A stretch of 49,289 bases of DNA, from the IMG/VR virus record IMGVR_UViG_3300049217_000371, positions 1 through 49,289 of that record. The stretch is one strand, 5' to 3'. Shown here one piece after another: positions 1 to 49,289 of the stretch; position 1 is the stretch's first letter, and every line of letters starts with the position of its first letter. The notes below the pieces were generated by a model. It searched no databases and was not told the DNA's origin. It saw only the letters and a list, made by a program, of their open reading frames with translations. A program made the position numbers and the translations under genes. Origin of the DNA: a virus.

Positions 1-1239
1 GTGCTCACCGATGTCACGATCAAGAATCTCAAACCGAAATCAAAGCCTTACCGCGAGACGGATGGCGGCGGCCTCTATCTTTGGGTCACGCCGGCCGGCG
101 GCCGATACTGGCGCTACCGATACGAGCGCGGCGGCCGCGAGCAGCTGATGTCGCTCGGGGAATACCCGGCTGTGAAGCTCCGGGAAGCGCGCGATCGGCG
201 CGACGAAGCCAGGCGCATCATCCACGCCGGCGGCGACCCGAAAGCGCCCGTCGCGGCCGTCGAGCCGCCTCCGGCAGGCCCGGCCTTCTCCCTGGTGATG
301 ACGGACTGGCTCGCGTCTCAAAGCCGCGTCTGGGCGCCGCGGCACGCCCGAAAAGTCCGCCAGGCGCTCGATAAATGGGCGGTGCCGATCCTGGGCGACA
401 AGGCGATCGAGACCATCACGACGGCCGACGTGAACCGGGTATTGACGCCGCTCGATACCCGGGGCGCCGGCGAGACGCTCCGACAGGTCCGCGAGAGGAT
501 CACGCGCATATTCCACTATGCCGAAGGCAAAGGCTTGGTAAGCCGAAACCCTGGGACCGTCGCCGGCCAGGGCGTGGCTCCGCAGATCAAGGGACGCAAC
601 CCGGCGATCGTCGAGCTGGGCGAGCTCCGGAAGCTGCTGGCGGACGTCGACGCTTCACCGGCTCGACCAGTCACGCGTCTCGCCCTACGCCTGCTGGCGC
701 TCACCGCCGTCCGCCAGGGCGAGCTGCGCATCGCGACCTGGTCGGAATTCCACGGCCTCGAGGGCGACCAGCCGGAATGGCGCGTTCCGATCGCGCATAT
801 GAAAATCCCCATGGCCAAACGGCTCGGCATGCCAGAGTTCCACCTGGTGCCGCTCGCCCGCCAAACGGTCGAGACCATCATGGCGCTGCGGGAACTGACC
901 GGCCTCGGCCCGCTGCCCTTCCCCTCCGCCGTCGACGCCCATCGGCCGATGAGCGAGAACGCCCTCAGCGAGCTGCTCATCCGCGCTGGCTATAAGGACC
1001 GGCATGTCCCGCACGGGTTCCGGGCGTCATTCAGCACCATCATGAACGAGCTGCACCGCTCCGACCGGCTGATGATCGATTACATGCTGGCGCATAAGCT
1101 GCGCGACCAGGTGGAGGGCGCCTATAATCGCGGCGAGCACCGGGAGCGCCGGCGCGAACTCGCTCAGGAATGGGCCGACCTGATCATGAAAGACGCGCCG
1201 CCGGCGACGGCGCTGCTCGAGTACCGGCGGCGCCCCTAG
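1..1239 (+). CDS. int: Tyrosine integrase, P4 type
   Basis: Site-specific recombinase that integrates and excises the prophage. The N-terminus (about residues 1-90, with the GGGLYLWV and SLGEYP motifs) is the DUF4102 arm-binding domain. A core-binding SAM-like domain follows, then the catalytic domain. Visible catalytic residues are R238 (in TAVRQGEL), H338 and R341 (HGFR), H365 (LAH) and the nucleophile Y375 (AYNR). The length of 412 aa is normal for the family. The GTG start coincides with the first base of the window, so an upstream start cannot be fully excluded, but the N-terminus begins where family members begin. The gene marks the left end of the prophage, and the attachment site is probably upstream, outside the window. 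Confidence 0.95.
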   Translation: MLTDVTIKNLKPKSKPYRETDGGGLYLWVTPAGGRYWRYRYERGGREQLMSLGEYPAVKLREARDRRDEARRIIHAGGDPKAPVAAVEPPPAGPAFSLVMTDWLASQSRVWAPRHARKVRQALDKWAVPILGDKAIETITTADVNRVLTPLDTRGAGETLRQVRERITRIFHYAEGKGLVSRNPGTVAGQGVAPQIKGRNPAIVELGELRKLLADVDASPARPVTRLALRLLALTAVRQGELRIATWSEFHGLEGDQPEWRVPIAHMKIPMAKRLGMPEFHLVPLARQTVETIMALRELTGLGPLPFPSAVDAHRPMSENALSELLIRAGYKDRHVPHGFRASFSTIMNELHRSDRLMIDYMLAHKLRDQVEGAYNRGEHRERRRELAQEWADLIMKDAPPATALLEYRRRP

Positions 1240-1261
1240 CCGTGATTGGTCGATGCGTGGC

Positions 1262-1483
1262 CTATCTGTGACCCTGCGGGCCGTATTTTGCGCGACGGGT
1301 TGCCCAGGCAACGGAACGGATTGCTGACATCTGTTCCGGCGATTTTGGCTTGGGTTTCTTTCTGGGCGACCGAATTTCTGGACCGTCATCGAGGCCTGTA
1401 TTGTCAGGCTGATGATCGTGACTAAACGAAATCTCGGCTCCGCACACCGGGCACCACTCGTGGTTAGTCATCATCGTGGTCAT
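1262..1483 (-). CDS. Small protein with CPVCG zinc-binding motif
   Basis: 73-aa protein at the distal end of the leftward early operon. It has a single CPVCG motif near residues 11-15 followed by an HDH cluster, compatible with one bound zinc. A basic Lys/Pro-rich stretch follows. Its ATG overlaps the stop of the upstream gene as ATGA, which implies translational coupling. Two in-frame ATGs four and five codons in are alternative starts. No family recognised. The coupling and the motif make it a likely real gene. Confidence 0.6.
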   Translation of the reverse strand: MTTMMTNHEWCPVCGAEISFSHDHQPDNTGLDDGPEIRSPRKKPKPKSPEQMSAIRSVAWATRRAKYGPQGHR

Positions 1484-1611
1484 ATAGGAGAATAGTCTTC
1501 GAAGTCGTCTTCATCTGCGCACACGTGCAAGCAGTCGTCGGGCGCTTCGCTCTCATGATCTTCAAGGTCGCAATAGCAAAGCTCGCCGCATTCAGGGCAT
1601 TCGTGGCACAT
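1480..1611 (-). CDS. 43-aa Cys-rich micro-protein
   Basis: Short ORF starting MCHECPECGELCYCD and ending in an acidic tail. It contains six cysteines in its first half (CxxCPxC...CxC), typical of small zinc-binding phage proteins with the CPECG pattern. The Shine-Dalgarno-like GGAG lies 9 bases before the ATG. The gene sits 21 bases after the AlpA-like gene, and its TGA overlaps the next ATG. Function unknown. The dense Cys pattern and the coupling on its downstream side support it. Confidence 0.65.
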   Translation of the reverse strand: MCHECPECGELCYCDLEDHESEAPDDCLHVCADEDDFEDYSPI

Positions 1612-1632
1612 GTGACTTCGCTCCGGACGCTC

Positions 1633-1842
1633 TCAGCGTGCCCGTTCGTTGTTTGCGTTGGCGCGAAACCCGGGAAGTGAAACAATCCAGGCGTCGATCT
1701 CAGCCTCGCGCCAGCGCACGATCTGCGGTCCCAGGCGACGCGGCTCCGGAAAGCCGCCGCTGTTGACCAGCTCATAAATCTTGGTGCGGCCGAGGCTGGT
1801 CTTCTTCATCACCGCCTTCACGTCGAGCAGCGTCTCAGACAT
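1633..1842 (-). CDS. AlpA-like / HTH_17 DNA-binding regulator
   Basis: 69-aa winged-helix-like regulator. Residues 7-52 carry the AlpA/MerR-type pattern: a V-x-x-x-T-S-L-G-R-T-K-I-Y helix-turn-helix, then GGFPEPRRLG and VRWREAEIDAWI. In this family such proteins act as prophage excision or transcription regulators. It overlaps the preceding gene by 8 bases. Its position in the operon leading toward int suggests a role as a directionality factor or regulator of int, but that is inference from context. Confidence 0.85.
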   Translation of the reverse strand: MSETLLDVKAVMKKTSLGRTKIYELVNSGGFPEPRRLGPQIVRWREAEIDAWIVSLPGFRANANNERAR

Positions 1843-2587
1843 CGGACGCGCCTTCGGCAGCAGAGCGGATGCCGTGCTCGCGATTCCAGTTGGCGACGAA
1901 AGCGTCTAGCATCGCGTGGGCCTGCGCGACGGTGTAGGGAGCACAAGGCTCCCCGCAGTCGCCGTCACATTCGGGGCAGGGCTCGGTCTGATCGCCTTCG
2001 TAGGTGCAAACGGCCTTGAGGAGATGAGCGTCGTTCGGAAAGGCCGGAATGCCCTCGCACCCTGCCGCCCAGGTCAATACCGCTTCGATCAAGGCGTCCT
2101 CTGCAGCGCGCTTGATCGCCTCGGCCTGGATGGCGCCTTGCAACTCCAGCATGATCGAAGCCCGCACAGCCTGGACCTTCTCCGCCTCATCATTCGGCGC
2201 CCGCGTGTAGGCGTCGATCACGGAGCCCGTTAATCGGCCGAAATCGATCCAGTCGGGCGACTGACGAGGCGCCGCTACTGGCGTCCAGTCGATCTCGACA
2301 CCGCCGCCATCCAACTGGCGCAGATTGGAACGGAAGCCGCCGGCCGTGTTCACGGCGACCACGATCATCTGAGCGACCGAAGCGGCCTCGGTCTCCGGAA
2401 ATTGCTTGAATTCGTCGACGGTCACGAGGTGGCGCCCCGTCGCGTCGAAGATCAGCTCGGCCTCGCGCTCGAGCTCATCACCGAAGCGCCAAGGCAGCTT
2501 GGCATTCGGCGCCATCGACTGAAAGTTGCCTGCCGTCTCGGCCGTGATCCAGCCATTGGCATCGGTGATCGGTATATCGCGCGCCAT
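1835..2587 (-). CDS. Conserved phage protein, 250 aa, C-terminal Cys cluster
   Basis: Hypothetical protein without a family I can name. Residues 1-70 are mixed, the middle (about 110-190) is predicted helical, and near residues 203-216 there is a Cys cluster (PCPECDGDCGEPC) that resembles a small zinc-binding knuckle. The ATG is 3 bases beyond the stop of the phosphohydrolase gene, and the 3' end overlaps the AlpA-like start, so it belongs to the leftward operon. The cysteine cluster is separate from the helical part and may be a nucleic-acid or metal-binding appendage. Confidence 0.7.
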   Translation of the reverse strand: MARDIPITDANGWITAETAGNFQSMAPNAKLPWRFGDELEREAELIFDATGRHLVTVDEFKQFPETEAASVAQMIVVAVNTAGGFRSNLRQLDGGGVEIDWTPVAAPRQSPDWIDFGRLTGSVIDAYTRAPNDEAEKVQAVRASIMLELQGAIQAEAIKRAAEDALIEAVLTWAAGCEGIPAFPNDAHLLKAVCTYEGDQTEPCPECDGDCGEPCAPYTVAQAHAMLDAFVANWNREHGIRSAAEGASDV

Positions 2588-2589
2588 CG

Positions 2590-3225
2590 CTATGCCCCCA
2601 ACCGCCCGCTGGAGCGAGCATCGTGAACCGCGTTGTTGACGAGTGCCAAGAAGCCCAGCCCTGTGCCGAAGTAGAGATCAACCGCCAGAATTTCCTCCGC
2701 GGAATCGATCTTCTCAGGCTGCGGCATCGTCACCCATGGCCGCGGCGGCTTCCCCATGAAATGCTTCTTCTCGATGAAGAGCGCCATCTCGTCCGCCCGC
2801 TTGATGGCCGCTCTCCACAGCACGGGAAGCGGGTCGGGCAGGCCGAAGTGACGCAGGATCGCGGATTTTATCGGAACCGCGAGCACCTTGACCGGATCGA
2901 AGCCGACGATCTGCGCCAGCGCGGCTTTTACCGGGGCCGTGATATCGCCGGTATAGGCCTCCTCCGCGTCATCAAGGATGGCGGCCAGGCGCACGCCGGG
3001 ATCGTCCATCTCCAGCTCGCTCGAGACCAGGTTCGCGACCAGAAGCGAGTGATGCGCCACCGTCCATAGGCGGGGGGCCGTATGCGCGTTGAAACGCGGT
3101 ATGCGCTCCAGGCTCTTCGCGATGTCGCACAGACGAATCTGGGACGGCTTGGGGTCGAGCAGATCGAAGGGCGCGCCGCTCCAGGTCTGCAGCCAAGGCG
3201 CGATGCGTTCGCCCGCGACGGTCAT
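2590..3225 (-). CDS. HD-type phosphohydrolase-like protein with DD in place of HD
   Basis: 211-aa member of the YfbR-like HD phosphohydrolase group, which usually dephosphorylates deoxynucleotides. The family core is visible: VAHHSLLVANLV (H58, H59), then AAILDDAEEAYTGDI (residues 81-95), then an approximate D-E motif farther on (RADEMALF). In relatives the second block reads L-H-D-A, but here it is L-D-D-A, so the metal-binding histidine is replaced by D85. Start chosen at the ATG overlapping the upstream TGA (ATGA), with GGGAG 7 bases before it. A longer upstream reading frame lacks such a signal. Activity may be altered or lost. Confidence 0.8.
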   Translation of the reverse strand: MTVAGERIAPWLQTWSGAPFDLLDPKPSQIRLCDIAKSLERIPRFNAHTAPRLWTVAHHSLLVANLVSSELEMDDPGVRLAAILDDAEEAYTGDITAPVKAALAQIVGFDPVKVLAVPIKSAILRHFGLPDPLPVLWRAAIKRADEMALFIEKKHFMGKPPRPWVTMPQPEKIDSAEEILAVDLYFGTGLGFLALVNNAVHDARSSGRLGA

Positions 3226-3398
3226 GGCGAAACTCCCGCGAGGCGGCTCATGGGCGGCTCGACCGGCACGAAGGCCGCAAGATAGGCGGTGCGGTCGAAG
3301 GCCTCGCGATAGGCTGTCGCGCCCAGGGCGGCGTAAACCGCCAGAACGCCATAGAGTGTGATCTGCGCCGCGATCATCACGCCGACCCACCGTCTCAT
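3222..3398 (-). CDS. 58-aa single-span membrane protein
   Basis: Small ORF beginning MRRWVGVMIAAQITLYGV. It has a hydrophobic segment at about residues 5-28, followed by a soluble tail. Its ATG overlaps the ParB-like gene's TGA and its own TGA overlaps the phosphohydrolase ATG, both as ATGA. AGGAGG lies 9 bases before the start, one of the best ribosome-binding sites in the operon. Function unknown. The double coupling makes it a convincing gene. Confidence 0.75.
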   Translation of the reverse strand: MRRWVGVMIAAQITLYGVLAVYAALGATAYREAFDRTAYLAAFVPVEPPMSRLAGVSP

Positions 3399-5089
3399 GC
3401 CGCGTCCTCCTGGTGATTGTTGATATCGGGTGTCGCGAGCTCGGTCGGACCCGGGGCGCCGAAGCTCGCAGGCCGCCAGTCAGGGAGACTGCCGGCCAGG
3501 GCCTCGCGCAGGCCTTTGGCCGTCTTGAGGCCGCCGCGGCCGCTCTGCTCGGCCAAAGCTTGCAGGGCATCCTTGCCCATGCAGGCGAGGAAGGCGGCGG
3601 TGTCGAAGCGGGGCAGACGCTGTTCCGCGCCGATCATCGCGCCGATCCACTCGGCCACCACGCCGCTGCCATGGTTCGTGACGGGATCGGTGACGCGAAG
3701 GATGCGCGACAGCGCTTTCGCAATGAGCCGCGCCACCTCCGCCTCGCTCCAGACAATGAACGTGCCAGGCGGTGACACGATCTCCGGCCGCAGGTCGTCG
3801 AACCGCGTGCGCGAGAACCGGTTGGGTCCGCCGGCGACCGTGACATTGTCGGCGCTCAGCGCCAGCACCAAGGCAGCCGCCAGTATCGGAAGCTGAACCG
3901 GCGCCGTCTCGCCGCCGTCCCATAGCGCGTCGAGGGAATCGCACAAAGCGTCCGTTTTCATGGCCGCCAGCATCGTCTGCCCGAGCTTCGTCAGGGCGGG
4001 CTCATCGGGATCAGGCTGCCGCGTCAGAAATGCGGGCACCTCGACACCAGTCGCCGCATCCGCATCGTTCTCGCCATCATCTTCGGCCGCAGCCTTGCCG
4101 GCGATCGACGTGCTCTTTGCCGCTTTAGCAACGGCCTTCGCGTCCTCGGTCGCGTGACGCATCTCGATCGCGCCAAGCAAGCCCGAGTCCTCTCGCACGC
4201 ACATGAACAGCATCAGGCTGCCGTTCGCAGGATACCTCTTCTTTGTTTCGCCAAAGGCGGCTGTGAACCCCTTCGGGATCACCATGTTGTAATTCTTCCA
4301 GGTGGCGAGAGCGACCCGCTCGTTCTTCTTCTTGCGCGCATTTATCTGGGCGATCAGCGCGGCCTTCTGGGCTTTGATGAAGCCCTCGACATCGCCCGTA
4401 GTGAACTGCTCATCGCTGCCGGGCTCGGCGAACAGGTCTTCCTCGAACAGGATGCCGGACGCGTCGACATCGAAGATCGCCATGTTGCGGGGGATGCGCG
4501 TGGTGCGGCAACGGCGGGCGATCATCTCCAGCCGATCGTGCGGGTGCTCGCCCTTCGACGGCTTGAACGCCTCGAGCTGCCGCTCGATCGGCGCGCTGGC
4601 AATGACAGCGAGGTCATCCTGATCGGGCAGCCCGCTCCCAACCATGAGGTCCAGGATTTCCGGCGCGACATGGCCCAGCTTGTCGAGCCGCTTCGCCATC
4701 CTCTCGGAAATTCCAAGCGCCTGCGCCGCGCCCTGAAGGCTGTAGCCCTCCTCCTGCAGCGAGACGATCGCCCGCCACTGGTCGACCGGGTCCATGGGCA
4801 CGCGCACCATGTTCTCGGCCGCCTGGCTAGCGGCATAGATGGCCGTGTCGCCGCGCATCACCTCGGCCGGGATCGTCTCCAGACCGGCCGCCAGCGCGCA
4901 GCGGACGCGGCGATGGCCAGCAACCACGAAATAGCGCTCCGGCTCATCGCCATACCGCAGCAGGATCGGCTGCAGCACGCCAAGCGTCCGGATGCTCTGC
5001 ACCAGCTGCTCATCCTGCTCGGCCGTCGCCGGCGTGCGGCGGATGTTGTGGCCGTTTTCGTCGATGAGATTGAGCGGGATCAGGGGCAT
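3395..5089 (-). CDS. ParB/Spo0J-like DNA-binding protein
   Basis: 564-aa protein. Residues 1-95 form a ParB N-terminal nuclease/CTPase-type domain with the GHRRVRCAL motif (residues 58-66) and the AENMVRVPMDP segment. A helix-turn-helix follows at about 119-139 (QGAAQALGISERMAKRLD). The long C-terminal half has an Asp/Glu/Ala linker near 330-350 and an uncharacterised C-terminal domain. Such proteins occur in phages as partition-like or DNA-metabolism proteins. No ParA partner is visible, so plasmid-style partition is not implied. It overlaps the upstream gene by 10 bases. Confidence 0.85.
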   Translation of the reverse strand: MPLIPLNLIDENGHNIRRTPATAEQDEQLVQSIRTLGVLQPILLRYGDEPERYFVVAGHRRVRCALAAGLETIPAEVMRGDTAIYAASQAAENMVRVPMDPVDQWRAIVSLQEEGYSLQGAAQALGISERMAKRLDKLGHVAPEILDLMVGSGLPDQDDLAVIASAPIERQLEAFKPSKGEHPHDRLEMIARRCRTTRIPRNMAIFDVDASGILFEEDLFAEPGSDEQFTTGDVEGFIKAQKAALIAQINARKKKNERVALATWKNYNMVIPKGFTAAFGETKKRYPANGSLMLFMCVREDSGLLGAIEMRHATEDAKAVAKAAKSTSIAGKAAAEDDGENDADAATGVEVPAFLTRQPDPDEPALTKLGQTMLAAMKTDALCDSLDALWDGGETAPVQLPILAAALVLALSADNVTVAGGPNRFSRTRFDDLRPEIVSPPGTFIVWSEAEVARLIAKALSRILRVTDPVTNHGSGVVAEWIGAMIGAEQRLPRFDTAAFLACMGKDALQALAEQSGRGGLKTAKGLREALAGSLPDWRPASFGAPGPTELATPDINNHQEDAA

Positions 5090-5364
5090 GCGCGTGCCCC
5101 GTAGGCCGGCGGCGCCGGGATGCCGACAGGCGACGGGCCCACCATGCGTGCCGCGACGTTCTCCGGGTTCCAGAAATGATCGAGCGTGAACGACCTGATG
5201 CGGCCGTCATCCATCCGCACGTCATAGGAGATGGCCACGCCCCGCAGCACGCGGCGGCCGACGACCAGGCCGTGCCCGATCGCGCGCAGATAGCCGGTGG
5301 GCGTCCGCTCGACATGGCGGACGAAAACCGGCCAAGGTTCAGCGACATATTCATGGCTGATCAT
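5080..5364 (-). CDS. Hypothetical protein, 94 aa
   Basis: Unrecognised beta-rich small protein (VVGRRVLRGVAISYDVRMDDGRI, then FTLDHFWNPENV). Start chosen at the ATG of the TGATG overlap with the upstream gene; GGAG lies 9 bases before it. Larger in-frame extension upstream runs antisense to nothing but lacks a ribosome-binding site. The 3' end overlaps the ParB-like gene by 10 bases, placing it in the same transcript. No function inferred. Confidence 0.6.
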   Translation of the reverse strand: MISHEYVAEPWPVFVRHVERTPTGYLRAIGHGLVVGRRVLRGVAISYDVRMDDGRIRSFTLDHFWNPENVAARMVGPSPVGIPAPPAYGARACP

Positions 5365-5636
5365 CAGGGGGTCTCCGTGATGGGGTTGGTGTCGTCCCGC
5401 ATCGGGGCCCGCGCGCGCACATCGGTCGCGAGATCCCGCATGCCCTGGACACAAGGGTTGGTCGGGAGGCTGGCGTTTTCGGCGTGGTCGGCCGCTTCCT
5501 CCAGCGCCTCGGCGAAGAAGAGCAGCAGGTCCGGGGGCGCGTGGCCGTAGAGATGCCGCGCCATCCGCAGCAGCGGCCAAGGCACAAGGCTGGTGGCGTC
5601 GGGCGCGCGGTCCGGCTCGGTTTTCCGCGTGCTCAT
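5364..5636 (-). CDS. Hypothetical protein, 90 aa, first gene of leftward operon
   Basis: Helical protein with the segment PWPLLRMARHLYGHAPPDLLLFFAEALEEAADHAENA. Start chosen at the internal ATG (MSTRKTEP), preceded by a G-rich GGGGGACGG, rather than the longer ATG about 60 bases upstream. It is divergent from the DUF1640 gene with only 56 bp between starts, so both promoters must lie in that gap. No family recognised. Confidence 0.55.
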   Translation of the reverse strand: MSTRKTEPDRAPDATSLVPWPLLRMARHLYGHAPPDLLLFFAEALEEAADHAENASLPTNPCVQGMRDLATDVRARAPMRDDTNPITETP

Positions 5637-5692
5637 GGCGCGCCGTCCCCCGCAATGGCATAAGGGTGTCGCCACCCGACCGGAGATGCCTG

Positions 5693-6013
5693 ATGACACT
5701 TGCTGCCCTCGACACTCACGCGATCGTCAAAGACCTGCGCGCCGCCGGCTTCGACGAAGCGCAGGCCGAGGCCGTCACCCGCGTGGTGCGACAGGCGCAG
5801 GAAGTCGACCTGTCTGCCCTCGCGACCAAGGTCGACCTTCAGACGGGTCTCGCGGCCGCCAAGGCCGACCTTCAGACGGGTCTCGCGGCCGCCAAGGCCG
5901 ACCTGGCCGAAGCCAAGGCGGAAATCCTCAGGTGCATGGTCAGCGCGATCGGCATCCAGACCATCGTGATCATCGGCGCCGTGCTGGCACTGCTGCATTC
6001 CAGCAGCCGGTAA
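5693..6013 (+). CDS. DUF1640 / CCDC90-like coiled-coil membrane protein
   Basis: 106-aa protein with the DUF1640 layout: N-terminal MTLAALDTHAIVKDLRAAGFDEAQAEAVTRVVR, a coiled coil from about residue 38 to 80, and a C-terminal transmembrane helix (about 84-102, AIGIQTIVIIGAVLALL). In Alphaproteobacteria these proteins are common in genomes and prophages; their molecular function is not established. Start chosen at ATG 5693, where the family begins and GGAG lies 9 bases upstream. The coiled coil contains an exact 33-bp tandem duplication. Confidence 0.8.
   Translation: MTLAALDTHAIVKDLRAAGFDEAQAEAVTRVVRQAQEVDLSALATKVDLQTGLAAAKADLQTGLAAAKADLAEAKAEILRCMVSAIGIQTIVIIGAVLALLHSSSR
5834..5899 (+). 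repeat. Exact 33-bp tandem duplication within DUF1640 gene
   Basis: Two identical 33-base units (5834-5866 and 5867-5899) encode DLQTGLAAAKA twice, followed by a related third unit DLAEAKAEILR. The period is 11 residues, which fits an 11-mer coiled coil. Identity at the DNA level implies a recent duplication, and the number of units may vary between related phages. Confidence 0.85.
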
Positions 6014-6024
6014 CCAGGCGCCGC

Positions 6025-6186
6025 TCACCGGAAGACGCCCAGCAAGACGGCCACGAAGTAAAGCAGCACCAACACCGCCGCGAGCCGGAGCGAGTCCTTC
6101 AGCAACTGCCAAAGCACCAGCCCGAGCTGCCGGACGACGGCCGCGACGCTTGTCCCAGGCTCGGGGCCAGAAATGCGCTGCGGCAT
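6025..6186 (-). CDS. 53-aa single-span membrane peptide, paralogue 1
   Basis: Short ORF starting MPQRISGPEPGT and ending VAVLLGVFR. An amphipathic segment (about residues 14-32, VVRQLGLVLWQLLKD) precedes one transmembrane helix (about 34-51). Two more copies of the same length occur at 6959-7120 and 7744-7905. The three share the pattern RQL...WQLLKD.LRL.AVL.LLY..AV.LGVFR, which strongly supports coding. GGAGG lies about 10 bases before the ATG, at the edge of repeated cassette A. Function unknown; small membrane peptides in this position could be holin-like, toxin-like or exclusion proteins. Confidence 0.75.
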   Translation of the reverse strand: MPQRISGPEPGTSVAAVVRQLGLVLWQLLKDSLRLAAVLVLLYFVAVLLGVFR

Positions 6187-6276
6187 CAAGGAGCCCCTCC
6201 GCCGGCCGGATCGTTGCCGATCCGACCGGCCTCACCTACCGTCGTTGCGCTACCACCCGCACCAACGGAGGATTCA
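6187..6276. promoter_or_regulatory. Divergent promoter/palindrome cassette, copy A
   Basis: 90 bp between the starts of paralogue 1 (leftward) and a Pro-rich peptide (rightward). A palindrome at 6202-6229 has 12-base arms (CCGGCCGGATCG and its complement, one mismatch) around the loop TTGC. It is followed by CACCTACCGT and then GGAGGATTC immediately before the rightward ATG. TTGCCG and TACCGT are spaced 17 bases apart and could be a rightward -35/-10 pair. Copies B, C and D share this order. Confidence 0.7.
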
Positions 6277-6396
6277 ATGGCAAAACTCCCACCGCCGCCA
6301 CGACCGGCGCCGGCGCCGAGGCCGCCCGGACAAATCCAGACTCCTAAACCGAAGCCGCAAGCCAGAGGGAAAGGCCCACGGCCACCAACATCATGA
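6277..6396 (+). CDS. 39-aa Pro-rich basic peptide
   Basis: Starts MAKLPPPPRPAPAPRPPG and ends GKGPRPPTS; almost entirely Pro, Ala, Arg, Lys and Gln. The start is fixed by GGAGGATT four nucleotides before the ATG, the same spacing as in cassette C. The 3' end overlaps the end of the opposing membrane-protein gene by 53 bases. Low sequence complexity makes coding status less sure than its neighbours. Function unknown. Confidence 0.5.
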   Translation: MAKLPPPPRPAPAPRPPGQIQTPKPKPQARGKGPRPPTS

Positions 6397-6874
6397 TGTT
6401 GCCCGCGCGGATGCACCACGACAGCCGCGCCAGTTGCCTCGCATTCCGATCCGCCGCCATGGCCGCGCGAAGCGCCAGCGCCTCCACCGTTTCCAGCTCG
6501 GAGTCGTAGGGCTGATCGAGGAGAAACCTGGGGTCGTCGCCGATGACACCCCAGGCCTTCGGCCAGCTCACGACCATGAACACAACTGCGGCGATCAGCA
6601 GCGCCGAGATCGGCAGCGCAACATGAAACCGATCCCGAAACGCCGATGATGTCGCCGCCAAAGCGAGAGCCAGCGTAATGCTCCAACCCAAACCCGATGA
6701 CGCTCGGCCGACCATCAACGCCTGTGCGGCCATCTGGCCCGAGACATGCATTTCTCCCTGGCGCAGTGCCTCGCGGGCGCACCAGAGCCGCAGTCCATCG
6801 CCCCGCACCTCGCCAGCCTCTATCCGGCTCTGCGGCTGGTCCTCCGGCGGCGGGACACTGCTCTCTGTTTCCAT
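6344..6874 (-). CDS. Multi-span membrane protein, 176 aa
   Basis: Soluble N-terminus of about 60 residues, then a hydrophobic hairpin (about 63-105, SITLALALAATSSAF and ISALLIAAVVFMVV), a helical soluble stretch (DSELETVEALALRAAMAADRNARQLARL) and a C-terminal transmembrane helix (IMMLVAVGLSLWLAA). Start chosen at MET ESSVPPPE with AGGGG upstream; a longer frame has no clear signal. It lies in the leftward set downstream of the repressor, a location typical for lysogenic conversion or superinfection-exclusion genes. That role is inference, and no family is recognised. Confidence 0.65.
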   Translation of the reverse strand: METESSVPPPEDQPQSRIEAGEVRGDGLRLWCAREALRQGEMHVSGQMAAQALMVGRASSGLGWSITLALALAATSSAFRDRFHVALPISALLIAAVVFMVVSWPKAWGVIGDDPRFLLDQPYDSELETVEALALRAAMAADRNARQLARLSWCIRAGNIMMLVAVGLSLWLAASV

Positions 6875-6958
6875 GGCGGGAACCCCTGTCGTGAGATTGA
6901 TATAGGGCGCGCAACGCAAACCGCTCCGCAACCGGGCCGAGGATGTGGGCCGAACGCC

Positions 6959-7120
6959 TCACCGGAAGACGCCCAGCAAGACGGCCAGCAGGTAGAGCAA
7001 TGCCAGAACGGCGCCGAGACGCAGCAGGTCCTTCAGCAACTGCCAAAGCAGCCGGCCGAGCTGCCGGACGACGGCCGCGACGCTTGTCCCAGGTTCGGGG
7101 CCAGACATGCGCTGCGGCAT
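6959..7120 (-). CDS. 53-aa single-span membrane peptide, paralogue 2
   Basis: Closest to paralogue 1 (MPQRMSGPEPGT start, LLAVLLGVFR end). The central part (RLLWQLLKDLLRLGAVLALLYLL) matches paralogue 3 almost exactly. One transmembrane helix at about 34-51. Its ATG overlaps the TGA of the 183-aa leftward frame as TGATG and lies at the edge of cassette B, with GGAGG upstream. Same uncertain role as the other copies. Confidence 0.75.
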   Translation of the reverse strand: MPQRMSGPEPGTSVAAVVRQLGRLLWQLLKDLLRLGAVLALLYLLAVLLGVFR

Positions 7121-7671
7121 CACGGAGCCCCTCCGCCGGCCGGATCGTTGCCGATCCGGCCGGCCTCACCTACCGTTGCGGCGCTACCAAACGCATCAAC
7201 GGAGGATTCCTCATGCCCGACAACGCCGATCTCATCGCCGCCATCGAGGCCGCCACCGACCGGATCGAGCGCGCTCTCAATGCCCAGGCCGCCGCCACTC
7301 TCACCCGCATCAGCCTGCGGGAGATTCCGGATATCAAGCAGGAGACCATCGCCGGCATCTGGCGGTGGTTCCTTAGCGAAGTCGCCGCCAAGTGACACCA
7401 TGGCGCCCGTAGTCAGGAAAGCCGCGTAGGCGCCTGCCTGAGCTGTGATGAGAGCGAGATCGGGCGCAGCCCCGAATTTCGGACCGGTCAGAAAGTCGAG
7501 GGCGGCGAACCGGGCAGCGGACGCATCATCACCACCGGCGAACACGAACGTTACAAGCGCGGCCGACAGTTGCAGCTCATCACTGTCGGTCGCCGCATGG
7601 TTAAACCTATGAAGACGGCGCGCCTTTTTCAGGCACGCGAGACGAACTGCGAAGCGTTGATTATCATCCAT
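7120..7671 (-). CDS. Hypothetical protein, frame open for 183 aa
   Basis: Begins MDDNQRFAVRLACLKKARRLHRFNHAATDS after the strong box GGGAGGCGCG, the same ribosome-binding box used by three rightward genes at 9.1-10.3 kb. The first ~95 residues look like a natural mixed helical protein. The rest is Gly/Asp-rich and is antisense to the 60-aa gene at 7213-7395 and to cassette B, so it may be read-through after loss of an original stop. The TGA overlaps the ATG of paralogue 2. Function unknown. Confidence 0.45.
   Translation of the reverse strand: MDDNQRFAVRLACLKKARRLHRFNHAATDSDELQLSAALVTFVFAGGDDASAARFAALDFLTGPKFGAAPDLALITAQAGAYAAFLTTGAMVSLGGDFAKEPPPDAGDGLLLDIRNLPQADAGESGGGLGIESALDPVGGGLDGGDEIGVVGHEESSVDAFGSAATVGEAGRIGNDPAGGGAP
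7121..7212. promoter_or_regulatory. Divergent promoter/palindrome cassette, copy B
   Basis: 92 bp between paralogue 2 (leftward) and the 60-aa rightward gene. The palindrome at 7136-7163 is perfect: 12-base arms (CCGGCCGGATCG, CGATCCGGCCGG) around TTGC. CACCTACCGTTG follows, then GGAGGATTC 11 bases before... the rightward ATG region (GGAGGATTCCTCATG). The best-preserved copy, near-identical to A over most of its length. Confidence 0.7.
7213..7395 (+). CDS. 60-aa helical protein downstream of cassette B
   Basis: Sequence MPDNADLIAAIEAATDRIERALNAQ followed by a helical second half ending WRWFLSEVAAK. The start follows the cassette box GGAGGATTC. It is wholly antisense to the C-terminal half of the leftward 183-aa frame; both may not be used. 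The balanced amino-acid composition favours this one in the overlapping part. No family recognised. Confidence 0.6.
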   Translation: MPDNADLIAAIEAATDRIERALNAQAAATLTRISLREIPDIKQETIAGIWRWFLSEVAAK

Positions 7672-7743
7672 GGATACGCGCCTCCCGACGCGCGGAAGGG
7701 GCTGAATGTCGTTCGGAGGAACGCTCCGCCGGCGATGTCTTCC

Positions 7744-7905
7744 TCACCGGAAGACGCCCAGGAAGACGGCCAGCAGGTAGAGCAATGCCAGAACGGCGCC
7801 GAGGCGCAGCAGGTCTTTCAGCAACTGCCAGATCAGCCGCGAAAGCTGGCGGATAACGGACGCGAAAGCCGGGCGAGGTTCAGGGGCGGGGTTGAGCCGC
7901 AGCAT
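7744..7905 (-). CDS. 53-aa single-span membrane peptide, paralogue 3
   Basis: Starts MLRLNPAPEPRP and ends LLAVFLGVFR. One transmembrane helix at about 34-51. GGAGGA lies 7 bases before the ATG. Unlike paralogues 1 and 2 it is not next to a palindrome cassette; instead, two 17-bp operator-like sites (7943-7959, 7975-7991) lie 38-86 bases upstream, between it and the repressor gene. It may therefore be controlled directly by the repressor. Confidence 0.75.
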   Translation of the reverse strand: MLRLNPAPEPRPAFASVIRQLSRLIWQLLKDLLRLGAVLALLYLLAVFLGVFR

Positions 7906-7942
7906 GAGACGTTCCTCCACCGCGACAATGCGGCGATGGAAG

Positions 7943-7959
7943 TTCGCACTTCGCGAGAA
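7943..7959. promoter_or_regulatory. Putative repressor operator 1
   Basis: TTCGCACTTCGCGAGAA. It shares the half-sites TTCGC and GCGAGAA, at identical spacing, with sites at 7975-7991 and 8422-8438. Located upstream of paralogue 3. Confidence 0.5.
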
Positions 7960-7974
7960 GTTACGTCAAGTGGT

Positions 7975-7991
7975 TTCTCGCGCGCCGCGAA
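7975..7991. promoter_or_regulatory. Putative repressor operator 2
   Basis: On the minus strand TTCGCGGCGCGCGAGAA, matching the TTCGC-N5-GCGAGAA pattern. Lies just beyond the 3' end of the repressor gene, upstream of paralogue 3. Confidence 0.5.
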
Positions 7992-8005
7992 TGTCCGCTA
8001 GTGAG

Positions 8006-8353
8006 CTAGGAGCCGACCTTTTCGCTGCGCGAGATTCTTTCGCCAATCGAAAGCCACTCCTGAGCAGCCTCCGGCGTGAGCGCCGCTAGAATGTCAGCTG
8101 CCTTCCGCATGCTCGCATACTCCTGCTCCTTTTCAGGAGGGAACAGCAGCGCGGCCGGATGGCACCCGTAAGCCGCCGCAAGACGCTTGAGATCGTCAAG
8201 ACCCACGCCACGAGCCCCCGTCTCCCAGCCGCTGATGGTGTTGTTCTTCGAGCCAATAAGCTCGGCCACCCGTTCCAACGTCAGGCGTTTCGAACGCCTC
8301 CACGCGCGTAGGTAAGTGTGGAGCTCCACGGGCTGATGGTCGTTCTTCGCCAT
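8006..8353 (-). CDS. XRE-family prophage repressor
   Basis: 115-aa repressor. An N-terminal helix-turn-helix spans about residues 10-65 (TYLRAWRRSKRLTLERVAELIG then NNTISGWETGARGVGLDDLKRLAAAYG). A short C-terminal helical part lacks a LexA/CI-type peptidase domain, so induction would not work by RecA-stimulated self-cleavage. Start chosen at MAKNDHQP, where XRE repressors begin; the longer frame crosses the operator region. It is divergent from the Cro-like gene 92 bp away, the classic lysogeny switch. Confidence 0.85.
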   Translation of the reverse strand: MAKNDHQPVELHTYLRAWRRSKRLTLERVAELIGSKNNTISGWETGARGVGLDDLKRLAAAYGCHPAALLFPPEKEQEYASMRKAADILAALTPEAAQEWLSIGERISRSEKVGS

Positions 8354-8409
8354 CAGCTGAAGATGCCTTCTGCGCGAGAATGCTCCATTCCCTGATGGTG
8401 AGAAAGCTC

Positions 8410-8438
8410 TTGACCCAAACGTTCGCGCAGTGCGAGAA
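8410..8438 (+). promoter_or_regulatory. Cro promoter with operator 3
   Basis: A -35-like TTGACC at 8410-8415 is followed by the 17-bp dyad TTCGCGCAGTGCGAGAA at 8422-8438 (7 of 8 base pairs symmetric), which would overlap a weak -10 region. This fits repression of the rightward operon by the XRE repressor. The predicted transcript start falls close to the ATG at 8446, so the mRNA could be nearly leaderless. Confidence 0.5.
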
Positions 8439-8445
8439 ATCGAGC

Positions 8446-8661
8446 ATGAGACTGGCAACGTATCTCGAAAACTCTGACGACACCCTGACCGGGCTCTCCA
8501 AACGCACGGGGATCAAGGTGACGACACTCCACGGCTACATGACGCTGCGCCGCATTCCGAACGCCGTGAACGTGGCAAAGCTGGAGGAGGCGACGGGCGG
8601 CAAGGTCTGCGCCCGCGATCATATCCCCGAAACCGCCGAGCAACCTGGATGTGCTGCATGA
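8446..8661 (+). CDS. Cro-like HTH protein
   Basis: 71-aa DNA-binding protein (MRLATYLENSDDTLTGLSKRTGIKVTTLHGYMTLRRIPNA). The helix-turn-helix at about residues 14-40 resembles YdaS/Cro-type antirepressors. Start chosen at ATG 8446 because the 22 residues before it run through the promoter and operator. First gene of the rightward early operon; its TGA overlaps the next ATG. Confidence 0.75.
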   Translation: MRLATYLENSDDTLTGLSKRTGIKVTTLHGYMTLRRIPNAVNVAKLEEATGGKVCARDHIPETAEQPGCAA

Positions 8662-9092
8662 CGGCGTTATTCCCGACCGTCGGGACGGCGGTCCTGCGGT
8701 CCGTCGGAGTCCGCGTTCCGAGCCTTTACAGAGGCTTCCGACCGATTCGGCAGGGGGGGGGGTACGAGTCGATACGGTGGCGTCAGACCCGGAACCGGGC
8801 CGGTGAAGAGAGACGAATGCGGCGCGAGCATGTCCAAATTCGTCTCCCCCATTGGCTTGTTGGTGAGCCGTGCGTTTCATTATGGTTACAACACTTTCTT
8901 TCGACTTCGCAACCTCATCTCTTGACGGGACCACGTTTTTCTGATGCGCGGCATTTCCGAAGGAAATTTCAGACATTGCCTCGCCCTGCCGGGATAGCCG
9001 GAGGCGGCCATCTGGGTCACATTCGTCCTCAACGCCAGCAAAAATGCATGCGAATTTCTTCCGCGCGTCGGGAGGCGCGCATTCATGGATGA
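8658..9092 (+). CDS. Uncertain ORF with a G10 tract
   Basis: 144-aa frame, ATGA-coupled to the Cro-like gene and ending REARIHG, whose codons contain the GGGAGGCGCGC ribosome-binding box of the next gene. The amino-acid sequence looks unnatural in places (Arg/Pro-rich, no domain), and a run of ten G at 8753-8762 could shift the frame. Internal starts exist at 8817 (this frame) and 8830 (another frame, a 31-aa peptide). I regard the coding status as open. Confidence 0.35.
   Translation: MTALFPTVGTAVLRSVGVRVPSLYRGFRPIRQGGGYESIRWRQTRNRAGEERRMRREHVQIRLPHWLVGEPCVSLWLQHFLSTSQPHLLTGPRFSDARHFRRKFQTLPRPAGIAGGGHLGHIRPQRQQKCMRISSARREARIHG
8753..8762 (+). repeat. Homopolymer of ten G
   Basis: Ten consecutive G bases, encoding Gly-Gly-Gly in the frame at 8658-9092. 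Tracts of this length are prone to slippage and could switch the reading frame on and off; it is also a common sequencing-error site. Confidence 0.9.
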
Positions 9093-9381
9093 CGTGAGAC
9101 CGTCACTCGTGGCGACGCACGTAGTCTGCTGCTCGGATCTTTGGTTTGATCTGGTTGACGGGACATCAACGCTTCGCATGGCGGTGCAGCGTCCGGACGT
9201 TCCGCGCGAATTCTGGAGCATCCTCACAGGCGGCATCGCAGTGAGATTCCGTGAATTGGCTGTGATCAGGGGGCGCCGAGTGTTCGAAGCCATTGAATGG
9301 CGTCGGGAAGATTCGCCAGACCCATCCGTACGAGCTGAGCCAATCCAGCCTGAAGGGCCGCTTCGGGAGGCGCGCATCTGA
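9085..9381 (+). CDS. Hypothetical protein, 98 aa
   Basis: Begins MDDVRPSLVATHVVCCSDLWFDLVDG; mixed alpha/beta composition with a RFRELAVIRGRRVFEAIEW segment. Strong box GGGAGGCGCGC ends 4 bases before the ATG. It ends REARI because the same box for the next gene is embedded in its last codons. The TGA overlaps the next ATG. No family recognised. Confidence 0.65.
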   Translation: MDDVRPSLVATHVVCCSDLWFDLVDGTSTLRMAVQRPDVPREFWSILTGGIAVRFRELAVIRGRRVFEAIEWRREDSPDPSVRAEPIQPEGPLREARI

Positions 9382-9647
9382 TGACACGGTTCGCGCTACG
9401 CCGGCCGGCGAAGATCCCCAAGGGATTGCCTGAGGGGATTCGGTTGTTCCGTGAACGGCGGCTCCCGATGGAGCAGGCGGAACCGTGGATGCGGTGGCCA
9501 CGATCCATCGTCAAGCCGTCGCGGACGCCGACCGTTGTGGACGCTACATTTTGGAACAGCGCTCAAGAAGAGCTTGTGTCCGAGATCTTGCGTAATCGAC
9601 CGGCGCAGGGCCCAGCGGACTTGATTTCCGGTGCTTCTCAAGCATGA
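9381..9647 (+). CDS. Hypothetical basic protein, 88 aa
   Basis: Begins MTRFALRRPAKIPKGLPEGIRLFRERRLPMEQAEPWMRWP. TGATG-coupled to the previous gene with GGGAGGCGCGC upstream. The last 35 codons are antisense to the leftward gene at 9544-9798, so one of the two may really be shorter or unused. Function unknown. Confidence 0.5.
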   Translation: MTRFALRRPAKIPKGLPEGIRLFRERRLPMEQAEPWMRWPRSIVKPSRTPTVVDATFWNSAQEELVSEILRNRPAQGPADLISGASQA

Positions 9648-9798
9648 GCAAAACGGCATCCACTGCTGCGACAGCGTCATCCTTTGGAATCAGCCCGTGC
9701 TTGATGAGGGCGGTCCAAAGCGCGGCCACGTTAAGGCCCGCGAAAATGGCCTCGCCATTGGCCATATTGAGCGCTCTTTCGAGCGATTGTTCGTCCAT
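9544..9798 (-). CDS. Hypothetical helical protein, 84 aa, leftward from cassette C
   Basis: Begins MDEQSLERALNMANGEAIFAGLNVAALWTALIKHG and is helical throughout. The start is fixed by the cassette box GGAGGATTC ending one base before the ATG, at the same relative position as in cassettes A and D. Convergent with the 88-aa gene and overlapping it by 104 bases. No family recognised. Confidence 0.6.
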   Translation of the reverse strand: MDEQSLERALNMANGEAIFAGLNVAALWTALIKHGLIPKDDAVAAVDAVLLMLEKHRKSSPLGPAPVDYARSRTQALLERCSKM

Positions 9799-9882
9799 AG
9801 AATCCTCCGATGGTTGTGTGGAAGCTCCAACGGTAGGTGAAGGCGGCCGGGTCGGCAACGACCTGGCCGCCGGAGGCGCGCC
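9799..9882. promoter_or_regulatory. Divergent promoter/palindrome cassette, copy C
   Basis: 84 bp, inverted relative to A and B: the GGAGGATTC box faces the leftward gene. The palindrome at 9842-9871 has 13-base arms (GGCGGCCGGGTCG and partner, one mismatch) around GCAA. GGAGGCGCGCC precedes the rightward GTG at 9883. The conserved ACGGTAGGTGA is present. Confidence 0.7.
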
Positions 9883-10350
9883 GTGACGCAGCAGCACGCC
9901 CCGCACGTCTATGCCAGAGTCAAAACGGCCTGGAAGCTCCTGGTGGGTCGCCTTGGTGGCGTCGAGGCCGTGACATCCTGTACGCGGGCGGCGCGCAGCC
10001 TCGCCAGCGACTATGGCAACGTCCATAGCGACCGCTACGTCCCGGTCGATGTGCTGCTGGACGCCGAAACCGTCGCCGGCGAGCCGCTTGTGACGGCCGC
10101 CCTGGCGCGGGCGCAAGGGTACGAGCTGATCCCCGTGTCGCCCATGTCGGAGACGGACCTCGCCATCGAGGTCGCCCGCCTGGGCGCCGATGTCGCGGAC
10201 CTATTTGCGCAGATCTCCGCGCATCTGTCCGGCGCGCCGCTTTCCGACCCGCAGCGGGCCAAGGCTCTGGCCGACCTTGTGGATGTCAAGCTGGTTGTGC
10301 TGCGGGCCGAAGCCATCCTGGGGCGTCGGGAGGCGCGCGGTCATGGATGA
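9883..10350 (+). CDS. Phage protein, possibly CII/CP76-like regulator
   Basis: 155-aa protein. Residues 10-60 (VKTAWKLLVGRLGGVEAVTSCTRAARSLASDYGNV, then RYVPVDVLLDAETVAG) match the layout of a family frequent in alphaproteobacterial prophages next to GcrA and primase genes and sometimes annotated as CII-like regulators. A helical C-terminus follows. GTG start, supported by GGAGGCGCGCC. It ends GRREARGHG, with the next gene's ribosome-binding box embedded. The family call is from memory of the pattern, so moderate. Confidence 0.6.
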   Translation: MTQQHAPHVYARVKTAWKLLVGRLGGVEAVTSCTRAARSLASDYGNVHSDRYVPVDVLLDAETVAGEPLVTAALARAQGYELIPVSPMSETDLAIEVARLGADVADLFAQISAHLSGAPLSDPQRAKALADLVDVKLVVLRAEAILGRREARGHG

Positions 10351-10525
10351 AGTAACAGCGGCAGGCGGCCAAGTCGGCAATGACGAAGCCGCCGGCGGTG
10401 TGACCCAGCAGCAAGCGGCCTATGTCCCAGGTGACGACTGGGATGCGGTGCTTCGGCAGTACAGGCTGGCAATGGATATTTTTATAGCGTCAGCACCGCA
10501 ATCCAGTCAGAGGCCAGCCGAGTGA
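10343..10525 (+). CDS. 60-aa protein spanning a degenerate cassette
   Basis: Begins MDEVTAAGGQVGNDEAAGGVTQQQAAYV. The first 17 codons are a decayed cassette palindrome (10364-10393). From codon 20 (GTG ACC CAG CAG) it resembles the start of the gene at 9883 (GTG ACG CAG CAG), so it may be a duplication of a cassette plus gene start that became translated. GGGAGGCGCGC lies upstream. The last 44 bases are antisense to the leftward gene. Confidence 0.55.
   Translation: MDEVTAAGGQVGNDEAAGGVTQQQAAYVPGDDWDAVLRQYRLAMDIFIASAPQSSQRPAE
10364..10393. repeat. Degenerate cassette palindrome, copy E
   Basis: GGCGGCCAAGTCG, GCAA, then TGACGAAGCCGCC. The order and loop match copies C and D, but the arms have several mismatches and the flanking TAGGTGA and GGAGGATTC boxes are missing. 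Lies inside a reading frame. Confidence 0.5.
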
Positions 10526-10733
10526 TGCCTTGCCTCGCCAACTCCTCCCCTTGGAAGTCCAGCGCGAACCTTGGTTCGGCTTTTGCGGCTTCATTTATGA
10601 GGTTGACTGCGTACGCTTTTGCTTCTGGCGTCGCGTTTCTCAGTAGACCGGTAACGACGATGCTCAGCATCTGCGTTTCGGCGCGAAGTATTTCCAGATT
10701 TTCGGCAACGCGTGCCATCGATAGTTCGGCCAA
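10482..10733 (-). CDS. 83-aa helical protein, TTG start, leftward from cassette D
   Basis: LAELSMARVAENLEILRAE then QMLSIVVTGLLRNATPEAKAYAVNLINEAAKAEPRFALDF. The TTG start is deduced by alignment of cassette D with A and C: GGAGGATTCtTTGGCCGAAC corresponds to GGAGGATTCtATGGACGAAC. An in-frame ATG six codons in is the alternative. Function unknown. Confidence 0.6.
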   Translation of the reverse strand: MAELSMARVAENLEILRAETQMLSIVVTGLLRNATPEAKAYAVNLINEAAKAEPRFALDFQGEELARQGITRLASDWIAVLTL

Positions 10734-10817
10734 AGAATCCTCCGTCGGTCGTGTGACAGCACCAACGGTAGGTGAAGGCGGCCGGGTCGGCAACGATCCG
10801 GCCGCCGGAGCGATCCC
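10734..10817. promoter_or_regulatory. Divergent promoter/palindrome cassette, copy D
   Basis: 84 bp, same length and orientation as C. The palindrome at 10777-10806 has 13-base arms with one G-T type mismatch around GCAA. ACGGTAGGTGA and GGAGGATTC are present toward the leftward gene; CCGGAG lies before the rightward ATG at 10818. Confidence 0.7.
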
Positions 10818-11024
10818 ATGAGCGCGCGTCTCGATTCCAGCCGGTTCCCCCAGCTGCACGACCAGCTGCGCACAAGCACCGGCTACACGCTCGCGCGTGG
10901 TGGGGTGATCCGCATGCCGCCGCCGATCGAGCGCGAGCGGACCGAGACGCCGGTCATTCGCGATGTCACCGTTTCACCGAAGAAGAAAGCCCGCGCGAAG
11001 CGGCCCGCGAAAGGCGACCTATGA
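10818..11024 (+). CDS. Hypothetical basic protein, 68 aa
   Basis: Begins MSARLDSSRFPQLHDQLRTSTGYTLARGGV and ends in a Lys/Arg-rich tail (SPKKKARAKRPAKGDL) that could bind nucleic acid. Start at the edge of cassette D. Its TGA overlaps the GcrA start as ATGA. No family recognised. Confidence 0.65.
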   Translation: MSARLDSSRFPQLHDQLRTSTGYTLARGGVIRMPPPIERERTETPVIRDVTVSPKKKARAKRPAKGDL

Positions 11025-11464
11025 GCGACGCGGTTTGGACGGAGCTGATGATTTCCGAGCTCCGCACCATGTGGGACTCGGACTGGAAAGCATCCGCGAT
11101 CGCCGAAGCTCTCGGCATCAGCAAGAATGCCGTCGTCGGGAAAGCGCATCGCCTCCAGCTCGCGTCGCGGCCGAGCCCGATTCGGACTTCAGTGACGCCG
11201 AAAGCGCAGGCGCCCTCCAAGACGGAGCGGGCGGCGGCGCTGAAATTGCCGGATGGCGCGAAGCGGGCAGCTGCCGCGCCGATCCCGAAGCCCGCGCCAC
11301 GTGAGCGGCCGCCTGCAGACGGCTGCCGCTGGCCCATGTGGGCGTTTGCGGCGGCCGCGACCCACAAATACTGCGGCGAGCCCCGAACGGACGTGGCTGA
11401 GCCGTATTGCGCCGTACATCGGGCGATCGCGTTCACGCCCATCAAGCGCCTGGTCGCGGCATGA
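11021..11464 (+). CDS. GcrA-family cell-cycle regulator homologue
   Basis: 147-aa GcrA-like protein. The N-terminal DNA-binding domain (VWTELMISELRTMW then AIAEALGISKNAVVGKAHRLQL, residues 5-48) matches the family's W-T...I-A..L-G..N-A-V-x-G-K-x-H-R-L pattern. A Pro/Ala-rich linker leads to a C-terminal region with CRWP (C102), YCGEP (C118) and YCAVHRAIAF (C130, H133). In Caulobacter, GcrA binds GANTC sites methylated by CcrM and contacts sigma-70. A phage copy may retarget host RNA polymerase. ATGA-coupled to both neighbours. Confidence 0.9.
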   Translation: MSDAVWTELMISELRTMWDSDWKASAIAEALGISKNAVVGKAHRLQLASRPSPIRTSVTPKAQAPSKTERAAALKLPDGAKRAAAAPIPKPAPRERPPADGCRWPMWAFAAAATHKYCGEPRTDVAEPYCAVHRAIAFTPIKRLVAA

Positions 11465-12321
11465 GCGACCAATCGCCACCATTGTTGCGCCTCGATCGCC
11501 TTGAGCGTGCCTGCCTTGAGCTGGCGCAGGCAATCGCGAACTTCACGGGCGCACTACAAGCGGAGTTCCGGCGGCTCGAATCCACCGTGGCACCGCATTC
11601 CCACCCGGCGGAGGTGTCAGCTTCGCCGGTGACTGACCAACCGGTGGCGCCCGTGTCGCATGACGCGCCGGTTGGGGACTTCTTGGACGTTTCCTCCCAG
11701 ACTTCGGGATCCCACGGGAATAAGTCGCGTGGGGACCCGGCGCCGGCGGAGCCGAAAGCTCCGCCGGCGGCTTTTTTGAGTGCGTCTCGATGGACGCCAG
11801 AGCGGCTGGAGCTATTGCGCGAGACCTATACGAGCGGCGTTCCCCTCGGCGATATCGAACTACGACTGAACGCTCTGCCTTCGAAGATCGCGGTTTCGAA
11901 AAATCAGATCGGCGCAATGGCGGCGACGAAGGGTTGGCAGCGGCCGCCCGAATCCCGGCTGAAACCGCCCGATTCCTGGACGCCGGAGCGTCTGGCGGTG
12001 GCGCAGCCGCTTTATGAAACCGGCGCGCCGATGGCGCAGATCATCGCCGCCGTGAACGCGCTTCCAGGTCCCCCTATCAACCCGTATCGCGTGACAGTTT
12101 TCGCCGGTGCACATCGTTGGACGCGCGGCGGTCCCGCCGAGCAGTCGGTCTCGACGACGCCGGTACCGGCCAATGCGACCGAGATCATCCATTGGGCAGG
12201 CCAGCGCGGAATCATGGTGGGCCGCGGCACGCTACCGATAGACAAGATCAACGCGAAGCGCGCCGATCTCGGCATGCCGCCATTCGCGCTGACGCCTTCC
12301 CTCCGCGGGGCAATTGCGTGA
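11461..12321 (+). CDS. 286-aa protein with two WTPER HTH-like repeats
   Basis: An N-terminal helical part (1-45) and a Ser/Pro linker (46-105) precede two ~50-residue repeats: RWTPERLELLRETYTSGVPL (110-160) and SWTPERLAVAQPLYETGAPM (172-221). Each resembles the opening of a GcrA or SANT-type DNA-binding domain, with tryptophans at the start and end. Directly coupled to the gcrA homologue, it may be a co-regulator acting on the same DNA, but no function is established. A C-terminal third of about 60 residues is distinct. Confidence 0.65.
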   Translation: MSDQSPPLLRLDRLERACLELAQAIANFTGALQAEFRRLESTVAPHSHPAEVSASPVTDQPVAPVSHDAPVGDFLDVSSQTSGSHGNKSRGDPAPAEPKAPPAAFLSASRWTPERLELLRETYTSGVPLGDIELRLNALPSKIAVSKNQIGAMAATKGWQRPPESRLKPPDSWTPERLAVAQPLYETGAPMAQIIAAVNALPGPPINPYRVTVFAGAHRWTRGGPAEQSVSTTPVPANATEIIHWAGQRGIMVGRGTLPIDKINAKRADLGMPPFALTPSLRGAIA

Positions 12322-12563
12322 GTCTGGACTGCACACCTCAGAGCTTCGATCGTGGCCGCGCGCTGCTGGACCGGCTACGGCTGGAAAGCGGCGTCGAGAA
12401 CCTTGGCATCGATCTCGCTGTGGCGCTTGGCATCCTGATCGCTGACGAATGCCCGGGCCACGACCTGCGTCTGCCCTTGGCGCTGGCGAATGCCATCACG
12501 CTGGCGGCCTGCAGGCTACGGCGGAAAGCCGCTGTGGTCTCCAGCTGCGCGGGATCGGCCTGA
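12318..12563 (+). CDS. Hypothetical helical protein, 81 aa
   Basis: VSLDCTPQSFDRGRALLDRLRLESGVENLGIDLAVALGIL; helical, with four cysteines scattered along its length. GTG start overlapping the upstream TGA (GTGA), stop overlapping the primase ATG (TGATG). No family recognised; its conserved position suggests an accessory to replication. Confidence 0.6.
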   Translation: MSLDCTPQSFDRGRALLDRLRLESGVENLGIDLAVALGILIADECPGHDLRLPLALANAITLAACRLRRKAAVVSSCAGSA

Positions 12564-13612
12564 TGACAGCCACGCATCAACACGATGCTGGCTCCATCGC
12601 GCGGATGCTGGCGGCCCGCGCGCCGTCCCTGGCGCGCGAGCTGCTGCCGGCCGGCCGGCGTGACGGCCAGGAATGGCGCTGCGGCAGCCTCGCCGGCGAG
12701 CGTGGCGGAAGCCTTGGCGTGCGGCTGACGGGCGCCAAGGCTGGCGTTTGGCAGGATTTCGCGACGGGCGAGACGGGTGATGCGCTCGACCTGGTGGCGG
12801 CCGTCAACTATCGCGGCGATCGGCGTGAGGCGCTGCGCTGGGCCCGCCAGTGGCTCGGTCTGGGCAATGACGCGGCCGCGCCGACCCGTCCCGCGACGCC
12901 GCCGCCTTCACAGCCGGAGGAAGACGAGACGGAGCAACTCGCCCGCGTTCGTGCGGCAGCTCTCGCGCTCTGGCTTCATGCCAAGCCCGCGCTCGCCGAT
13001 ACTCCGGTCGACCACTATCTGAAGGCGCGCGGCATCGACCTGTCGCGCCTCGGCCGTCAGCCGCGGGCGCTGCGATTCCACCCGTCGCTCCATAACGTCG
13101 AGAGCCAGCGCACCTGGCCGGCCATGGTGGCCGCGATCAGCGGTGCCGACGGCGCGCATGTGGCGACCCATCGCACCTGGCTCGCGACCGATCGTGCCGG
13201 CGTCTGGCGCAAGGCGCCGCTGCAGAAGACGAAGATGGTGCTGGGACGCATGCAAGGCGGCAGCATCCGCTTGTGGCGCGGGGTTTCCGGCAAGTCCCTC
13301 GCCGATGCACCGGCTGACGATCTGATCGTGATCGGCGAAGGGATCGAGACCTGCCTGTCGATCGCGCTGGCTGTTCCCGAGGCTCGAGTACTGGCCAGCG
13401 TCAGCCTTGGGAACCTCGCCCGTATCGGCCTTCCGGATCAGATCAAGCGGGTGACGATCGCGGCCGACAACGACACCGCGCCAGAGGCCAGGCGTGGGCT
13501 GGTGCGCGGGCAGAATGCCTTAATGGCGCGCGGGCTGGAGGTGCGCGTGGCGCGCAGCCCGATCGGCTCCGATTTCAACGATGCACTGATGGGGTTTTCC
13601 GAATGCGGGTGA
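12563..13612 (+). CDS. Toprim-domain DNA primase
   Basis: 349-aa primase-like protein. The N-terminal region (about 1-100) has the GRRDGQEWRCGSL / GVWQDFATGETGDALDLV pattern of the DUF7146 / CHC2-derived primase domain. The Toprim domain carries GEGIET (residues 258-263, catalytic E259) and AADND (300-304, metal-binding D302, D304). It would make RNA primers or nick/join DNA for phage replication. Coupled to the upstream gene and overlapping the zinc peptide by 10 bases. Confidence 0.85.
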   Translation: MTATHQHDAGSIARMLAARAPSLARELLPAGRRDGQEWRCGSLAGERGGSLGVRLTGAKAGVWQDFATGETGDALDLVAAVNYRGDRREALRWARQWLGLGNDAAAPTRPATPPPSQPEEDETEQLARVRAAALALWLHAKPALADTPVDHYLKARGIDLSRLGRQPRALRFHPSLHNVESQRTWPAMVAAISGADGAHVATHRTWLATDRAGVWRKAPLQKTKMVLGRMQGGSIRLWRGVSGKSLADAPADDLIVIGEGIETCLSIALAVPEARVLASVSLGNLARIGLPDQIKRVTIAADNDTAPEARRGLVRGQNALMARGLEVRVARSPIGSDFNDALMGFSECG

Positions 13613-13794
13613 GACCGTGCCGCGTCTGCGGGCAGATGGGCGCCTACTACCCGTCGATCATCATTCGGCCGGGCATGGTCACGGTGCGCAGGCCGCCAGC
13701 CTGCGATGTCTGCGACGGTACTGGCGTGATTCCTCCCGATCGCCCGGGCATCGAGCAGGTGATGGCCCAGCTCGCGGTCAGGCTGCAGAAGTGA
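13603..13794 (+). CDS. 63-aa CxxC zinc-finger protein
   Basis: Two paired motifs, CRVCG (C6, C9) and CDVCDGTG (C34, C37), form a DnaJ-like zinc knuckle. Sits between primase and DUF4031 in a coupled operon: the start overlaps the primase 3' end, the stop overlaps the next GTG. Probably a DNA-replication accessory; no specific function known to me. Confidence 0.75.
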   Translation: MRVRPCRVCGQMGAYYPSIIIRPGMVTVRRPPACDVCDGTGVIPPDRPGIEQVMAQLAVRLQK

Positions 13795-14135
13795 CCGTCT
13801 ATGTCGACGATATGTATCTGCGGCCGCTCGGGCGGTTCGCGCGGATGAAGATGTCGCACATGATCGCCGATACCGATGATGAGCTGCACGCGATGGCGGC
13901 GGCGATCGGCGTGGCCCGCAAGTGGCATCAGGGGCCGCCAACGCACGATAGCCATTACGACATCGCGCTGTCTAAGCGGTCGCTGGCCGTCGCGGCCGGC
14001 GCCGTGGAGATTACGCTGCGCCAATGCGCCTGCATGAGCACCTGGCGGCGGGGTCATGGCGGCGCGCTGCTGCCGCCGGCCGAAGCCGAGAAGCGGTTTA
14101 CCGAAAAAGCCCTCAGCAAAGCGGCTGGCGAGTGA
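13791..14135 (+). CDS. DUF4031 family protein
   Basis: 114-aa protein starting VTVYVDDMYLRPLGRFARMKMSHMIADTDDELHAMAAAIG, followed by RKWHQGPPTHDSHYDIALSKR, the defining DUF4031 pattern. Widespread in phages and bacteria; function unknown. GTG start chosen by the GTGA overlap with the preceding gene and because the family begins with VYVD. Residues D6-D7, H21 and the W-H-Q block are the obvious candidates for a functional site. Confidence 0.85.
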   Translation: MTVYVDDMYLRPLGRFARMKMSHMIADTDDELHAMAAAIGVARKWHQGPPTHDSHYDIALSKRSLAVAAGAVEITLRQCACMSTWRRGHGGALLPPAEAEKRFTEKALSKAAGE

Positions 14136-15991
14136 AAGACTGGGCTATGAGCGACGAAGGCACGCGCAATGTCCGTAGCGCAATCGAGGGCGCCGGGCGG
14201 GCGTTTCAAGTGATCGATGGTGGAGGCGGCGGCAGAGGTCCGACGAAACCGCCAGAGGATCGATCACCGCCTGACAAGCTGCCGTGTCCTCTCACCTGTC
14301 TCGGCCACCTCGAGGGTCATTTCCACTTTCTCGATGCGCGCGGGCAGAAGCGGCAGCTCGGCGCCCGCGCCCTGGGCAATCGGCATGAGCTGCTCGCCCT
14401 GTTCCTGGGAAGCGACGCCTGGTTACGACAAGAGTTCCCGAAAAAGGCGAAGGTCCAGCGTGAGGAGAACGGAGAGAAGGTCGAGGTCGAAATCGTCGTC
14501 GATTTCGCGATCAACAACGCCGCGAAGTGGCTGCAGCGCGAGTGCGGCGAGCAAGGGCTTTATGGTGAACACGTCGTGCTGCGTGCACCCGGCGTGTGGC
14601 CGGGCGAAGGCGGTTTTCCCGTGGTTCATTGCGGTGACGCGATCCTGATCAAGGGCGTCTGGGAAAAGCCGGGCACGCGCACCGGCAACCAGGTGTGGGC
14701 GGCGGCCGCGCCTGTTCCCCGCCCCGCGAATGGATGCGACGTAAGCGTCGGCCTGCAGCTGCAAGGCGACCTGCAAGCCCTGTGGAACTTTCGCAAGCCG
14801 GGCGGCGAGATCGCCGTGCTGGGCTTGATCGCTTGTGGCTATTACGGCGCGTCGGCTCGCTGGCGACCGGCCGGCTTTCTGCTCGGCGGCATGGCGACCG
14901 GAAAGTCGTCGCTGCTAAACGTGATGAAGGCGGCGTCGCCGCTGCACTATTATAGCAACGACACCAGCAAGGCCGGCATCGAACAGTCGATCAGCGGCCG
15001 CGCCATGCCTATCTACATCGATGAAGCGGCCGATCGGCAGGATCAGCACGGCGCCCGGGTGCTGTTGGACATGGTTCTCTCCGCCAGCGGTGGCGAAGGC
15101 ACGAAAGGCACGCGCGGCGGTGCCGACGGCCAAGCGCGCAGCTTTCAGATCGCCGGCAGCATCGTCATGGCCGCGATCTCGCCGCCCGACATGCAGCCGC
15201 AACATCTCTCGCGCTTTACGCTGATCGAGCTCGTCCGCGCGGCCGCCGGCGAGGATCATCAGACCGCGCATAAAAAGCTGGTCGAAGACATCTCCGCTGC
15301 AGGGCCGTCGCTTTGGGGTCGCGCCCTGGAACGCTCTGAGCTGTTCCAGGAATCGATCACGCTTTTCAGGGCGCAGCTTCTCGAATCGGGCTCCGCGCCA
15401 CGGGAGATGGACCAGATTGGCGCTCTGCTGGCTGGTTGGTGGATACTGACGCATGAAGGCAAGCCATCGGGGCGCGATTGCCGCGAAGGCGTGGACGCTC
15501 TGGAAGCCTTCATCCATGGCGCCGAGGAAACGCTGATGGAGGACGCGCCTAAGCGCATGGTGCGGCATCTGATGAGCAGCACCGTGCAGCTTTCGCGCTC
15601 GACGGATCGCGCGCAGATCGGCTCGCTGATCGGTCAGGTTCTGCAGACGCACTCCCATCTGGAATTTGAGGTGTCTGACAACCTGGCTCGCACCGTTCTT
15701 GCGAACCACGGCATGCGCGTGATCCGCCACAATGAGGCCAAGGATGCGCGCGGGCGTGAAGCGCCTCGCGCTGCTCACGGGAATGGCATATGGTTCGCGC
15801 CTGGGGCTGTCGAACTGCGCAAGCTGTTCGCTGGCACAAGCTGGGAGGGCGATCGCTGGATCTACGATCTCAGGCGACTTGAGAGTGCTCGCGAACCCAA
15901 AATGCAGGTTCGCGTCGGCAGTTTGAAGGGCCGCTGCACCTGGGTCAGCGCGGAAGAGCTTGGTTTTGACGATGACCCGTCATCTGCCTAG
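14132..15991 (+). CDS. Phage replication ATPase/helicase
   Basis: About 619-aa ATPase. Walker A GGMATGKSS (residues 252-260) and Walker B-like MPIYIDEA (292-299) sit in a D5/SF3-like helicase core. The N-terminus (about 50-220) is a phage-specific domain with a LGARALGNRHELLALFLG segment. It likely unwinds DNA at the origin just downstream. GTG 14132 overlaps the upstream TGA (GTGA) like its neighbours; ATG 14147 (MSDEGT) is an alternative start. Much longer upstream extension would run through DUF4031. Confidence 0.8.
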   Translation: MKDWAMSDEGTRNVRSAIEGAGRAFQVIDGGGGGRGPTKPPEDRSPPDKLPCPLTCLGHLEGHFHFLDARGQKRQLGARALGNRHELLALFLGSDAWLRQEFPKKAKVQREENGEKVEVEIVVDFAINNAAKWLQRECGEQGLYGEHVVLRAPGVWPGEGGFPVVHCGDAILIKGVWEKPGTRTGNQVWAAAAPVPRPANGCDVSVGLQLQGDLQALWNFRKPGGEIAVLGLIACGYYGASARWRPAGFLLGGMATGKSSLLNVMKAASPLHYYSNDTSKAGIEQSISGRAMPIYIDEAADRQDQHGARVLLDMVLSASGGEGTKGTRGGADGQARSFQIAGSIVMAAISPPDMQPQHLSRFTLIELVRAAAGEDHQTAHKKLVEDISAAGPSLWGRALERSELFQESITLFRAQLLESGSAPREMDQIGALLAGWWILTHEGKPSGRDCREGVDALEAFIHGAEETLMEDAPKRMVRHLMSSTVQLSRSTDRAQIGSLIGQVLQTHSHLEFEVSDNLARTVLANHGMRVIRHNEAKDARGREAPRAAHGNGIWFAPGAVELRKLFAGTSWEGDRWIYDLRRLESAREPKMQVRVGSLKGRCTWVSAEELGFDDDPSSA

Positions 15992-16023
15992 ACTCAATAA
16001 TTCTTTCAAATCAGACCTGTCTA

Positions 16024-16254
16024 AGCTGGGAACAAGCTGGGAACGAAAAATCCCGCAATATCAGACGTGTACCACGTGGGAACATGGGAACGGGTTTCCC
16101 CCTATGCATGTTCATTCGTCATTGGCGAATTTTCATATATGGGTCAAAAACCGTTCCCAGCGTTCCCAGCTATATCTCTATTCCTAATAGGATAATGATA
16201 TGAATGTCTTAAGCTGGGAAGGAAGCTGGGAAAAAGCTGGGAACGGCTGGGAAC
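16024..16254. other. Iteron-like repeat cluster, candidate replication origin
   Basis: Ten copies of TGGGAA(C), most within the decamer AGCTGGGAAC. Direct copies begin near 16024, 16035, 16077, 16085, 16212, 16224, 16235 and 16246; two inverted copies (GTTCCCAGC) lie at 16153 and 16162. They flank an AT-rich stretch at 16110-16205. The location just after the helicase gene fits an iteron origin. The last four copies fall inside the 5' end of the DUF6362 gene. Confidence 0.6.
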
Positions 16255-16700
16255 GAGATCGATCTCACAACGATCGGCCTTCCGTTTCGCTGGAAGAGCT
16301 GGTCGTCGCGCGTTTGGAGGATGCCGGCCGCGTTCTGCTCACCTTGCCCGTGCGCGGTCACTCGACGCATCTACGGACGGGTCATCCCGAAGTCGTTCAT
16401 GGGGCGATCGAAGCCTATGGCTGGCATACGGCGACGCCTCGACCCGCGCTTCCATCGGCTGAGCGCATTTCGAAGATGGATGAAGCGCTGTCATGGATCA
16501 GTCTGATCCCGGTGACGCGCGTCGCTTTGCGGCGCGTCATAGGCCGGAGAATGCTGGTGCATCCGTTGAACGATCGTCATCTCTACAGCTGGCGAAAGAT
16601 CGGTCGCGAGCTGGGCATCAGCCACCATACGGCCGAGAGCTGGCACGGCGACGGCGTCGGCATGATCGCTGTTGCGCTGAGGATTAAATTTTCGGTTTAG
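16200..16700 (+). CDS. DUF6362 family protein, HTH at C-terminus
   Basis: 166-aa protein matching DUF6362: LEELVVARLEDAGRVLLTLP, then MDEALSWISLIP, then SWRKIGRELGISHHTAESWHGDGVGMIAVALR, the last being a helix-turn-helix (about 131-155). Often the final gene of the early region in alphaproteobacterial prophages and possibly a late-gene regulator (inference). The first ~20 codons are made of iteron repeats (SWEGSWEKAGNGWERD), so the true N-terminus may tolerate this or the start may lie further in, but no better start is seen. Confidence 0.75.
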   Translation: MNVLSWEGSWEKAGNGWERDRSHNDRPSVSLEELVVARLEDAGRVLLTLPVRGHSTHLRTGHPEVVHGAIEAYGWHTATPRPALPSAERISKMDEALSWISLIPVTRVALRRVIGRRMLVHPLNDRHLYSWRKIGRELGISHHTAESWHGDGVGMIAVALRIKFSV

Positions 16701-16702
16701 GT

Positions 16703-16732
16703 TTGACAGATTGCCCAGACGAATCGTATTCA
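16703..16732 (+). promoter_or_regulatory. Promoter for the late (head) region
   Basis: TTGACA at 16703-16708 and TATTCA at 16727-16732, 18 bases apart. The consensus -35 and its place right after the early operon make it the best sigma-70-like promoter of the window. A terminator-like hairpin follows within about 25 bases. Confidence 0.55.
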
Positions 16733-16752
16733 ATCACTACTCTGCGAGTATG

Positions 16753-16794
16753 AGCGCCCGCCAAGGTTCCAGCCCTGGCGGGCGTTTCTGTTTG
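16753..16794 (+). terminator. Hairpin terminator or attenuator in the late leader
   Basis: CGCCCGCCA (16755-16763) pairs with TGGCGGGCG (16776-16784), followed by TTTCTGTTT. Lies between the promoter at 16703 and the first late gene, so read-through would have to be regulated, or it only ends early transcripts. Confidence 0.7.
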
Positions 16795-16816
16795 GAGGTC
16801 AAGGATGTCCTAGATC

Positions 16817-17593
16817 ATGGCCGCCCCGTTCAAAATTAGCCTGGCCGGCGATCTGGCGAAATTCTCCGACGCTTTCCGCGGCGACGTGGAAAAGCAGCTT
16901 CGCTTCGCCGGCGCTGTCGCTCTGACGCATTGCGCTCAGGCGGCGCAGAAGGCGATCGTCGAAAAGATGCCGCACATCTTCGATCGGCCGACCCCGAGCA
17001 CGCTGAATGCGCTGCGCGTCGTGCCGGCGACGAAGGCAAAGCTGGAAGCGACCGTGCTGGTGAAAGACTTCACCGGCAAAGGTCCAGCGCCGCAGAACTG
17101 GCTATCGGCCGAGATCATGGGCGGCAATCGCGCGCACAAGCGCAGCGAGAACGCGCTGATTCGAGCCGGGGTGATGCAGCCGGATCAGTTCTGGACGCCG
17201 GGCGAAGGCACAGAGGCAACGCTGGACGCCTATGGCAACGTGCCAAGCGGCCTTATCGTTCAGGCCATCTCGCGCGTGTCGGCGTTTGGCGAGCAAGGCT
17301 ACAAGGCCAACGTCTCCGATGCGGTGCGCCGCCGGCTTCTGCGGAAGAAGCTCGTGGCCAGCAAGCGGACCGGGACGGACTTCTTTGTCTGGCGCGATGC
17401 GGATGGGCGCGCGAAGGCGATCATGCAGCTGCTCGGGAAAGGTGATGTCGAACCGATCCTGTGGTTCACGGATCGCGTGCCCGTCTACGCTCCGCGCTTC
17501 GCCTTCGACGATCTCGTGCTGGCGACTGTCGAGGCGTCGTTCGGGCGGGAGATGGCGGCGGCGATCGAGATGGCGCGCAGCACTGCGAGATAA
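16817..17593 (+). CDS. Conserved phage protein, probably virion-associated
   Basis: 258-aa protein. The signature HIFDRPTPSTLNALRVVPATKAKLEATV with a following KDF..KG...NWL...IMGGNRAHKR and LDAYGN is shared by a phage family related to minor tail/head-completion proteins; its exact role is not settled. C-terminal segment WFTDRVPVYAPRFAFDD resembles the ending of tail-completion proteins. Its place before the terminase, away from the tail genes, is unusual. Start ATG with GGAGGTCAAGGATG-rich region upstream. Confidence 0.6.
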   Translation: MAAPFKISLAGDLAKFSDAFRGDVEKQLRFAGAVALTHCAQAAQKAIVEKMPHIFDRPTPSTLNALRVVPATKAKLEATVLVKDFTGKGPAPQNWLSAEIMGGNRAHKRSENALIRAGVMQPDQFWTPGEGTEATLDAYGNVPSGLIVQAISRVSAFGEQGYKANVSDAVRRRLLRKKLVASKRTGTDFFVWRDADGRAKAIMQLLGKGDVEPILWFTDRVPVYAPRFAFDDLVLATVEASFGREMAAAIEMARSTAR

Positions 17594-17730
17594 AGCAATC
17601 CCGATCGGGTCTGCGTCGAAGAGAGCCCTGCCCTGCCCGGTGAGCTATGCATTCGCCGCGGGTCCTTCCTGGCCCAGCGCATGTCCCACGGGTAATTCGC
17701 ACCCCGGTTTGAGACACGGTTTTTGTAAAT
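17594..17730. other. Non-coding gap before terminase, candidate cos region
   Basis: 137 bases with no supported ORF on the plus strand. It contains CGCGGGTCCTTCCTGG and CCCACGGGTAATTCGC. Because the packaging enzymes are lambda-type (Nu1/gpA), a cohesive-end site is expected just upstream of the small subunit. I see no recognisable cosN, so this is positional inference. Confidence 0.25.
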
Positions 17731-17746
17731 TCGAAAGGGCTTTCGA
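17731..17746 (+). promoter_or_regulatory. Hairpin covering terminase ribosome-binding site
   Basis: TCGAAAG-GG-CTTTCGA, a perfect 7-bp inverted repeat directly before the TTG start. The AAAGGG that would pair with 16S rRNA lies inside the stem, so translation of the small terminase subunit may be restrained, or the dyad is a protein-binding site. Confidence 0.45.
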
Positions 17747-18355
17747 TTGTCTTCGTTGTTGACATCTGCACCTTCTGAGGAATTGGGGGTCGTCAACAAG
17801 CGTGAGCTCGCGCGCTACCTCAAGACCTCGGTGGTGACGATCGGCAACTGGATCGAGCGCTATCCCGACTTCCCCATCCTGCAGCCGGGCACCAACGGCC
17901 GCGATTACAAGTTCAACCTCCGGGCCGTCGTCGACTTCCTGACGGCCCAGAAGGAAGCCGAGGCGCGCAGCGCCGCCGAGCGGGACGAAGCTCTGGCCCA
18001 GCTCGTCCTTCCCCTGATCCTCGACCAGGTCGAGCAGCCGTCCAGCGGCTCGAAGCTCTCGACGAAGGATCAGATCGAGGCGCTGAAGCTTGCCTCCATG
18101 CGCCGCCAGGAAGCCGAACGCCTCGGCCAGCTCGTGCCGGTAGCGGAGGTCAGCGAGGCGCTGGTGGCCGCCCTGGCGACCTATAGCCGCATGCAGCGCG
18201 CCGCGGTGCGCCAGGCGGCTGCCGATCAGAACCTGCCGCCGTCCGTCGTGCGCGCGCTGGAGCAGCGATTCGCGGACGCGCAGCGCACCTTCGTGCGCGA
18301 GGCCGGCGCCTATCTGACGCCGATCGAGGCTGAGGCTGCCGTGGCCCATGGCTGA
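17747..18355 (+). CDS. Terminase small subunit, Nu1-like
   Basis: 202-aa protein with an N-terminal winged helix-turn-helix (VNKRELARYLKTSVVTIGNWIERYPDFP, residues 16-43), then RDYKFNLRAVVDFL and a long helical part with the Nu1/DUF1441 pattern (LKLASMRRQEAERLGQLVP). It recognises the packaging site and recruits the large subunit. TTG start at 17747, directly after the hairpin; in-frame TTG codons at 17756 and 17759 are alternatives. The 3' end overlaps the large-subunit start by 8 bases. Confidence 0.85.
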   Translation: MSSLLTSAPSEELGVVNKRELARYLKTSVVTIGNWIERYPDFPILQPGTNGRDYKFNLRAVVDFLTAQKEAEARSAAERDEALAQLVLPLILDQVEQPSSGSKLSTKDQIEALKLASMRRQEAERLGQLVPVAEVSEALVAALATYSRMQRAAVRQAAADQNLPPSVVRALEQRFADAQRTFVREAGAYLTPIEAEAAVAHG

Positions 18356-20441
18356 AGCCGCCATGCAGACGGCCCATGCCGGCCGCGTCGTGCTGGATGC
18401 GCTGGAGAGCGCCTTTGTGCCGCCGGCGGCCGTCAACGTCGCCGACTGGGCGGCGGCGCATCGCTGGGTCGAGGGCAGCCGCCCGGGCCTCTGGGACCAC
18501 CGCACAGCGCCCTACCTGCGCGAGCCGATGGAGACCCTCGCAAGCGAGTTCTACACCACCACAGCCCTGGTCGGGCCGGGCCAGTGCGGCAAGACGGCGA
18601 TCGCCGAGAACTTCTTCCTGGCGACGATCGATGCCGATCCGGCGCCGCTGCTCTGGTATATGCAGACCGACGACGCCGTGAAGGCCTTCGTGAAGAACTC
18701 GATCAATCCGCTGATCGAGGCGCATCCGGAGATCAAGGCCAAGCAGGGACTGCGGCCGACCGATGACAGCCTCGGGTTCAAGCGATTCCGCGGCGGCATG
18801 ACGGCGCAGTTCCTGGCCGCGACGCGATCGAACCTCATCAGCAAGACAGCCCGCCGCATCATCGCGGACGAGTGGGACGCCTACGACGAAGACTTCGGCG
18901 ACCCGAAGACGCAGCTCGACGTGCGCCGGCAGACCTATGGCGCCGAAAGCCATCTGCTCGCCATCAGCCATTGCGACCGTGCGCGCGGTGAGAGCGAAGA
19001 GCTCTGGGACGCCGGCATCATGGCCGTCTATCGCGACAGCGATCGTCGCACCTGGTGGTGGCCCTGCCCGTCCTGCGGCGCATTCTCCTCCCCGAACCCG
19101 GGCACCAGCCGCGTCATGCGCCTTGTCTATCCCGAGGATGCTTCGCTCGATGAGGTCGAAACGGCCGCCGCGCTGCTGTGCCCGTCTTGCGGCACGTTGA
19201 TCGCCGACGGCGAGCGCCGCGCCATGAACCGGGAGGGCTTCTGGGCGCGCCGCGGCCAGGATGTGCTGCCGGACGGCTCTGTCATCGGCAACCCACCGCC
19301 GAATCCGACGGCCGGCTTCTGGATCGTGGGCGTGATGAGCCCGTTCCTGCTGCGCGGCATCGCCGGCCTTGCCCGCTCCCGCGTCGAGGCCGAGCGGGCG
19401 GCCGCCAGTAGCGGAGACACGCGCGGCCTGCGCGAAGTCATCGTCAAGCAGTGGGGCGTTCCATACTCGCCGCCGCGCAGCGTCTCCGGCACGGATGCGA
19501 ATTCGGTGGCGATGCGCGCCGAGGAAGGCCTCCGAATGGGATTCGTGCCCGAGGGCGTCCGGTTCCTGACCAGCTCGGTCGATGTGCAGGCCCGCCGGTT
19601 CGAGCGCCTGGTGCGCGGCTGGGGCGTCAACGGCGAGAGCTGGATCGTCGACTTCCAGGTGTCTTCGGCCGACACGGCGGTGAGCGACAGCGATTGGGAT
19701 GCGATGCTGCGGGGTGCTGCCGAAGCGAGCTACCCGCTCGCGGACGGATCAGGTCGGCGCATGCTTGTCCTGGCGACGGGCTGCGACAGCGGCGGCAAGG
19801 CGGGCGTGACCGAGAGGGCGTATGCGGCCTGGCTGCGCGCCCGGACTTCCAGGCTAGCGCGCATGCTCGGGCGCTTCGACGGGCGCGAGGGCTGGAACAT
19901 GCTGCTGCTCAAGGGCGCCTCGGGCCCGAGCGCGCAGAGCATCGTCATCTCCTATCCCGACAGCGCGCGCAAAGACCGCTTCGCCGCGGCACGGGGGCAG
20001 ATTCCCATCGGCTTCTTCGCGCCGAACCTGTTCAAGGATAGCCTTGCGGACCATCTGGCGGTCGCCGAATCCGGCAAGCCATGGTGCGTCCATTTCCCGG
20101 CTGCGCTGAAGAGCGCGACAGGACCGCATCTATGGTTCGAGCAGCTTTTCGCCGAACAGCGGCTGCCCTCGGGAAAGTGGGAGCCGATCGCCGCCAATGC
20201 GCGCAACGAAGCGCTCGACCTGATGGTGATGAGCCATGTCATGGCGCATCTCTTCGGACTGCGACGGCTCGACTGGCAGAAGCCGCCGAGCTGGGCGGCG
20301 CCATGGGACACGAACTCGCTGGTCTTCGCGGGTGAGCAGACCGAGAGCGCGCCGCGAACAAGCATCGCGTCGCCGCGTCGCGGCCTGAGCCAAACCGCCC
20401 TGAGCGCCCTCAGCGCGCGCTTCGCGCGACGGAGCGCCTGA
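18348..20441 (+). CDS. Terminase large subunit, lambda gpA family
   Basis: 697-aa packaging motor and nuclease. Walker A-like GPGQCGKT at residues 76-83, Walker B IIADEWD at 171-177 (D174, E175). A zinc-binding insertion follows with CPSCG at 240 and 278, characteristic of the gpA (GPA) family. The nuclease half begins near FLTSSVDVQ (about residue 408) with D414 as a likely metal ligand. Length is close to lambda gpA (about 640). Partner of the small subunit and portal. Confidence 0.95.
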   Translation: MAEAAMQTAHAGRVVLDALESAFVPPAAVNVADWAAAHRWVEGSRPGLWDHRTAPYLREPMETLASEFYTTTALVGPGQCGKTAIAENFFLATIDADPAPLLWYMQTDDAVKAFVKNSINPLIEAHPEIKAKQGLRPTDDSLGFKRFRGGMTAQFLAATRSNLISKTARRIIADEWDAYDEDFGDPKTQLDVRRQTYGAESHLLAISHCDRARGESEELWDAGIMAVYRDSDRRTWWWPCPSCGAFSSPNPGTSRVMRLVYPEDASLDEVETAAALLCPSCGTLIADGERRAMNREGFWARRGQDVLPDGSVIGNPPPNPTAGFWIVGVMSPFLLRGIAGLARSRVEAERAAASSGDTRGLREVIVKQWGVPYSPPRSVSGTDANSVAMRAEEGLRMGFVPEGVRFLTSSVDVQARRFERLVRGWGVNGESWIVDFQVSSADTAVSDSDWDAMLRGAAEASYPLADGSGRRMLVLATGCDSGGKAGVTERAYAAWLRARTSRLARMLGRFDGREGWNMLLLKGASGPSAQSIVISYPDSARKDRFAAARGQIPIGFFAPNLFKDSLADHLAVAESGKPWCVHFPAALKSATGPHLWFEQLFAEQRLPSGKWEPIAANARNEALDLMVMSHVMAHLFGLRRLDWQKPPSWAAPWDTNSLVFAGEQTESAPRTSIASPRRGLSQTALSALSARFARRSA

Positions 20442-20442
20442 G

Positions 20443-20712
20443 ATGTCATTCACCCTCGGACCGCCAGAATCGGGCCCGTTCATCGGAATGTCGCCGGCTG
20501 CGTTGATGGCGCTCCGGACCCAGGCGCAGACGGCGCTCGGCAACCTCGTGACCGGCGGCATGCCAGTGACTCTGTCCTACTCCTCCGGCGATGGCCAGCG
20601 CAGCGTGACATACAGCCGCGCCAACGAAGCGAGCCTGCGCAACTTCATCGGCGAGCTGAATGCTGCCCTGGGTCAAGGGCGCCGCAGGCCGATGTCGGTG
20701 GTGTTTCGATGA
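20443..20712 (+). CDS. Head-tail joining protein, gpW-like
   Basis: 89-aa protein between terminase and portal, the standard place for gpW. The second half fits the family: MALRTQAQTALGNLVTGG, a beta hairpin (VTLSYSSGDGQRSVTYSRANEASLRNFIGELNAALG) and a Arg-rich end (GRRRP). gpW fills the portal exit in lambda. ATG start 2 bases after the terminase stop; stop overlaps portal ATG. Confidence 0.75.
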   Translation: MSFTLGPPESGPFIGMSPAALMALRTQAQTALGNLVTGGMPVTLSYSSGDGQRSVTYSRANEASLRNFIGELNAALGQGRRRPMSVVFR

Positions 20713-22406
20713 GCCGCCCGGGCCTCGTCGATGCAAGCGGCCGGAAGATCCCGGCGGCCGAGGTCGCCCGCGTGCGCGCCAAGGCCATGCTGAACGTGTC
20801 CGAGGGGCCGGAGCGCGGCGGCCATGATCGCGGCCCCGGGCACTGGGGCAGCCCTTGGGCCTACGATGCGCAGGCGTGGCACGGCCAGGACTTTGGCGAA
20901 TGGTTTCCAAACGTCCGTTCGCCGGACGCGGAAATCAATGTCGATCGCGACCGCACCGTCGGCCGCTCGCGCGACCTCGATCGCAACGACGGCTGGGCCT
21001 CCGGCGCGCTCGACACCATCGCGGACTCGGCTGTCGGCGCCACCTTCTTTCCGCGGCCGACCCCGAATTGGCGGGTGCTGGTGCGGCAGGACAAGCGGCT
21101 CGACGGGGTCTGGGCCACGGAATTCAGCCAGGCGGCCGAAGCCGAGTACAACCTCTGGGCGAACGATCCCGGCCGTTGGTGCGACGGCGCGCGCGCGCTG
21201 ACCGTGCCGCAGATGATGCGGCTCGCTTTCATCTCGAAGATCCGCGACGGCGACGGCATCGGGATCATGCTGTGGGATGAGGGTTCCGTCGCGGCCGGCG
21301 CCGCCCGCTATGCCACCCGCGTGCAGCTGATGGATCCGGACCGGCTCAGCAATCCCTATGAGGCCCTGGATACCGATCGCATGCGCGGCGGCGTGGAGAT
21401 CGATCTGCTGGGCGCGCCGGTCGCGCATTGGTTTCGGCGCGCGGAACCGAACGCGTGGTTCGAGGCGGCGGCCTCCATGATCTGGGACCGATTCGAACGC
21501 GAGACGCCCTGGGGTCGCCCCATCGTGGTGCATGACTTCGATCGCCGTCGTGTCGGTCAGCACCGCGGAACGCCGATCCTGATGCCCGTCATTCCGCGCT
21601 TCAAGATGCTCAGCCGCTATGACCAGGTCAGCTTGCAGCGCGCGGTTCTTCATGCCCTGATCGGGATCTTCGTGAAGTCGCCTTATGACACGGAGATGGT
21701 GCGCCAAGCGCTTGACACGGACGGCCAGGAGATCGGCGCGTATCAGGGCATGCGCGAGGCGTTCGGCGAGACGAACCCGCCGATGGTCATGGGCGGCATC
21801 CGCATCCCCAAGCTGTTTCCGGGCGAGTCCATCGAGACGGTGAATTCGGACAACGCGCTCTCCGAATTCGAGGCTTTCGAGCACGCGGTGCTGCGCTCGA
21901 TCTCGGCGGCGACCGGAGCGACCGCCGAGGAAATCTCCCGCGACTACTCTCGGGTGAACTACAGCTCGGCGCGCGCGGCGATGCTGGTGGCCTGGAAGAC
22001 GCTGCTGCGCCGGCGGCAGGACTTCGCGGTCGGATTTGCGACGCCGGTCTATGCCGCCTGGCTCGAGGAAGCGGTTGACCGAGGCTATGTGCCGCTGCCC
22101 GCCGGCGCTCCGGATTTCGCGGAATGGCGCGCCGCGTATGCCGGATGCCGCTGGATCGGCCCCGGCCGCGGTTGGATCGATCCCGTCAAGGAGCGGCAGG
22201 GCGAGGTGCTGGGCATGGATGCCGGCTTCGGCACGCTCGAATCGGTGGTCGCCGAGATATCCGGCGCCGATTGGCGCGACGTGCTGCAGCAGCGTGCTGC
22301 CGAGGTGGATGAGTTCAAGCGTCTCGGCCTGAAGATGCCCGACTGGGCGGCTGGGGGAGCGGAATCGAACGCGGCAACTGACGAACGAAAGCCGAAGCCC
22401 GCATGA
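20709..22406 (+). CDS. Portal protein, lambda gpB family
   Basis: 565-aa portal forming the dodecameric DNA channel. Family features: N-terminal WFPNVRSPDAEI, then SRDLDRNDGWASGALDTIADSAVG, VQLMDPDRLSNP, VVHDFDRRRVGQHRGTPILMPVI, and C-terminal DYSRVNYSSARAAMLVAWKTLLRRR. ATGA-coupled on both sides to gpW and the S49 protease. Length is typical of lambda-type portals. Confidence 0.95.
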   Translation: MSRPGLVDASGRKIPAAEVARVRAKAMLNVSEGPERGGHDRGPGHWGSPWAYDAQAWHGQDFGEWFPNVRSPDAEINVDRDRTVGRSRDLDRNDGWASGALDTIADSAVGATFFPRPTPNWRVLVRQDKRLDGVWATEFSQAAEAEYNLWANDPGRWCDGARALTVPQMMRLAFISKIRDGDGIGIMLWDEGSVAAGAARYATRVQLMDPDRLSNPYEALDTDRMRGGVEIDLLGAPVAHWFRRAEPNAWFEAAASMIWDRFERETPWGRPIVVHDFDRRRVGQHRGTPILMPVIPRFKMLSRYDQVSLQRAVLHALIGIFVKSPYDTEMVRQALDTDGQEIGAYQGMREAFGETNPPMVMGGIRIPKLFPGESIETVNSDNALSEFEAFEHAVLRSISAATGATAEEISRDYSRVNYSSARAAMLVAWKTLLRRRQDFAVGFATPVYAAWLEEAVDRGYVPLPAGAPDFAEWRAAYAGCRWIGPGRGWIDPVKERQGEVLGMDAGFGTLESVVAEISGADWRDVLQQRAAEVDEFKRLGLKMPDWAAGGAESNAATDERKPKPA

Positions 22407-23677
22407 CGAAGCCAGATTGGCGCTGCGGCGCGTCTCGGACGCTGTCGCTCTGTCTAGGTCACGGCTGGGATGGCGCCGCTGCCGCGACGCGCATGCTGGA
22501 CGCAGCCGGCATCGGCGGACGCAACCCACGGCCCGAGGTCGCACGACGCGGATTCGCGCTCTATGACGCGCAAAATCCGAATACGCGCGCAGGCTACAAG
22601 CTGCCGTTCGCGGATATCGTCGGCGGTCAGCTCGTTGTCCTTAAGGCCGGAGTCGATTCGGCGATTCCAGGCTTGGCAGCGGTGCGAACAGCCGACCGGG
22701 AGAGGCAGCGCGCGGGGCAGATCCTGGGTTACTACGAACAGCGCGTCGCCGCTGCCGCTAAGACAGCGCCGCGTAAGACCTCCGGGACTCTGGCGCGCCG
22801 GCCGGCTATCAGCAGCACGCACATGCTGCCGCATCTGATGCACCGGATGTTCAATACGCCGCTCGCGGTGCATCCGGCGAAAGCCGAAATCATCGTGAAG
22901 GCCCTCGCCGATCGCCTCGGCGTGACGAACTTGCTGCGCCCGAACGGTGAGATGGTGGCGCTAACCGGCTTGGATCTAGAGGACGGCGGAGAACGCCCCC
23001 AGCGTGGCTACGATGTGGTGAACGGTGCCGCGATCATTCCTGTCTGCGGCACGTTGGTGCAGAAGCTGGGGAGCATCCGGCCCTATATCGGTATGACCGG
23101 CTATGACGGCATCCGTTTCAATGTGGCGCAGGCGCTTGAAGACTCGGATGTGCGCGGCATCGTACTCGAGATCGACAGCCCCGGCGGCGAGGTCTGCGGC
23201 CTCTTCGACCTGGTCGACGCCATCTATGCCGCGCGCGGCCGCAAGCCCATCTGGGCGATTCTCGATGATCAGGCCTATTCTTCGGCCTATGCGATCGCGT
23301 CAGCAGCGGACCGCATCATCGTCCCGCGCACCGGCGGCACGGGCAGCATCGGCGTGATCGCAGTCTTTGCCGACATTTCGCAGGCGCTTCTGAAAAATGG
23401 GATCACCGTCCACGTGATCCAGTTCGGAACGCGGAAGGCGGACGGGCTCGATGTCATTCCGCTATCGCAGGAGGCGCGTGACCGGTTCCAATCCGATGTC
23501 AACACGCTCGGCGAGCTGTTCGTGGCGACTGTCGCGCGCAATCGCGGTATCGATCCCGCGCTCGTCCGTGCAACCGAAGCAGATGCCTTCCTCGGCGCCG
23601 AGGGTGTGCAACTGAAACTCGCCGACGCGGTTATGGCGCCTGACGCGGCATTCGCCGAGTTCCTGCAAACACTCTGA
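22403..23677 (+). CDS. S49-family head maturation protease
   Basis: 424-aa SppA/S49-type protease (lambda gpC-like). The peptidase domain starts about residue 150; the IVLEIDSPGGEVCGLFDL block binds substrate and DDQAYSSAYAIASAADRII holds the nucleophile, probably S294. An extra N-terminal region (about 10-120, ARRGFALYDAQNPNTRAGYKLPFADI) is not part of the protease and resembles a small module seen fused to other phage head proteins. The scaffold that usually follows in the same gene is separate here (23688-24437). Confidence 0.85.
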   Translation: MTKPDWRCGASRTLSLCLGHGWDGAAAATRMLDAAGIGGRNPRPEVARRGFALYDAQNPNTRAGYKLPFADIVGGQLVVLKAGVDSAIPGLAAVRTADRERQRAGQILGYYEQRVAAAAKTAPRKTSGTLARRPAISSTHMLPHLMHRMFNTPLAVHPAKAEIIVKALADRLGVTNLLRPNGEMVALTGLDLEDGGERPQRGYDVVNGAAIIPVCGTLVQKLGSIRPYIGMTGYDGIRFNVAQALEDSDVRGIVLEIDSPGGEVCGLFDLVDAIYAARGRKPIWAILDDQAYSSAYAIASAADRIIVPRTGGTGSIGVIAVFADISQALLKNGITVHVIQFGTRKADGLDVIPLSQEARDRFQSDVNTLGELFVATVARNRGIDPALVRATEADAFLGAEGVQLKLADAVMAPDAAFAEFLQTL

Positions 23678-23687
23678 GGGAAAATCA

Positions 23688-24437
23688 ATGAACTTGAACT
23701 TTCTCGGGATCGGGGCGGGAAACCGCGCCTCGACCCGGCAGCGACGCTTGCTTGCCACGACCGCGAACGTGCGCGCCGAGGCCGAGACGGAAGAGCAGAT
23801 GCGGCAGCGTCACGCGGACGAGCTGCAGAGCGCGGGGTATGACGACGATCCCGCGAATCCGCCGCCGAGCGATCCGACGCCTTCTCCCGCAAAGCCGCCG
23901 AAGAAAAAGCCGACGGGCGATGACGCCGGCGACGATGATCCCTCCATGCAGTCGGATGACGAGCTGCCGCCGGATGACGATCCCGATCCGGACGCGCCGC
24001 CGCCGGAGCAGGACCCTGACCAAGTGGCAGATGACGGCGAGCCCGACGATGACGCCGAAGGCGATGAGGACGAAGCCGTCGACCGCGAGCCGGATGAGAC
24101 GATGCGTCGTGCCAGGCGCGCGCGGCTACGCCGCAAGCGCCGCGCTCAGGCCCGTCTGCGGGAGCGGAGCCGCTGTGCGGCGATCTTCCAGGACCCGGCC
24201 GCGGCGAGGAACACGCCGCTCGCCGCGCAGCTCGCCTTCGGAACCAGCCTCTCCGCGACGCGCGCGATCGCGATCCTGCGCAACGGTGGCAGCGGCGGCG
24301 GGCTAGCGGGGCGCATGGGCGGCTACGCCACGCCCGCGGCGGTGATCGGCAGCGGCGCCGGTGCGCCGCCGGGCGTCGCGCCGAAGACGATCGCCACGTC
24401 TTGGGACGTCGCGATGCAAAAAGCCCGCAACTGGTAA
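23688..24437 (+). CDS. Separate scaffold-like protein with acidic linker
   Basis: 249 aa: basic N-terminus, a long Asp/Glu/Pro linker (about 45-140, ending in a Arg-rich block), then a helical C-terminal region (RCAAIFQDPAAARNTPLAAQLAFGTSLSATRAIAIL) matching the end of scaffold domains normally fused to S49 head proteases. The Arg block MRRARRARLRRKRRAQARLR probably contacts capsid or DNA. Function as capsid scaffold is inferred from position and this C-terminus. Confidence 0.7.
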   Translation: MNLNFLGIGAGNRASTRQRRLLATTANVRAEAETEEQMRQRHADELQSAGYDDDPANPPPSDPTPSPAKPPKKKPTGDDAGDDDPSMQSDDELPPDDDPDPDAPPPEQDPDQVADDGEPDDDAEGDEDEAVDREPDETMRRARRARLRRKRRAQARLRERSRCAAIFQDPAAARNTPLAAQLAFGTSLSATRAIAILRNGGSGGGLAGRMGGYATPAAVIGSGAGAPPGVAPKTIATSWDVAMQKARNW

Positions 24438-24449
24438 GGAACGCGACCG

Positions 24450-25385
24450 ATGGTTTCCCCGGTGCTTTACGAGCATTTTTACGACGGCGCTTTCCTTGTG
24501 CGGGAAGCGGCCGGCAACCGCTCCCGCGACCCTGGCGTCATGAGCAATTCCGGCGGCTCGGATCTGCTGCTGGATCCCGGCCTGGTGGTGACGCAAGTCA
24601 CGACCGGCACGCTCACCTCGGCGGCAAAATCCGGCGGCAACACCGGCACCGGCACCGTCGGCTCCCTGAGCGCGGGCCTCGGCGCGCTGGCCGGCGCCTA
24701 CACGGTAACCTTCACCGCGGCGACGGCCTTCCAGGTCTTCGACCCGGCGGGCAAGGAACTGCGCAACGGCGTGACCGGCACGGCCTATTCGGATGAGATC
24801 GGCTTCACCATCACGGCCGGAGGCACGGCCTTCGTGGCGGGCGATGGGTTCACGATCACCGTGGCCGCGGGTTCCCTGAATTGGCAGCCCTACACCTCGA
24901 GTACGCCGGCTCAGAACCTGGCGATCCTCTACAATCGCACCGTCGTTCCGGCCGGCGGTTCGAAGAAGGTGACCGTGATCACGCGGGAGTGCGAGGTCAA
25001 CCAGAAGGAACTCGTCTGGGACCCGTCGATCGCCGCGGCCGGCGGCATCTCTTCCGCCGCCGGCGGCAGCAATGTCGGCAACGGCACGATCGGATCGCTG
25101 TCCATCGTCTCGGCCGCACAGATCGGCAACATTTACCCCCCGGTGCCGGTCGGCGCCTACACGATCACCGCCGAGTCTGCGCTGGAATTCGTGGTGGCGG
25201 ACCCGACCGGCGAGGTCCTCGGCACGGTCGGCGTGGGTGAGGCCTTTTCAAACGAGATCGCCTTCACCATCACCGCCGGCGGCACGGCCTTCATGGAGGG
25301 CGATTATTTCACGGTGACGGTGACCGAGAGCGGCCAGGTGCAGGCGCTCGCCGTGCTCGCCACTGCCGGCATCATCGCGCGTTAA
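24450..25385 (+). CDS. Head decoration protein, gpD-like, with duplicated module
   Basis: 311-aa protein in the position of lambda gpD. The N-terminus (EHFYDGAFLVREAAGNRSRD) and LVWDPSI segment fit the family. Two related ~75-residue units are inserted, each with a GTG(T)xGSLS start, GAYTxTxxxAxxFxVxDPxG and FTITAGGTAFxxGDxFTxTV. The duplication makes it about three times lambda gpD in size. It would stabilise the expanded capsid and may display beta-domains on the surface. Confidence 0.8.
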   Translation: MVSPVLYEHFYDGAFLVREAAGNRSRDPGVMSNSGGSDLLLDPGLVVTQVTTGTLTSAAKSGGNTGTGTVGSLSAGLGALAGAYTVTFTAATAFQVFDPAGKELRNGVTGTAYSDEIGFTITAGGTAFVAGDGFTITVAAGSLNWQPYTSSTPAQNLAILYNRTVVPAGGSKKVTVITRECEVNQKELVWDPSIAAAGGISSAAGGSNVGNGTIGSLSIVSAAQIGNIYPPVPVGAYTITAESALEFVVADPTGEVLGTVGVGEAFSNEIAFTITAGGTAFMEGDYFTVTVTESGQVQALAVLATAGIIAR

Positions 25386-25401
25386 ACGGGGGGAGATTGC
25401 A

Positions 25402-26502
25402 ATGTCTGGATCTGTTGGCGGCGGGACGATACTCAACGTCTTCCGCAATGACGCATTCACAACCGTAAGCTTGACCGAAGCGGTCGAGCGCAACCCATTC
25501 AACCCGCAGGGACTTGGAGCGCTCAAGCTTTTCAAGCCTAAGCCAATCCGCACCAAGGCGCTTGCGGTCGAGCAGCGCCAGGGCCGGCTTTCGATTATCC
25601 CGACCAGCGCGCGCGGCGCGCCGCCCACAGAACGCGAGACCGAGAAGCGCCAGATGCGCTACTTCGAAGCGCCGCGGCTTGCGACGGGCGACACAGTCTA
25701 TGCCTCGGAGCTCATGGATGTGCGCGAATTCGGCACCGAGAGCGTGATGATGCAAGTGCAGGCGGAGGTCGCCCGCCGACTCAGTGGTCCAACGGGGTTG
25801 ACGAGCAACCTGGAATATACGTGGGAACGGCACCGCCTGGCCGCAGTGCAGGGTGAGCTCTTGGATGCCGACGGCACGATTCTGTTTAACTGGTTCAATG
25901 AGTTCAATATCCAGCAACCGGAAGAGATTGGTTTCAATCTGACTGCAAAGACATCCGGCGCGCTCCGCACGCTATGCAATGGCATCGTGCGTGGAATGTC
26001 GCGTTCAAGCCAAGGTGCATTTACCGGAGGCACCAAGGTGATCGGGCTTGCGGGCGACGCGTTCTGGGATCAGCTCATCACCCATCCTGACGTGACGTTG
26101 ACCTATTACAACTGGGTGCAGGCGGCCGAGTTGCGGAAAGGCAGTGCGTTTCAGGGCAGCGGCGACGACGCAAATCCGCTTTCGGCTAATTCATCGATCC
26201 TGACGCCGATGCTTTTCGGCGACATCTACTGGATCAACTATCGCGGCAGCGATGATATGACCTCGATCGCAATCCAGCCCGACAAGGTGAAGTTCTTTCC
26301 GCAGGGCGCCAACGATGTCTTCACCGTCGCCTGGGCGCCGAGCGACACCGCGCAGTGGGTCAATAAACCCGGCAAGCCGACTTACATCATCCCGATCATG
26401 GATAGGGATAGGCAGAAGTGGTGGCGCATGGAGGTGGAGAGCTATCCGCTCCACATCTGCACGCGCCCCGAGGTTCTGTGGTCGGCCCGGATGGAGGCGT
26501 AA
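25402..26502 (+). CDS. Major capsid protein, lambda gpE family
   Basis: 366-aa HK97-fold capsid subunit of the gpE type. Typical segments: AFTTVSLTEAVERNPFNPQGLG, VEQRQGRLSIIPTSARGAPP, YFEAPRLATGDTVYASELMDVREFG, and C-terminal SYPLHICTRPEVLWSARMEA. Strong GGGGGGAG precedes the ATG. Length matches lambda gpE (about 341). Confidence 0.95.
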   Translation: MSGSVGGGTILNVFRNDAFTTVSLTEAVERNPFNPQGLGALKLFKPKPIRTKALAVEQRQGRLSIIPTSARGAPPTERETEKRQMRYFEAPRLATGDTVYASELMDVREFGTESVMMQVQAEVARRLSGPTGLTSNLEYTWERHRLAAVQGELLDADGTILFNWFNEFNIQQPEEIGFNLTAKTSGALRTLCNGIVRGMSRSSQGAFTGGTKVIGLAGDAFWDQLITHPDVTLTYYNWVQAAELRKGSAFQGSGDDANPLSANSSILTPMLFGDIYWINYRGSDDMTSIAIQPDKVKFFPQGANDVFTVAWAPSDTAQWVNKPGKPTYIIPIMDRDRQKWWRMEVESYPLHICTRPEVLWSARMEA

Positions 26503-26700
26503 ATGGCCGCGATCTCCCTGACGGCCGTGACGCCGAAGCCGGGAATGAGATTCTATCACGGCCACGGTCACCACCATTTTGAAGAAGGCCGCTCGATACA
26601 GCTGCCGTCGGATGTGGCGGAGCGCCTGATCCGGGACGGACTGGTGGACCTGGCGGCCGCCACCAACGACGACACCACGCCGCCGGCGCCGGCCGCCTGA
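26503..26700 (+). CDS. Small head protein, 65 aa
   Basis: MAAISLTAVTPKPGMRFYHGHGHHHFEEGRSIQLPSD, with a His-rich HGHGHHH stretch and an acidic/Pro C-terminus. Lies between capsid and connector genes; similar small FI-like proteins aid head completion. Function unproven. Separated by one base from capsid stop. Confidence 0.6.
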   Translation: MAAISLTAVTPKPGMRFYHGHGHHHFEEGRSIQLPSDVAERLIRDGLVDLAAATNDDTTPPAPAA

Positions 26701-26701
26701 C

Positions 26702-27073
26702 GTGATCGACTTCGACTCCCTGGTGACCCAGGCCTGCGTCTCTGCTTTCGGCGATCCGGTGTCGATCCAGCTCGACGTGACCCAGCCGGTGATCTCGACG
26801 CTCGGCGACGGCGTGACGCCGCTGCTCGGCATCTGGGAGCGCGCCCTGCGCGAGCTGCGCGACGACCCTAATACAAACGCCATGTCAATCGTCGCCAAGC
26901 CGCAGCTCGGCATGAGCATGGAGCAGCTGACCTCGGCCGGCATTTCGGTGTCGGCCCTCAATAACGGGGTGGCCACGGTGATCGTCGAGGGCGAGACCTG
27001 GAAGATCGCGGTTGCCGAAGGCCCGGACAGCGGCGGCAACGTGAAGATCAGCCTGCTCGTCACCAGCCTATAG
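26702..27073 (+). CDS. Head-tail connector-like protein, 123 aa
   Basis: VIDFDSLVTQACVSAFGDPVSIQLDVT, beta-rich, in the position of the lambda gpFII neck connector. GTG start immediately after the previous stop. The family match is based on position and size; the C-terminus (SGGNVKISLLVTSL) suits a beta sandwich. Confidence 0.6.
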   Translation: MIDFDSLVTQACVSAFGDPVSIQLDVTQPVISTLGDGVTPLLGIWERALRELRDDPNTNAMSIVAKPQLGMSMEQLTSAGISVSALNNGVATVIVEGETWKIAVAEGPDSGGNVKISLLVTSL

Positions 27074-27079
27074 GGCGTC

Positions 27080-27730
27080 ATGACATCCTTCGCGACGCAG
27101 CTGCGCACGGTCGCGGTGCAGCTGCTCATTGCCGCGAACACGGCGGCGGGATCACGCGTCTATCCGACGCGGGCGGCGCCGGTGACGAACCCGGAGCTGC
27201 CGATCCTGCTGGTCTACACGCCGGAATGCCGTGGCGAGGCAATGGGAACGGCCGGACAGCCGCTGCTCAAGACGATCCAGATGCTGGTGGTCGAAGGCAG
27301 GACGGCGTCCGTAGATGAGGCGCAATGCGGCATCGATCTCGATGCGCTGATGGATCCGATCCTGGACGCGCTGCTCTGCGATCCGGCCTTCCGGTCGATG
27401 AAGGATGAGTGCGGCCACCTGCGCATCGAGCGCGTCGCCTCGATCGAGACACGGACGGCGGTGCTGACGACGGAGCAGAGCGGCGACCGGATCATCGGCC
27501 GTGGCGTACACCTGATCGGTCTGCAGACGACGGCCGAGTATCGCCAGCGCGGCGGCGTGCCGCTGTCGCAGGTGACGGTCACCGAGGACATCATCAACGT
27601 GGCCAGCCCCACGGGCGCCTTCACCGACGATCTCGATGCCGGTTTCAACAACACGCCGACGCCGTCGCCCCGCACGCGCGGGCCCGACGGGCGTGCCGAA
27701 TCCAGCTTCACCATTCCGTTTCAGAGTTAG
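27080..27730 (+). CDS. Tail completion/terminator-like protein, 216 aa
   Basis: Starts MTSFATQLRTVAVQLLIAANTAAGSRVYPTRAAPV, a layout seen in tail-terminator (gpU-like) proteins. A central beta region (LLKTIQMLVVEGR) and a C-terminal Pro/Thr-rich extension follow. Located between the connector and the sheath, so it likely seals the tail tube. Assignment is by position and weak pattern. Confidence 0.55.
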   Translation: MTSFATQLRTVAVQLLIAANTAAGSRVYPTRAAPVTNPELPILLVYTPECRGEAMGTAGQPLLKTIQMLVVEGRTASVDEAQCGIDLDALMDPILDALLCDPAFRSMKDECGHLRIERVASIETRTAVLTTEQSGDRIIGRGVHLIGLQTTAEYRQRGGVPLSQVTVTEDIINVASPTGAFTDDLDAGFNNTPTPSPRTRGPDGRAESSFTIPFQS

Positions 27731-27739
27731 GAGCGCATC

Positions 27740-29257
27740 ATGTCTGGGACAGCCGCCGCGGGATCGGTGCCGTTCGTCTACACGCCGAGCAACCTGCTGG
27801 TGCCTATGCTCTCACTCGAGATGAGCAACAGCCAGGCCAATTTCGACGTGCAGACGCAGGTCGGGCTGCTCATCGGCCAGAGCCTTGTGGCACAGCCGGA
27901 AGTGCCGGTCTGCGTCTTCTCGACCGCGATGGCGCGCAGCCTGTTCGGTCGCGGCTCCATCCTGGCGCGCGCGGTCGAAAAGTATCTGCTGAACGACACG
28001 CTGGGCTACGTGTGGTGCCTGCCGCTGGCGGATGCGAGCGGCGGCGTGGCGGCGACCTATACCGTGATCATTTCCGCGGCCAGCGTGCTCGCCGGAACGA
28101 TCCCGCTCTATATCGCGGGTCAGAACGTCCCTGTTGCCGTCAATACCGGCGATGCGTCGGCAACGATCGCGACCAATATCGCGGCGGCGATCAATGCCGC
28201 GCCCGATCTGCCCGTCACGGCCGCCGCCGCCACCGGTACTGTCACCCTGACTTGCAAATGGAAAGGGGCGACCGGAAGCACGATCGATATCCGTGTCGCC
28301 TATTACGGAACTCTCGGGGGCGAATCGCTCCCGTCCGGAGTGTCGCTTGGAATTTCATTCGGGGCGACCGGAACCCAGGACCCCGATCTCACCGGCGTCG
28401 CGGCGGCGCTCGGGTCGGTTCCCTATGATTTTATTTTCTCGCCCTACTCCGGGGCCGCCCAGACAGCTGCCCTGACGGGGATGATGAATTTCAGCACGGG
28501 CCGATGGGGTCCGCTGCGGCAGATCTACGGTCATGTGTGGACCGCCCTGGTGGGTTCGGAAGCGAGCCTCGCGGCGATAACGGGGGCGATGAACGATGCC
28601 CACACCACCTTGATCGGTATCGACCCGTGCCCGACACCGGCTTGGGAGATGGGCGCGGCCTGCATGGGCGCCGCGGCGCCCGCCATCAGGAACCAACCGA
28701 ATGCGGGGCTGCAAGGGATCCAGGTGCAGGGCGTGCTGGCGCCGGCGGCCAGCAGTCGCTTCACCGAGCCGATGCAGCAGGCGCTGCTGAGCACGGGCTG
28801 CGCGACGCTCAGCTACGACCAGGCCGGCGGTGTCTACCTGCAACGCATGGTGACGACCTATCAGGACAACCAGTTCGGTCAGCCCGACCAGAGCTATCTG
28901 GACGCGCCGACGCTCTATGGCATCATGGCGGGCAACCGCATCGTCGCCGGCGACCTCGGTCCGAAACTGGCGAATGGCCTGATTTTCGCGGAGGGAACCG
29001 CGATTCCGCCGGGTGTGAAAGGATTCACGCCGAGCGGCGTCAAGGCCCTGCTCGCGGGCAGCTACCAGCTTGGAGTCAGCAAAGGGCTCTATCAGAACGT
29101 GCAGGATATGCTCGCCAACAGCATCGTGCAGATCAACCAGCAGAACCCTGGCCGCATCGACATCCTGTTCGCCCCCGATCTGGTCTATGGCCTCTACAAC
29201 ACCGCCATTCTCAACCAGTTCCAGTTCGTGACAGGCCAGACGAGCGCGGCCGCGTAA
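27740..29257 (+). CDS. Contractile tail sheath protein
   Basis: 505-aa sheath protein like Mu gpL. Patterns: VPFVYTPSNLLVPMLSLEMSNSQANF, a beta-rich surface domain (about 100-215, AATYTVIISAASVLAGTIPL..NVPVAVNTGDASATIATNIAAAINAAPDLPVTA), then FIFSPYSG, and C-terminal VYLQRMVTTYQDNQFGQPDQSYLDAPTLYG. Its presence shows a myovirus tail. GGAG lies 6 bases before the ATG. Confidence 0.92.
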   Translation: MSGTAAAGSVPFVYTPSNLLVPMLSLEMSNSQANFDVQTQVGLLIGQSLVAQPEVPVCVFSTAMARSLFGRGSILARAVEKYLLNDTLGYVWCLPLADASGGVAATYTVIISAASVLAGTIPLYIAGQNVPVAVNTGDASATIATNIAAAINAAPDLPVTAAAATGTVTLTCKWKGATGSTIDIRVAYYGTLGGESLPSGVSLGISFGATGTQDPDLTGVAAALGSVPYDFIFSPYSGAAQTAALTGMMNFSTGRWGPLRQIYGHVWTALVGSEASLAAITGAMNDAHTTLIGIDPCPTPAWEMGAACMGAAAPAIRNQPNAGLQGIQVQGVLAPAASSRFTEPMQQALLSTGCATLSYDQAGGVYLQRMVTTYQDNQFGQPDQSYLDAPTLYGIMAGNRIVAGDLGPKLANGLIFAEGTAIPPGVKGFTPSGVKALLAGSYQLGVSKGLYQNVQDMLANSIVQINQQNPGRIDILFAPDLVYGLYNTAILNQFQFVTGQTSAAA

Positions 29258-29294
29258 CCGATCCGCAGTCCTCAAAGAATAAGGAACGCATGAG

Positions 29295-29672
29295 ATGGCT
29301 TCGGCAAAGGCAATCGCCGGCACGCTCTATATGGCGATCGACGGCGTGCAGTATCGGCTGCAGGGCAACTGGAAGATCCAGCCGAACACAATCCAGAGGA
29401 AGCCGGTGGAAGGCCAGTCTGGCCCGCTCGGCGCAACCCAGAAGTTCGTGACGCCCTATATGAAGGGCGACATCTCCGACTATGGCGGCCTCAGCCTGCA
29501 GGCGCTGCAGAACATCACCAACAGCACGGTCACCGCCGAGTTGGTGAATGGCAAGACGTATGTCGGGAACAACGCCTTCTGGGGTGATGACACGGAACTC
29601 GATACCGAAACGGGTAAGTCGCCGATCTGCTTATACTGTCCGGGCGGCATTACGGAGATCACTGGCTCATGA
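29295..29672 (+). CDS. Tail tube protein, Mu gpM-like
   Basis: 125-aa tube subunit: GTLYMAIDGVQYRLQGNWKIQPNTIQRKPVEGQSG, GYMKGDISDYGGLSLQALQNI and VTAELVNGKTYVGNNAFW. These are typical of the phage tail-tube family (DUF2597/gpM). It directly follows the sheath. Start at ATG 29295; an ATG five bases earlier is in another frame. Confidence 0.9.
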   Translation: MASAKAIAGTLYMAIDGVQYRLQGNWKIQPNTIQRKPVEGQSGPLGATQKFVTPYMKGDISDYGGLSLQALQNITNSTVTAELVNGKTYVGNNAFWGDDTELDTETGKSPICLYCPGGITEITGS

Positions 29673-30055
29673 GCACGACCGTCCCTCTGGCGGACCCGAT
29701 CCAGGCGCATGGACAGACTGTCGCGCAACTGACATTGCAGGAACCGCGCGGCAAAGACATCGCGGCCTGCGGTTTGCCGCGCACCTTCACCCGGAAGGGC
29801 GACACGTCGTCGATGGTCGTGGATGCTGCGGCTGTCCATGCCTACATCGTCAGGCTCGGCAATATCCCGCCGAGCAGTGCCGATACGATCAGCGCCCGTG
29901 ACTGGATGGACGTGATGGGCGCCGTGCTGGGTTTTTTCGCGCCGACGCCCGAGAAGGCAGGAGCGGAAGGGGACGCGCCTCCGGCGCATCCCCAGGCGGC
30001 GGCGCCGAAGGCTCCGGGGACAATCGCGATGCCGTTCCAAGAGACTTCGACGTAG
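29669..30055 (+). CDS. Tail assembly chaperone (E-like)
   Basis: 128 aa, helical, with TLQEPRGKDIAACGLPRTF then DWMDVMGAVLGFF and a flexible Pro/Ala C-terminus. It coats the tape measure protein during tail assembly. ATGA-coupled to the tube gene. It contains the slippery heptamer T-TTT-TTC at 29932-29938, allowing a longer second product. Confidence 0.85.
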   Translation: MSTTVPLADPIQAHGQTVAQLTLQEPRGKDIAACGLPRTFTRKGDTSSMVVDAAAVHAYIVRLGNIPPSSADTISARDWMDVMGAVLGFFAPTPEKAGAEGDAPPAHPQAAAPKAPGTIAMPFQETST

Positions 30056-30192
30056 CCGAGATCCTCGATCTCTACTTCGACCTCGGCGCTTTCTGGGGTT
30101 CTCTTCCTTACATCATGGAGCTGACGATCCCCGAGCTGCTGCTCCATGCGGAGCAGGCTCGGCGGATTTCAGATCGGAGAGCGAATGGCTGA
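29669..30192 (+). CDS. Frameshifted chaperone extension (E-E' fusion)
   Basis: Predicted product of a -1 frameshift at 29932-29938. Reading 90 codons in the E frame then 84 in the -1 frame gives about 174 aa with no intervening stop, ending at TGA 30190-30192. The -1 part ends VAEILDLYFDLGAFWGS...MELTIPELLLHAEQARRI, the pattern of E' domains. In P2 and Mu such fusions are an established conserved feature. Overlaps the tape measure start. Confidence 0.8.
29932..29938 (+). other. Slippery heptamer for -1 frameshift
   Basis: T TTT TTC, codon-phased to the E frame as T-TTT-TTC (codons GGT TTT TTC). Matches the X-XXY-YYZ rule; the P2 site is the near-identical T-TTT-TTG. Confidence 0.85.
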
Positions 30193-32359
30193 CGATAGCA
30201 ACGCAAAATTCAAGGCGGTCATCACCGCCGAGGATCAAACTGCGGGTGCTATGGCCAGCGTCGAGCGCGCGTTCGAGAAGCTCGGTTTCACCGCCGCGCA
30301 GGTCGAAAAGGAACTCGAGCACCTCAAGGAAGTCGACGAAGACGACAATATGGCGCAGCATTTCGTGTCGGCCGAGGCCGAGCTGCGCAGAATGGGCCTG
30401 ACCGCTGCCGCGGTGAAGACGGAGATGGAGCGGCTCCATGCCGTGCAAGCCGCGATCAGCGCGGACGCCGAGAATACGATGCTTATCAATCCGGCCGATC
30501 ATTTCGCGATGCGGCAGCAGGGTATTGACGCGGCTATGGCTGCCCATCTGCCGGGGCGCGACGACGGCATGGTCTCAATGGCCGACTACCTGGCGCTGAA
30601 ACGCTACAACGAGGCGACCGCCGAGCATGAGGAAGGCGGTTCGGAGGAAGCACCGAAGAGCAAGGGGCGCAAAGAAGGCGAGGAACACGAAGGCGGGGAG
30701 CACGAAGGCCGGGAACGCCGTGGGCATGGCTGGACCGGGCTGAGCGAGCACATCGAAATCCTGCACGACCGGTTCGGCGAACTGCGCGAGACGATCGGCG
30801 AGTCGGGCGAGTCGCTTGGCGAGATGCTGCCGATGCTCGGCGCGTTCGCAGCGTTCGGGTCCGCCGAGGGAATCATGGACATGATCCACGATACCGTCGA
30901 GGAGCAGGCCGCTCTTGCTGCCATGAGCAAGCAGCTCGGGACGACGGTCGATCAGCTGGAGGCCTTTCACTACGCGGCCAAGATGACGGATGTGCCGGTC
31001 GACACGATGGATCGGTCGCTCGCCAAGCTCGGCGTGACGATGGAGGAGGCTGCCAGCGGGAAGAACAAGCTGGCGGCGGAGATGTTCCACAAGATGGGTA
31101 TCTCGATCGAGGACGCCCATCATCACATGGAGCCGCTTTCCCAGATCCTTCCGCAGGTAGCAGAAGCGATCAAGAACACGACCGATCCGCAGATGCGGCT
31201 TTACCTTGCGACCACGCTCTTCGGCCGCGCGGGTAAGGATCTGCTGCCGCTGCTGATCATGGGGCGTGACGGCATGAAGGACCTGACGAACGAAGCCGAC
31301 AAGCTTGGTCCTGCCTTGACGGATGTCGATCGCGATCACCTGCAGCAGTTCAACGACAGCTGGAAGCAGGCAGAGTATGTCAGCCAATCCTTCATGACCC
31401 GGCTGAGTGCCGACCTGGCGCCGGTGATGACGCCGCTGCTCGATGATTTCACCCAGTGGATGGCGGTCAACAAAGATTGGATTAGCCTCGACGTGGCGCA
31501 CGGCGTGAAGGACCTGGGAGACGCCCTGAAGGCGATGCCTTGGGGAGAAGCTCTGAAAGATGCTTCCCACTTTGAGCATTGGATCGCCAGCGCGGCATAT
31601 GATGTGAACGCTCTGGTCGACGACACGATCGGATGGCAAGCGGCGCTGCTGGGGCTGCTCGGGATCAAGCTCATTGGCCCCTTCGCGCAGATGATCCGCG
31701 ACCTCAAGGAATTGATTGGTCTCACGAAAGACCTCACGGTTCTCGTCGGCAAGGGGCTTTCGGCGGCGTGGAACACCGCGGCCGCGGCCGAGGAGGCGTA
31801 TGACGACAAATTCAAGGGGAGCCTGACGGGCCGCCTGGTGGCAACGGCCTTCGCGACCTACGATGTGGCGTCGCAGGGCTCGAAAGTCGATCTCAACCCG
31901 GCGCAGCAGAAGCTGCTCCAGTCGTTTCACTTGCAGGCCGGGCAATCTCCTACGCCGGCGGAGATCAAGCAGCTCGACGCGCTGAGCTCGCCCGGCCAGG
32001 CGCGGGTCGAGGGCGGGGCTGCTCCGGCCAAGGAATGGGCCGTTTTCAAGCAGATGGAGCATTTCCTCGGCATTCCAGACGGCGCGGCCGCAGCGCCGGC
32101 GGCATCGGCGCCCGGCGCGCCATCCGCCTTCGACCTCCCGGACGGCCGCAGCAGCGGTTTCGGCCGGTGGGCGCCGCTTCCGCAGGTCCCCTGGACGGGC
32201 GCTCCAGCGCCGCCGGTGGGAAATAGCGGCACGGTCACCCATCACGTCGTTTTTGAGAATGTGCCGCCGAATGTGAGCATCACCACCACGACCACCGGTG
32301 ATGTGGGCAATTATCAAGCCGATGTGGGCTATAATCTGATGGTCGCAGGCCCGAATTGA
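30185..32359 (+). CDS. Tape measure protein
   Basis: 724-aa protein, helical throughout, with an N-terminal ITAEDQTAGAMASVERAFEKL, a charged Glu/Gly/Arg-rich linker (about 160-190), and central segments LAAMSKQLGTTVDQLEAFHYAAKM and TTLFGRAGKDLLPLLIMGRDGMKDL. It sets tail length; at roughly 1.5 A per residue this predicts a ~110 nm tail. Start at ATG 30185 with GGAG upstream; the longer frame starts inside the E' gene. Confidence 0.9.
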   Translation: MADDSNAKFKAVITAEDQTAGAMASVERAFEKLGFTAAQVEKELEHLKEVDEDDNMAQHFVSAEAELRRMGLTAAAVKTEMERLHAVQAAISADAENTMLINPADHFAMRQQGIDAAMAAHLPGRDDGMVSMADYLALKRYNEATAEHEEGGSEEAPKSKGRKEGEEHEGGEHEGRERRGHGWTGLSEHIEILHDRFGELRETIGESGESLGEMLPMLGAFAAFGSAEGIMDMIHDTVEEQAALAAMSKQLGTTVDQLEAFHYAAKMTDVPVDTMDRSLAKLGVTMEEAASGKNKLAAEMFHKMGISIEDAHHHMEPLSQILPQVAEAIKNTTDPQMRLYLATTLFGRAGKDLLPLLIMGRDGMKDLTNEADKLGPALTDVDRDHLQQFNDSWKQAEYVSQSFMTRLSADLAPVMTPLLDDFTQWMAVNKDWISLDVAHGVKDLGDALKAMPWGEALKDASHFEHWIASAAYDVNALVDDTIGWQAALLGLLGIKLIGPFAQMIRDLKELIGLTKDLTVLVGKGLSAAWNTAAAAEEAYDDKFKGSLTGRLVATAFATYDVASQGSKVDLNPAQQKLLQSFHLQAGQSPTPAEIKQLDALSSPGQARVEGGAAPAKEWAVFKQMEHFLGIPDGAAAAPAASAPGAPSAFDLPDGRSSGFGRWAPLPQVPWTGAPAPPVGNSGTVTHHVVFENVPPNVSITTTTTGDVGNYQADVGYNLMVAGPN

Positions 32360-33858
32360 GCGGGATTCTCGGCACGCTCGCGTCGATCGCGCCCTCCTCC
32401 CAGGGCACCATCGGCTCGCCGACCTGGCTCAGGCAGCTACTGCCCGCGTCATTCCGCGGCGTGCCTTTCAATGTCGAGAGCCACGAGGAAAACAGCGGCC
32501 GCCGCGGCGTGCTGCACGAGTTTCCGGGCCGCGACACGCCCTCGGCCGAGGATCTGGGACGCAAGGGCGGCGTCTATCGCGTCCGCGCCTTCGTGCTCGG
32601 CGACGACTACATGGCGCAGCGTGATGCCCTGCGTCAGGCGGTGCGGGGAGACGGCAGCACGGGCACGCTCGTGCACCCCTATCTCGGCAATATCCAGGTC
32701 AAGCCGGCGCTTATGCGCATGCGTGAGCAGATCGCGCCGGCGGGTATCGCGCAATTCGACCTGGAATTTTGGGAGGATGGCCAACAGCCGAGCCCGATCA
32801 GCGGCACGGACACCGCCTCGGCGCTGCTGGCGGGCATTGCCTCGGCGCTGACGATCGCGAAGAGGGTGTATAGCTACGCGACGCTGATCGCCTCCAATCC
32901 CGCGATCCTGGGCGCGCTGGTCACGACGCAGCTGGAATCCTTCGGCGGCACATTTTTGGGCTCGCTGGGCCTGCCGCCGTCCCTGCTCTCCTCCGTGGTG
33001 CAGATGGCGGGCTCGCTCGGCGGCGACCCGGAGGATACGGCCGCGACGGCGACCGCGGTCGCGAATCTCGCCAGCTCGGCGGCCGCGCTGGTGGTGGCAC
33101 AGACGGCCTCGGCCAATCCGGCGGTGGCGCAGGCGCTGGCCGCCTCGGCGATCGCCGCGCTGACCGCGCAGGCGACCAGCAGCGTGCTGGTGGGCGGCCT
33201 GCCGTCGAGCCTGGTGGCGACCGCCGCCGTCAACGCGGCGGCCGTCAGCACGGCCCTCGCGACGGCGCAGGCGGTCCAGACGACGGCAACGGACGATCCG
33301 GTGGCCGGAACGCCGCTGGTGCCGCCGCCGCCCGTCGATCCGTCGCTTGGCCTGGCCGCCCTCGCCGCCTGGACGGCGCCGACGATCGCTTCGGCGGTTG
33401 CCGCGGGTACTGTGCCGGCTATGATCACCCTGCCGCAGAACCAAGCCGCGGCGGCCGCCACCGTGGCGGCCACGCAGGCGCTGGTGCAGGGCTGCTTTAC
33501 ATGCGCTGTGGCGCAGGTTTACGCCTCGATCGATTGGGTTGACAAACAGGCTGCCGAGGCCGCGGGCGAGCAGCTGCAGACGCTGATCGAGACGCAGCTG
33601 GAGACGGCCTCGGCCGCGCATCAGGACGATCTGGCGATGGCCTGGCGGGGCATGATGATGCTGGCCGCCAATGACAGCTATCAGCGGGCGCAGGCGTTGC
33701 CGTCGCTGGTGGATTACAGCCTGAACGCCGCGTTGCCGGCGGCCGTGCTCGCGCAGCGGTTCTATCGTGACGGCACCCGCGCGTCGCAGCTGGCCCAGCT
33801 CAACAGCGTCTGGCATGCCGGCTGGATGCCGCCCGCCGGCGTCGCGTTGGCCGCATGA
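32356..33858 (+). CDS. DNA circularisation / Mu gpN-like tail protein
   Basis: 500-aa protein. N-terminal domain (about 1-110) matches DNA_circ_N: PASFRGVPFNVESHEENSGRRGVLHEFPGRD, then AFVLGDDYMAQRDALRQAV and GTLVHPYLGNIQVKP. The rest is Ala-rich helical with a Trp-rich C-terminus. In Mu, gpN is a baseplate/tail-tip protein. TTG start overlapping the tape-measure stop. Confidence 0.85.
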   Translation: MSGILGTLASIAPSSQGTIGSPTWLRQLLPASFRGVPFNVESHEENSGRRGVLHEFPGRDTPSAEDLGRKGGVYRVRAFVLGDDYMAQRDALRQAVRGDGSTGTLVHPYLGNIQVKPALMRMREQIAPAGIAQFDLEFWEDGQQPSPISGTDTASALLAGIASALTIAKRVYSYATLIASNPAILGALVTTQLESFGGTFLGSLGLPPSLLSSVVQMAGSLGGDPEDTAATATAVANLASSAAALVVAQTASANPAVAQALAASAIAALTAQATSSVLVGGLPSSLVATAAVNAAAVSTALATAQAVQTTATDDPVAGTPLVPPPPVDPSLGLAALAAWTAPTIASAVAAGTVPAMITLPQNQAAAAATVAATQALVQGCFTCAVAQVYASIDWVDKQAAEAAGEQLQTLIETQLETASAAHQDDLAMAWRGMMMLAANDSYQRAQALPSLVDYSLNAALPAAVLAQRFYRDGTRASQLAQLNSVWHAGWMPPAGVALAA

Positions 33859-34955
33859 GCGCCGCTTCGGAGACCGTCGCGGTGCTCGCCAACGGACAGG
33901 CCTATTCCGGCTGGTTTGGCATGCGGTTCAACCGCGGGCTGGACCGCATGTGCGGCGACGGCGACATTCCGGTCACCGAGCGCTGGGCCGGGACCGACAC
34001 GCCGTGGCAGCTGACGCCATGGACGTCCGTGGTGCTGATGGACGGAAGCGACCGCATCGCGACCGGCTATGTCGACGGCTATGAACCGACCGGCGACGCG
34101 CAGTCGCATAACGTCACGATCCGCATCCGCAGCAAGACGGAGGACCTGGTCGATTGCGCGCTCGACATCCCGAGTGGGCAGTTCCAGGGCTATACGCTGG
34201 GCGCGATCGCCAATGCGATGTGTCAGCCCTTCGGCATCGGCGTGGTGCTGCAGACCGATGCGAGCATGGTGGTGCAGGACGCCACCATCCAGCGCGCCGA
34301 GACCGTATATCAGTTCCTGGAGCGGCTGGGGCGCATGAGCGCCGTGCTGCTCACGGATGATCCGATGGGTAACCTGGTGCTGACGCGGACCGGGTCGACC
34401 CAGGCCTCCGGGAGCCTGATCTGGGGGCAAAATGTCCTGTCCTACCGCGCCCGGCTGAATGTCGCGAAGCGGTTCTCGCATTACATCGTCAAGGGCCAGA
34501 GTGGCATCAAGGCGACGGGAACGGTACAGACCTCGCAGCAGGCGGTCGCGATCGACCCGGGCGTGCCGCGCTACCGGCCGCATGTGTCGATCGCCGAGAG
34601 CCAGCTCAGCGCCGAGGGCATGCAGCAGCGGGCGAATTGGGAGATGCGCTACGCCTTCGGGCGCGCGACGCTTGCCGATATCGAAGTGGAGGGCTGGCGG
34701 CAGCCGGATGGGTCGCTCTGGACGCTCAACCAGATGGTCTCGGTCGATTGCCAACCGCTGCAGATCAACGCGGACATGCTGATCGCTGGCGTGAGCTACC
34801 GCTACGATCCGTCGCGCGGGAAGACCTGCATGCTGACCGTCGGGCCGCCGGAGGGGTTCACGCCCGATCCCGGTGAGGTCCGGCTGCGCAAGCGTCGCGG
34901 CCGCGGCCATTCGGGCGTCTGGAACCTGGACGGCATCGGGAGCGCCAATCAATAA
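33855..34955 (+). CDS. Baseplate hub protein, Mu gpP (gp44)-like
   Basis: 366-aa hub: FGMRFNRGLDRMCGDGDIPVTERW, TPWTSVVLMDGSDRIATGYVDGYEP, and VYQFLERLGRMSAVLLTDDPMGNLVLTR match the family. ATGA-coupled to gpN-like gene; TAATG-coupled to the spike gene. It binds the spike at the tail tip. Confidence 0.88.
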   Translation: MSAASETVAVLANGQAYSGWFGMRFNRGLDRMCGDGDIPVTERWAGTDTPWQLTPWTSVVLMDGSDRIATGYVDGYEPTGDAQSHNVTIRIRSKTEDLVDCALDIPSGQFQGYTLGAIANAMCQPFGIGVVLQTDASMVVQDATIQRAETVYQFLERLGRMSAVLLTDDPMGNLVLTRTGSTQASGSLIWGQNVLSYRARLNVAKRFSHYIVKGQSGIKATGTVQTSQQAVAIDPGVPRYRPHVSIAESQLSAEGMQQRANWEMRYAFGRATLADIEVEGWRQPDGSLWTLNQMVSVDCQPLQINADMLIAGVSYRYDPSRGKTCMLTVGPPEGFTPDPGEVRLRKRRGRGHSGVWNLDGIGSANQ

Positions 34956-35521
34956 TGTGGGCGGCGCTGATGAGCATGATTACGCGCGGCAAGGTGGCGG
35001 GTGCGACAGTGGGTCCGCGGACGGAGCTGCAGGTGACGGCGCTGGACAATGAGACCTTCAACGGCGTCGAGCTGCTGCTCCCGCCCGGCTACACGGCCCG
35101 CCCGTCGCCCGGCGCCGACGTGATGATCCTGCAGTGCAACGGCACGCGTGACCACAAGGTGGCGCTCGCCGGCGACGCCGTCGGCCAGGTGCAGGTTGAC
35201 CTGCAGCCCGGCGAATGGGGACTTGTCGGAAACGGCCATCGCATCATCCTGCGCACCGGCAAGATCGAGTTGGTGGACAAGGCGGGCAGCAGCCTGGTGC
35301 TGGATGGCACCGGCAACATCATCGCCACGCCGAATGGCGGCCAGTTCCAGGTCAACGCCCCGATCGCGGCCAGCCAGGGCATGGCGGTGACCGGCGCGAT
35401 CACGGCGACGGCGAATGTGACGGCCGGCTTCGGCACCACGAATATCGGTCTGCTGGGGCTCGAAGAGTCGGGTGTGACGCCGGGCGGCGGCGACAGCGGC
35501 CCGCCCGTGCCGGGGACCTGA
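34955..35521 (+). CDS. Baseplate spike/assembly protein, Mu gp45-like
   Basis: 188-aa protein with an OB-fold region (MSMITRGKVAGATVGPRTELQVTALDNETFNGVELLLPPGY) and a beta-helical region rich in glycine (VDKAGSSLVLDGTGNIIATPNGGQFQVN). It forms the membrane-piercing spike. Short Gly-rich C-terminus. Length is that of Mu gp45. Confidence 0.88.
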   Translation: MWAALMSMITRGKVAGATVGPRTELQVTALDNETFNGVELLLPPGYTARPSPGADVMILQCNGTRDHKVALAGDAVGQVQVDLQPGEWGLVGNGHRIILRTGKIELVDKAGSSLVLDGTGNIIATPNGGQFQVNAPIAASQGMAVTGAITATANVTAGFGTTNIGLLGLEESGVTPGGGDSGPPVPGT

Positions 35522-35524
35522 TCC

Positions 35525-36028
35525 GTGGATCTGCTGATCATCTACGACAATACGACCGGCACGGGCGATTTCGTGATCGCGGGCGGCGACCTGGCGATGG
35601 ACGCCACGCTCGACACCGCCGTGCTGATCAGCCTGCTGACGGATCGGCAGGCCGATCCCGGTGACACGCTGCCGCGCGGCAGCACCGATCCGCGCGGCTG
35701 GTGGGCCGATACGGCGTTTCTGCAGCAGCAGGGCGACAACCCGCCGGATCTGATCGGCAGCAAGCTCTGGCTGTACGTGAACGAGCTGCTGACGCAGACA
35801 ACGCTCAACAAGATGGCGCAGGCCTGCGTCCAGGCGCTGGCATGGATGCAGGAGGACAAGGTGGCGCAGTCGGTGACCTGTCAAGCCATCCAGACCGGCA
35901 TCGGGTCAGCGGCGCTGATCGTCAACATCGCCCAAAGCATCGGCGGTCAGACGGTGAACACGGCCTATGACGTGGTCTGGAACGCGACGATGGGCATCAC
36001 GACCGTGACGCGGATGGGCTTTTCATGA
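35525..36028 (+). CDS. Baseplate wedge protein, Mu gp46-like
   Basis: 167-aa protein with DLAMDATLDTAVLISLLTDRQADPGDTLP then GWWADTAF, typical of GP46. In this family it belongs to the baseplate wedge. GTG start; stop overlaps next ATG. C-terminus (VWNATMGITTVTRMGFS) is usual. Confidence 0.88.
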   Translation: MDLLIIYDNTTGTGDFVIAGGDLAMDATLDTAVLISLLTDRQADPGDTLPRGSTDPRGWWADTAFLQQQGDNPPDLIGSKLWLYVNELLTQTTLNKMAQACVQALAWMQEDKVAQSVTCQAIQTGIGSAALIVNIAQSIGGQTVNTAYDVVWNATMGITTVTRMGFS

Positions 36029-37140
36029 GCGGGTCTTTCAACCGCCCGAGCTTGCAGACGCTCTACAGCCAGGCGATCGCAGCCTTCTCGGCGATACCCG
36101 GCGTGCTGCCGCTGCTGCGGCGCAGCCCGCTGGTCATCTTGAGCAAGATCCTGGCCGGTCAGACCGACCAGATGTATGGCTATATGGCGCGTCTGATCGA
36201 TTGGGTGCTGATCCCGTTCAGCTCGCGCGGCCCTTACCTCACGCGCTGGATGGCCGGCGTCGGCGTGCCGCGCCAGAACGCCGCACCGGCCGCGGGCCCC
36301 GTCATCATCTCCGGCACGGCCGGCCTGGTGGTGGGCGCCGGATGGGTGCTGCAGAATCAGGCCACCGGCGTGATCTACACGACGCAGGCGGCGCTGGAGC
36401 TGACGGGCGGCGGCAGCGACACCGTTTCGGTGGAGGCGACCGCCGGCGGCTCGGCCGGCAACGCGGCCGCCGGGACCGTGCTGACGCCCGCAACAGCGAT
36501 CGCCGGCGTCTCGGCCACTGTGCCCGTCGGCAGCGCGGGCCTGACCGGCGGCACGGATGTGGAAAGCGACGAAGACGGCCAGGTGCGGCTGAAGCAGCGC
36601 ATGAGCAACCAGCCCATGGGCGGCTCGATCTGGGATTATCAGACCTGGGCGAAGACTGTTCCCGGCGTCACCCGCGTCTGGGTTTTCCCCTTAAACCGTG
36701 GCGCCAACACGGTCGACGTGGCCTTCATGATGGATGGCCGGTCCGATCCGTTCCCGCTGAGCGCGGACATCACCGCGGTGGAGGCGGCGATCAATGCCGT
36801 GCGCCCGGTGACCGCGAATTTCCAGGCCTTCGCGCTGACCAGCACGCCGGTGAACGTCAGAGTCCTCAACCTTGTGCCGCAGGCGGGCACGACGCTGGCA
36901 ACGGCGCAAGTCAATATCGGCGTGTCGCTCGCGGCCCTCTTCGTGACGACGACGCCGACCGCGACTTATGGCGATGGCATCATTCCGGGTCAGACGGGAG
37001 GAACGCTTCCCGTCGAGCAGATTTCGGGTGCGATCGAGACGGCCGCCGGCGTCGGCAGTTTCGACCTGGCGGCGCCAGCGGCCGACGTGACGGTGTCGGC
37101 AGGGCAGCTGGCCCAGCTCGGCACGCTCACCTGGAGCTGA
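36025..37140 (+). CDS. Baseplate J-like protein, Mu gp47
   Basis: 371-aa protein with the baseplate_J signature: RPSLQTLYSQAIAAFSAIPG, RWMAGVGVPRQNAAPAAGPVIISGTAG, and the central TVSVEATAGGSAGNAAAGTVLTPATAI, then DEDGQVRLKQRMSNQPMGGSIWDY. It is the main wedge protein of the baseplate. C-terminus GTLPVEQISGAIETAAGVGSFDL is standard. Confidence 0.93.
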   Translation: MSGSFNRPSLQTLYSQAIAAFSAIPGVLPLLRRSPLVILSKILAGQTDQMYGYMARLIDWVLIPFSSRGPYLTRWMAGVGVPRQNAAPAAGPVIISGTAGLVVGAGWVLQNQATGVIYTTQAALELTGGGSDTVSVEATAGGSAGNAAAGTVLTPATAIAGVSATVPVGSAGLTGGTDVESDEDGQVRLKQRMSNQPMGGSIWDYQTWAKTVPGVTRVWVFPLNRGANTVDVAFMMDGRSDPFPLSADITAVEAAINAVRPVTANFQAFALTSTPVNVRVLNLVPQAGTTLATAQVNIGVSLAALFVTTTPTATYGDGIIPGQTGGTLPVEQISGAIETAAGVGSFDLAAPAADVTVSAGQLAQLGTLTWS

Positions 37141-37144
37141 CGGC

Positions 37145-37780
37145 ATGCAAGCCCTGCCACCGAACCCGGTGCCCTCCGCCGGGCAGGATGACTATGCCGA
37201 CCTTCTCAGCCGCTTGCAGCCGCGCGGCCGCATCTGGAACGACCTGCCGGGCAGCATCATGGCGCAGCTGCGCGTCGGCGAGTCCGCGCTCATGGCGCAG
37301 TTCAGCGGCCAGATCTCGCAGCTGACGGAGACCGAATCCTACCCGCCGACCTCGGTTCTGCTGCTGCCGGCCTGGGAGGAAACTTTCGGGCTGCCGGATC
37401 CCTGCACGCCCCTGAGCCCCACGATCGAGCAGCGACAGCAGGCGCTGGCGGCGCGCCTGGCGGCGACAGGCGGATACTCCATCGCGTCGCTGACGGCTGT
37501 CGCCGCGATCTATGGTTACGAGATCAGCATCACCGAGTTTGCGCCCTTCCGCATCGGTGTGAACGCGGTGGGACAGCCTCTCTGGAGCGACGACTGGGGG
37601 GCCGCTTGGCAGGTCAACATTCTTTGGTTCGGAGAAATCGGTCGGCTGGCCGCGCCGGGATCCGCCACAGTGCTGGAATGCGTTTTCAAGAGGCTTTCGC
37701 CACCGCAGACGATCCTGATCTTCAACTACGTCACATCCGCTCTCGACAGCTTCGTGCTCGGGTCGACGCCGCTCGGCTGA
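37145..37780 (+). CDS. Baseplate protein, Mu gp48 / DUF2313
   Basis: 211-aa protein: DDYADLLSRLQPRGRIWNDLPG then LPAWEETFGLPDPCTPLSPTIEQRQQALAARLAATGGYS, the YmfQ/DUF2313 pattern. It connects baseplate to fibre. Ends near the start of the variable fibre module. Confidence 0.9.
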   Translation: MQALPPNPVPSAGQDDYADLLSRLQPRGRIWNDLPGSIMAQLRVGESALMAQFSGQISQLTETESYPPTSVLLLPAWEETFGLPDPCTPLSPTIEQRQQALAARLAATGGYSIASLTAVAAIYGYEISITEFAPFRIGVNAVGQPLWSDDWGAAWQVNILWFGEIGRLAAPGSATVLECVFKRLSPPQTILIFNYVTSALDSFVLGSTPLG

Positions 37781-37811
37781 ACGACCGCGCGTCGCAGAAG
37801 GAGTCTCCCAG

Positions 37812-38804
37812 ATGACCGCCTATGTAAACGGACAGTGGATCGACAACGCTGTCTTGACGGCGGCCGACCTGACCGAAGCCTTCGACAACATTCCAACAGC
37901 ACCGAACGGAGTAGCCGGCGTGGGACCGATTCAGCCTGTGCTTTATCCGGGCCTTTCCTTGGTGGGCGGCGTATTCACGGCCGCGGCTACAGGGTTCGGC
38001 TCGGGCCTCAGCGGGGGCTACGCGCAGGCGAGCATCAACCCGCTGCCGTCGTCCTATCCCTTCACCGTCGAGGCCAGGGTTCAGGGGACGGTGAACGGAA
38101 CAAAGCAGGTCGCGGCAGGCTATGCTTTTCTGTTCTGGTTTGGCTGCGACAACGCGGGGCAAGCGATCGGCGTGGCCTATCCGGGCAGCGGCGAGGTCGA
38201 TCTGACAACCTCTGTCAATATCTGCGACGGCAGCTGGCATCATCTTGCTCTTGTGGTGACGGCGACGACCGTGAGCCTCTATGTCGATGGCGCCTTGGCG
38301 GGCAGCGCCACCAATACCTTCGTCTACAATGCGGCGCTCGGGTGCTTCGGCGTGCGCGATTGGGGCCAGTCGGCGAGCCTGCCGCTCGGCGCGAACGGAC
38401 AGCCAGGTCCGAACCGCTGGGCGGGATCGATCGATGAAGTGGCCATCTGGCCGATTGCCAAATATACCGCCGCCTTCACCCCCCCGACGGCGCCTTATGC
38501 CGGAACCGAGGGTATGACCTCTCTCTATCATCTCGACGGCACCGGCCTCGATAGCCTGGCGCCGCTCTCTGTGCCGATCGGCACGCGACCGTCGCCAGCC
38601 TCCGGCATTCGCCTGCTGATGAAGGCAGGTGACAGCGTCACCTATACGATCCTGCCCGCCACATCCTCCGCGACGCAGGGGGCCGATGTTCAGTTCACGG
38701 CCTCGGGATCAGGGACCGGACCGAACTGGGATGAGCCGTTTGTTAGCACGCTCATGATGTTCGTGACGGCGGCGAGCGGCACGCCGCTGTTCCGGTGGAT
38801 GTGA
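37812..38804 (+). CDS. LamG-like tail fibre protein
   Basis: 330-aa protein. The N-terminus (AYVNGQWIDNAVLTAADLTEAFDN) is a phage fibre attachment region. The central part (about 75-220) has the LamG/concanavalin fold pattern: FTVEARVQG, DGSWHHLALVVTATTVSLYVDGALAGSAT, and NRWAGSIDEVAIWPIAKYTAAF. Such domains bind glycans, so receptor binding is likely. GGAG precedes ATG. No similarity to Mu fibres. Confidence 0.75.
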   Translation: MTAYVNGQWIDNAVLTAADLTEAFDNIPTAPNGVAGVGPIQPVLYPGLSLVGGVFTAAATGFGSGLSGGYAQASINPLPSSYPFTVEARVQGTVNGTKQVAAGYAFLFWFGCDNAGQAIGVAYPGSGEVDLTTSVNICDGSWHHLALVVTATTVSLYVDGALAGSATNTFVYNAALGCFGVRDWGQSASLPLGANGQPGPNRWAGSIDEVAIWPIAKYTAAFTPPTAPYAGTEGMTSLYHLDGTGLDSLAPLSVPIGTRPSPASGIRLLMKAGDSVTYTILPATSSATQGADVQFTASGSGTGPNWDEPFVSTLMMFVTAASGTPLFRWM

Positions 38805-38805
38805 C

Positions 38806-39840
38806 GTGACCACCGCGATCGCGGCCAATAACCCGGCGATCCTCTATTCGCCGTACAACTGGATCGCCGGCGCAAGTGCCACGACGATCTGCGCGGGGGC
38901 CTATTTCCGGACGCTGTTCACCGGCAACTCCTGCGTCCTGAACGTCAATACCGCGAATCTTTCAGCGCCCTATTCCGAGATTTGGGCGAGGATCGATGGC
39001 TACGGTCCCTGGACGGCCTATAGCGTCGCGGCGACCGTGACGCTGGCGATGCCGTCGGACACGACCGCGTCGGCCTGGCACCTGCTGGAAGTGATGGTCA
39101 AATCCACCTCGGAGACGATCAACCGGTGGAACGCGCCGTCCAACACCGCCGTGATCTTCACGGGGTTGACGATCGATGCAGGCGCATCGGTCTATCTGCC
39201 GCGCTCATATCCTTTGAACGTCTTCGTGCTGGGCGACAGCATCACGGAGGGCGTCCGGACGATCAATTCGACAGCCGCGAACGACACGGATCGGAACGAC
39301 AATAAGTCGTGCTGGTCTTTCCAGCAGCGGGAGCTGCTGGGCGCGGAGATCGGCATATGCGGATTCGGGGCGACGGGGCTCACGAAAGGCGGATCCGGCA
39401 ACATGCCGGCGGCGACGGTCTACTGGAACCAACAGCTGCCGGGCGTGCCACGGGTTTTCACGCCGGCGCCTGACCTGATCATCATCAACCATGGAACAAA
39501 TGACCAATCGGCGACCCCGGCGGCCGTGACGGCCGCGCTGATCCAGGTGCTGTCGGGGATGCTGGCGGCCACGCCGCAGAAGACGCAGATCGCCGTGCTG
39601 GAGCCCTTCGGCGGTTTCCAGGCGGCCGCCCTGCAGGCTGCCGTCTCGGATGTCGGCTCGACACGGGTGCAGTTCGTCAACACGACGGGTGCGCTGAACA
39701 CGGCCTTCGGCATCGACCCGACGGGTCTGCATCCGACGGGACCGAACGACCTGGCTCTTGTGGGTCCCTTGGTCGGCCAGCTGCTCACGCCGATCCTGAG
39801 GCCCGCGGCCTCGGGGCTGCGCTTCCGTTCGATGTTCTGA
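38806..39840 (+). CDS. SGNH/GDSL hydrolase in tail module
   Basis: 344-aa protein with a beta-rich N-terminus (about 1-135) and a SGNH hydrolase domain: GDSI (S145), GATG block II (GFGATG), GTND (230-233) and D304-x-x-x-x-H309 (DPTGLHPT). The Ser-Asp-His triad is complete. These enzymes deacetylate or hydrolyse surface polysaccharides, so host-envelope depolymerisation is likely. GTG start just after the previous stop. Confidence 0.8.
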   Translation: MTTAIAANNPAILYSPYNWIAGASATTICAGAYFRTLFTGNSCVLNVNTANLSAPYSEIWARIDGYGPWTAYSVAATVTLAMPSDTTASAWHLLEVMVKSTSETINRWNAPSNTAVIFTGLTIDAGASVYLPRSYPLNVFVLGDSITEGVRTINSTAANDTDRNDNKSCWSFQQRELLGAEIGICGFGATGLTKGGSGNMPAATVYWNQQLPGVPRVFTPAPDLIIINHGTNDQSATPAAVTAALIQVLSGMLAATPQKTQIAVLEPFGGFQAAALQAAVSDVGSTRVQFVNTTGALNTAFGIDPTGLHPTGPNDLALVGPLVGQLLTPILRPAASGLRFRSMF

Positions 39841-39853
39841 ACCGGGGACCATT

Positions 39854-40738
39854 ATGCATCGCATAGATATTGCCTCGGCCGTTTCGACGATGCCGACGCC
39901 AGCTGCCGTCGGGCCAAAACCCAACAGCTATTTCACGGGCGGGACGCCCGGAGCTTCACCACCGATCTTTCCGACCACCGTCGATGAGGATTGGGCCAAT
40001 GCCGTGCAGGAGGAACTCTGCAACCTCGTTACGGCTTTCGGCGGCACGCTGAGCAAGACTCTCCAGAATCAGATCGCGACCCTTCTGGTGGCGTATATCG
40101 CCACGGCCATCGCGACCGAGACGACGCGCGCCGAAGGGGCGGAGGCAACGCTCGGCACGGAAATCTCGACGGAGGTGACAAACAGGACGAATGCCATCTC
40201 GGCTGAGACGACGCGCGCCGAAGCCGCGGAAAGCGCTCTGAGCACCTCGATCTCGACCGAGGTGACCAATCGAACGAATGCGGTGTCGGCCGAGACGACG
40301 CGCGCGGAGGGCGCAGAAAGCACTCTGAGCGCTGCAATCTCCGCGGAAACGTCCCGTGCGGAAGGGGTCGAGAATACGAAGGCGCCGATCAACTCGCCGA
40401 ATTTTACGGGAACGGCAGAGGTCTCCGGGAGCCCGATTATTGTCGCCAGCCAGTTCACTTTTAACGACGGCACGACTGGCTATCAGAAGCTGCCCGGCGG
40501 AATGATCCTGCAATGGGGCAGCGGCGATGTCGAAACCGGGAGTATTGCCAACGACTTTTCATACGGCATCACCTTCCCGAACACCTGTCTGATCATCGTC
40601 GGGTCGTTCCTTGCCAGCGTGCCTCCGGAGAATGGCGCGCTCGGCCTGCAGACCGTTAACGCCGGCGGGTATCAGGCCATCAACACGGCGCCCGCCGGCG
40701 GCAATGACGGCTATTATTACATCGCAATAGGTTACTAG
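39854..40738 (+). CDS. Tail fibre protein with coiled-coil repeats, gp53-like tip
   Basis: 294 aa. N-terminal DEDWANAVQEELCNLVTAFGG attaches to the tail. Residues 88-172 hold repeats based on ISAETTRAEGAESTLS / TEVTNRTNA, a trimeric coiled coil. The C-terminus (from about 195, FNDGTTGYQKLPGGMILQWGSG then SYGITFPNTCLIIVGS) matches the gp53-like receptor-binding tip. The repeat number is likely variable. Confidence 0.82.
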   Translation: MHRIDIASAVSTMPTPAAVGPKPNSYFTGGTPGASPPIFPTTVDEDWANAVQEELCNLVTAFGGTLSKTLQNQIATLLVAYIATAIATETTRAEGAEATLGTEISTEVTNRTNAISAETTRAEAAESALSTSISTEVTNRTNAVSAETTRAEGAESTLSAAISAETSRAEGVENTKAPINSPNFTGTAEVSGSPIIVASQFTFNDGTTGYQKLPGGMILQWGSGDVETGSIANDFSYGITFPNTCLIIVGSFLASVPPENGALGLQTVNAGGYQAINTAPAGGNDGYYYIAIGY

Positions 40739-40739
40739 G

Positions 40740-41153
40740 ATGGCATTCTACGCAAAGATCGACCCCGCGGCTTCTCAGCCGTCCCGCGTGCTGGGCTATT
40801 ACGACACCGGCTTCGTGACATATGATGGCCTGGACTTCAATCAGCCCGAGTTCGTCGAGCTCTCGCCGGCCCAGTGGGCAGCGCGGAAGGGCGATTCCCA
40901 TCATCTCCATGGCCAGTTGATTCCGAAGCCGACGCCGACCGCCGCGCAGGTCGCCGGCATAGCGAAGGTTGTCGCTCAGCGGGCTGCGCAAAAGGCGCTG
41001 GTTGCCAGTTCCGAAGCAGTCGTGATGCGCTGCTTTGAAATCGGCAAGGGCGTGCCCGCCGATTGGAAGGCATACCGGGAAACGCTTCGCAAGATCATCG
41101 CGGGATCTGACACGCCGCTTCCCACTGCGCCGCCGATTCCGGCATTCGACTAG
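40740..41153 (+). CDS. Fibre-associated protein, possible assembly chaperone
   Basis: 137-aa protein: FYAKIDPAASQPSRVLGYYDTGFV, VELSPAQWAARKGDSHHLHGQLIPKPTPTAAQ. The order beta start, W-A-x-R motif and Pro-rich connector resembles tail-fibre assembly (Tfa-like) proteins following gp53-type fibres. Role inferred from place. One base after the fibre stop. Confidence 0.55.
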   Translation: MAFYAKIDPAASQPSRVLGYYDTGFVTYDGLDFNQPEFVELSPAQWAARKGDSHHLHGQLIPKPTPTAAQVAGIAKVVAQRAAQKALVASSEAVVMRCFEIGKGVPADWKAYRETLRKIIAGSDTPLPTAPPIPAFD

Positions 41154-41198
41154 CAGCCGCTTTCGCCCGCGATCACCTCTTTTCTGGGAGTGACGGCC

Positions 41199-41531
41199 AT
41201 GGCCTTCATCAATGGCTTCCTGGGCATCGGAACCTTGACCGGCACCACGCTGACGGAGCCCTCCGGCGGCGGCTATGCGCGCGTGCCCTTCACCATCACG
41301 ACACTGGTCAGCGGTCAGGCCTCGCTCGATGCGCAGGCGGATTTCGGAACTCCACTGACGCAATGGGGGACGGCTCTTACCAGCTGGGCGATGTTCGATA
41401 GCGCCGGCGCGCAGTGGTGGTTTGGTAACTTCACTGCCCCCATCAACGCTGATGCCGCGCAAACCAACGGTCAGCGGGTGACGATCCTGGCGAATGCCAT
41501 CTCGATCCAATTCGCCACGACGACGCCATGA
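41199..41531 (+). CDS. Tail fibre adaptor, Gp80-like
   Basis: 110-aa beta protein with SGGGYARVPFTIT and FGTPLTQWGTALTSWAMFDSAGAQWWFGNF, the pattern of Gp80-type fibre/neck proteins. Start set at ATG 41199 because GGGAG ends eight bases before it; a GTG nine bases upstream is possible. ATGA-coupled to next gene. Confidence 0.65.
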   Translation: MAFINGFLGIGTLTGTTLTEPSGGGYARVPFTITTLVSGQASLDAQADFGTPLTQWGTALTSWAMFDSAGAQWWFGNFTAPINADAAQTNGQRVTILANAISIQFATTTP

Positions 41532-42256
41532 CGACGGTCGGCTACACCTCGGTCGCCTCGGCCATCTGCTGGGCGCCATCGGCAGACAGGACGGTGGTGC
41601 TGCCGGGCGTGTCGGCAGCCGGGACGCGCGGCGTGTCGGCCAGCGGCAGCGTGCCGCTCCCGTCGAAGACGGTCGGCACAAGATGGGACTATGCGCTCGA
41701 TCTGACGGCACGCATTCCGGCCGGCGACACCGTTGCGTCGGTCGCTCTCGGCTCGGTCGGGCCCGCAGGGCTGCCGATCGTCTATCTGGGCGGCTGGGGC
41801 AAGCTCGCCGTGATCTGGATCGACGTAGGCGGCACGCCAGGCCAGAGCTACGCCATCGACCTGATTGCAATGACGGCGCAGGGACGCGTGATCGAGCTGC
41901 TGGCGACCGTCACGGTCATCAATCCCGGGCAAGGTGCGGCGCCGGCGCAGATCCAGGTCGTGCAGGTCGCACTGTCCTACATCCAGGGCCTGATTGCCGC
42001 CGCGCAGGCCGCGGCGAACGAGGCGCTGATCCTCGCTCAGGCGGCCCTGCTTGCGTCCTCATCCGGCGGCGGTTCGGGCGGCAGCGGTTCGGACGGCGCG
42101 ATGTTCGTCACGCAGGCCGGCGCCACGCTCGTTACGCAGTCGGGAGCCACGATCATCTCCGCCAGCATCTCAGGCGGCGCGATGTTTCTGACGCAGGCGG
42201 GCGCCGCCCTCGTGACGCAGTCCGGCCTACCGATCAGCTCCTCCTCGAGCGGTTAA
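41528..42256 (+). CDS. Fibre-tail adaptor protein with C-terminal repeats
   Basis: 242-aa protein. Residues 1-135 (WDYALDLTARIPAGDTVASVALG, WGKLAVIWIDVGGTPGQSYAIDL) fit phage fibre-tail adaptor proteins. An Ala-rich helix follows (about 145-178). The C-terminus repeats MFVTQAGATLVTQSGA and MFLTQAGAALVTQSG, a beta-repeat that may form a fibre shaft. Confidence 0.65.
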   Translation: MTTVGYTSVASAICWAPSADRTVVLPGVSAAGTRGVSASGSVPLPSKTVGTRWDYALDLTARIPAGDTVASVALGSVGPAGLPIVYLGGWGKLAVIWIDVGGTPGQSYAIDLIAMTAQGRVIELLATVTVINPGQGAAPAQIQVVQVALSYIQGLIAAAQAAANEALILAQAALLASSSGGGSGGSGSDGAMFVTQAGATLVTQSGATIISASISGGAMFLTQAGAALVTQSGLPISSSSSG

Positions 42257-42269
42257 GGAGAATTATTCA

Positions 42270-42551
42270 GTGTCAGACACGACAACCATATCGAATCTAC
42301 CGGCGGCGGGGAGTGCCGGTCTGACCGACAGAATTCCCGTCGATCAGATCTCGGGGAGCTTGACAGTCACGCGATATGTGACCGTCGAGCAGATCGCCAT
42401 TCTCATCGGCGGCGGGGGTGGCGGGTCGTTCACGCTCACCTCGGCAGTGCTCCAGGCCGCGCTGATCACTCTTATCCAGGGGCTTCCGACCGCTCCCATT
42501 GCTGGGACGCCGACGCTCTGGAGCAACTCAGGGACCCCGGAGTATTCATGA
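42270..42551 (+). CDS. Short fibre attachment protein, 93 aa
   Basis: VSDTTTISNLPAAGSAGLTDRIPVDQISGSLTVTRYVT, then a Gly-rich linker and LQAALITLIQGLPTAPIAGTPTLWSNSG. The N-terminus is a module commonly opening tail spikes. GTG start with GGAG 10 bases upstream. Overlaps the spike gene start. Confidence 0.6.
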   Translation: MSDTTTISNLPAAGSAGLTDRIPVDQISGSLTVTRYVTVEQIAILIGGGGGGSFTLTSAVLQAALITLIQGLPTAPIAGTPTLWSNSGTPEYS

Positions 42552-45106
42552 TGAGATTTCTCGGCGGAGCGCTGCTCGCAAGCAATTTGCTTGCCGGCGC
42601 TGCTATTGCGCAGGTTTATCCTAACTACAAAGTCTCGGACATCACGATGCCCGCCGGCGTGCTGCCGAATGGCGCCACGAGTGTGGCGGCGGCCATCGGC
42701 AGCGCAGCGGCCGCAGCGTCTTCGGCTGCCACGGCGGCGACCGCAGCCCTGCCGGTCAGTAAGGTCGGTGTCCCCGGCTATGCAGCCGCCCTGGACCTCA
42801 GTGGAAATCTCCAAGCGCCGACGGCCTCCGTTCGCGGCGGCATCAAATCAGCCGCGGCACCATCCAATCAGTTCCAGACGGGTGTGGACACCGGCGGCAA
42901 CCCGCTGTTCGCGCAGCCGAGCTTTGGGAATCTTAGTGGCACGGCGACGGCCGGGCAGCTTCCCGCTGCTACGTCCAGTGTCCCGGGCGCGATTTCGCTC
43001 ACGGCCGCGGCGGCCCAGGCCCCCGTACAGAGCGTGGTCACCCAGACGGGCGCCATTACCAGCTCGGAGCTTTATTCTGCGCTGAACGGCACCACGAATG
43101 GAACGTTCTATGACGGCGCCCTTGGGGCAGCCGCTGCGGCGACAGCGAGCGCAGCGGTTCCATTCGCGCAAGTCGGCGTGGCAAATGGCGTCGCTCCGAC
43201 GGATGCAAACAACGTCGTGCCGAGTTCTAAGGTCTACCCAACGACGGGCTACCGCTTCATCGGGCAGAATAGTTTCATCGGCGCAGAGCAAGGCTTCTAT
43301 CCCATTCAGGGAGGCAACGGTGAGACCACCCGCGTCACCTATACCGAGCCCTACGACATTGACGCCTTGAAGCTGTTTTTCCCGACGCAGTCAGCGGCTA
43401 ATGGACTTGAGATCAATCTTCCAAACCCCGTTTTCTATTACGGCTCTGCCGAATACAGCCCGTCTGGCGCATCTCCCGCGCTGTCCGCTCCGGTCTGGTT
43501 CACGCAAAACGCGCAGACGACGATGATTGCCGGCACGCAGGGCGCTGGCGTCACGACCGATCCTCTCGGCATCTATATCCCGGCGTCCAGCCCCTTTTCG
43601 ATCCGGTTGGGAAGCTATGTCGCGCGCGCCCCAGCCACGTTTACAGCGGTGGCGACGGCTGGCGGCTCACTCCCGGTCGGCACATATTACTACAAAGAAA
43701 CGGCCGTTGCGAATGGCGTCGAAAGTGGCCCGACCTCCGAAGTTGCAGTCACCACCACTTCGGGAAATCAATCGGTTACAATCACCGACGTAGCCCCTGT
43801 GGGTAGTCAGCCGGTCTATCAGACTTACAAAATATATCGCGGCGTAACGAGTGGCAGTGAGGGATACCTCGCCGCGATCTTGGTTCCTGGGCTGACCTAT
43901 GTCGATAACGGTTCCATCCCCGCCACGATCGCCACGCCGCCCTACTCGACCTACCACACCTATCCACTCAACGACACGGTGGAGGGCGCCAACAACAGCG
44001 GCGTGGCCATGTCCACGAATGCCCTCTATGCGGGCGGTGCCGATGGCTTCAATGTGGGCTTCACGGGGGTTCTACCGGTTCCTGGCCCAAATTCGGGCCT
44101 CATCAGCCGCCCCTATCTGCTCGGCCAGACCTCCGGCGGCTTCAGCGAGATGCTGCTAGCCGACAGCATCGGGGCGGGGTTCAACATCCTGCCCGGCAGC
44201 ACGGCTCTTGGAACGACGGCGCTCTATAATAGCTGGTTCGGCCTGGCGATGTCGGGCAGCGGCAACAACGACTATATCAACGCTAGCCTGCCCTCGACGA
44301 CGTGCAATTCGATGATTTCGAATGGGCAATACGGTTCCAACACCCGCTGGAACTTTATGCAATATGCGCAGTATGTGTGGATCGCCCTTGGGACCAATGA
44401 TATCTACTCGGGCGCTTCCACGGGGGTGCAGACTGCTACCTGCATTCTCAAGCTCGCTCAGCTTGTGCATGAAACGGGTCGGCGGGTTATCGTTTCTGAT
44501 CTTATTCCGCGCGTAGCCACGACCGACCACATGCTCACACTCGCCAATGAGTCGATCGCGAATACCTCCTATGAGGGCGCCCGGGTGTTCGTGAACACCT
44601 GGATGCGGAACGGTTTTCAGGTCCTGGCCGGCGTCCCTGTCACCAGTGGCGGCACGCCTTGCTCTTGCGTCTACAGGTTCTTCGACGAGGCTCAGGCAGC
44701 CGGCGAGGTCAACTCGGCTGGCGTCCCCACCGTCAACGGTGGCTTCTTGCCGGTCCCCGCGACCGCGACATATACCGGGCAGGTTCTCACGGGCACGCCG
44801 ACGACCACCTCTCTGCCGATCGGCGCCGCGTCCTACACAGCGCACGCTCTGAGCAATCGGGTTGTGCAGATCACCTCGGGCAGCACCATGGGGCAGACGG
44901 CGATCATCAGCGACAACACGGCGACGACGCTGACCGTCTCTGGCCTGACCTCCGCGCCCGCTGCCGGTGCTACCCTATCGATCTGGCCGACGCACTGGTC
45001 AGACGGCATCCACCCGACAGACTTGGGCCACGCCGATATCGCGGCCGGGCTCAATGGCAACCAAGGCGCTACCGCTTTCGCAACGGCCAATTTGGTAGGG
45101 TTCTGA
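42548..45106 (+). CDS. Large tail-spike-like protein with SGNH hydrolase domain and signal peptide
   Basis: 852-aa protein. N-terminal MMRFLGGALLASNLLAGAAIA-QV looks like a Sec signal peptide. Ala-rich linkers (about 45-190), beta-rich region with a fibronectin-like YYKETAVANGVESGPTSEVAVTT and KIYRGVTSGSEGYLAAIL, then a SGNH hydrolase: ADSI (S540), GTND (615-618), D819-G-I-H822-P-T. A second polysaccharide-hydrolysing enzyme beside 38806-39840. An inserted unit at 735-810 lies between GTND and the His. Confidence 0.75.
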   Translation: MMRFLGGALLASNLLAGAAIAQVYPNYKVSDITMPAGVLPNGATSVAAAIGSAAAAASSAATAATAALPVSKVGVPGYAAALDLSGNLQAPTASVRGGIKSAAAPSNQFQTGVDTGGNPLFAQPSFGNLSGTATAGQLPAATSSVPGAISLTAAAAQAPVQSVVTQTGAITSSELYSALNGTTNGTFYDGALGAAAAATASAAVPFAQVGVANGVAPTDANNVVPSSKVYPTTGYRFIGQNSFIGAEQGFYPIQGGNGETTRVTYTEPYDIDALKLFFPTQSAANGLEINLPNPVFYYGSAEYSPSGASPALSAPVWFTQNAQTTMIAGTQGAGVTTDPLGIYIPASSPFSIRLGSYVARAPATFTAVATAGGSLPVGTYYYKETAVANGVESGPTSEVAVTTTSGNQSVTITDVAPVGSQPVYQTYKIYRGVTSGSEGYLAAILVPGLTYVDNGSIPATIATPPYSTYHTYPLNDTVEGANNSGVAMSTNALYAGGADGFNVGFTGVLPVPGPNSGLISRPYLLGQTSGGFSEMLLADSIGAGFNILPGSTALGTTALYNSWFGLAMSGSGNNDYINASLPSTTCNSMISNGQYGSNTRWNFMQYAQYVWIALGTNDIYSGASTGVQTATCILKLAQLVHETGRRVIVSDLIPRVATTDHMLTLANESIANTSYEGARVFVNTWMRNGFQVLAGVPVTSGGTPCSCVYRFFDEAQAAGEVNSAGVPTVNGGFLPVPATATYTGQVLTGTPTTTSLPIGAASYTAHALSNRVVQITSGSTMGQTAIISDNTATTLTVSGLTSAPAAGATLSIWPTHWSDGIHPTDLGHADIAAGLNGNQGATAFATANLVGF

Positions 45107-45109
45107 TCC

Positions 45110-46204
45110 ATGAGGGCCCTTCTGATCATAGGGGCGCTGCTGGTTTCGACGCCCGCTTTTGCTGCCGTCAAAACCCCGCTTGTGGGGATCGTGTCTATGG
45201 GGCCGGTCGACGAGGACTCTAGCGGGAACCCGGACAACGACATGACGCCAATTCTAAACGAGCCCGGCGTCTTCAATGGCGTCGTCATCAACATTGCCTG
45301 GAAGGCTCTGCAGGCTACGCAAGGAGCGACGATCGACACCTCGACAATCGACAGCGCGCTCGCCGTAGTCACTGCCTACAACGCGGAGTATCCGCAGACG
45401 CCGCTCGGCGTGCGCCTCAATGTCGAGGGGGCGCTGCTCGCGCCTGACTGGGCAAAGACGCTGGACGGCCCTTCCGTGGTCAACTACGACAATGGCGCCG
45501 GTGAGGTGTTTCACATGGGCCGGTTCTGGTATGCGGATTACCAGGCGGCCTGGACGAGCCTGCAAAATCAACTCGCTGCCATCTACGATACGAACCCGCT
45601 GATCCGTGAGGTCTCGAACACGGCCTGCTCATCGATAACCGATGAGCCGTTTGTCATACTCGGCACCACGCTCGCCGTAACAAATATGAAAGCTGCGGGC
45701 TACACAGATGCGCTGTATCTGGCTTGTTTGCAGAACTCGCCGGCGTCTTATGCTGCGTGGGTAAACACACCGTTGCACTGGGCGTTCAATAACTTCGAGC
45801 ACCTCGACTCGGGTATGGCGGTTATTGACCAGGCAACAACTAATAGTGTGATACAAGCTTGGCGTGCAGCTAGCGGTTCAATGGCGATTCTAGCCAACCA
45901 TTCACTCCAAGCCGGAACCCTCGGTGGGGTGCCTACACCAGAGTATGGAACCGTTGCTCAAATGTATACGCTGTTTTCTCAGCTGGGAAAGCCGATAAAT
46001 CTCCAGATGAACACCGCGCTCCAGGACTGGACCGACACGATGAATTACGGGATATCCGTCGGTGCTACGGATATCGAGGTCTGGCCGGGCACGACAACAG
46101 GGTATTTTCAGCAAGCCGTGGCACCTGACCAGATAATGCGATGGGGGGCTCAATTGCAGGCCAACGCCAACGCCCCGACACCACATTGTATTCCAGGGCA
46201 TTGA
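45110..46204 (+). CDS. Secreted hydrolase-like protein
   Basis: 364-aa protein with a clear signal peptide (MRALLIIGALLVSTPAFA-AV). The body (VFNGVVINIAWKALQATQG, LGVRLNVEGALLAPDWAKTLDG, SSITDEPFVILGTTLA, ATDIEVWPGT) suggests a TIM-barrel glycosidase-like fold. Glutamates E147-region and DEP are possible acid residues, but I cannot assign a GH family. Base composition is slightly AT-richer after 45600, a hint of recent acquisition. Confidence 0.5.
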   Translation: MRALLIIGALLVSTPAFAAVKTPLVGIVSMGPVDEDSSGNPDNDMTPILNEPGVFNGVVINIAWKALQATQGATIDTSTIDSALAVVTAYNAEYPQTPLGVRLNVEGALLAPDWAKTLDGPSVVNYDNGAGEVFHMGRFWYADYQAAWTSLQNQLAAIYDTNPLIREVSNTACSSITDEPFVILGTTLAVTNMKAAGYTDALYLACLQNSPASYAAWVNTPLHWAFNNFEHLDSGMAVIDQATTNSVIQAWRAASGSMAILANHSLQAGTLGGVPTPEYGTVAQMYTLFSQLGKPINLQMNTALQDWTDTMNYGISVGATDIEVWPGTTTGYFQQAVAPDQIMRWGAQLQANANAPTPHCIPGH

Positions 46205-46226
46205 GGCACGGCTAAGGTAGGAGAGT

Positions 46227-46685
46227 TTGGCAGTGAACACCTCGGTTCAGCCCGCGGGCGCACATAGCGGGAGCATCCCGATGATCTTTCACGTGATCTG
46301 GACGCGTCTGCGGGAGCTCAACAGACAGCCGCATTGGTGGGCCGAGTGGTGGAGCGGCTGGGTCATGACGGGCTATGGGGTGACGGCTCTAATCCTGCCG
46401 CGGGAGATGAACCGTCACGGCGCCTATGATCTCATCTTCGGCATCGCGCCGGAATGGGTCTGGGCGGCGGCGATCGCCGGCTCGGGCGTGTCTCAGTTGA
46501 TCGCGCTGCTGATCAATGACTGGCGCGAGCGGGCAGCGGGCGCCTTCCTCGCATCTCTGCTTCTGGGCGCGCTCGGCTGGAACTTCGTGGTGTCCGGCAA
46601 CATCATCCCGGTGATCTGGTTCTATTTCGGCTTCCTGGGGATCAATGTCACGGCGATGGTGAAGAACATCCGGAGGGCGTCGTGA
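46227..46685 (+). CDS. Four-span membrane protein, possible holin
   Basis: 152-aa protein with a basic N-terminal soluble part (HVIWTRLRELNRQPHWWAEWW) and hydrophobic segments at about 44-58, 74-94, 100-118 and 123-142. Lies at the start of the lysis region. TTG 46227 or GTG 46233 may start it; GTG has the better spacing to AGGAG. Role as holin is inferred from place and topology. Confidence 0.6.
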   Translation: MAVNTSVQPAGAHSGSIPMIFHVIWTRLRELNRQPHWWAEWWSGWVMTGYGVTALILPREMNRHGAYDLIFGIAPEWVWAAAIAGSGVSQLIALLINDWRERAAGAFLASLLLGALGWNFVVSGNIIPVIWFYFGFLGINVTAMVKNIRRAS

Positions 46686-46686
46686 C

Positions 46687-47043
46687 GTGGCGTGGAGCAA
46701 TGATTTTGGCCGCGCTCTCATCCTTGGCCTTGGTGCGCTTATTCCTATTGGTGCGCTGGCGGCGACCGCGCTGCGGGAGATCCAGGCCTTTCGACGCGAG
46801 CGTGACGAGCGCCAGCGTGAAGGGGACGCCCAGGCGGATTTGAACGACGCGGCCCGCGGTCTCGTGCGGGATCTCCGCGAGGATAACGAGATGCTGCGGC
46901 TGGATCGCGACCGCGAGCGCTCGAGCGGCCTCGGCCATTATGAGAAGACGCAGCGCCTCTACGGAATGTTGACGCTGTGGTTCAGCGATTGGCATTCGGG
47001 CAAGCCGCCGCCTGCGCAGCTGCCGCGCATGGAAGACATCTGA
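46687..47043 (+). CDS. Single-span coiled-coil protein, i-spanin-like
   Basis: 118-aa protein: N-terminal transmembrane helix (about 10-27, LILGLGALIPIGALAATAL) then a long charged coiled coil (REIQAFRRERDERQREGD ... DLREDNEMLRLDRDRERS). This layout fits inner-membrane spanins. GTG start 1 base after the previous stop. Possible partner is the lipoprotein at 47604. Confidence 0.55.
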   Translation: MAWSNDFGRALILGLGALIPIGALAATALREIQAFRRERDERQREGDAQADLNDAARGLVRDLREDNEMLRLDRDRERSSGLGHYEKTQRLYGMLTLWFSDWHSGKPPPAQLPRMEDI

Positions 47044-47069
47044 GCCCCGCCAGTCGCGGGGCTTTTTTT
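47043..47069 (+). terminator. Rho-independent terminator
   Basis: AGCCCCGC (47043-47050) pairs with GCGGGGCT (47056-47063), followed by seven T. Ends the upstream fibre/membrane transcript. Confidence 0.9.
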
Positions 47070-47085
47070 ATGACTGGAGTCTCGT

Positions 47086-47538
47086 GTGACAAAAACCGCA
47101 TCGATGACCGATCTCGGCATGACCGAGACGGACCGGGATATCTTGGCCAAGACGCTCTACGGCGAGGCGCGCGGCGAGCCCCTGGCGGGCCAGCTCGCCG
47201 TGGCGATGGTGGTGTTCCATCGCGTCATCCGGCCGGACGGCCAGTTCGCGCATGACACCTCCGTCGCGGTCGCCTGCCAGCGCGCCTATCAGTTTTCGTG
47301 CTGGCTCGAGGGCGATCCGAACCGCGCCAAGATGGAGGCGCTGACCTACGACGATCCGACCTACAGCGCCATGCGCCAAGTGGTCGATGCGGCCGAGGCG
47401 ATCTTCAAGCTCGGCACCGACCTGGTCGCGGGTGCGACGCATTACGTCAACCCGGCGGTCGCCGCCCCTGCCTGGACGCATGGGCACATGCCGGCCGTCA
47501 CCATCCAGCACCACGCCTTCTACGCCGGCATCGCCTGA
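47086..47538 (+). CDS. Cell-wall hydrolase, SleB family (endolysin)
   Basis: 150-aa enzyme: LAKTLYGEARGEPLAGQLAVAMVVFHRV carries the catalytic glutamate of the SleB (Hydrolase_2) family, and SCWLEGDP and GATHYVNPAVAAPAWTH complete the fold. It cleaves peptidoglycan to release virions. GTG start with GGAG nearby; ATG 47104 (MTDLGM) is an alternative. No signal peptide, so a holin is needed. Confidence 0.88.
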   Translation: MTKTASMTDLGMTETDRDILAKTLYGEARGEPLAGQLAVAMVVFHRVIRPDGQFAHDTSVAVACQRAYQFSCWLEGDPNRAKMEALTYDDPTYSAMRQVVDAAEAIFKLGTDLVAGATHYVNPAVAAPAWTHGHMPAVTIQHHAFYAGIA

Positions 47539-47603
47539 TCGCCGGCTACGCGTTCGGCGCCGATCGGCGCCGCTCCTCCCTCCTCAGAAACAGGAACCGC
47601 ACC

Positions 47604-47924
47604 ATGAAGAAACTCGCCCTCATCGGCGCGCTGACGGGCGCGCTCGCCATCGGTGGCTGCGCGGCCGTCGTGGCCGATGCCCCGACGCTGATCGCCTCGG
47701 CCACGTCTCTGCTCGATGCCTACAAGGCGACGCCGACGCCGAGCCAGGCCGTGATCGCCGAGGCGACGAAGCTGCTTTCCGCCGCCGAGGCCGCGAACAC
47801 GACCTATGGCGCGACCTCGAGCGAGGCGCTCAGCGCGGCGGCTGCGCTGACGGATTATCTCGCGACTTCGGCGCCTGGCAACGGCGTCACGCCCAGCACC
47901 GTTCCGACGACGCCCGCTTCGTAA
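47604..47924 (+). CDS. Small lipoprotein, possible o-spanin
   Basis: 106-aa protein. MKKLALIGALTGALAIGGC gives a lipobox with C19, then an Ala/Thr-rich helical body. Located between endolysin and holin-like genes, where outer-membrane spanins or lysis lipoproteins sit. Ends with Thr/Pro-rich tail. Confidence 0.6.
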   Translation: MKKLALIGALTGALAIGGCAAVVADAPTLIASATSLLDAYKATPTPSQAVIAEATKLLSAAEAANTTYGATSSEALSAAAALTDYLATSAPGNGVTPSTVPTTPAS

Positions 47925-47980
47925 ACCCCGCCGCGCGGCGGCCATCCGCCTCCCCTGCACATGTATAAGGATCCGGATCC

Positions 47981-48568
47981 ATGAAAAGCCTGTTCCGTCG
48001 CCCCGTCGTGGCGATGCTCATCATGCTCATCGTCCTGGCGCTGCGGCCGCCGGCGAGCTGGGCGCAGACCACCACGGGCGGCACCGTCATCGATCTCTCG
48101 CCGGTGGTGCAATGGCTGCTCGGCCTGCTGTCGGCCGCCGGCACCGTCGTCGCCGGCATGGTGACCACCTGGCTCTATGCCAAGCTCGGGATCGCCAAGA
48201 CCAGCGCGGCCGCCGCGGCCATCCAGACGGCAGAGGGCAAGGCCGGCGCGATCGCCTATTCTTTCCTAGCCAGCAAGGGCGCCGCGATCACGGATGTCAC
48301 CGTGAAGAACCAAGCGATCGCCGCCGGCGCGAACTACATCATGGCCGAGGTCCCGAAGGCGCTTGAGACGATGGGCATCAGCCAGGCGAGCGTTCTCACC
48401 CGCGCGGAGGCGGCGTTGGGCAAGCTGCTCGCGGCCGATCCGACGGTCTCGGTCGGCACCCTGCCGGCCTTGGCTGCCTCGAGCGCGACGCTTCTGTCGG
48501 GGGCGCCGGCGCTGGTACAGGACATCGCGAGTTCGCCGGCGCCGAAGGCCTCGCCGCCGGCGAGCTGA
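47981..48568 (+). CDS. Holin-like membrane protein (LLH-type)
   Basis: 195-aa protein. N-terminal hydrophobic region, possibly signal peptide (VAMLIMLIVLALRPPASWAQ), a transmembrane helix (VVQWLLGLLSAAGTVVAGMVTTWLYAKLG, about 42-70) and a soluble C-terminus (AEGKAGAIAYSFLASKGAAITDVTVKNQAIAAGANYI) matching phage LL-H-type holins. Final gene of the lytic set. Confidence 0.7.
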   Translation: MKSLFRRPVVAMLIMLIVLALRPPASWAQTTTGGTVIDLSPVVQWLLGLLSAAGTVVAGMVTTWLYAKLGIAKTSAAAAAIQTAEGKAGAIAYSFLASKGAAITDVTVKNQAIAAGANYIMAEVPKALETMGISQASVLTRAEAALGKLLAADPTVSVGTLPALAASSATLLSGAPALVQDIASSPAPKASPPAS

Positions 48569-48607
48569 CGGCCGCTCGCATCCGACCGACTGCACTGGCG
48601 ATCGAGA

Positions 48608-48635
48608 GGCCCCGGGGGAGACCCCGGGGCCTTTT
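48608..48635. terminator. Bidirectional terminator
   Basis: GGCCCCGGGG - GAGA - CCCCGGGGCC, then TTTT. Lies between the convergent holin-like gene and toxin/antitoxin genes, and would serve both. Confidence 0.9.
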
Positions 48636-48643
48636 CGTGATTC

Positions 48644-49033
48644 TTATCGCGCGATCCAGCCCACCGGTACATCGAGCACGCACGCCAGACGCTCGAGCGT
48701 GTCTGGAGCGCCATTCCGGCGACCGCTCTCCAGATCGGACAGGTAGCCCTGTTGGATACCGGCGAGCTCGGCGACCACGGACTGCGTCTTGCCGCGCCAT
48801 TTGCGGATCGCCTGGAGAAGGCTGTCGCCGGTCAGCATCGCGGCGCTGACTTCGGGCGGCAGCGTTCCTTGGCCATCGAGCGCCAGCTCGGCCTTGCGCG
48901 CATCGTAGATGGCAACGTCCTCGGCATCCTCATCGGCGGCCGCAGCGCGGGCGAGAAGCGCCTCGTAATCCGCCCGACTCAACACAATGAGCTCATCGCC
49001 GGTGGGCGTCCGGATGATCTGTGGCTCGGTCAT
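48644..49033 (-). CDS. Antitoxin, XRE-type HTH protein
   Basis: 129-aa protein. N-terminal region (EPQIIRTPTGDELIVLSRADYEALLARAA) resembles Phd/antitoxin interaction modules; C-terminal HTH at about 84-125 (TQSVVAELAGIQQGYLSDLESGRRNGAPDTLERLACVL). It neutralises the adjacent RelE-type toxin and autoregulates. 4 bases after the toxin stop, toxin-first order as in HigBA. Confidence 0.88.
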   Translation of the reverse strand: MTEPQIIRTPTGDELIVLSRADYEALLARAAAADEDAEDVAIYDARKAELALDGQGTLPPEVSAAMLTGDSLLQAIRKWRGKTQSVVAELAGIQQGYLSDLESGRRNGAPDTLERLACVLDVPVGWIAR

Positions 49034-49037
49034 GATG

Positions 49038-49289
49038 TCAGTTCCTTCGATAGGTGGTTGACGATCGCCGGCCGATGTAGATTGCCAGGATCGTCGTCTG
49101 GCTTTCGTCGAAGATCACGCGATAGCTGCCGATCCGGAGCCGATAGCCATCGCGGCCGGTGAGCGCCTTGACATCCCCCTGGCCGCTGATGGCATAGCGG
49201 TGCAGCCCGGACTCGATCATGTTTCGTGCATCGCGCGGGAGGGCGTCGAGGTCTTTGGCGGCGCTGACCGAGAGGATGATCGTCTTCAT
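49038..49289 (-). CDS. RelE/ParE-superfamily toxin
   Basis: 83-aa toxin: ILSVSAAKDLDALPRDARNMIE, DVKALTGRDGYRLRIGSYRVIF and ILAIYIGRRSSTTYRR follow the RelE plan; R residues in YRLRIGSYR are likely functional. It lies at the window edge, its ATG at 49289. Would stabilise the prophage as an addiction module. Confidence 0.92.
   Translation of the reverse strand: MKTIILSVSAAKDLDALPRDARNMIESGLHRYAISGQGDVKALTGRDGYRLRIGSYRVIFDESQTTILAIYIGRRSSTTYRRN

Follow-up and report, generated by a model that had tools for sequence, protein, structure and literature searches.

The window analysed here, a 49,289-nucleotide stretch of virus DNA (IMG/VR record IMGVR_UViG_3300049217_000371), carries a short cassette that recurs beside small genes, raising the question of what this cassette does and how it came to be repeated. 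An earlier note on this DNA had listed four full copies, A to D, and a decayed one, E, lying between divergent tiny genes. By scoring every position of the window with a covariance model of A to D, we recovered the four at 103–107 bits (E-values of about 1e-24 to 1e-25): A at 6187–6276 (minus strand, 103.3 bits), which runs from the Shine-Dalgarno sequence of the GGAGGATTC gene to the start of the opposite gene, B at 7121–7210 (minus, 104.3 bits), C at 9799–9885 (plus, 107.2 bits) and D at 10734–10820 (plus, 106.8 bits). Since the model was trained on these same copies, the real test is the score gap to the next full-length match in the window, which reached 15.6 bits once the opposite-strand readings of the A to D palindromes (19–24 bits) were set aside. 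The four copies are thus confirmed against about 16 bits for the best unrelated match, and the palindrome and both short sequences, CACCTACCGT and GGAGGATTC, occur in each of them as claimed. E (10364–10401, plus strand) fared less well: its likeness to C does extend into GTGACSCAGCAGCA, but it comprises the hairpin half only, sits inside an ORF starting near 10344 instead of between divergent genes, and its marginal score (16.1 bits, E-value 0.017) only just exceeds that of the best chance match in the window. No Rfam family matched the window above its gathering score. A and B have 252 nucleotides in common, next gene included, and C and D 92 nucleotides, both at 88% identity, while the stretch common to B and C is limited to 68–99 nucleotides of the cassette and is flanked by unrelated genes; A and B are also 3 nucleotides longer, with poor dyads. 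Judged from the sequence, the repetition of A to D is not a single simple duplication.

The claim that tiny genes diverge from each copy held in part when coding signal was scored with a codon model trained on 27 ORFs picked by eye. On the promoter side (see below), a signal was found for the gene of B (7213–7395, plus, 60 aa), where an overlapping antisense frame scores nearly equal, and for that of C (9544–9798, minus, 84 aa); it was weak for that of D (10482–10733, minus, 83 aa, TTG start) and lacking for the doubtful, proline-rich 39-aa frame beside A (6277–6396, plus). The C gene has no Pfam match; a relative occurs in record L139 with the cassette at the same place, and matches were confined to that record and a near-identical phage, with none in 385 genomes. 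On the other, hairpin side lie a gene judged by eye to encode a small membrane-type protein (A, 6025–6189, minus), for which searches found no relatives, its 85% identical counterpart (B, 6959–7123, minus), a CII-like gene (C, 9883–10350, plus; phrog_101, E-value 1.2e-6) and a further gene (D, 10818–11024, plus). CII relatives are present in L137, L141 and L153, records in which the cassette was not detected. The promoter-side genes of C and D run opposite to the early operon. The window also encodes a CI-like HTH gene (8006–8353) and a phage integrase with three Pfam domains over cut-off.

Comparison across other virus records and alphaproteobacterial genomes yielded 26 further sites, or 30 with A to D, not all of these rows being independent. 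Hosts are known for a minority of the virus records, and several of the viruses come from alphaproteobacteria. The cargo genes are unrelated and mostly small, including small helical proteins, phrog_4753, a zinc ribbon, a WYL protein and the terminase small subunit. This supports the earlier idea of a modular promoter, since the cassette recurs ahead of unrelated genes both here and in other phages. One record (L229, the same as G057) has three cassettes within 1.5 kb and another (L234) has two, and the cassette is retained in the syntenic relatives L139 and L154. Plain DNA comparison gave little: phage records contained no close relative of the window's first 25 kb, cassette DNA had only weak partial matches in phages and plasmids, a 69-bp outside member had none at E-values up to 1 and 0.01, and a 5.5-kb stretch found nothing in 82 genomes from a single family. 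Not all matches were kept. Separate family searches lost 5 of 6 loci, 6 of 11 loci (among them one similar group excluded by eye, its Shine-Dalgarno and start not being at the usual place), 5 of 12 places and 17 of 19 places; a further genome search lost 4 of 11 places, leaving 4 of 6 matching genomes, and another lost 21 of 23 matches, L139 being kept at once and L154 later. An over-loose pattern hit at least 119 stretches in genome contigs, which were screened by script, and the one examined by eye was rejected. The genome pattern found 12 places against about 40 for its backwards control, so that the pattern alone is no proof in genomes, and genome members were retained on features outside it, namely dyad, hairpin, and Shine-Dalgarno with start codon.

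Every site of the family reads alike along the strand of the GGAG(G) gene: a -35 element is followed, after a spacer of 17 bases, by TACCrT, and then come a dyad, the GGAG and a start codon. In the window, the -35 element TTGCCG and the -10 element TACCGT lie respectively at 6214–6219 and 6237–6242 (A, plus), the former in the palindrome loop and 17 nucleotides ahead of the latter, at 7148–7153 and 7171–7176 (B, plus), at 9853–9858 and 9830–9835 (C, minus) and at 10788–10793 and 10765–10770 (D, minus). We compared 26 of the 30 sites, B, C and D included and A left out, with TTGACA: at a spacer of 17, 81 of 156 letters matched, as against a shuffle mean of 33.4, and none of 2000 shuffles scored as high, while the remaining spacers between 10 and 25 gave 48 matching letters at most. 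The -10 had served as anchor in collecting many rows; its T, A and last T are invariant while the surrounding letters of the dyad arm vary. Of 28 rows, in which one site is entered twice, 26 have a start codon 6–10 nucleotides past GGAG that opens a reading frame of 57 aa or more. Scanning 5900–11600 with a plain consensus yielded no promoter call. A recognisable promoter points in one direction only, toward the GGAG(G) gene, and we conclude that a predicted sigma-70-type promoter is present in each cassette.

A second, shorter repeat, absent from the earlier note, spans the -10 and start region. This dyad of 27 bp, CCATCGG-N13-CCGATGG with covarying variants, contains the -10 in its left arm and reaches with its right arm into the Shine-Dalgarno GGAG, its half-site centres being 20 bp apart, or about two turns. 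It reads CCGTTGG-N13-CCATCGG in C (9807–9833, minus) and CCGTTGG-N13-CCGACGG in D (10742–10768, minus). Most outside members were found by patterns fixing the -10 and the dyad, so that those letters are not testable on them, and covariation was scored on 12 of the 30 sites, whose initial collection did not use the dyad pattern (L154 came in via the model and a weight matrix). Paired cells amounted to 94%, compared with 81.0 (sd 2.1) in shuffles, and both-side changes to 11, compared with 2.6 (sd 1.4), neither value being attained in 500 shuffles; slides of the register failed. At the three inner arm positions, P was 0.0007 over 8 distinct combinations. Over 28 rows, including one out of register, imperfect cells comprised 5 G.U on the promoter-side strand and 3 on the opposite one. 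Covariation without clear strand preference fits a two-fold DNA operator; as the imperfect cells favour neither strand, an RNA role for the dyad may remain. By its letters the dyad is thus a covarying, operator-like part of the cassette. As an operator of the phage's own CI it was rejected, the dyad having no match in the control region of the CI-like gene. GCGAGAA words cluster in that control region.

The long palindrome is a feature distinct from the dyad and pairs better as RNA on the strand opposite the promoter, where the z-score of the hairpin was lower in 26 of 30 members with 60-nucleotide segments and in 24 of 30 with 45; four of the 30 had no better fold there. The hairpins of A (6201–6230, minus, the strand of the 6025–6189 gene), B (7135–7164, minus), C (9842–9871, plus) and D (10777–10806, plus) all have a GCAA loop and end where the divergent gene has its ribosome site. 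Across the family, neither the loop nor the hairpin sequence is conserved, and three members that head the terminase small subunit (L226, L227, L232) have no hairpin. An intrinsic terminator fused to the promoter, as in the promoter-early-stem-loop cassettes (PeSLs) discussed below, would halt transcription crossing the promoter-side gene; the hairpin is on the strand that this requires, and the 8-base tail contains 4 T in L242, L243 and L199. However, tail T is not enriched (a mean of 1.46 in 8 nucleotides against 1.39 expected, with 4 or more in those 3 of 26), and in the window the tail is the Shine-Dalgarno sequence of the next gene, with no space for another promoter, so that we consider a terminator unlikely.

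Lower still do we rate an antitermination RNA in early transcripts, lambda-nut-like or other. All four window hairpins are directed away from the CI-like gene, share the GCAA loop and pair in a G.U-tolerant manner, but the variation of stem and loop among members argues against such a signal, as do the location of the hairpins at ribosome sites, not promoter-proximal, and the promoter being the sole conserved box next to them. About as improbable is a leader that is itself translated, in which a conserved frame (..VGExGRxGNDxAxGG..P stop) would run into the start codon of the next gene and couple translation: frame and overlap (TTGA, GTGA, GTGA, ATGA) occur in all four window copies, and E has the frame fused to its ORF, yet A and B have no in-frame ATG, GTG or TTG, the upstream frame is not coding in C and D, and the hairpin sequence is not conserved elsewhere.

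The cell-cycle control suggested earlier, in which the phage GcrA would bind methylated GATTC in GGAGGATTC and time the small genes, is the least probable of all: GANTC is present in the four window cassettes, which are related by common descent, and a GcrA homologue is indeed encoded at 11021–11464 (plus; PF07750, E-value 1.4e-16), but the site falls in the Shine-Dalgarno sequence, 31–34 nucleotides after the first base of the -10, and of the 26 outside members 19 lack GANTC and 7 have it at scattered places, coinciding with the Shine-Dalgarno position in only 2. GcrA was matched in 7 of 21 cassette-bearing records (6 above the family cut-off) and missing from 14, fragments included; the seven include the window, the near-identical relative and a pair of records reached via GcrA, and excluding these four leaves 3 of 17, again with fragments. 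The cassette does resemble the GcrA/CcrM-regulated genes of Caulobacterales in the cited part of PMC7987155, in that its window copies have GANTC close to the start and GcrA is encoded nearby, and differs from them since GANTC is not conserved in the family and GcrA is often not found.

The closest parallel to the cassette is provided by the PeSLs of T4-type phages, mobile cassettes (Arbiol 2010, Comeau 2014, as cited in PMC4503421, PMC3950731 and PMC5348500) which, in the passages concerned, recur among small variable genes and are suggested to bring about their shuffling (PMC4503421, PMC3950731); a similar motif is reported there for the archaeal virus HGTV-1 (PMC3950731). As in PeSLs so described, promoter and stem-loop form one repeated unit, the three terminase-side members without stem-loop excepted. 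In contrast to them, the stem-loop of our cassette fails the terminator feature, the U-tract usually missing, and lies on the opposite strand around the -35; the promoter carries a dyad over the start site, the neighbours are divergent in the window and in many other members, and the window phage, with its integrase and CI-like HTH gene, is temperate and not a T4-like lytic phage. Prophage 'moron' or accessory loci, in the excerpt of PMC7067206, are small genes with their own promoter, antisense to lytic genes. The likeness would lie in small genes with their own predicted promoter, those of C and D opposing the early operon, and the difference in one promoter module common to many unrelated genes, including the structural terminase small subunit. 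A literature search with the sequence itself returned only unrelated titles among the matches listed, and the family of movable promoters is apparently undescribed.

On sequence grounds, then, each cassette is probably a portable transcription-start module of temperate phages, with a repressible promoter. A dimeric regulator would occupy the dyad, covering the -10 and the start site and turning the gene off. The hairpin would be the leader of transcripts crossing the cassette and may shield the neighbour's ribosome site, or the RNA end, against antisense transcription. With the entire switch contained in some 90 bp, the cassette could have been spread by duplication and recombination, and would supply new genes, which often run antisense to the early operon in the manner of morons, with a ready regulated promoter. 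Much more tentatively, a single conserved regulator, host-encoded or shared by phages, might read CCATCGG-N13-CCGATGG, giving unrelated prophages across Alphaproteobacteria a common accessory-gene regulon. Its vehicle would be the 90-bp cassette, in which a repressible promoter is combined with an RNA hairpin facing the antisense way. The cassette would offer a sequence signature for regulated prophage accessory genes, most of them without known function, and would explain in concrete terms how a new gene may gain a working switch, and it makes testable whether one regulator serves unrelated prophages.

The four cassettes A (6187-6276, minus strand), B (7121-7210, minus), C (9799-9885, plus) and D (10734-10820, plus), each a unit of about 90 bp between a promoter-side and a hairpin-side gene, lie where the earlier note had placed them and score 103-107 bits with a model built from these same four copies. 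Apart from the palindromes of A-D read on the other strand (19-24 bits with the same model), no further full-length match in the window exceeds 15.6 bits; E (10364-10401, plus), a marginal hairpin half inside an ORF, has 16.1 bits. A and B have 252 nt in common, including the hairpin-side gene, and C and D have 92 nt in common. Since B and C share the cassette only, their flanking genes being unrelated, the cassette is the recurring unit. The window, a 49,289-base IMG/VR virus record whose left end encodes a phage integrase, also contains a CI-like HTH gene (8006-8353) adjoined by a small gene (8446-8661) that we call Cro-like from its position and a weak, sub-cut-off HTH match. In all four cassettes the GGAGGATTC side faces the CI-like gene and the hairpin side points away. 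One near-identical relative was found, IMGVR_UViG_3300049218_000513 (99.99% identity over 9085-21381), carrying C and D.

Other repeats were observed in the same region. The motif GCGAGAA clusters around the CI-like gene, at 7953, 7981, 8374 and 8432 (4 of its 11 occurrences in 49 kb), as a candidate CI operator. Another module, GCGTCGGGAGGCGCGC..CATGGATGA or near, is repeated at 7664-7698 (minus), 9065-9105, 9359-9378 and 10323-10363; it supplies several genes with their SD and codes for the end of the gene in front (RREARxxG-like), stop and start overlapping in some copies. Three paralogous small membrane-type proteins are encoded on the minus strand (6025-6189, 6959-7123 and 7744-7905), the third without a cassette; an IMG/VR search found no relatives. 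The ORF at 10344-10525 has the E remnant within its start, and its VGND frame is joined in frame to a stretch resembling the start of the CII-like gene.

Phages with the same early region were reached via the GcrA protein. One virus-record locus, L139, encodes a relative (43%) of the C-side gene, and the cassette model matches exactly upstream of it (27.6 bits, E 2e-4). A genome scan with this model retained genomes G057 and G021, where the layout is that of the window in different letters, and 17 other places were dropped. A core pattern derived from these finds gave 11 IMG/VR loci, five of which were kept, one being the near-identical phage, and the dyad pattern TACCATCGG-N13-CCGATGGAG gave 14, all kept though three are without a hairpin. 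Allowing at most one mismatch, the dyad pattern matched 1 genome out of 36 in one family and 6 out of 82 in another (backwards control, 0); in the second set 4 of 11 places were dropped, leaving four of the six genomes. With L154 and a further L234 copy, both found by a weight matrix, the sites used number 30: the 4 of the window and 26 from elsewhere. The surroundings of the G057 and G435 sites also occur in IMG/VR virus records (L201, L229, L234). Other members repeat the cassette too, with three copies in 1.5 kb of G057 and two in L234, so that iteration is no peculiarity of the window. G057 also has, at L174 8015-8590, a CRISPR-like-looking array of nine repeat copies that recur every 66 nt or so.

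In the direction of the GGAG gene and with TACC as anchor, the match to TTGACA at 26 of the 30 sites peaked at a spacer of 17 (81 of 156 letters versus 33.4 in shuffles, with 0 of 2000 shuffles as high); the -35 hexamers include TTGCCG, GTGACG, GTGACA, ATGACG and ATGACA. A plain consensus scan of 5900-11600 called no promoter. The dyad arms are CCATCGG/CCGATGG in many members and vary to CCTTTGG/CCAAAGG (L223), CCATGGG/CCTATGG (L199), CCGTTGG/CCGACGG (D) and CTATGG/CCATAG (L154). Among 12 members first gathered without the dyad pattern, 94% of dyad cells are paired, both-side changes number 11 versus 2.6 by shuffling, and register slides abolish the signal. The T at -10 position 6 is constant even when its dyad partner changes (C), which fits a promoter. 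Imperfect dyad cells show no strand preference (5 versus 3 in 28 rows, one of the 5 from the off-register second copy of L234), for which reason the dyad, unlike the palindrome, is best read as a DNA element. GGAG directly follows the dyad in most members. In 26 of 28 rows, one site counting as two rows, a start codon 6-10 nt further on begins a reading frame of 57 aa or more; A, with 39 aa, and L230, which lies at a contig end, are the exceptions.

The palindrome is quite different in sequence in other members, for example GGAACGGGCAGC..GCTGCCCGTTCC in L206 and GGTTGAGCCGGGCC-GAAA-GGTCCGGCTCAACC in L220, and constant in position, around the -35. Folding of both strands favours, by z-score, the one that leads away from the promoter: in 26 of 30 rows with 60 nt folded (3e-5 by sign test, on rows not all of which are independent) and in 24 of 30 with 45 nt. 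At pair 2 of the window hairpins, A and B have C-G where C and D have G-C, and the three wobbles, in A, C and D, read as G.U solely on that same strand. From this asymmetry, pair switch and strand-specific wobbling, the palindrome is best taken as RNA, within transcripts that run through the cassette toward the gene opposite, whose SD the 3' arm abuts in the window hairpins. A general role as terminator is unlikely because U-tracts are not enriched after the hairpin (1.46 versus 1.39 T per 8 nt). L226, L227 and L232 are without the palindrome; L226 and L227 have instead a terminator-like hairpin about 45 nt upstream, and L232 shows one like it.

The nearest concept, in the partly accessible literature, is PeSL, the promoter-early-stem-loop mobile cassette of T4-type phages, which likewise repeats a promoter-plus-stem-loop unit; the terminator feature, as described there, was tested in the cassette family and not found, and the family is therefore not filed as PeSL. 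Among the titles listed by literature searches, in a library without most subscription papers, none was on this element. Cell-cycle control through GANTC, CcrM and GcrA, as the earlier note proposed, is unsupported: GANTC lies inside the SD in all four window copies, yet only 7 of 26 other sites have it, at scattered positions; it is depleted across the window (99 versus 238 expected from dinucleotides); and 7 out of 21 records, a set that includes fragments, gave a GcrA match, four of the seven being the window, its near-identical relative, L139 and L154, the last two reached via GcrA itself.

In the most likely working, sequence statistics suggest that sigma-70 holoenzyme would initiate 5-9 nt past TACCrT, giving a short leader with a ready SD. 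We infer that a dimeric protein on the dyad may sit over the -10 and the start site, silencing the promoter, and that early-operon transcription may traverse the cassette from the other side, its RNA hairpin shielding the next gene's ribosome site or the RNA end.

A loose screen of the hairpin side, run without a control, asked for an ORF, complete with SD-like word, no more than 200 nt away, and 24 of 30 rows have one. Among them are C, with its CII-like gene, and L207 and L228, whose genes look ParB-like by eye. The promoter-side genes form several groups with no relation between them. Some encode short helical proteins, pairing C with L139, L221 with L235 and, weakly, L199 with L231; L223 has phrog_4753, as does L224 by similarity; and L220 and L234 have a family in common. 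The others are a zinc ribbon, a WYL protein whose TerB match stays below the cut-off, and the Sf6-type terminase small subunit of L227, assigned to L226 and L232 by similarity. In L226, L227 and L232 it is terminase small subunit genes that this promoter and dyad precede, indicating that the use of the two extends beyond accessory genes.
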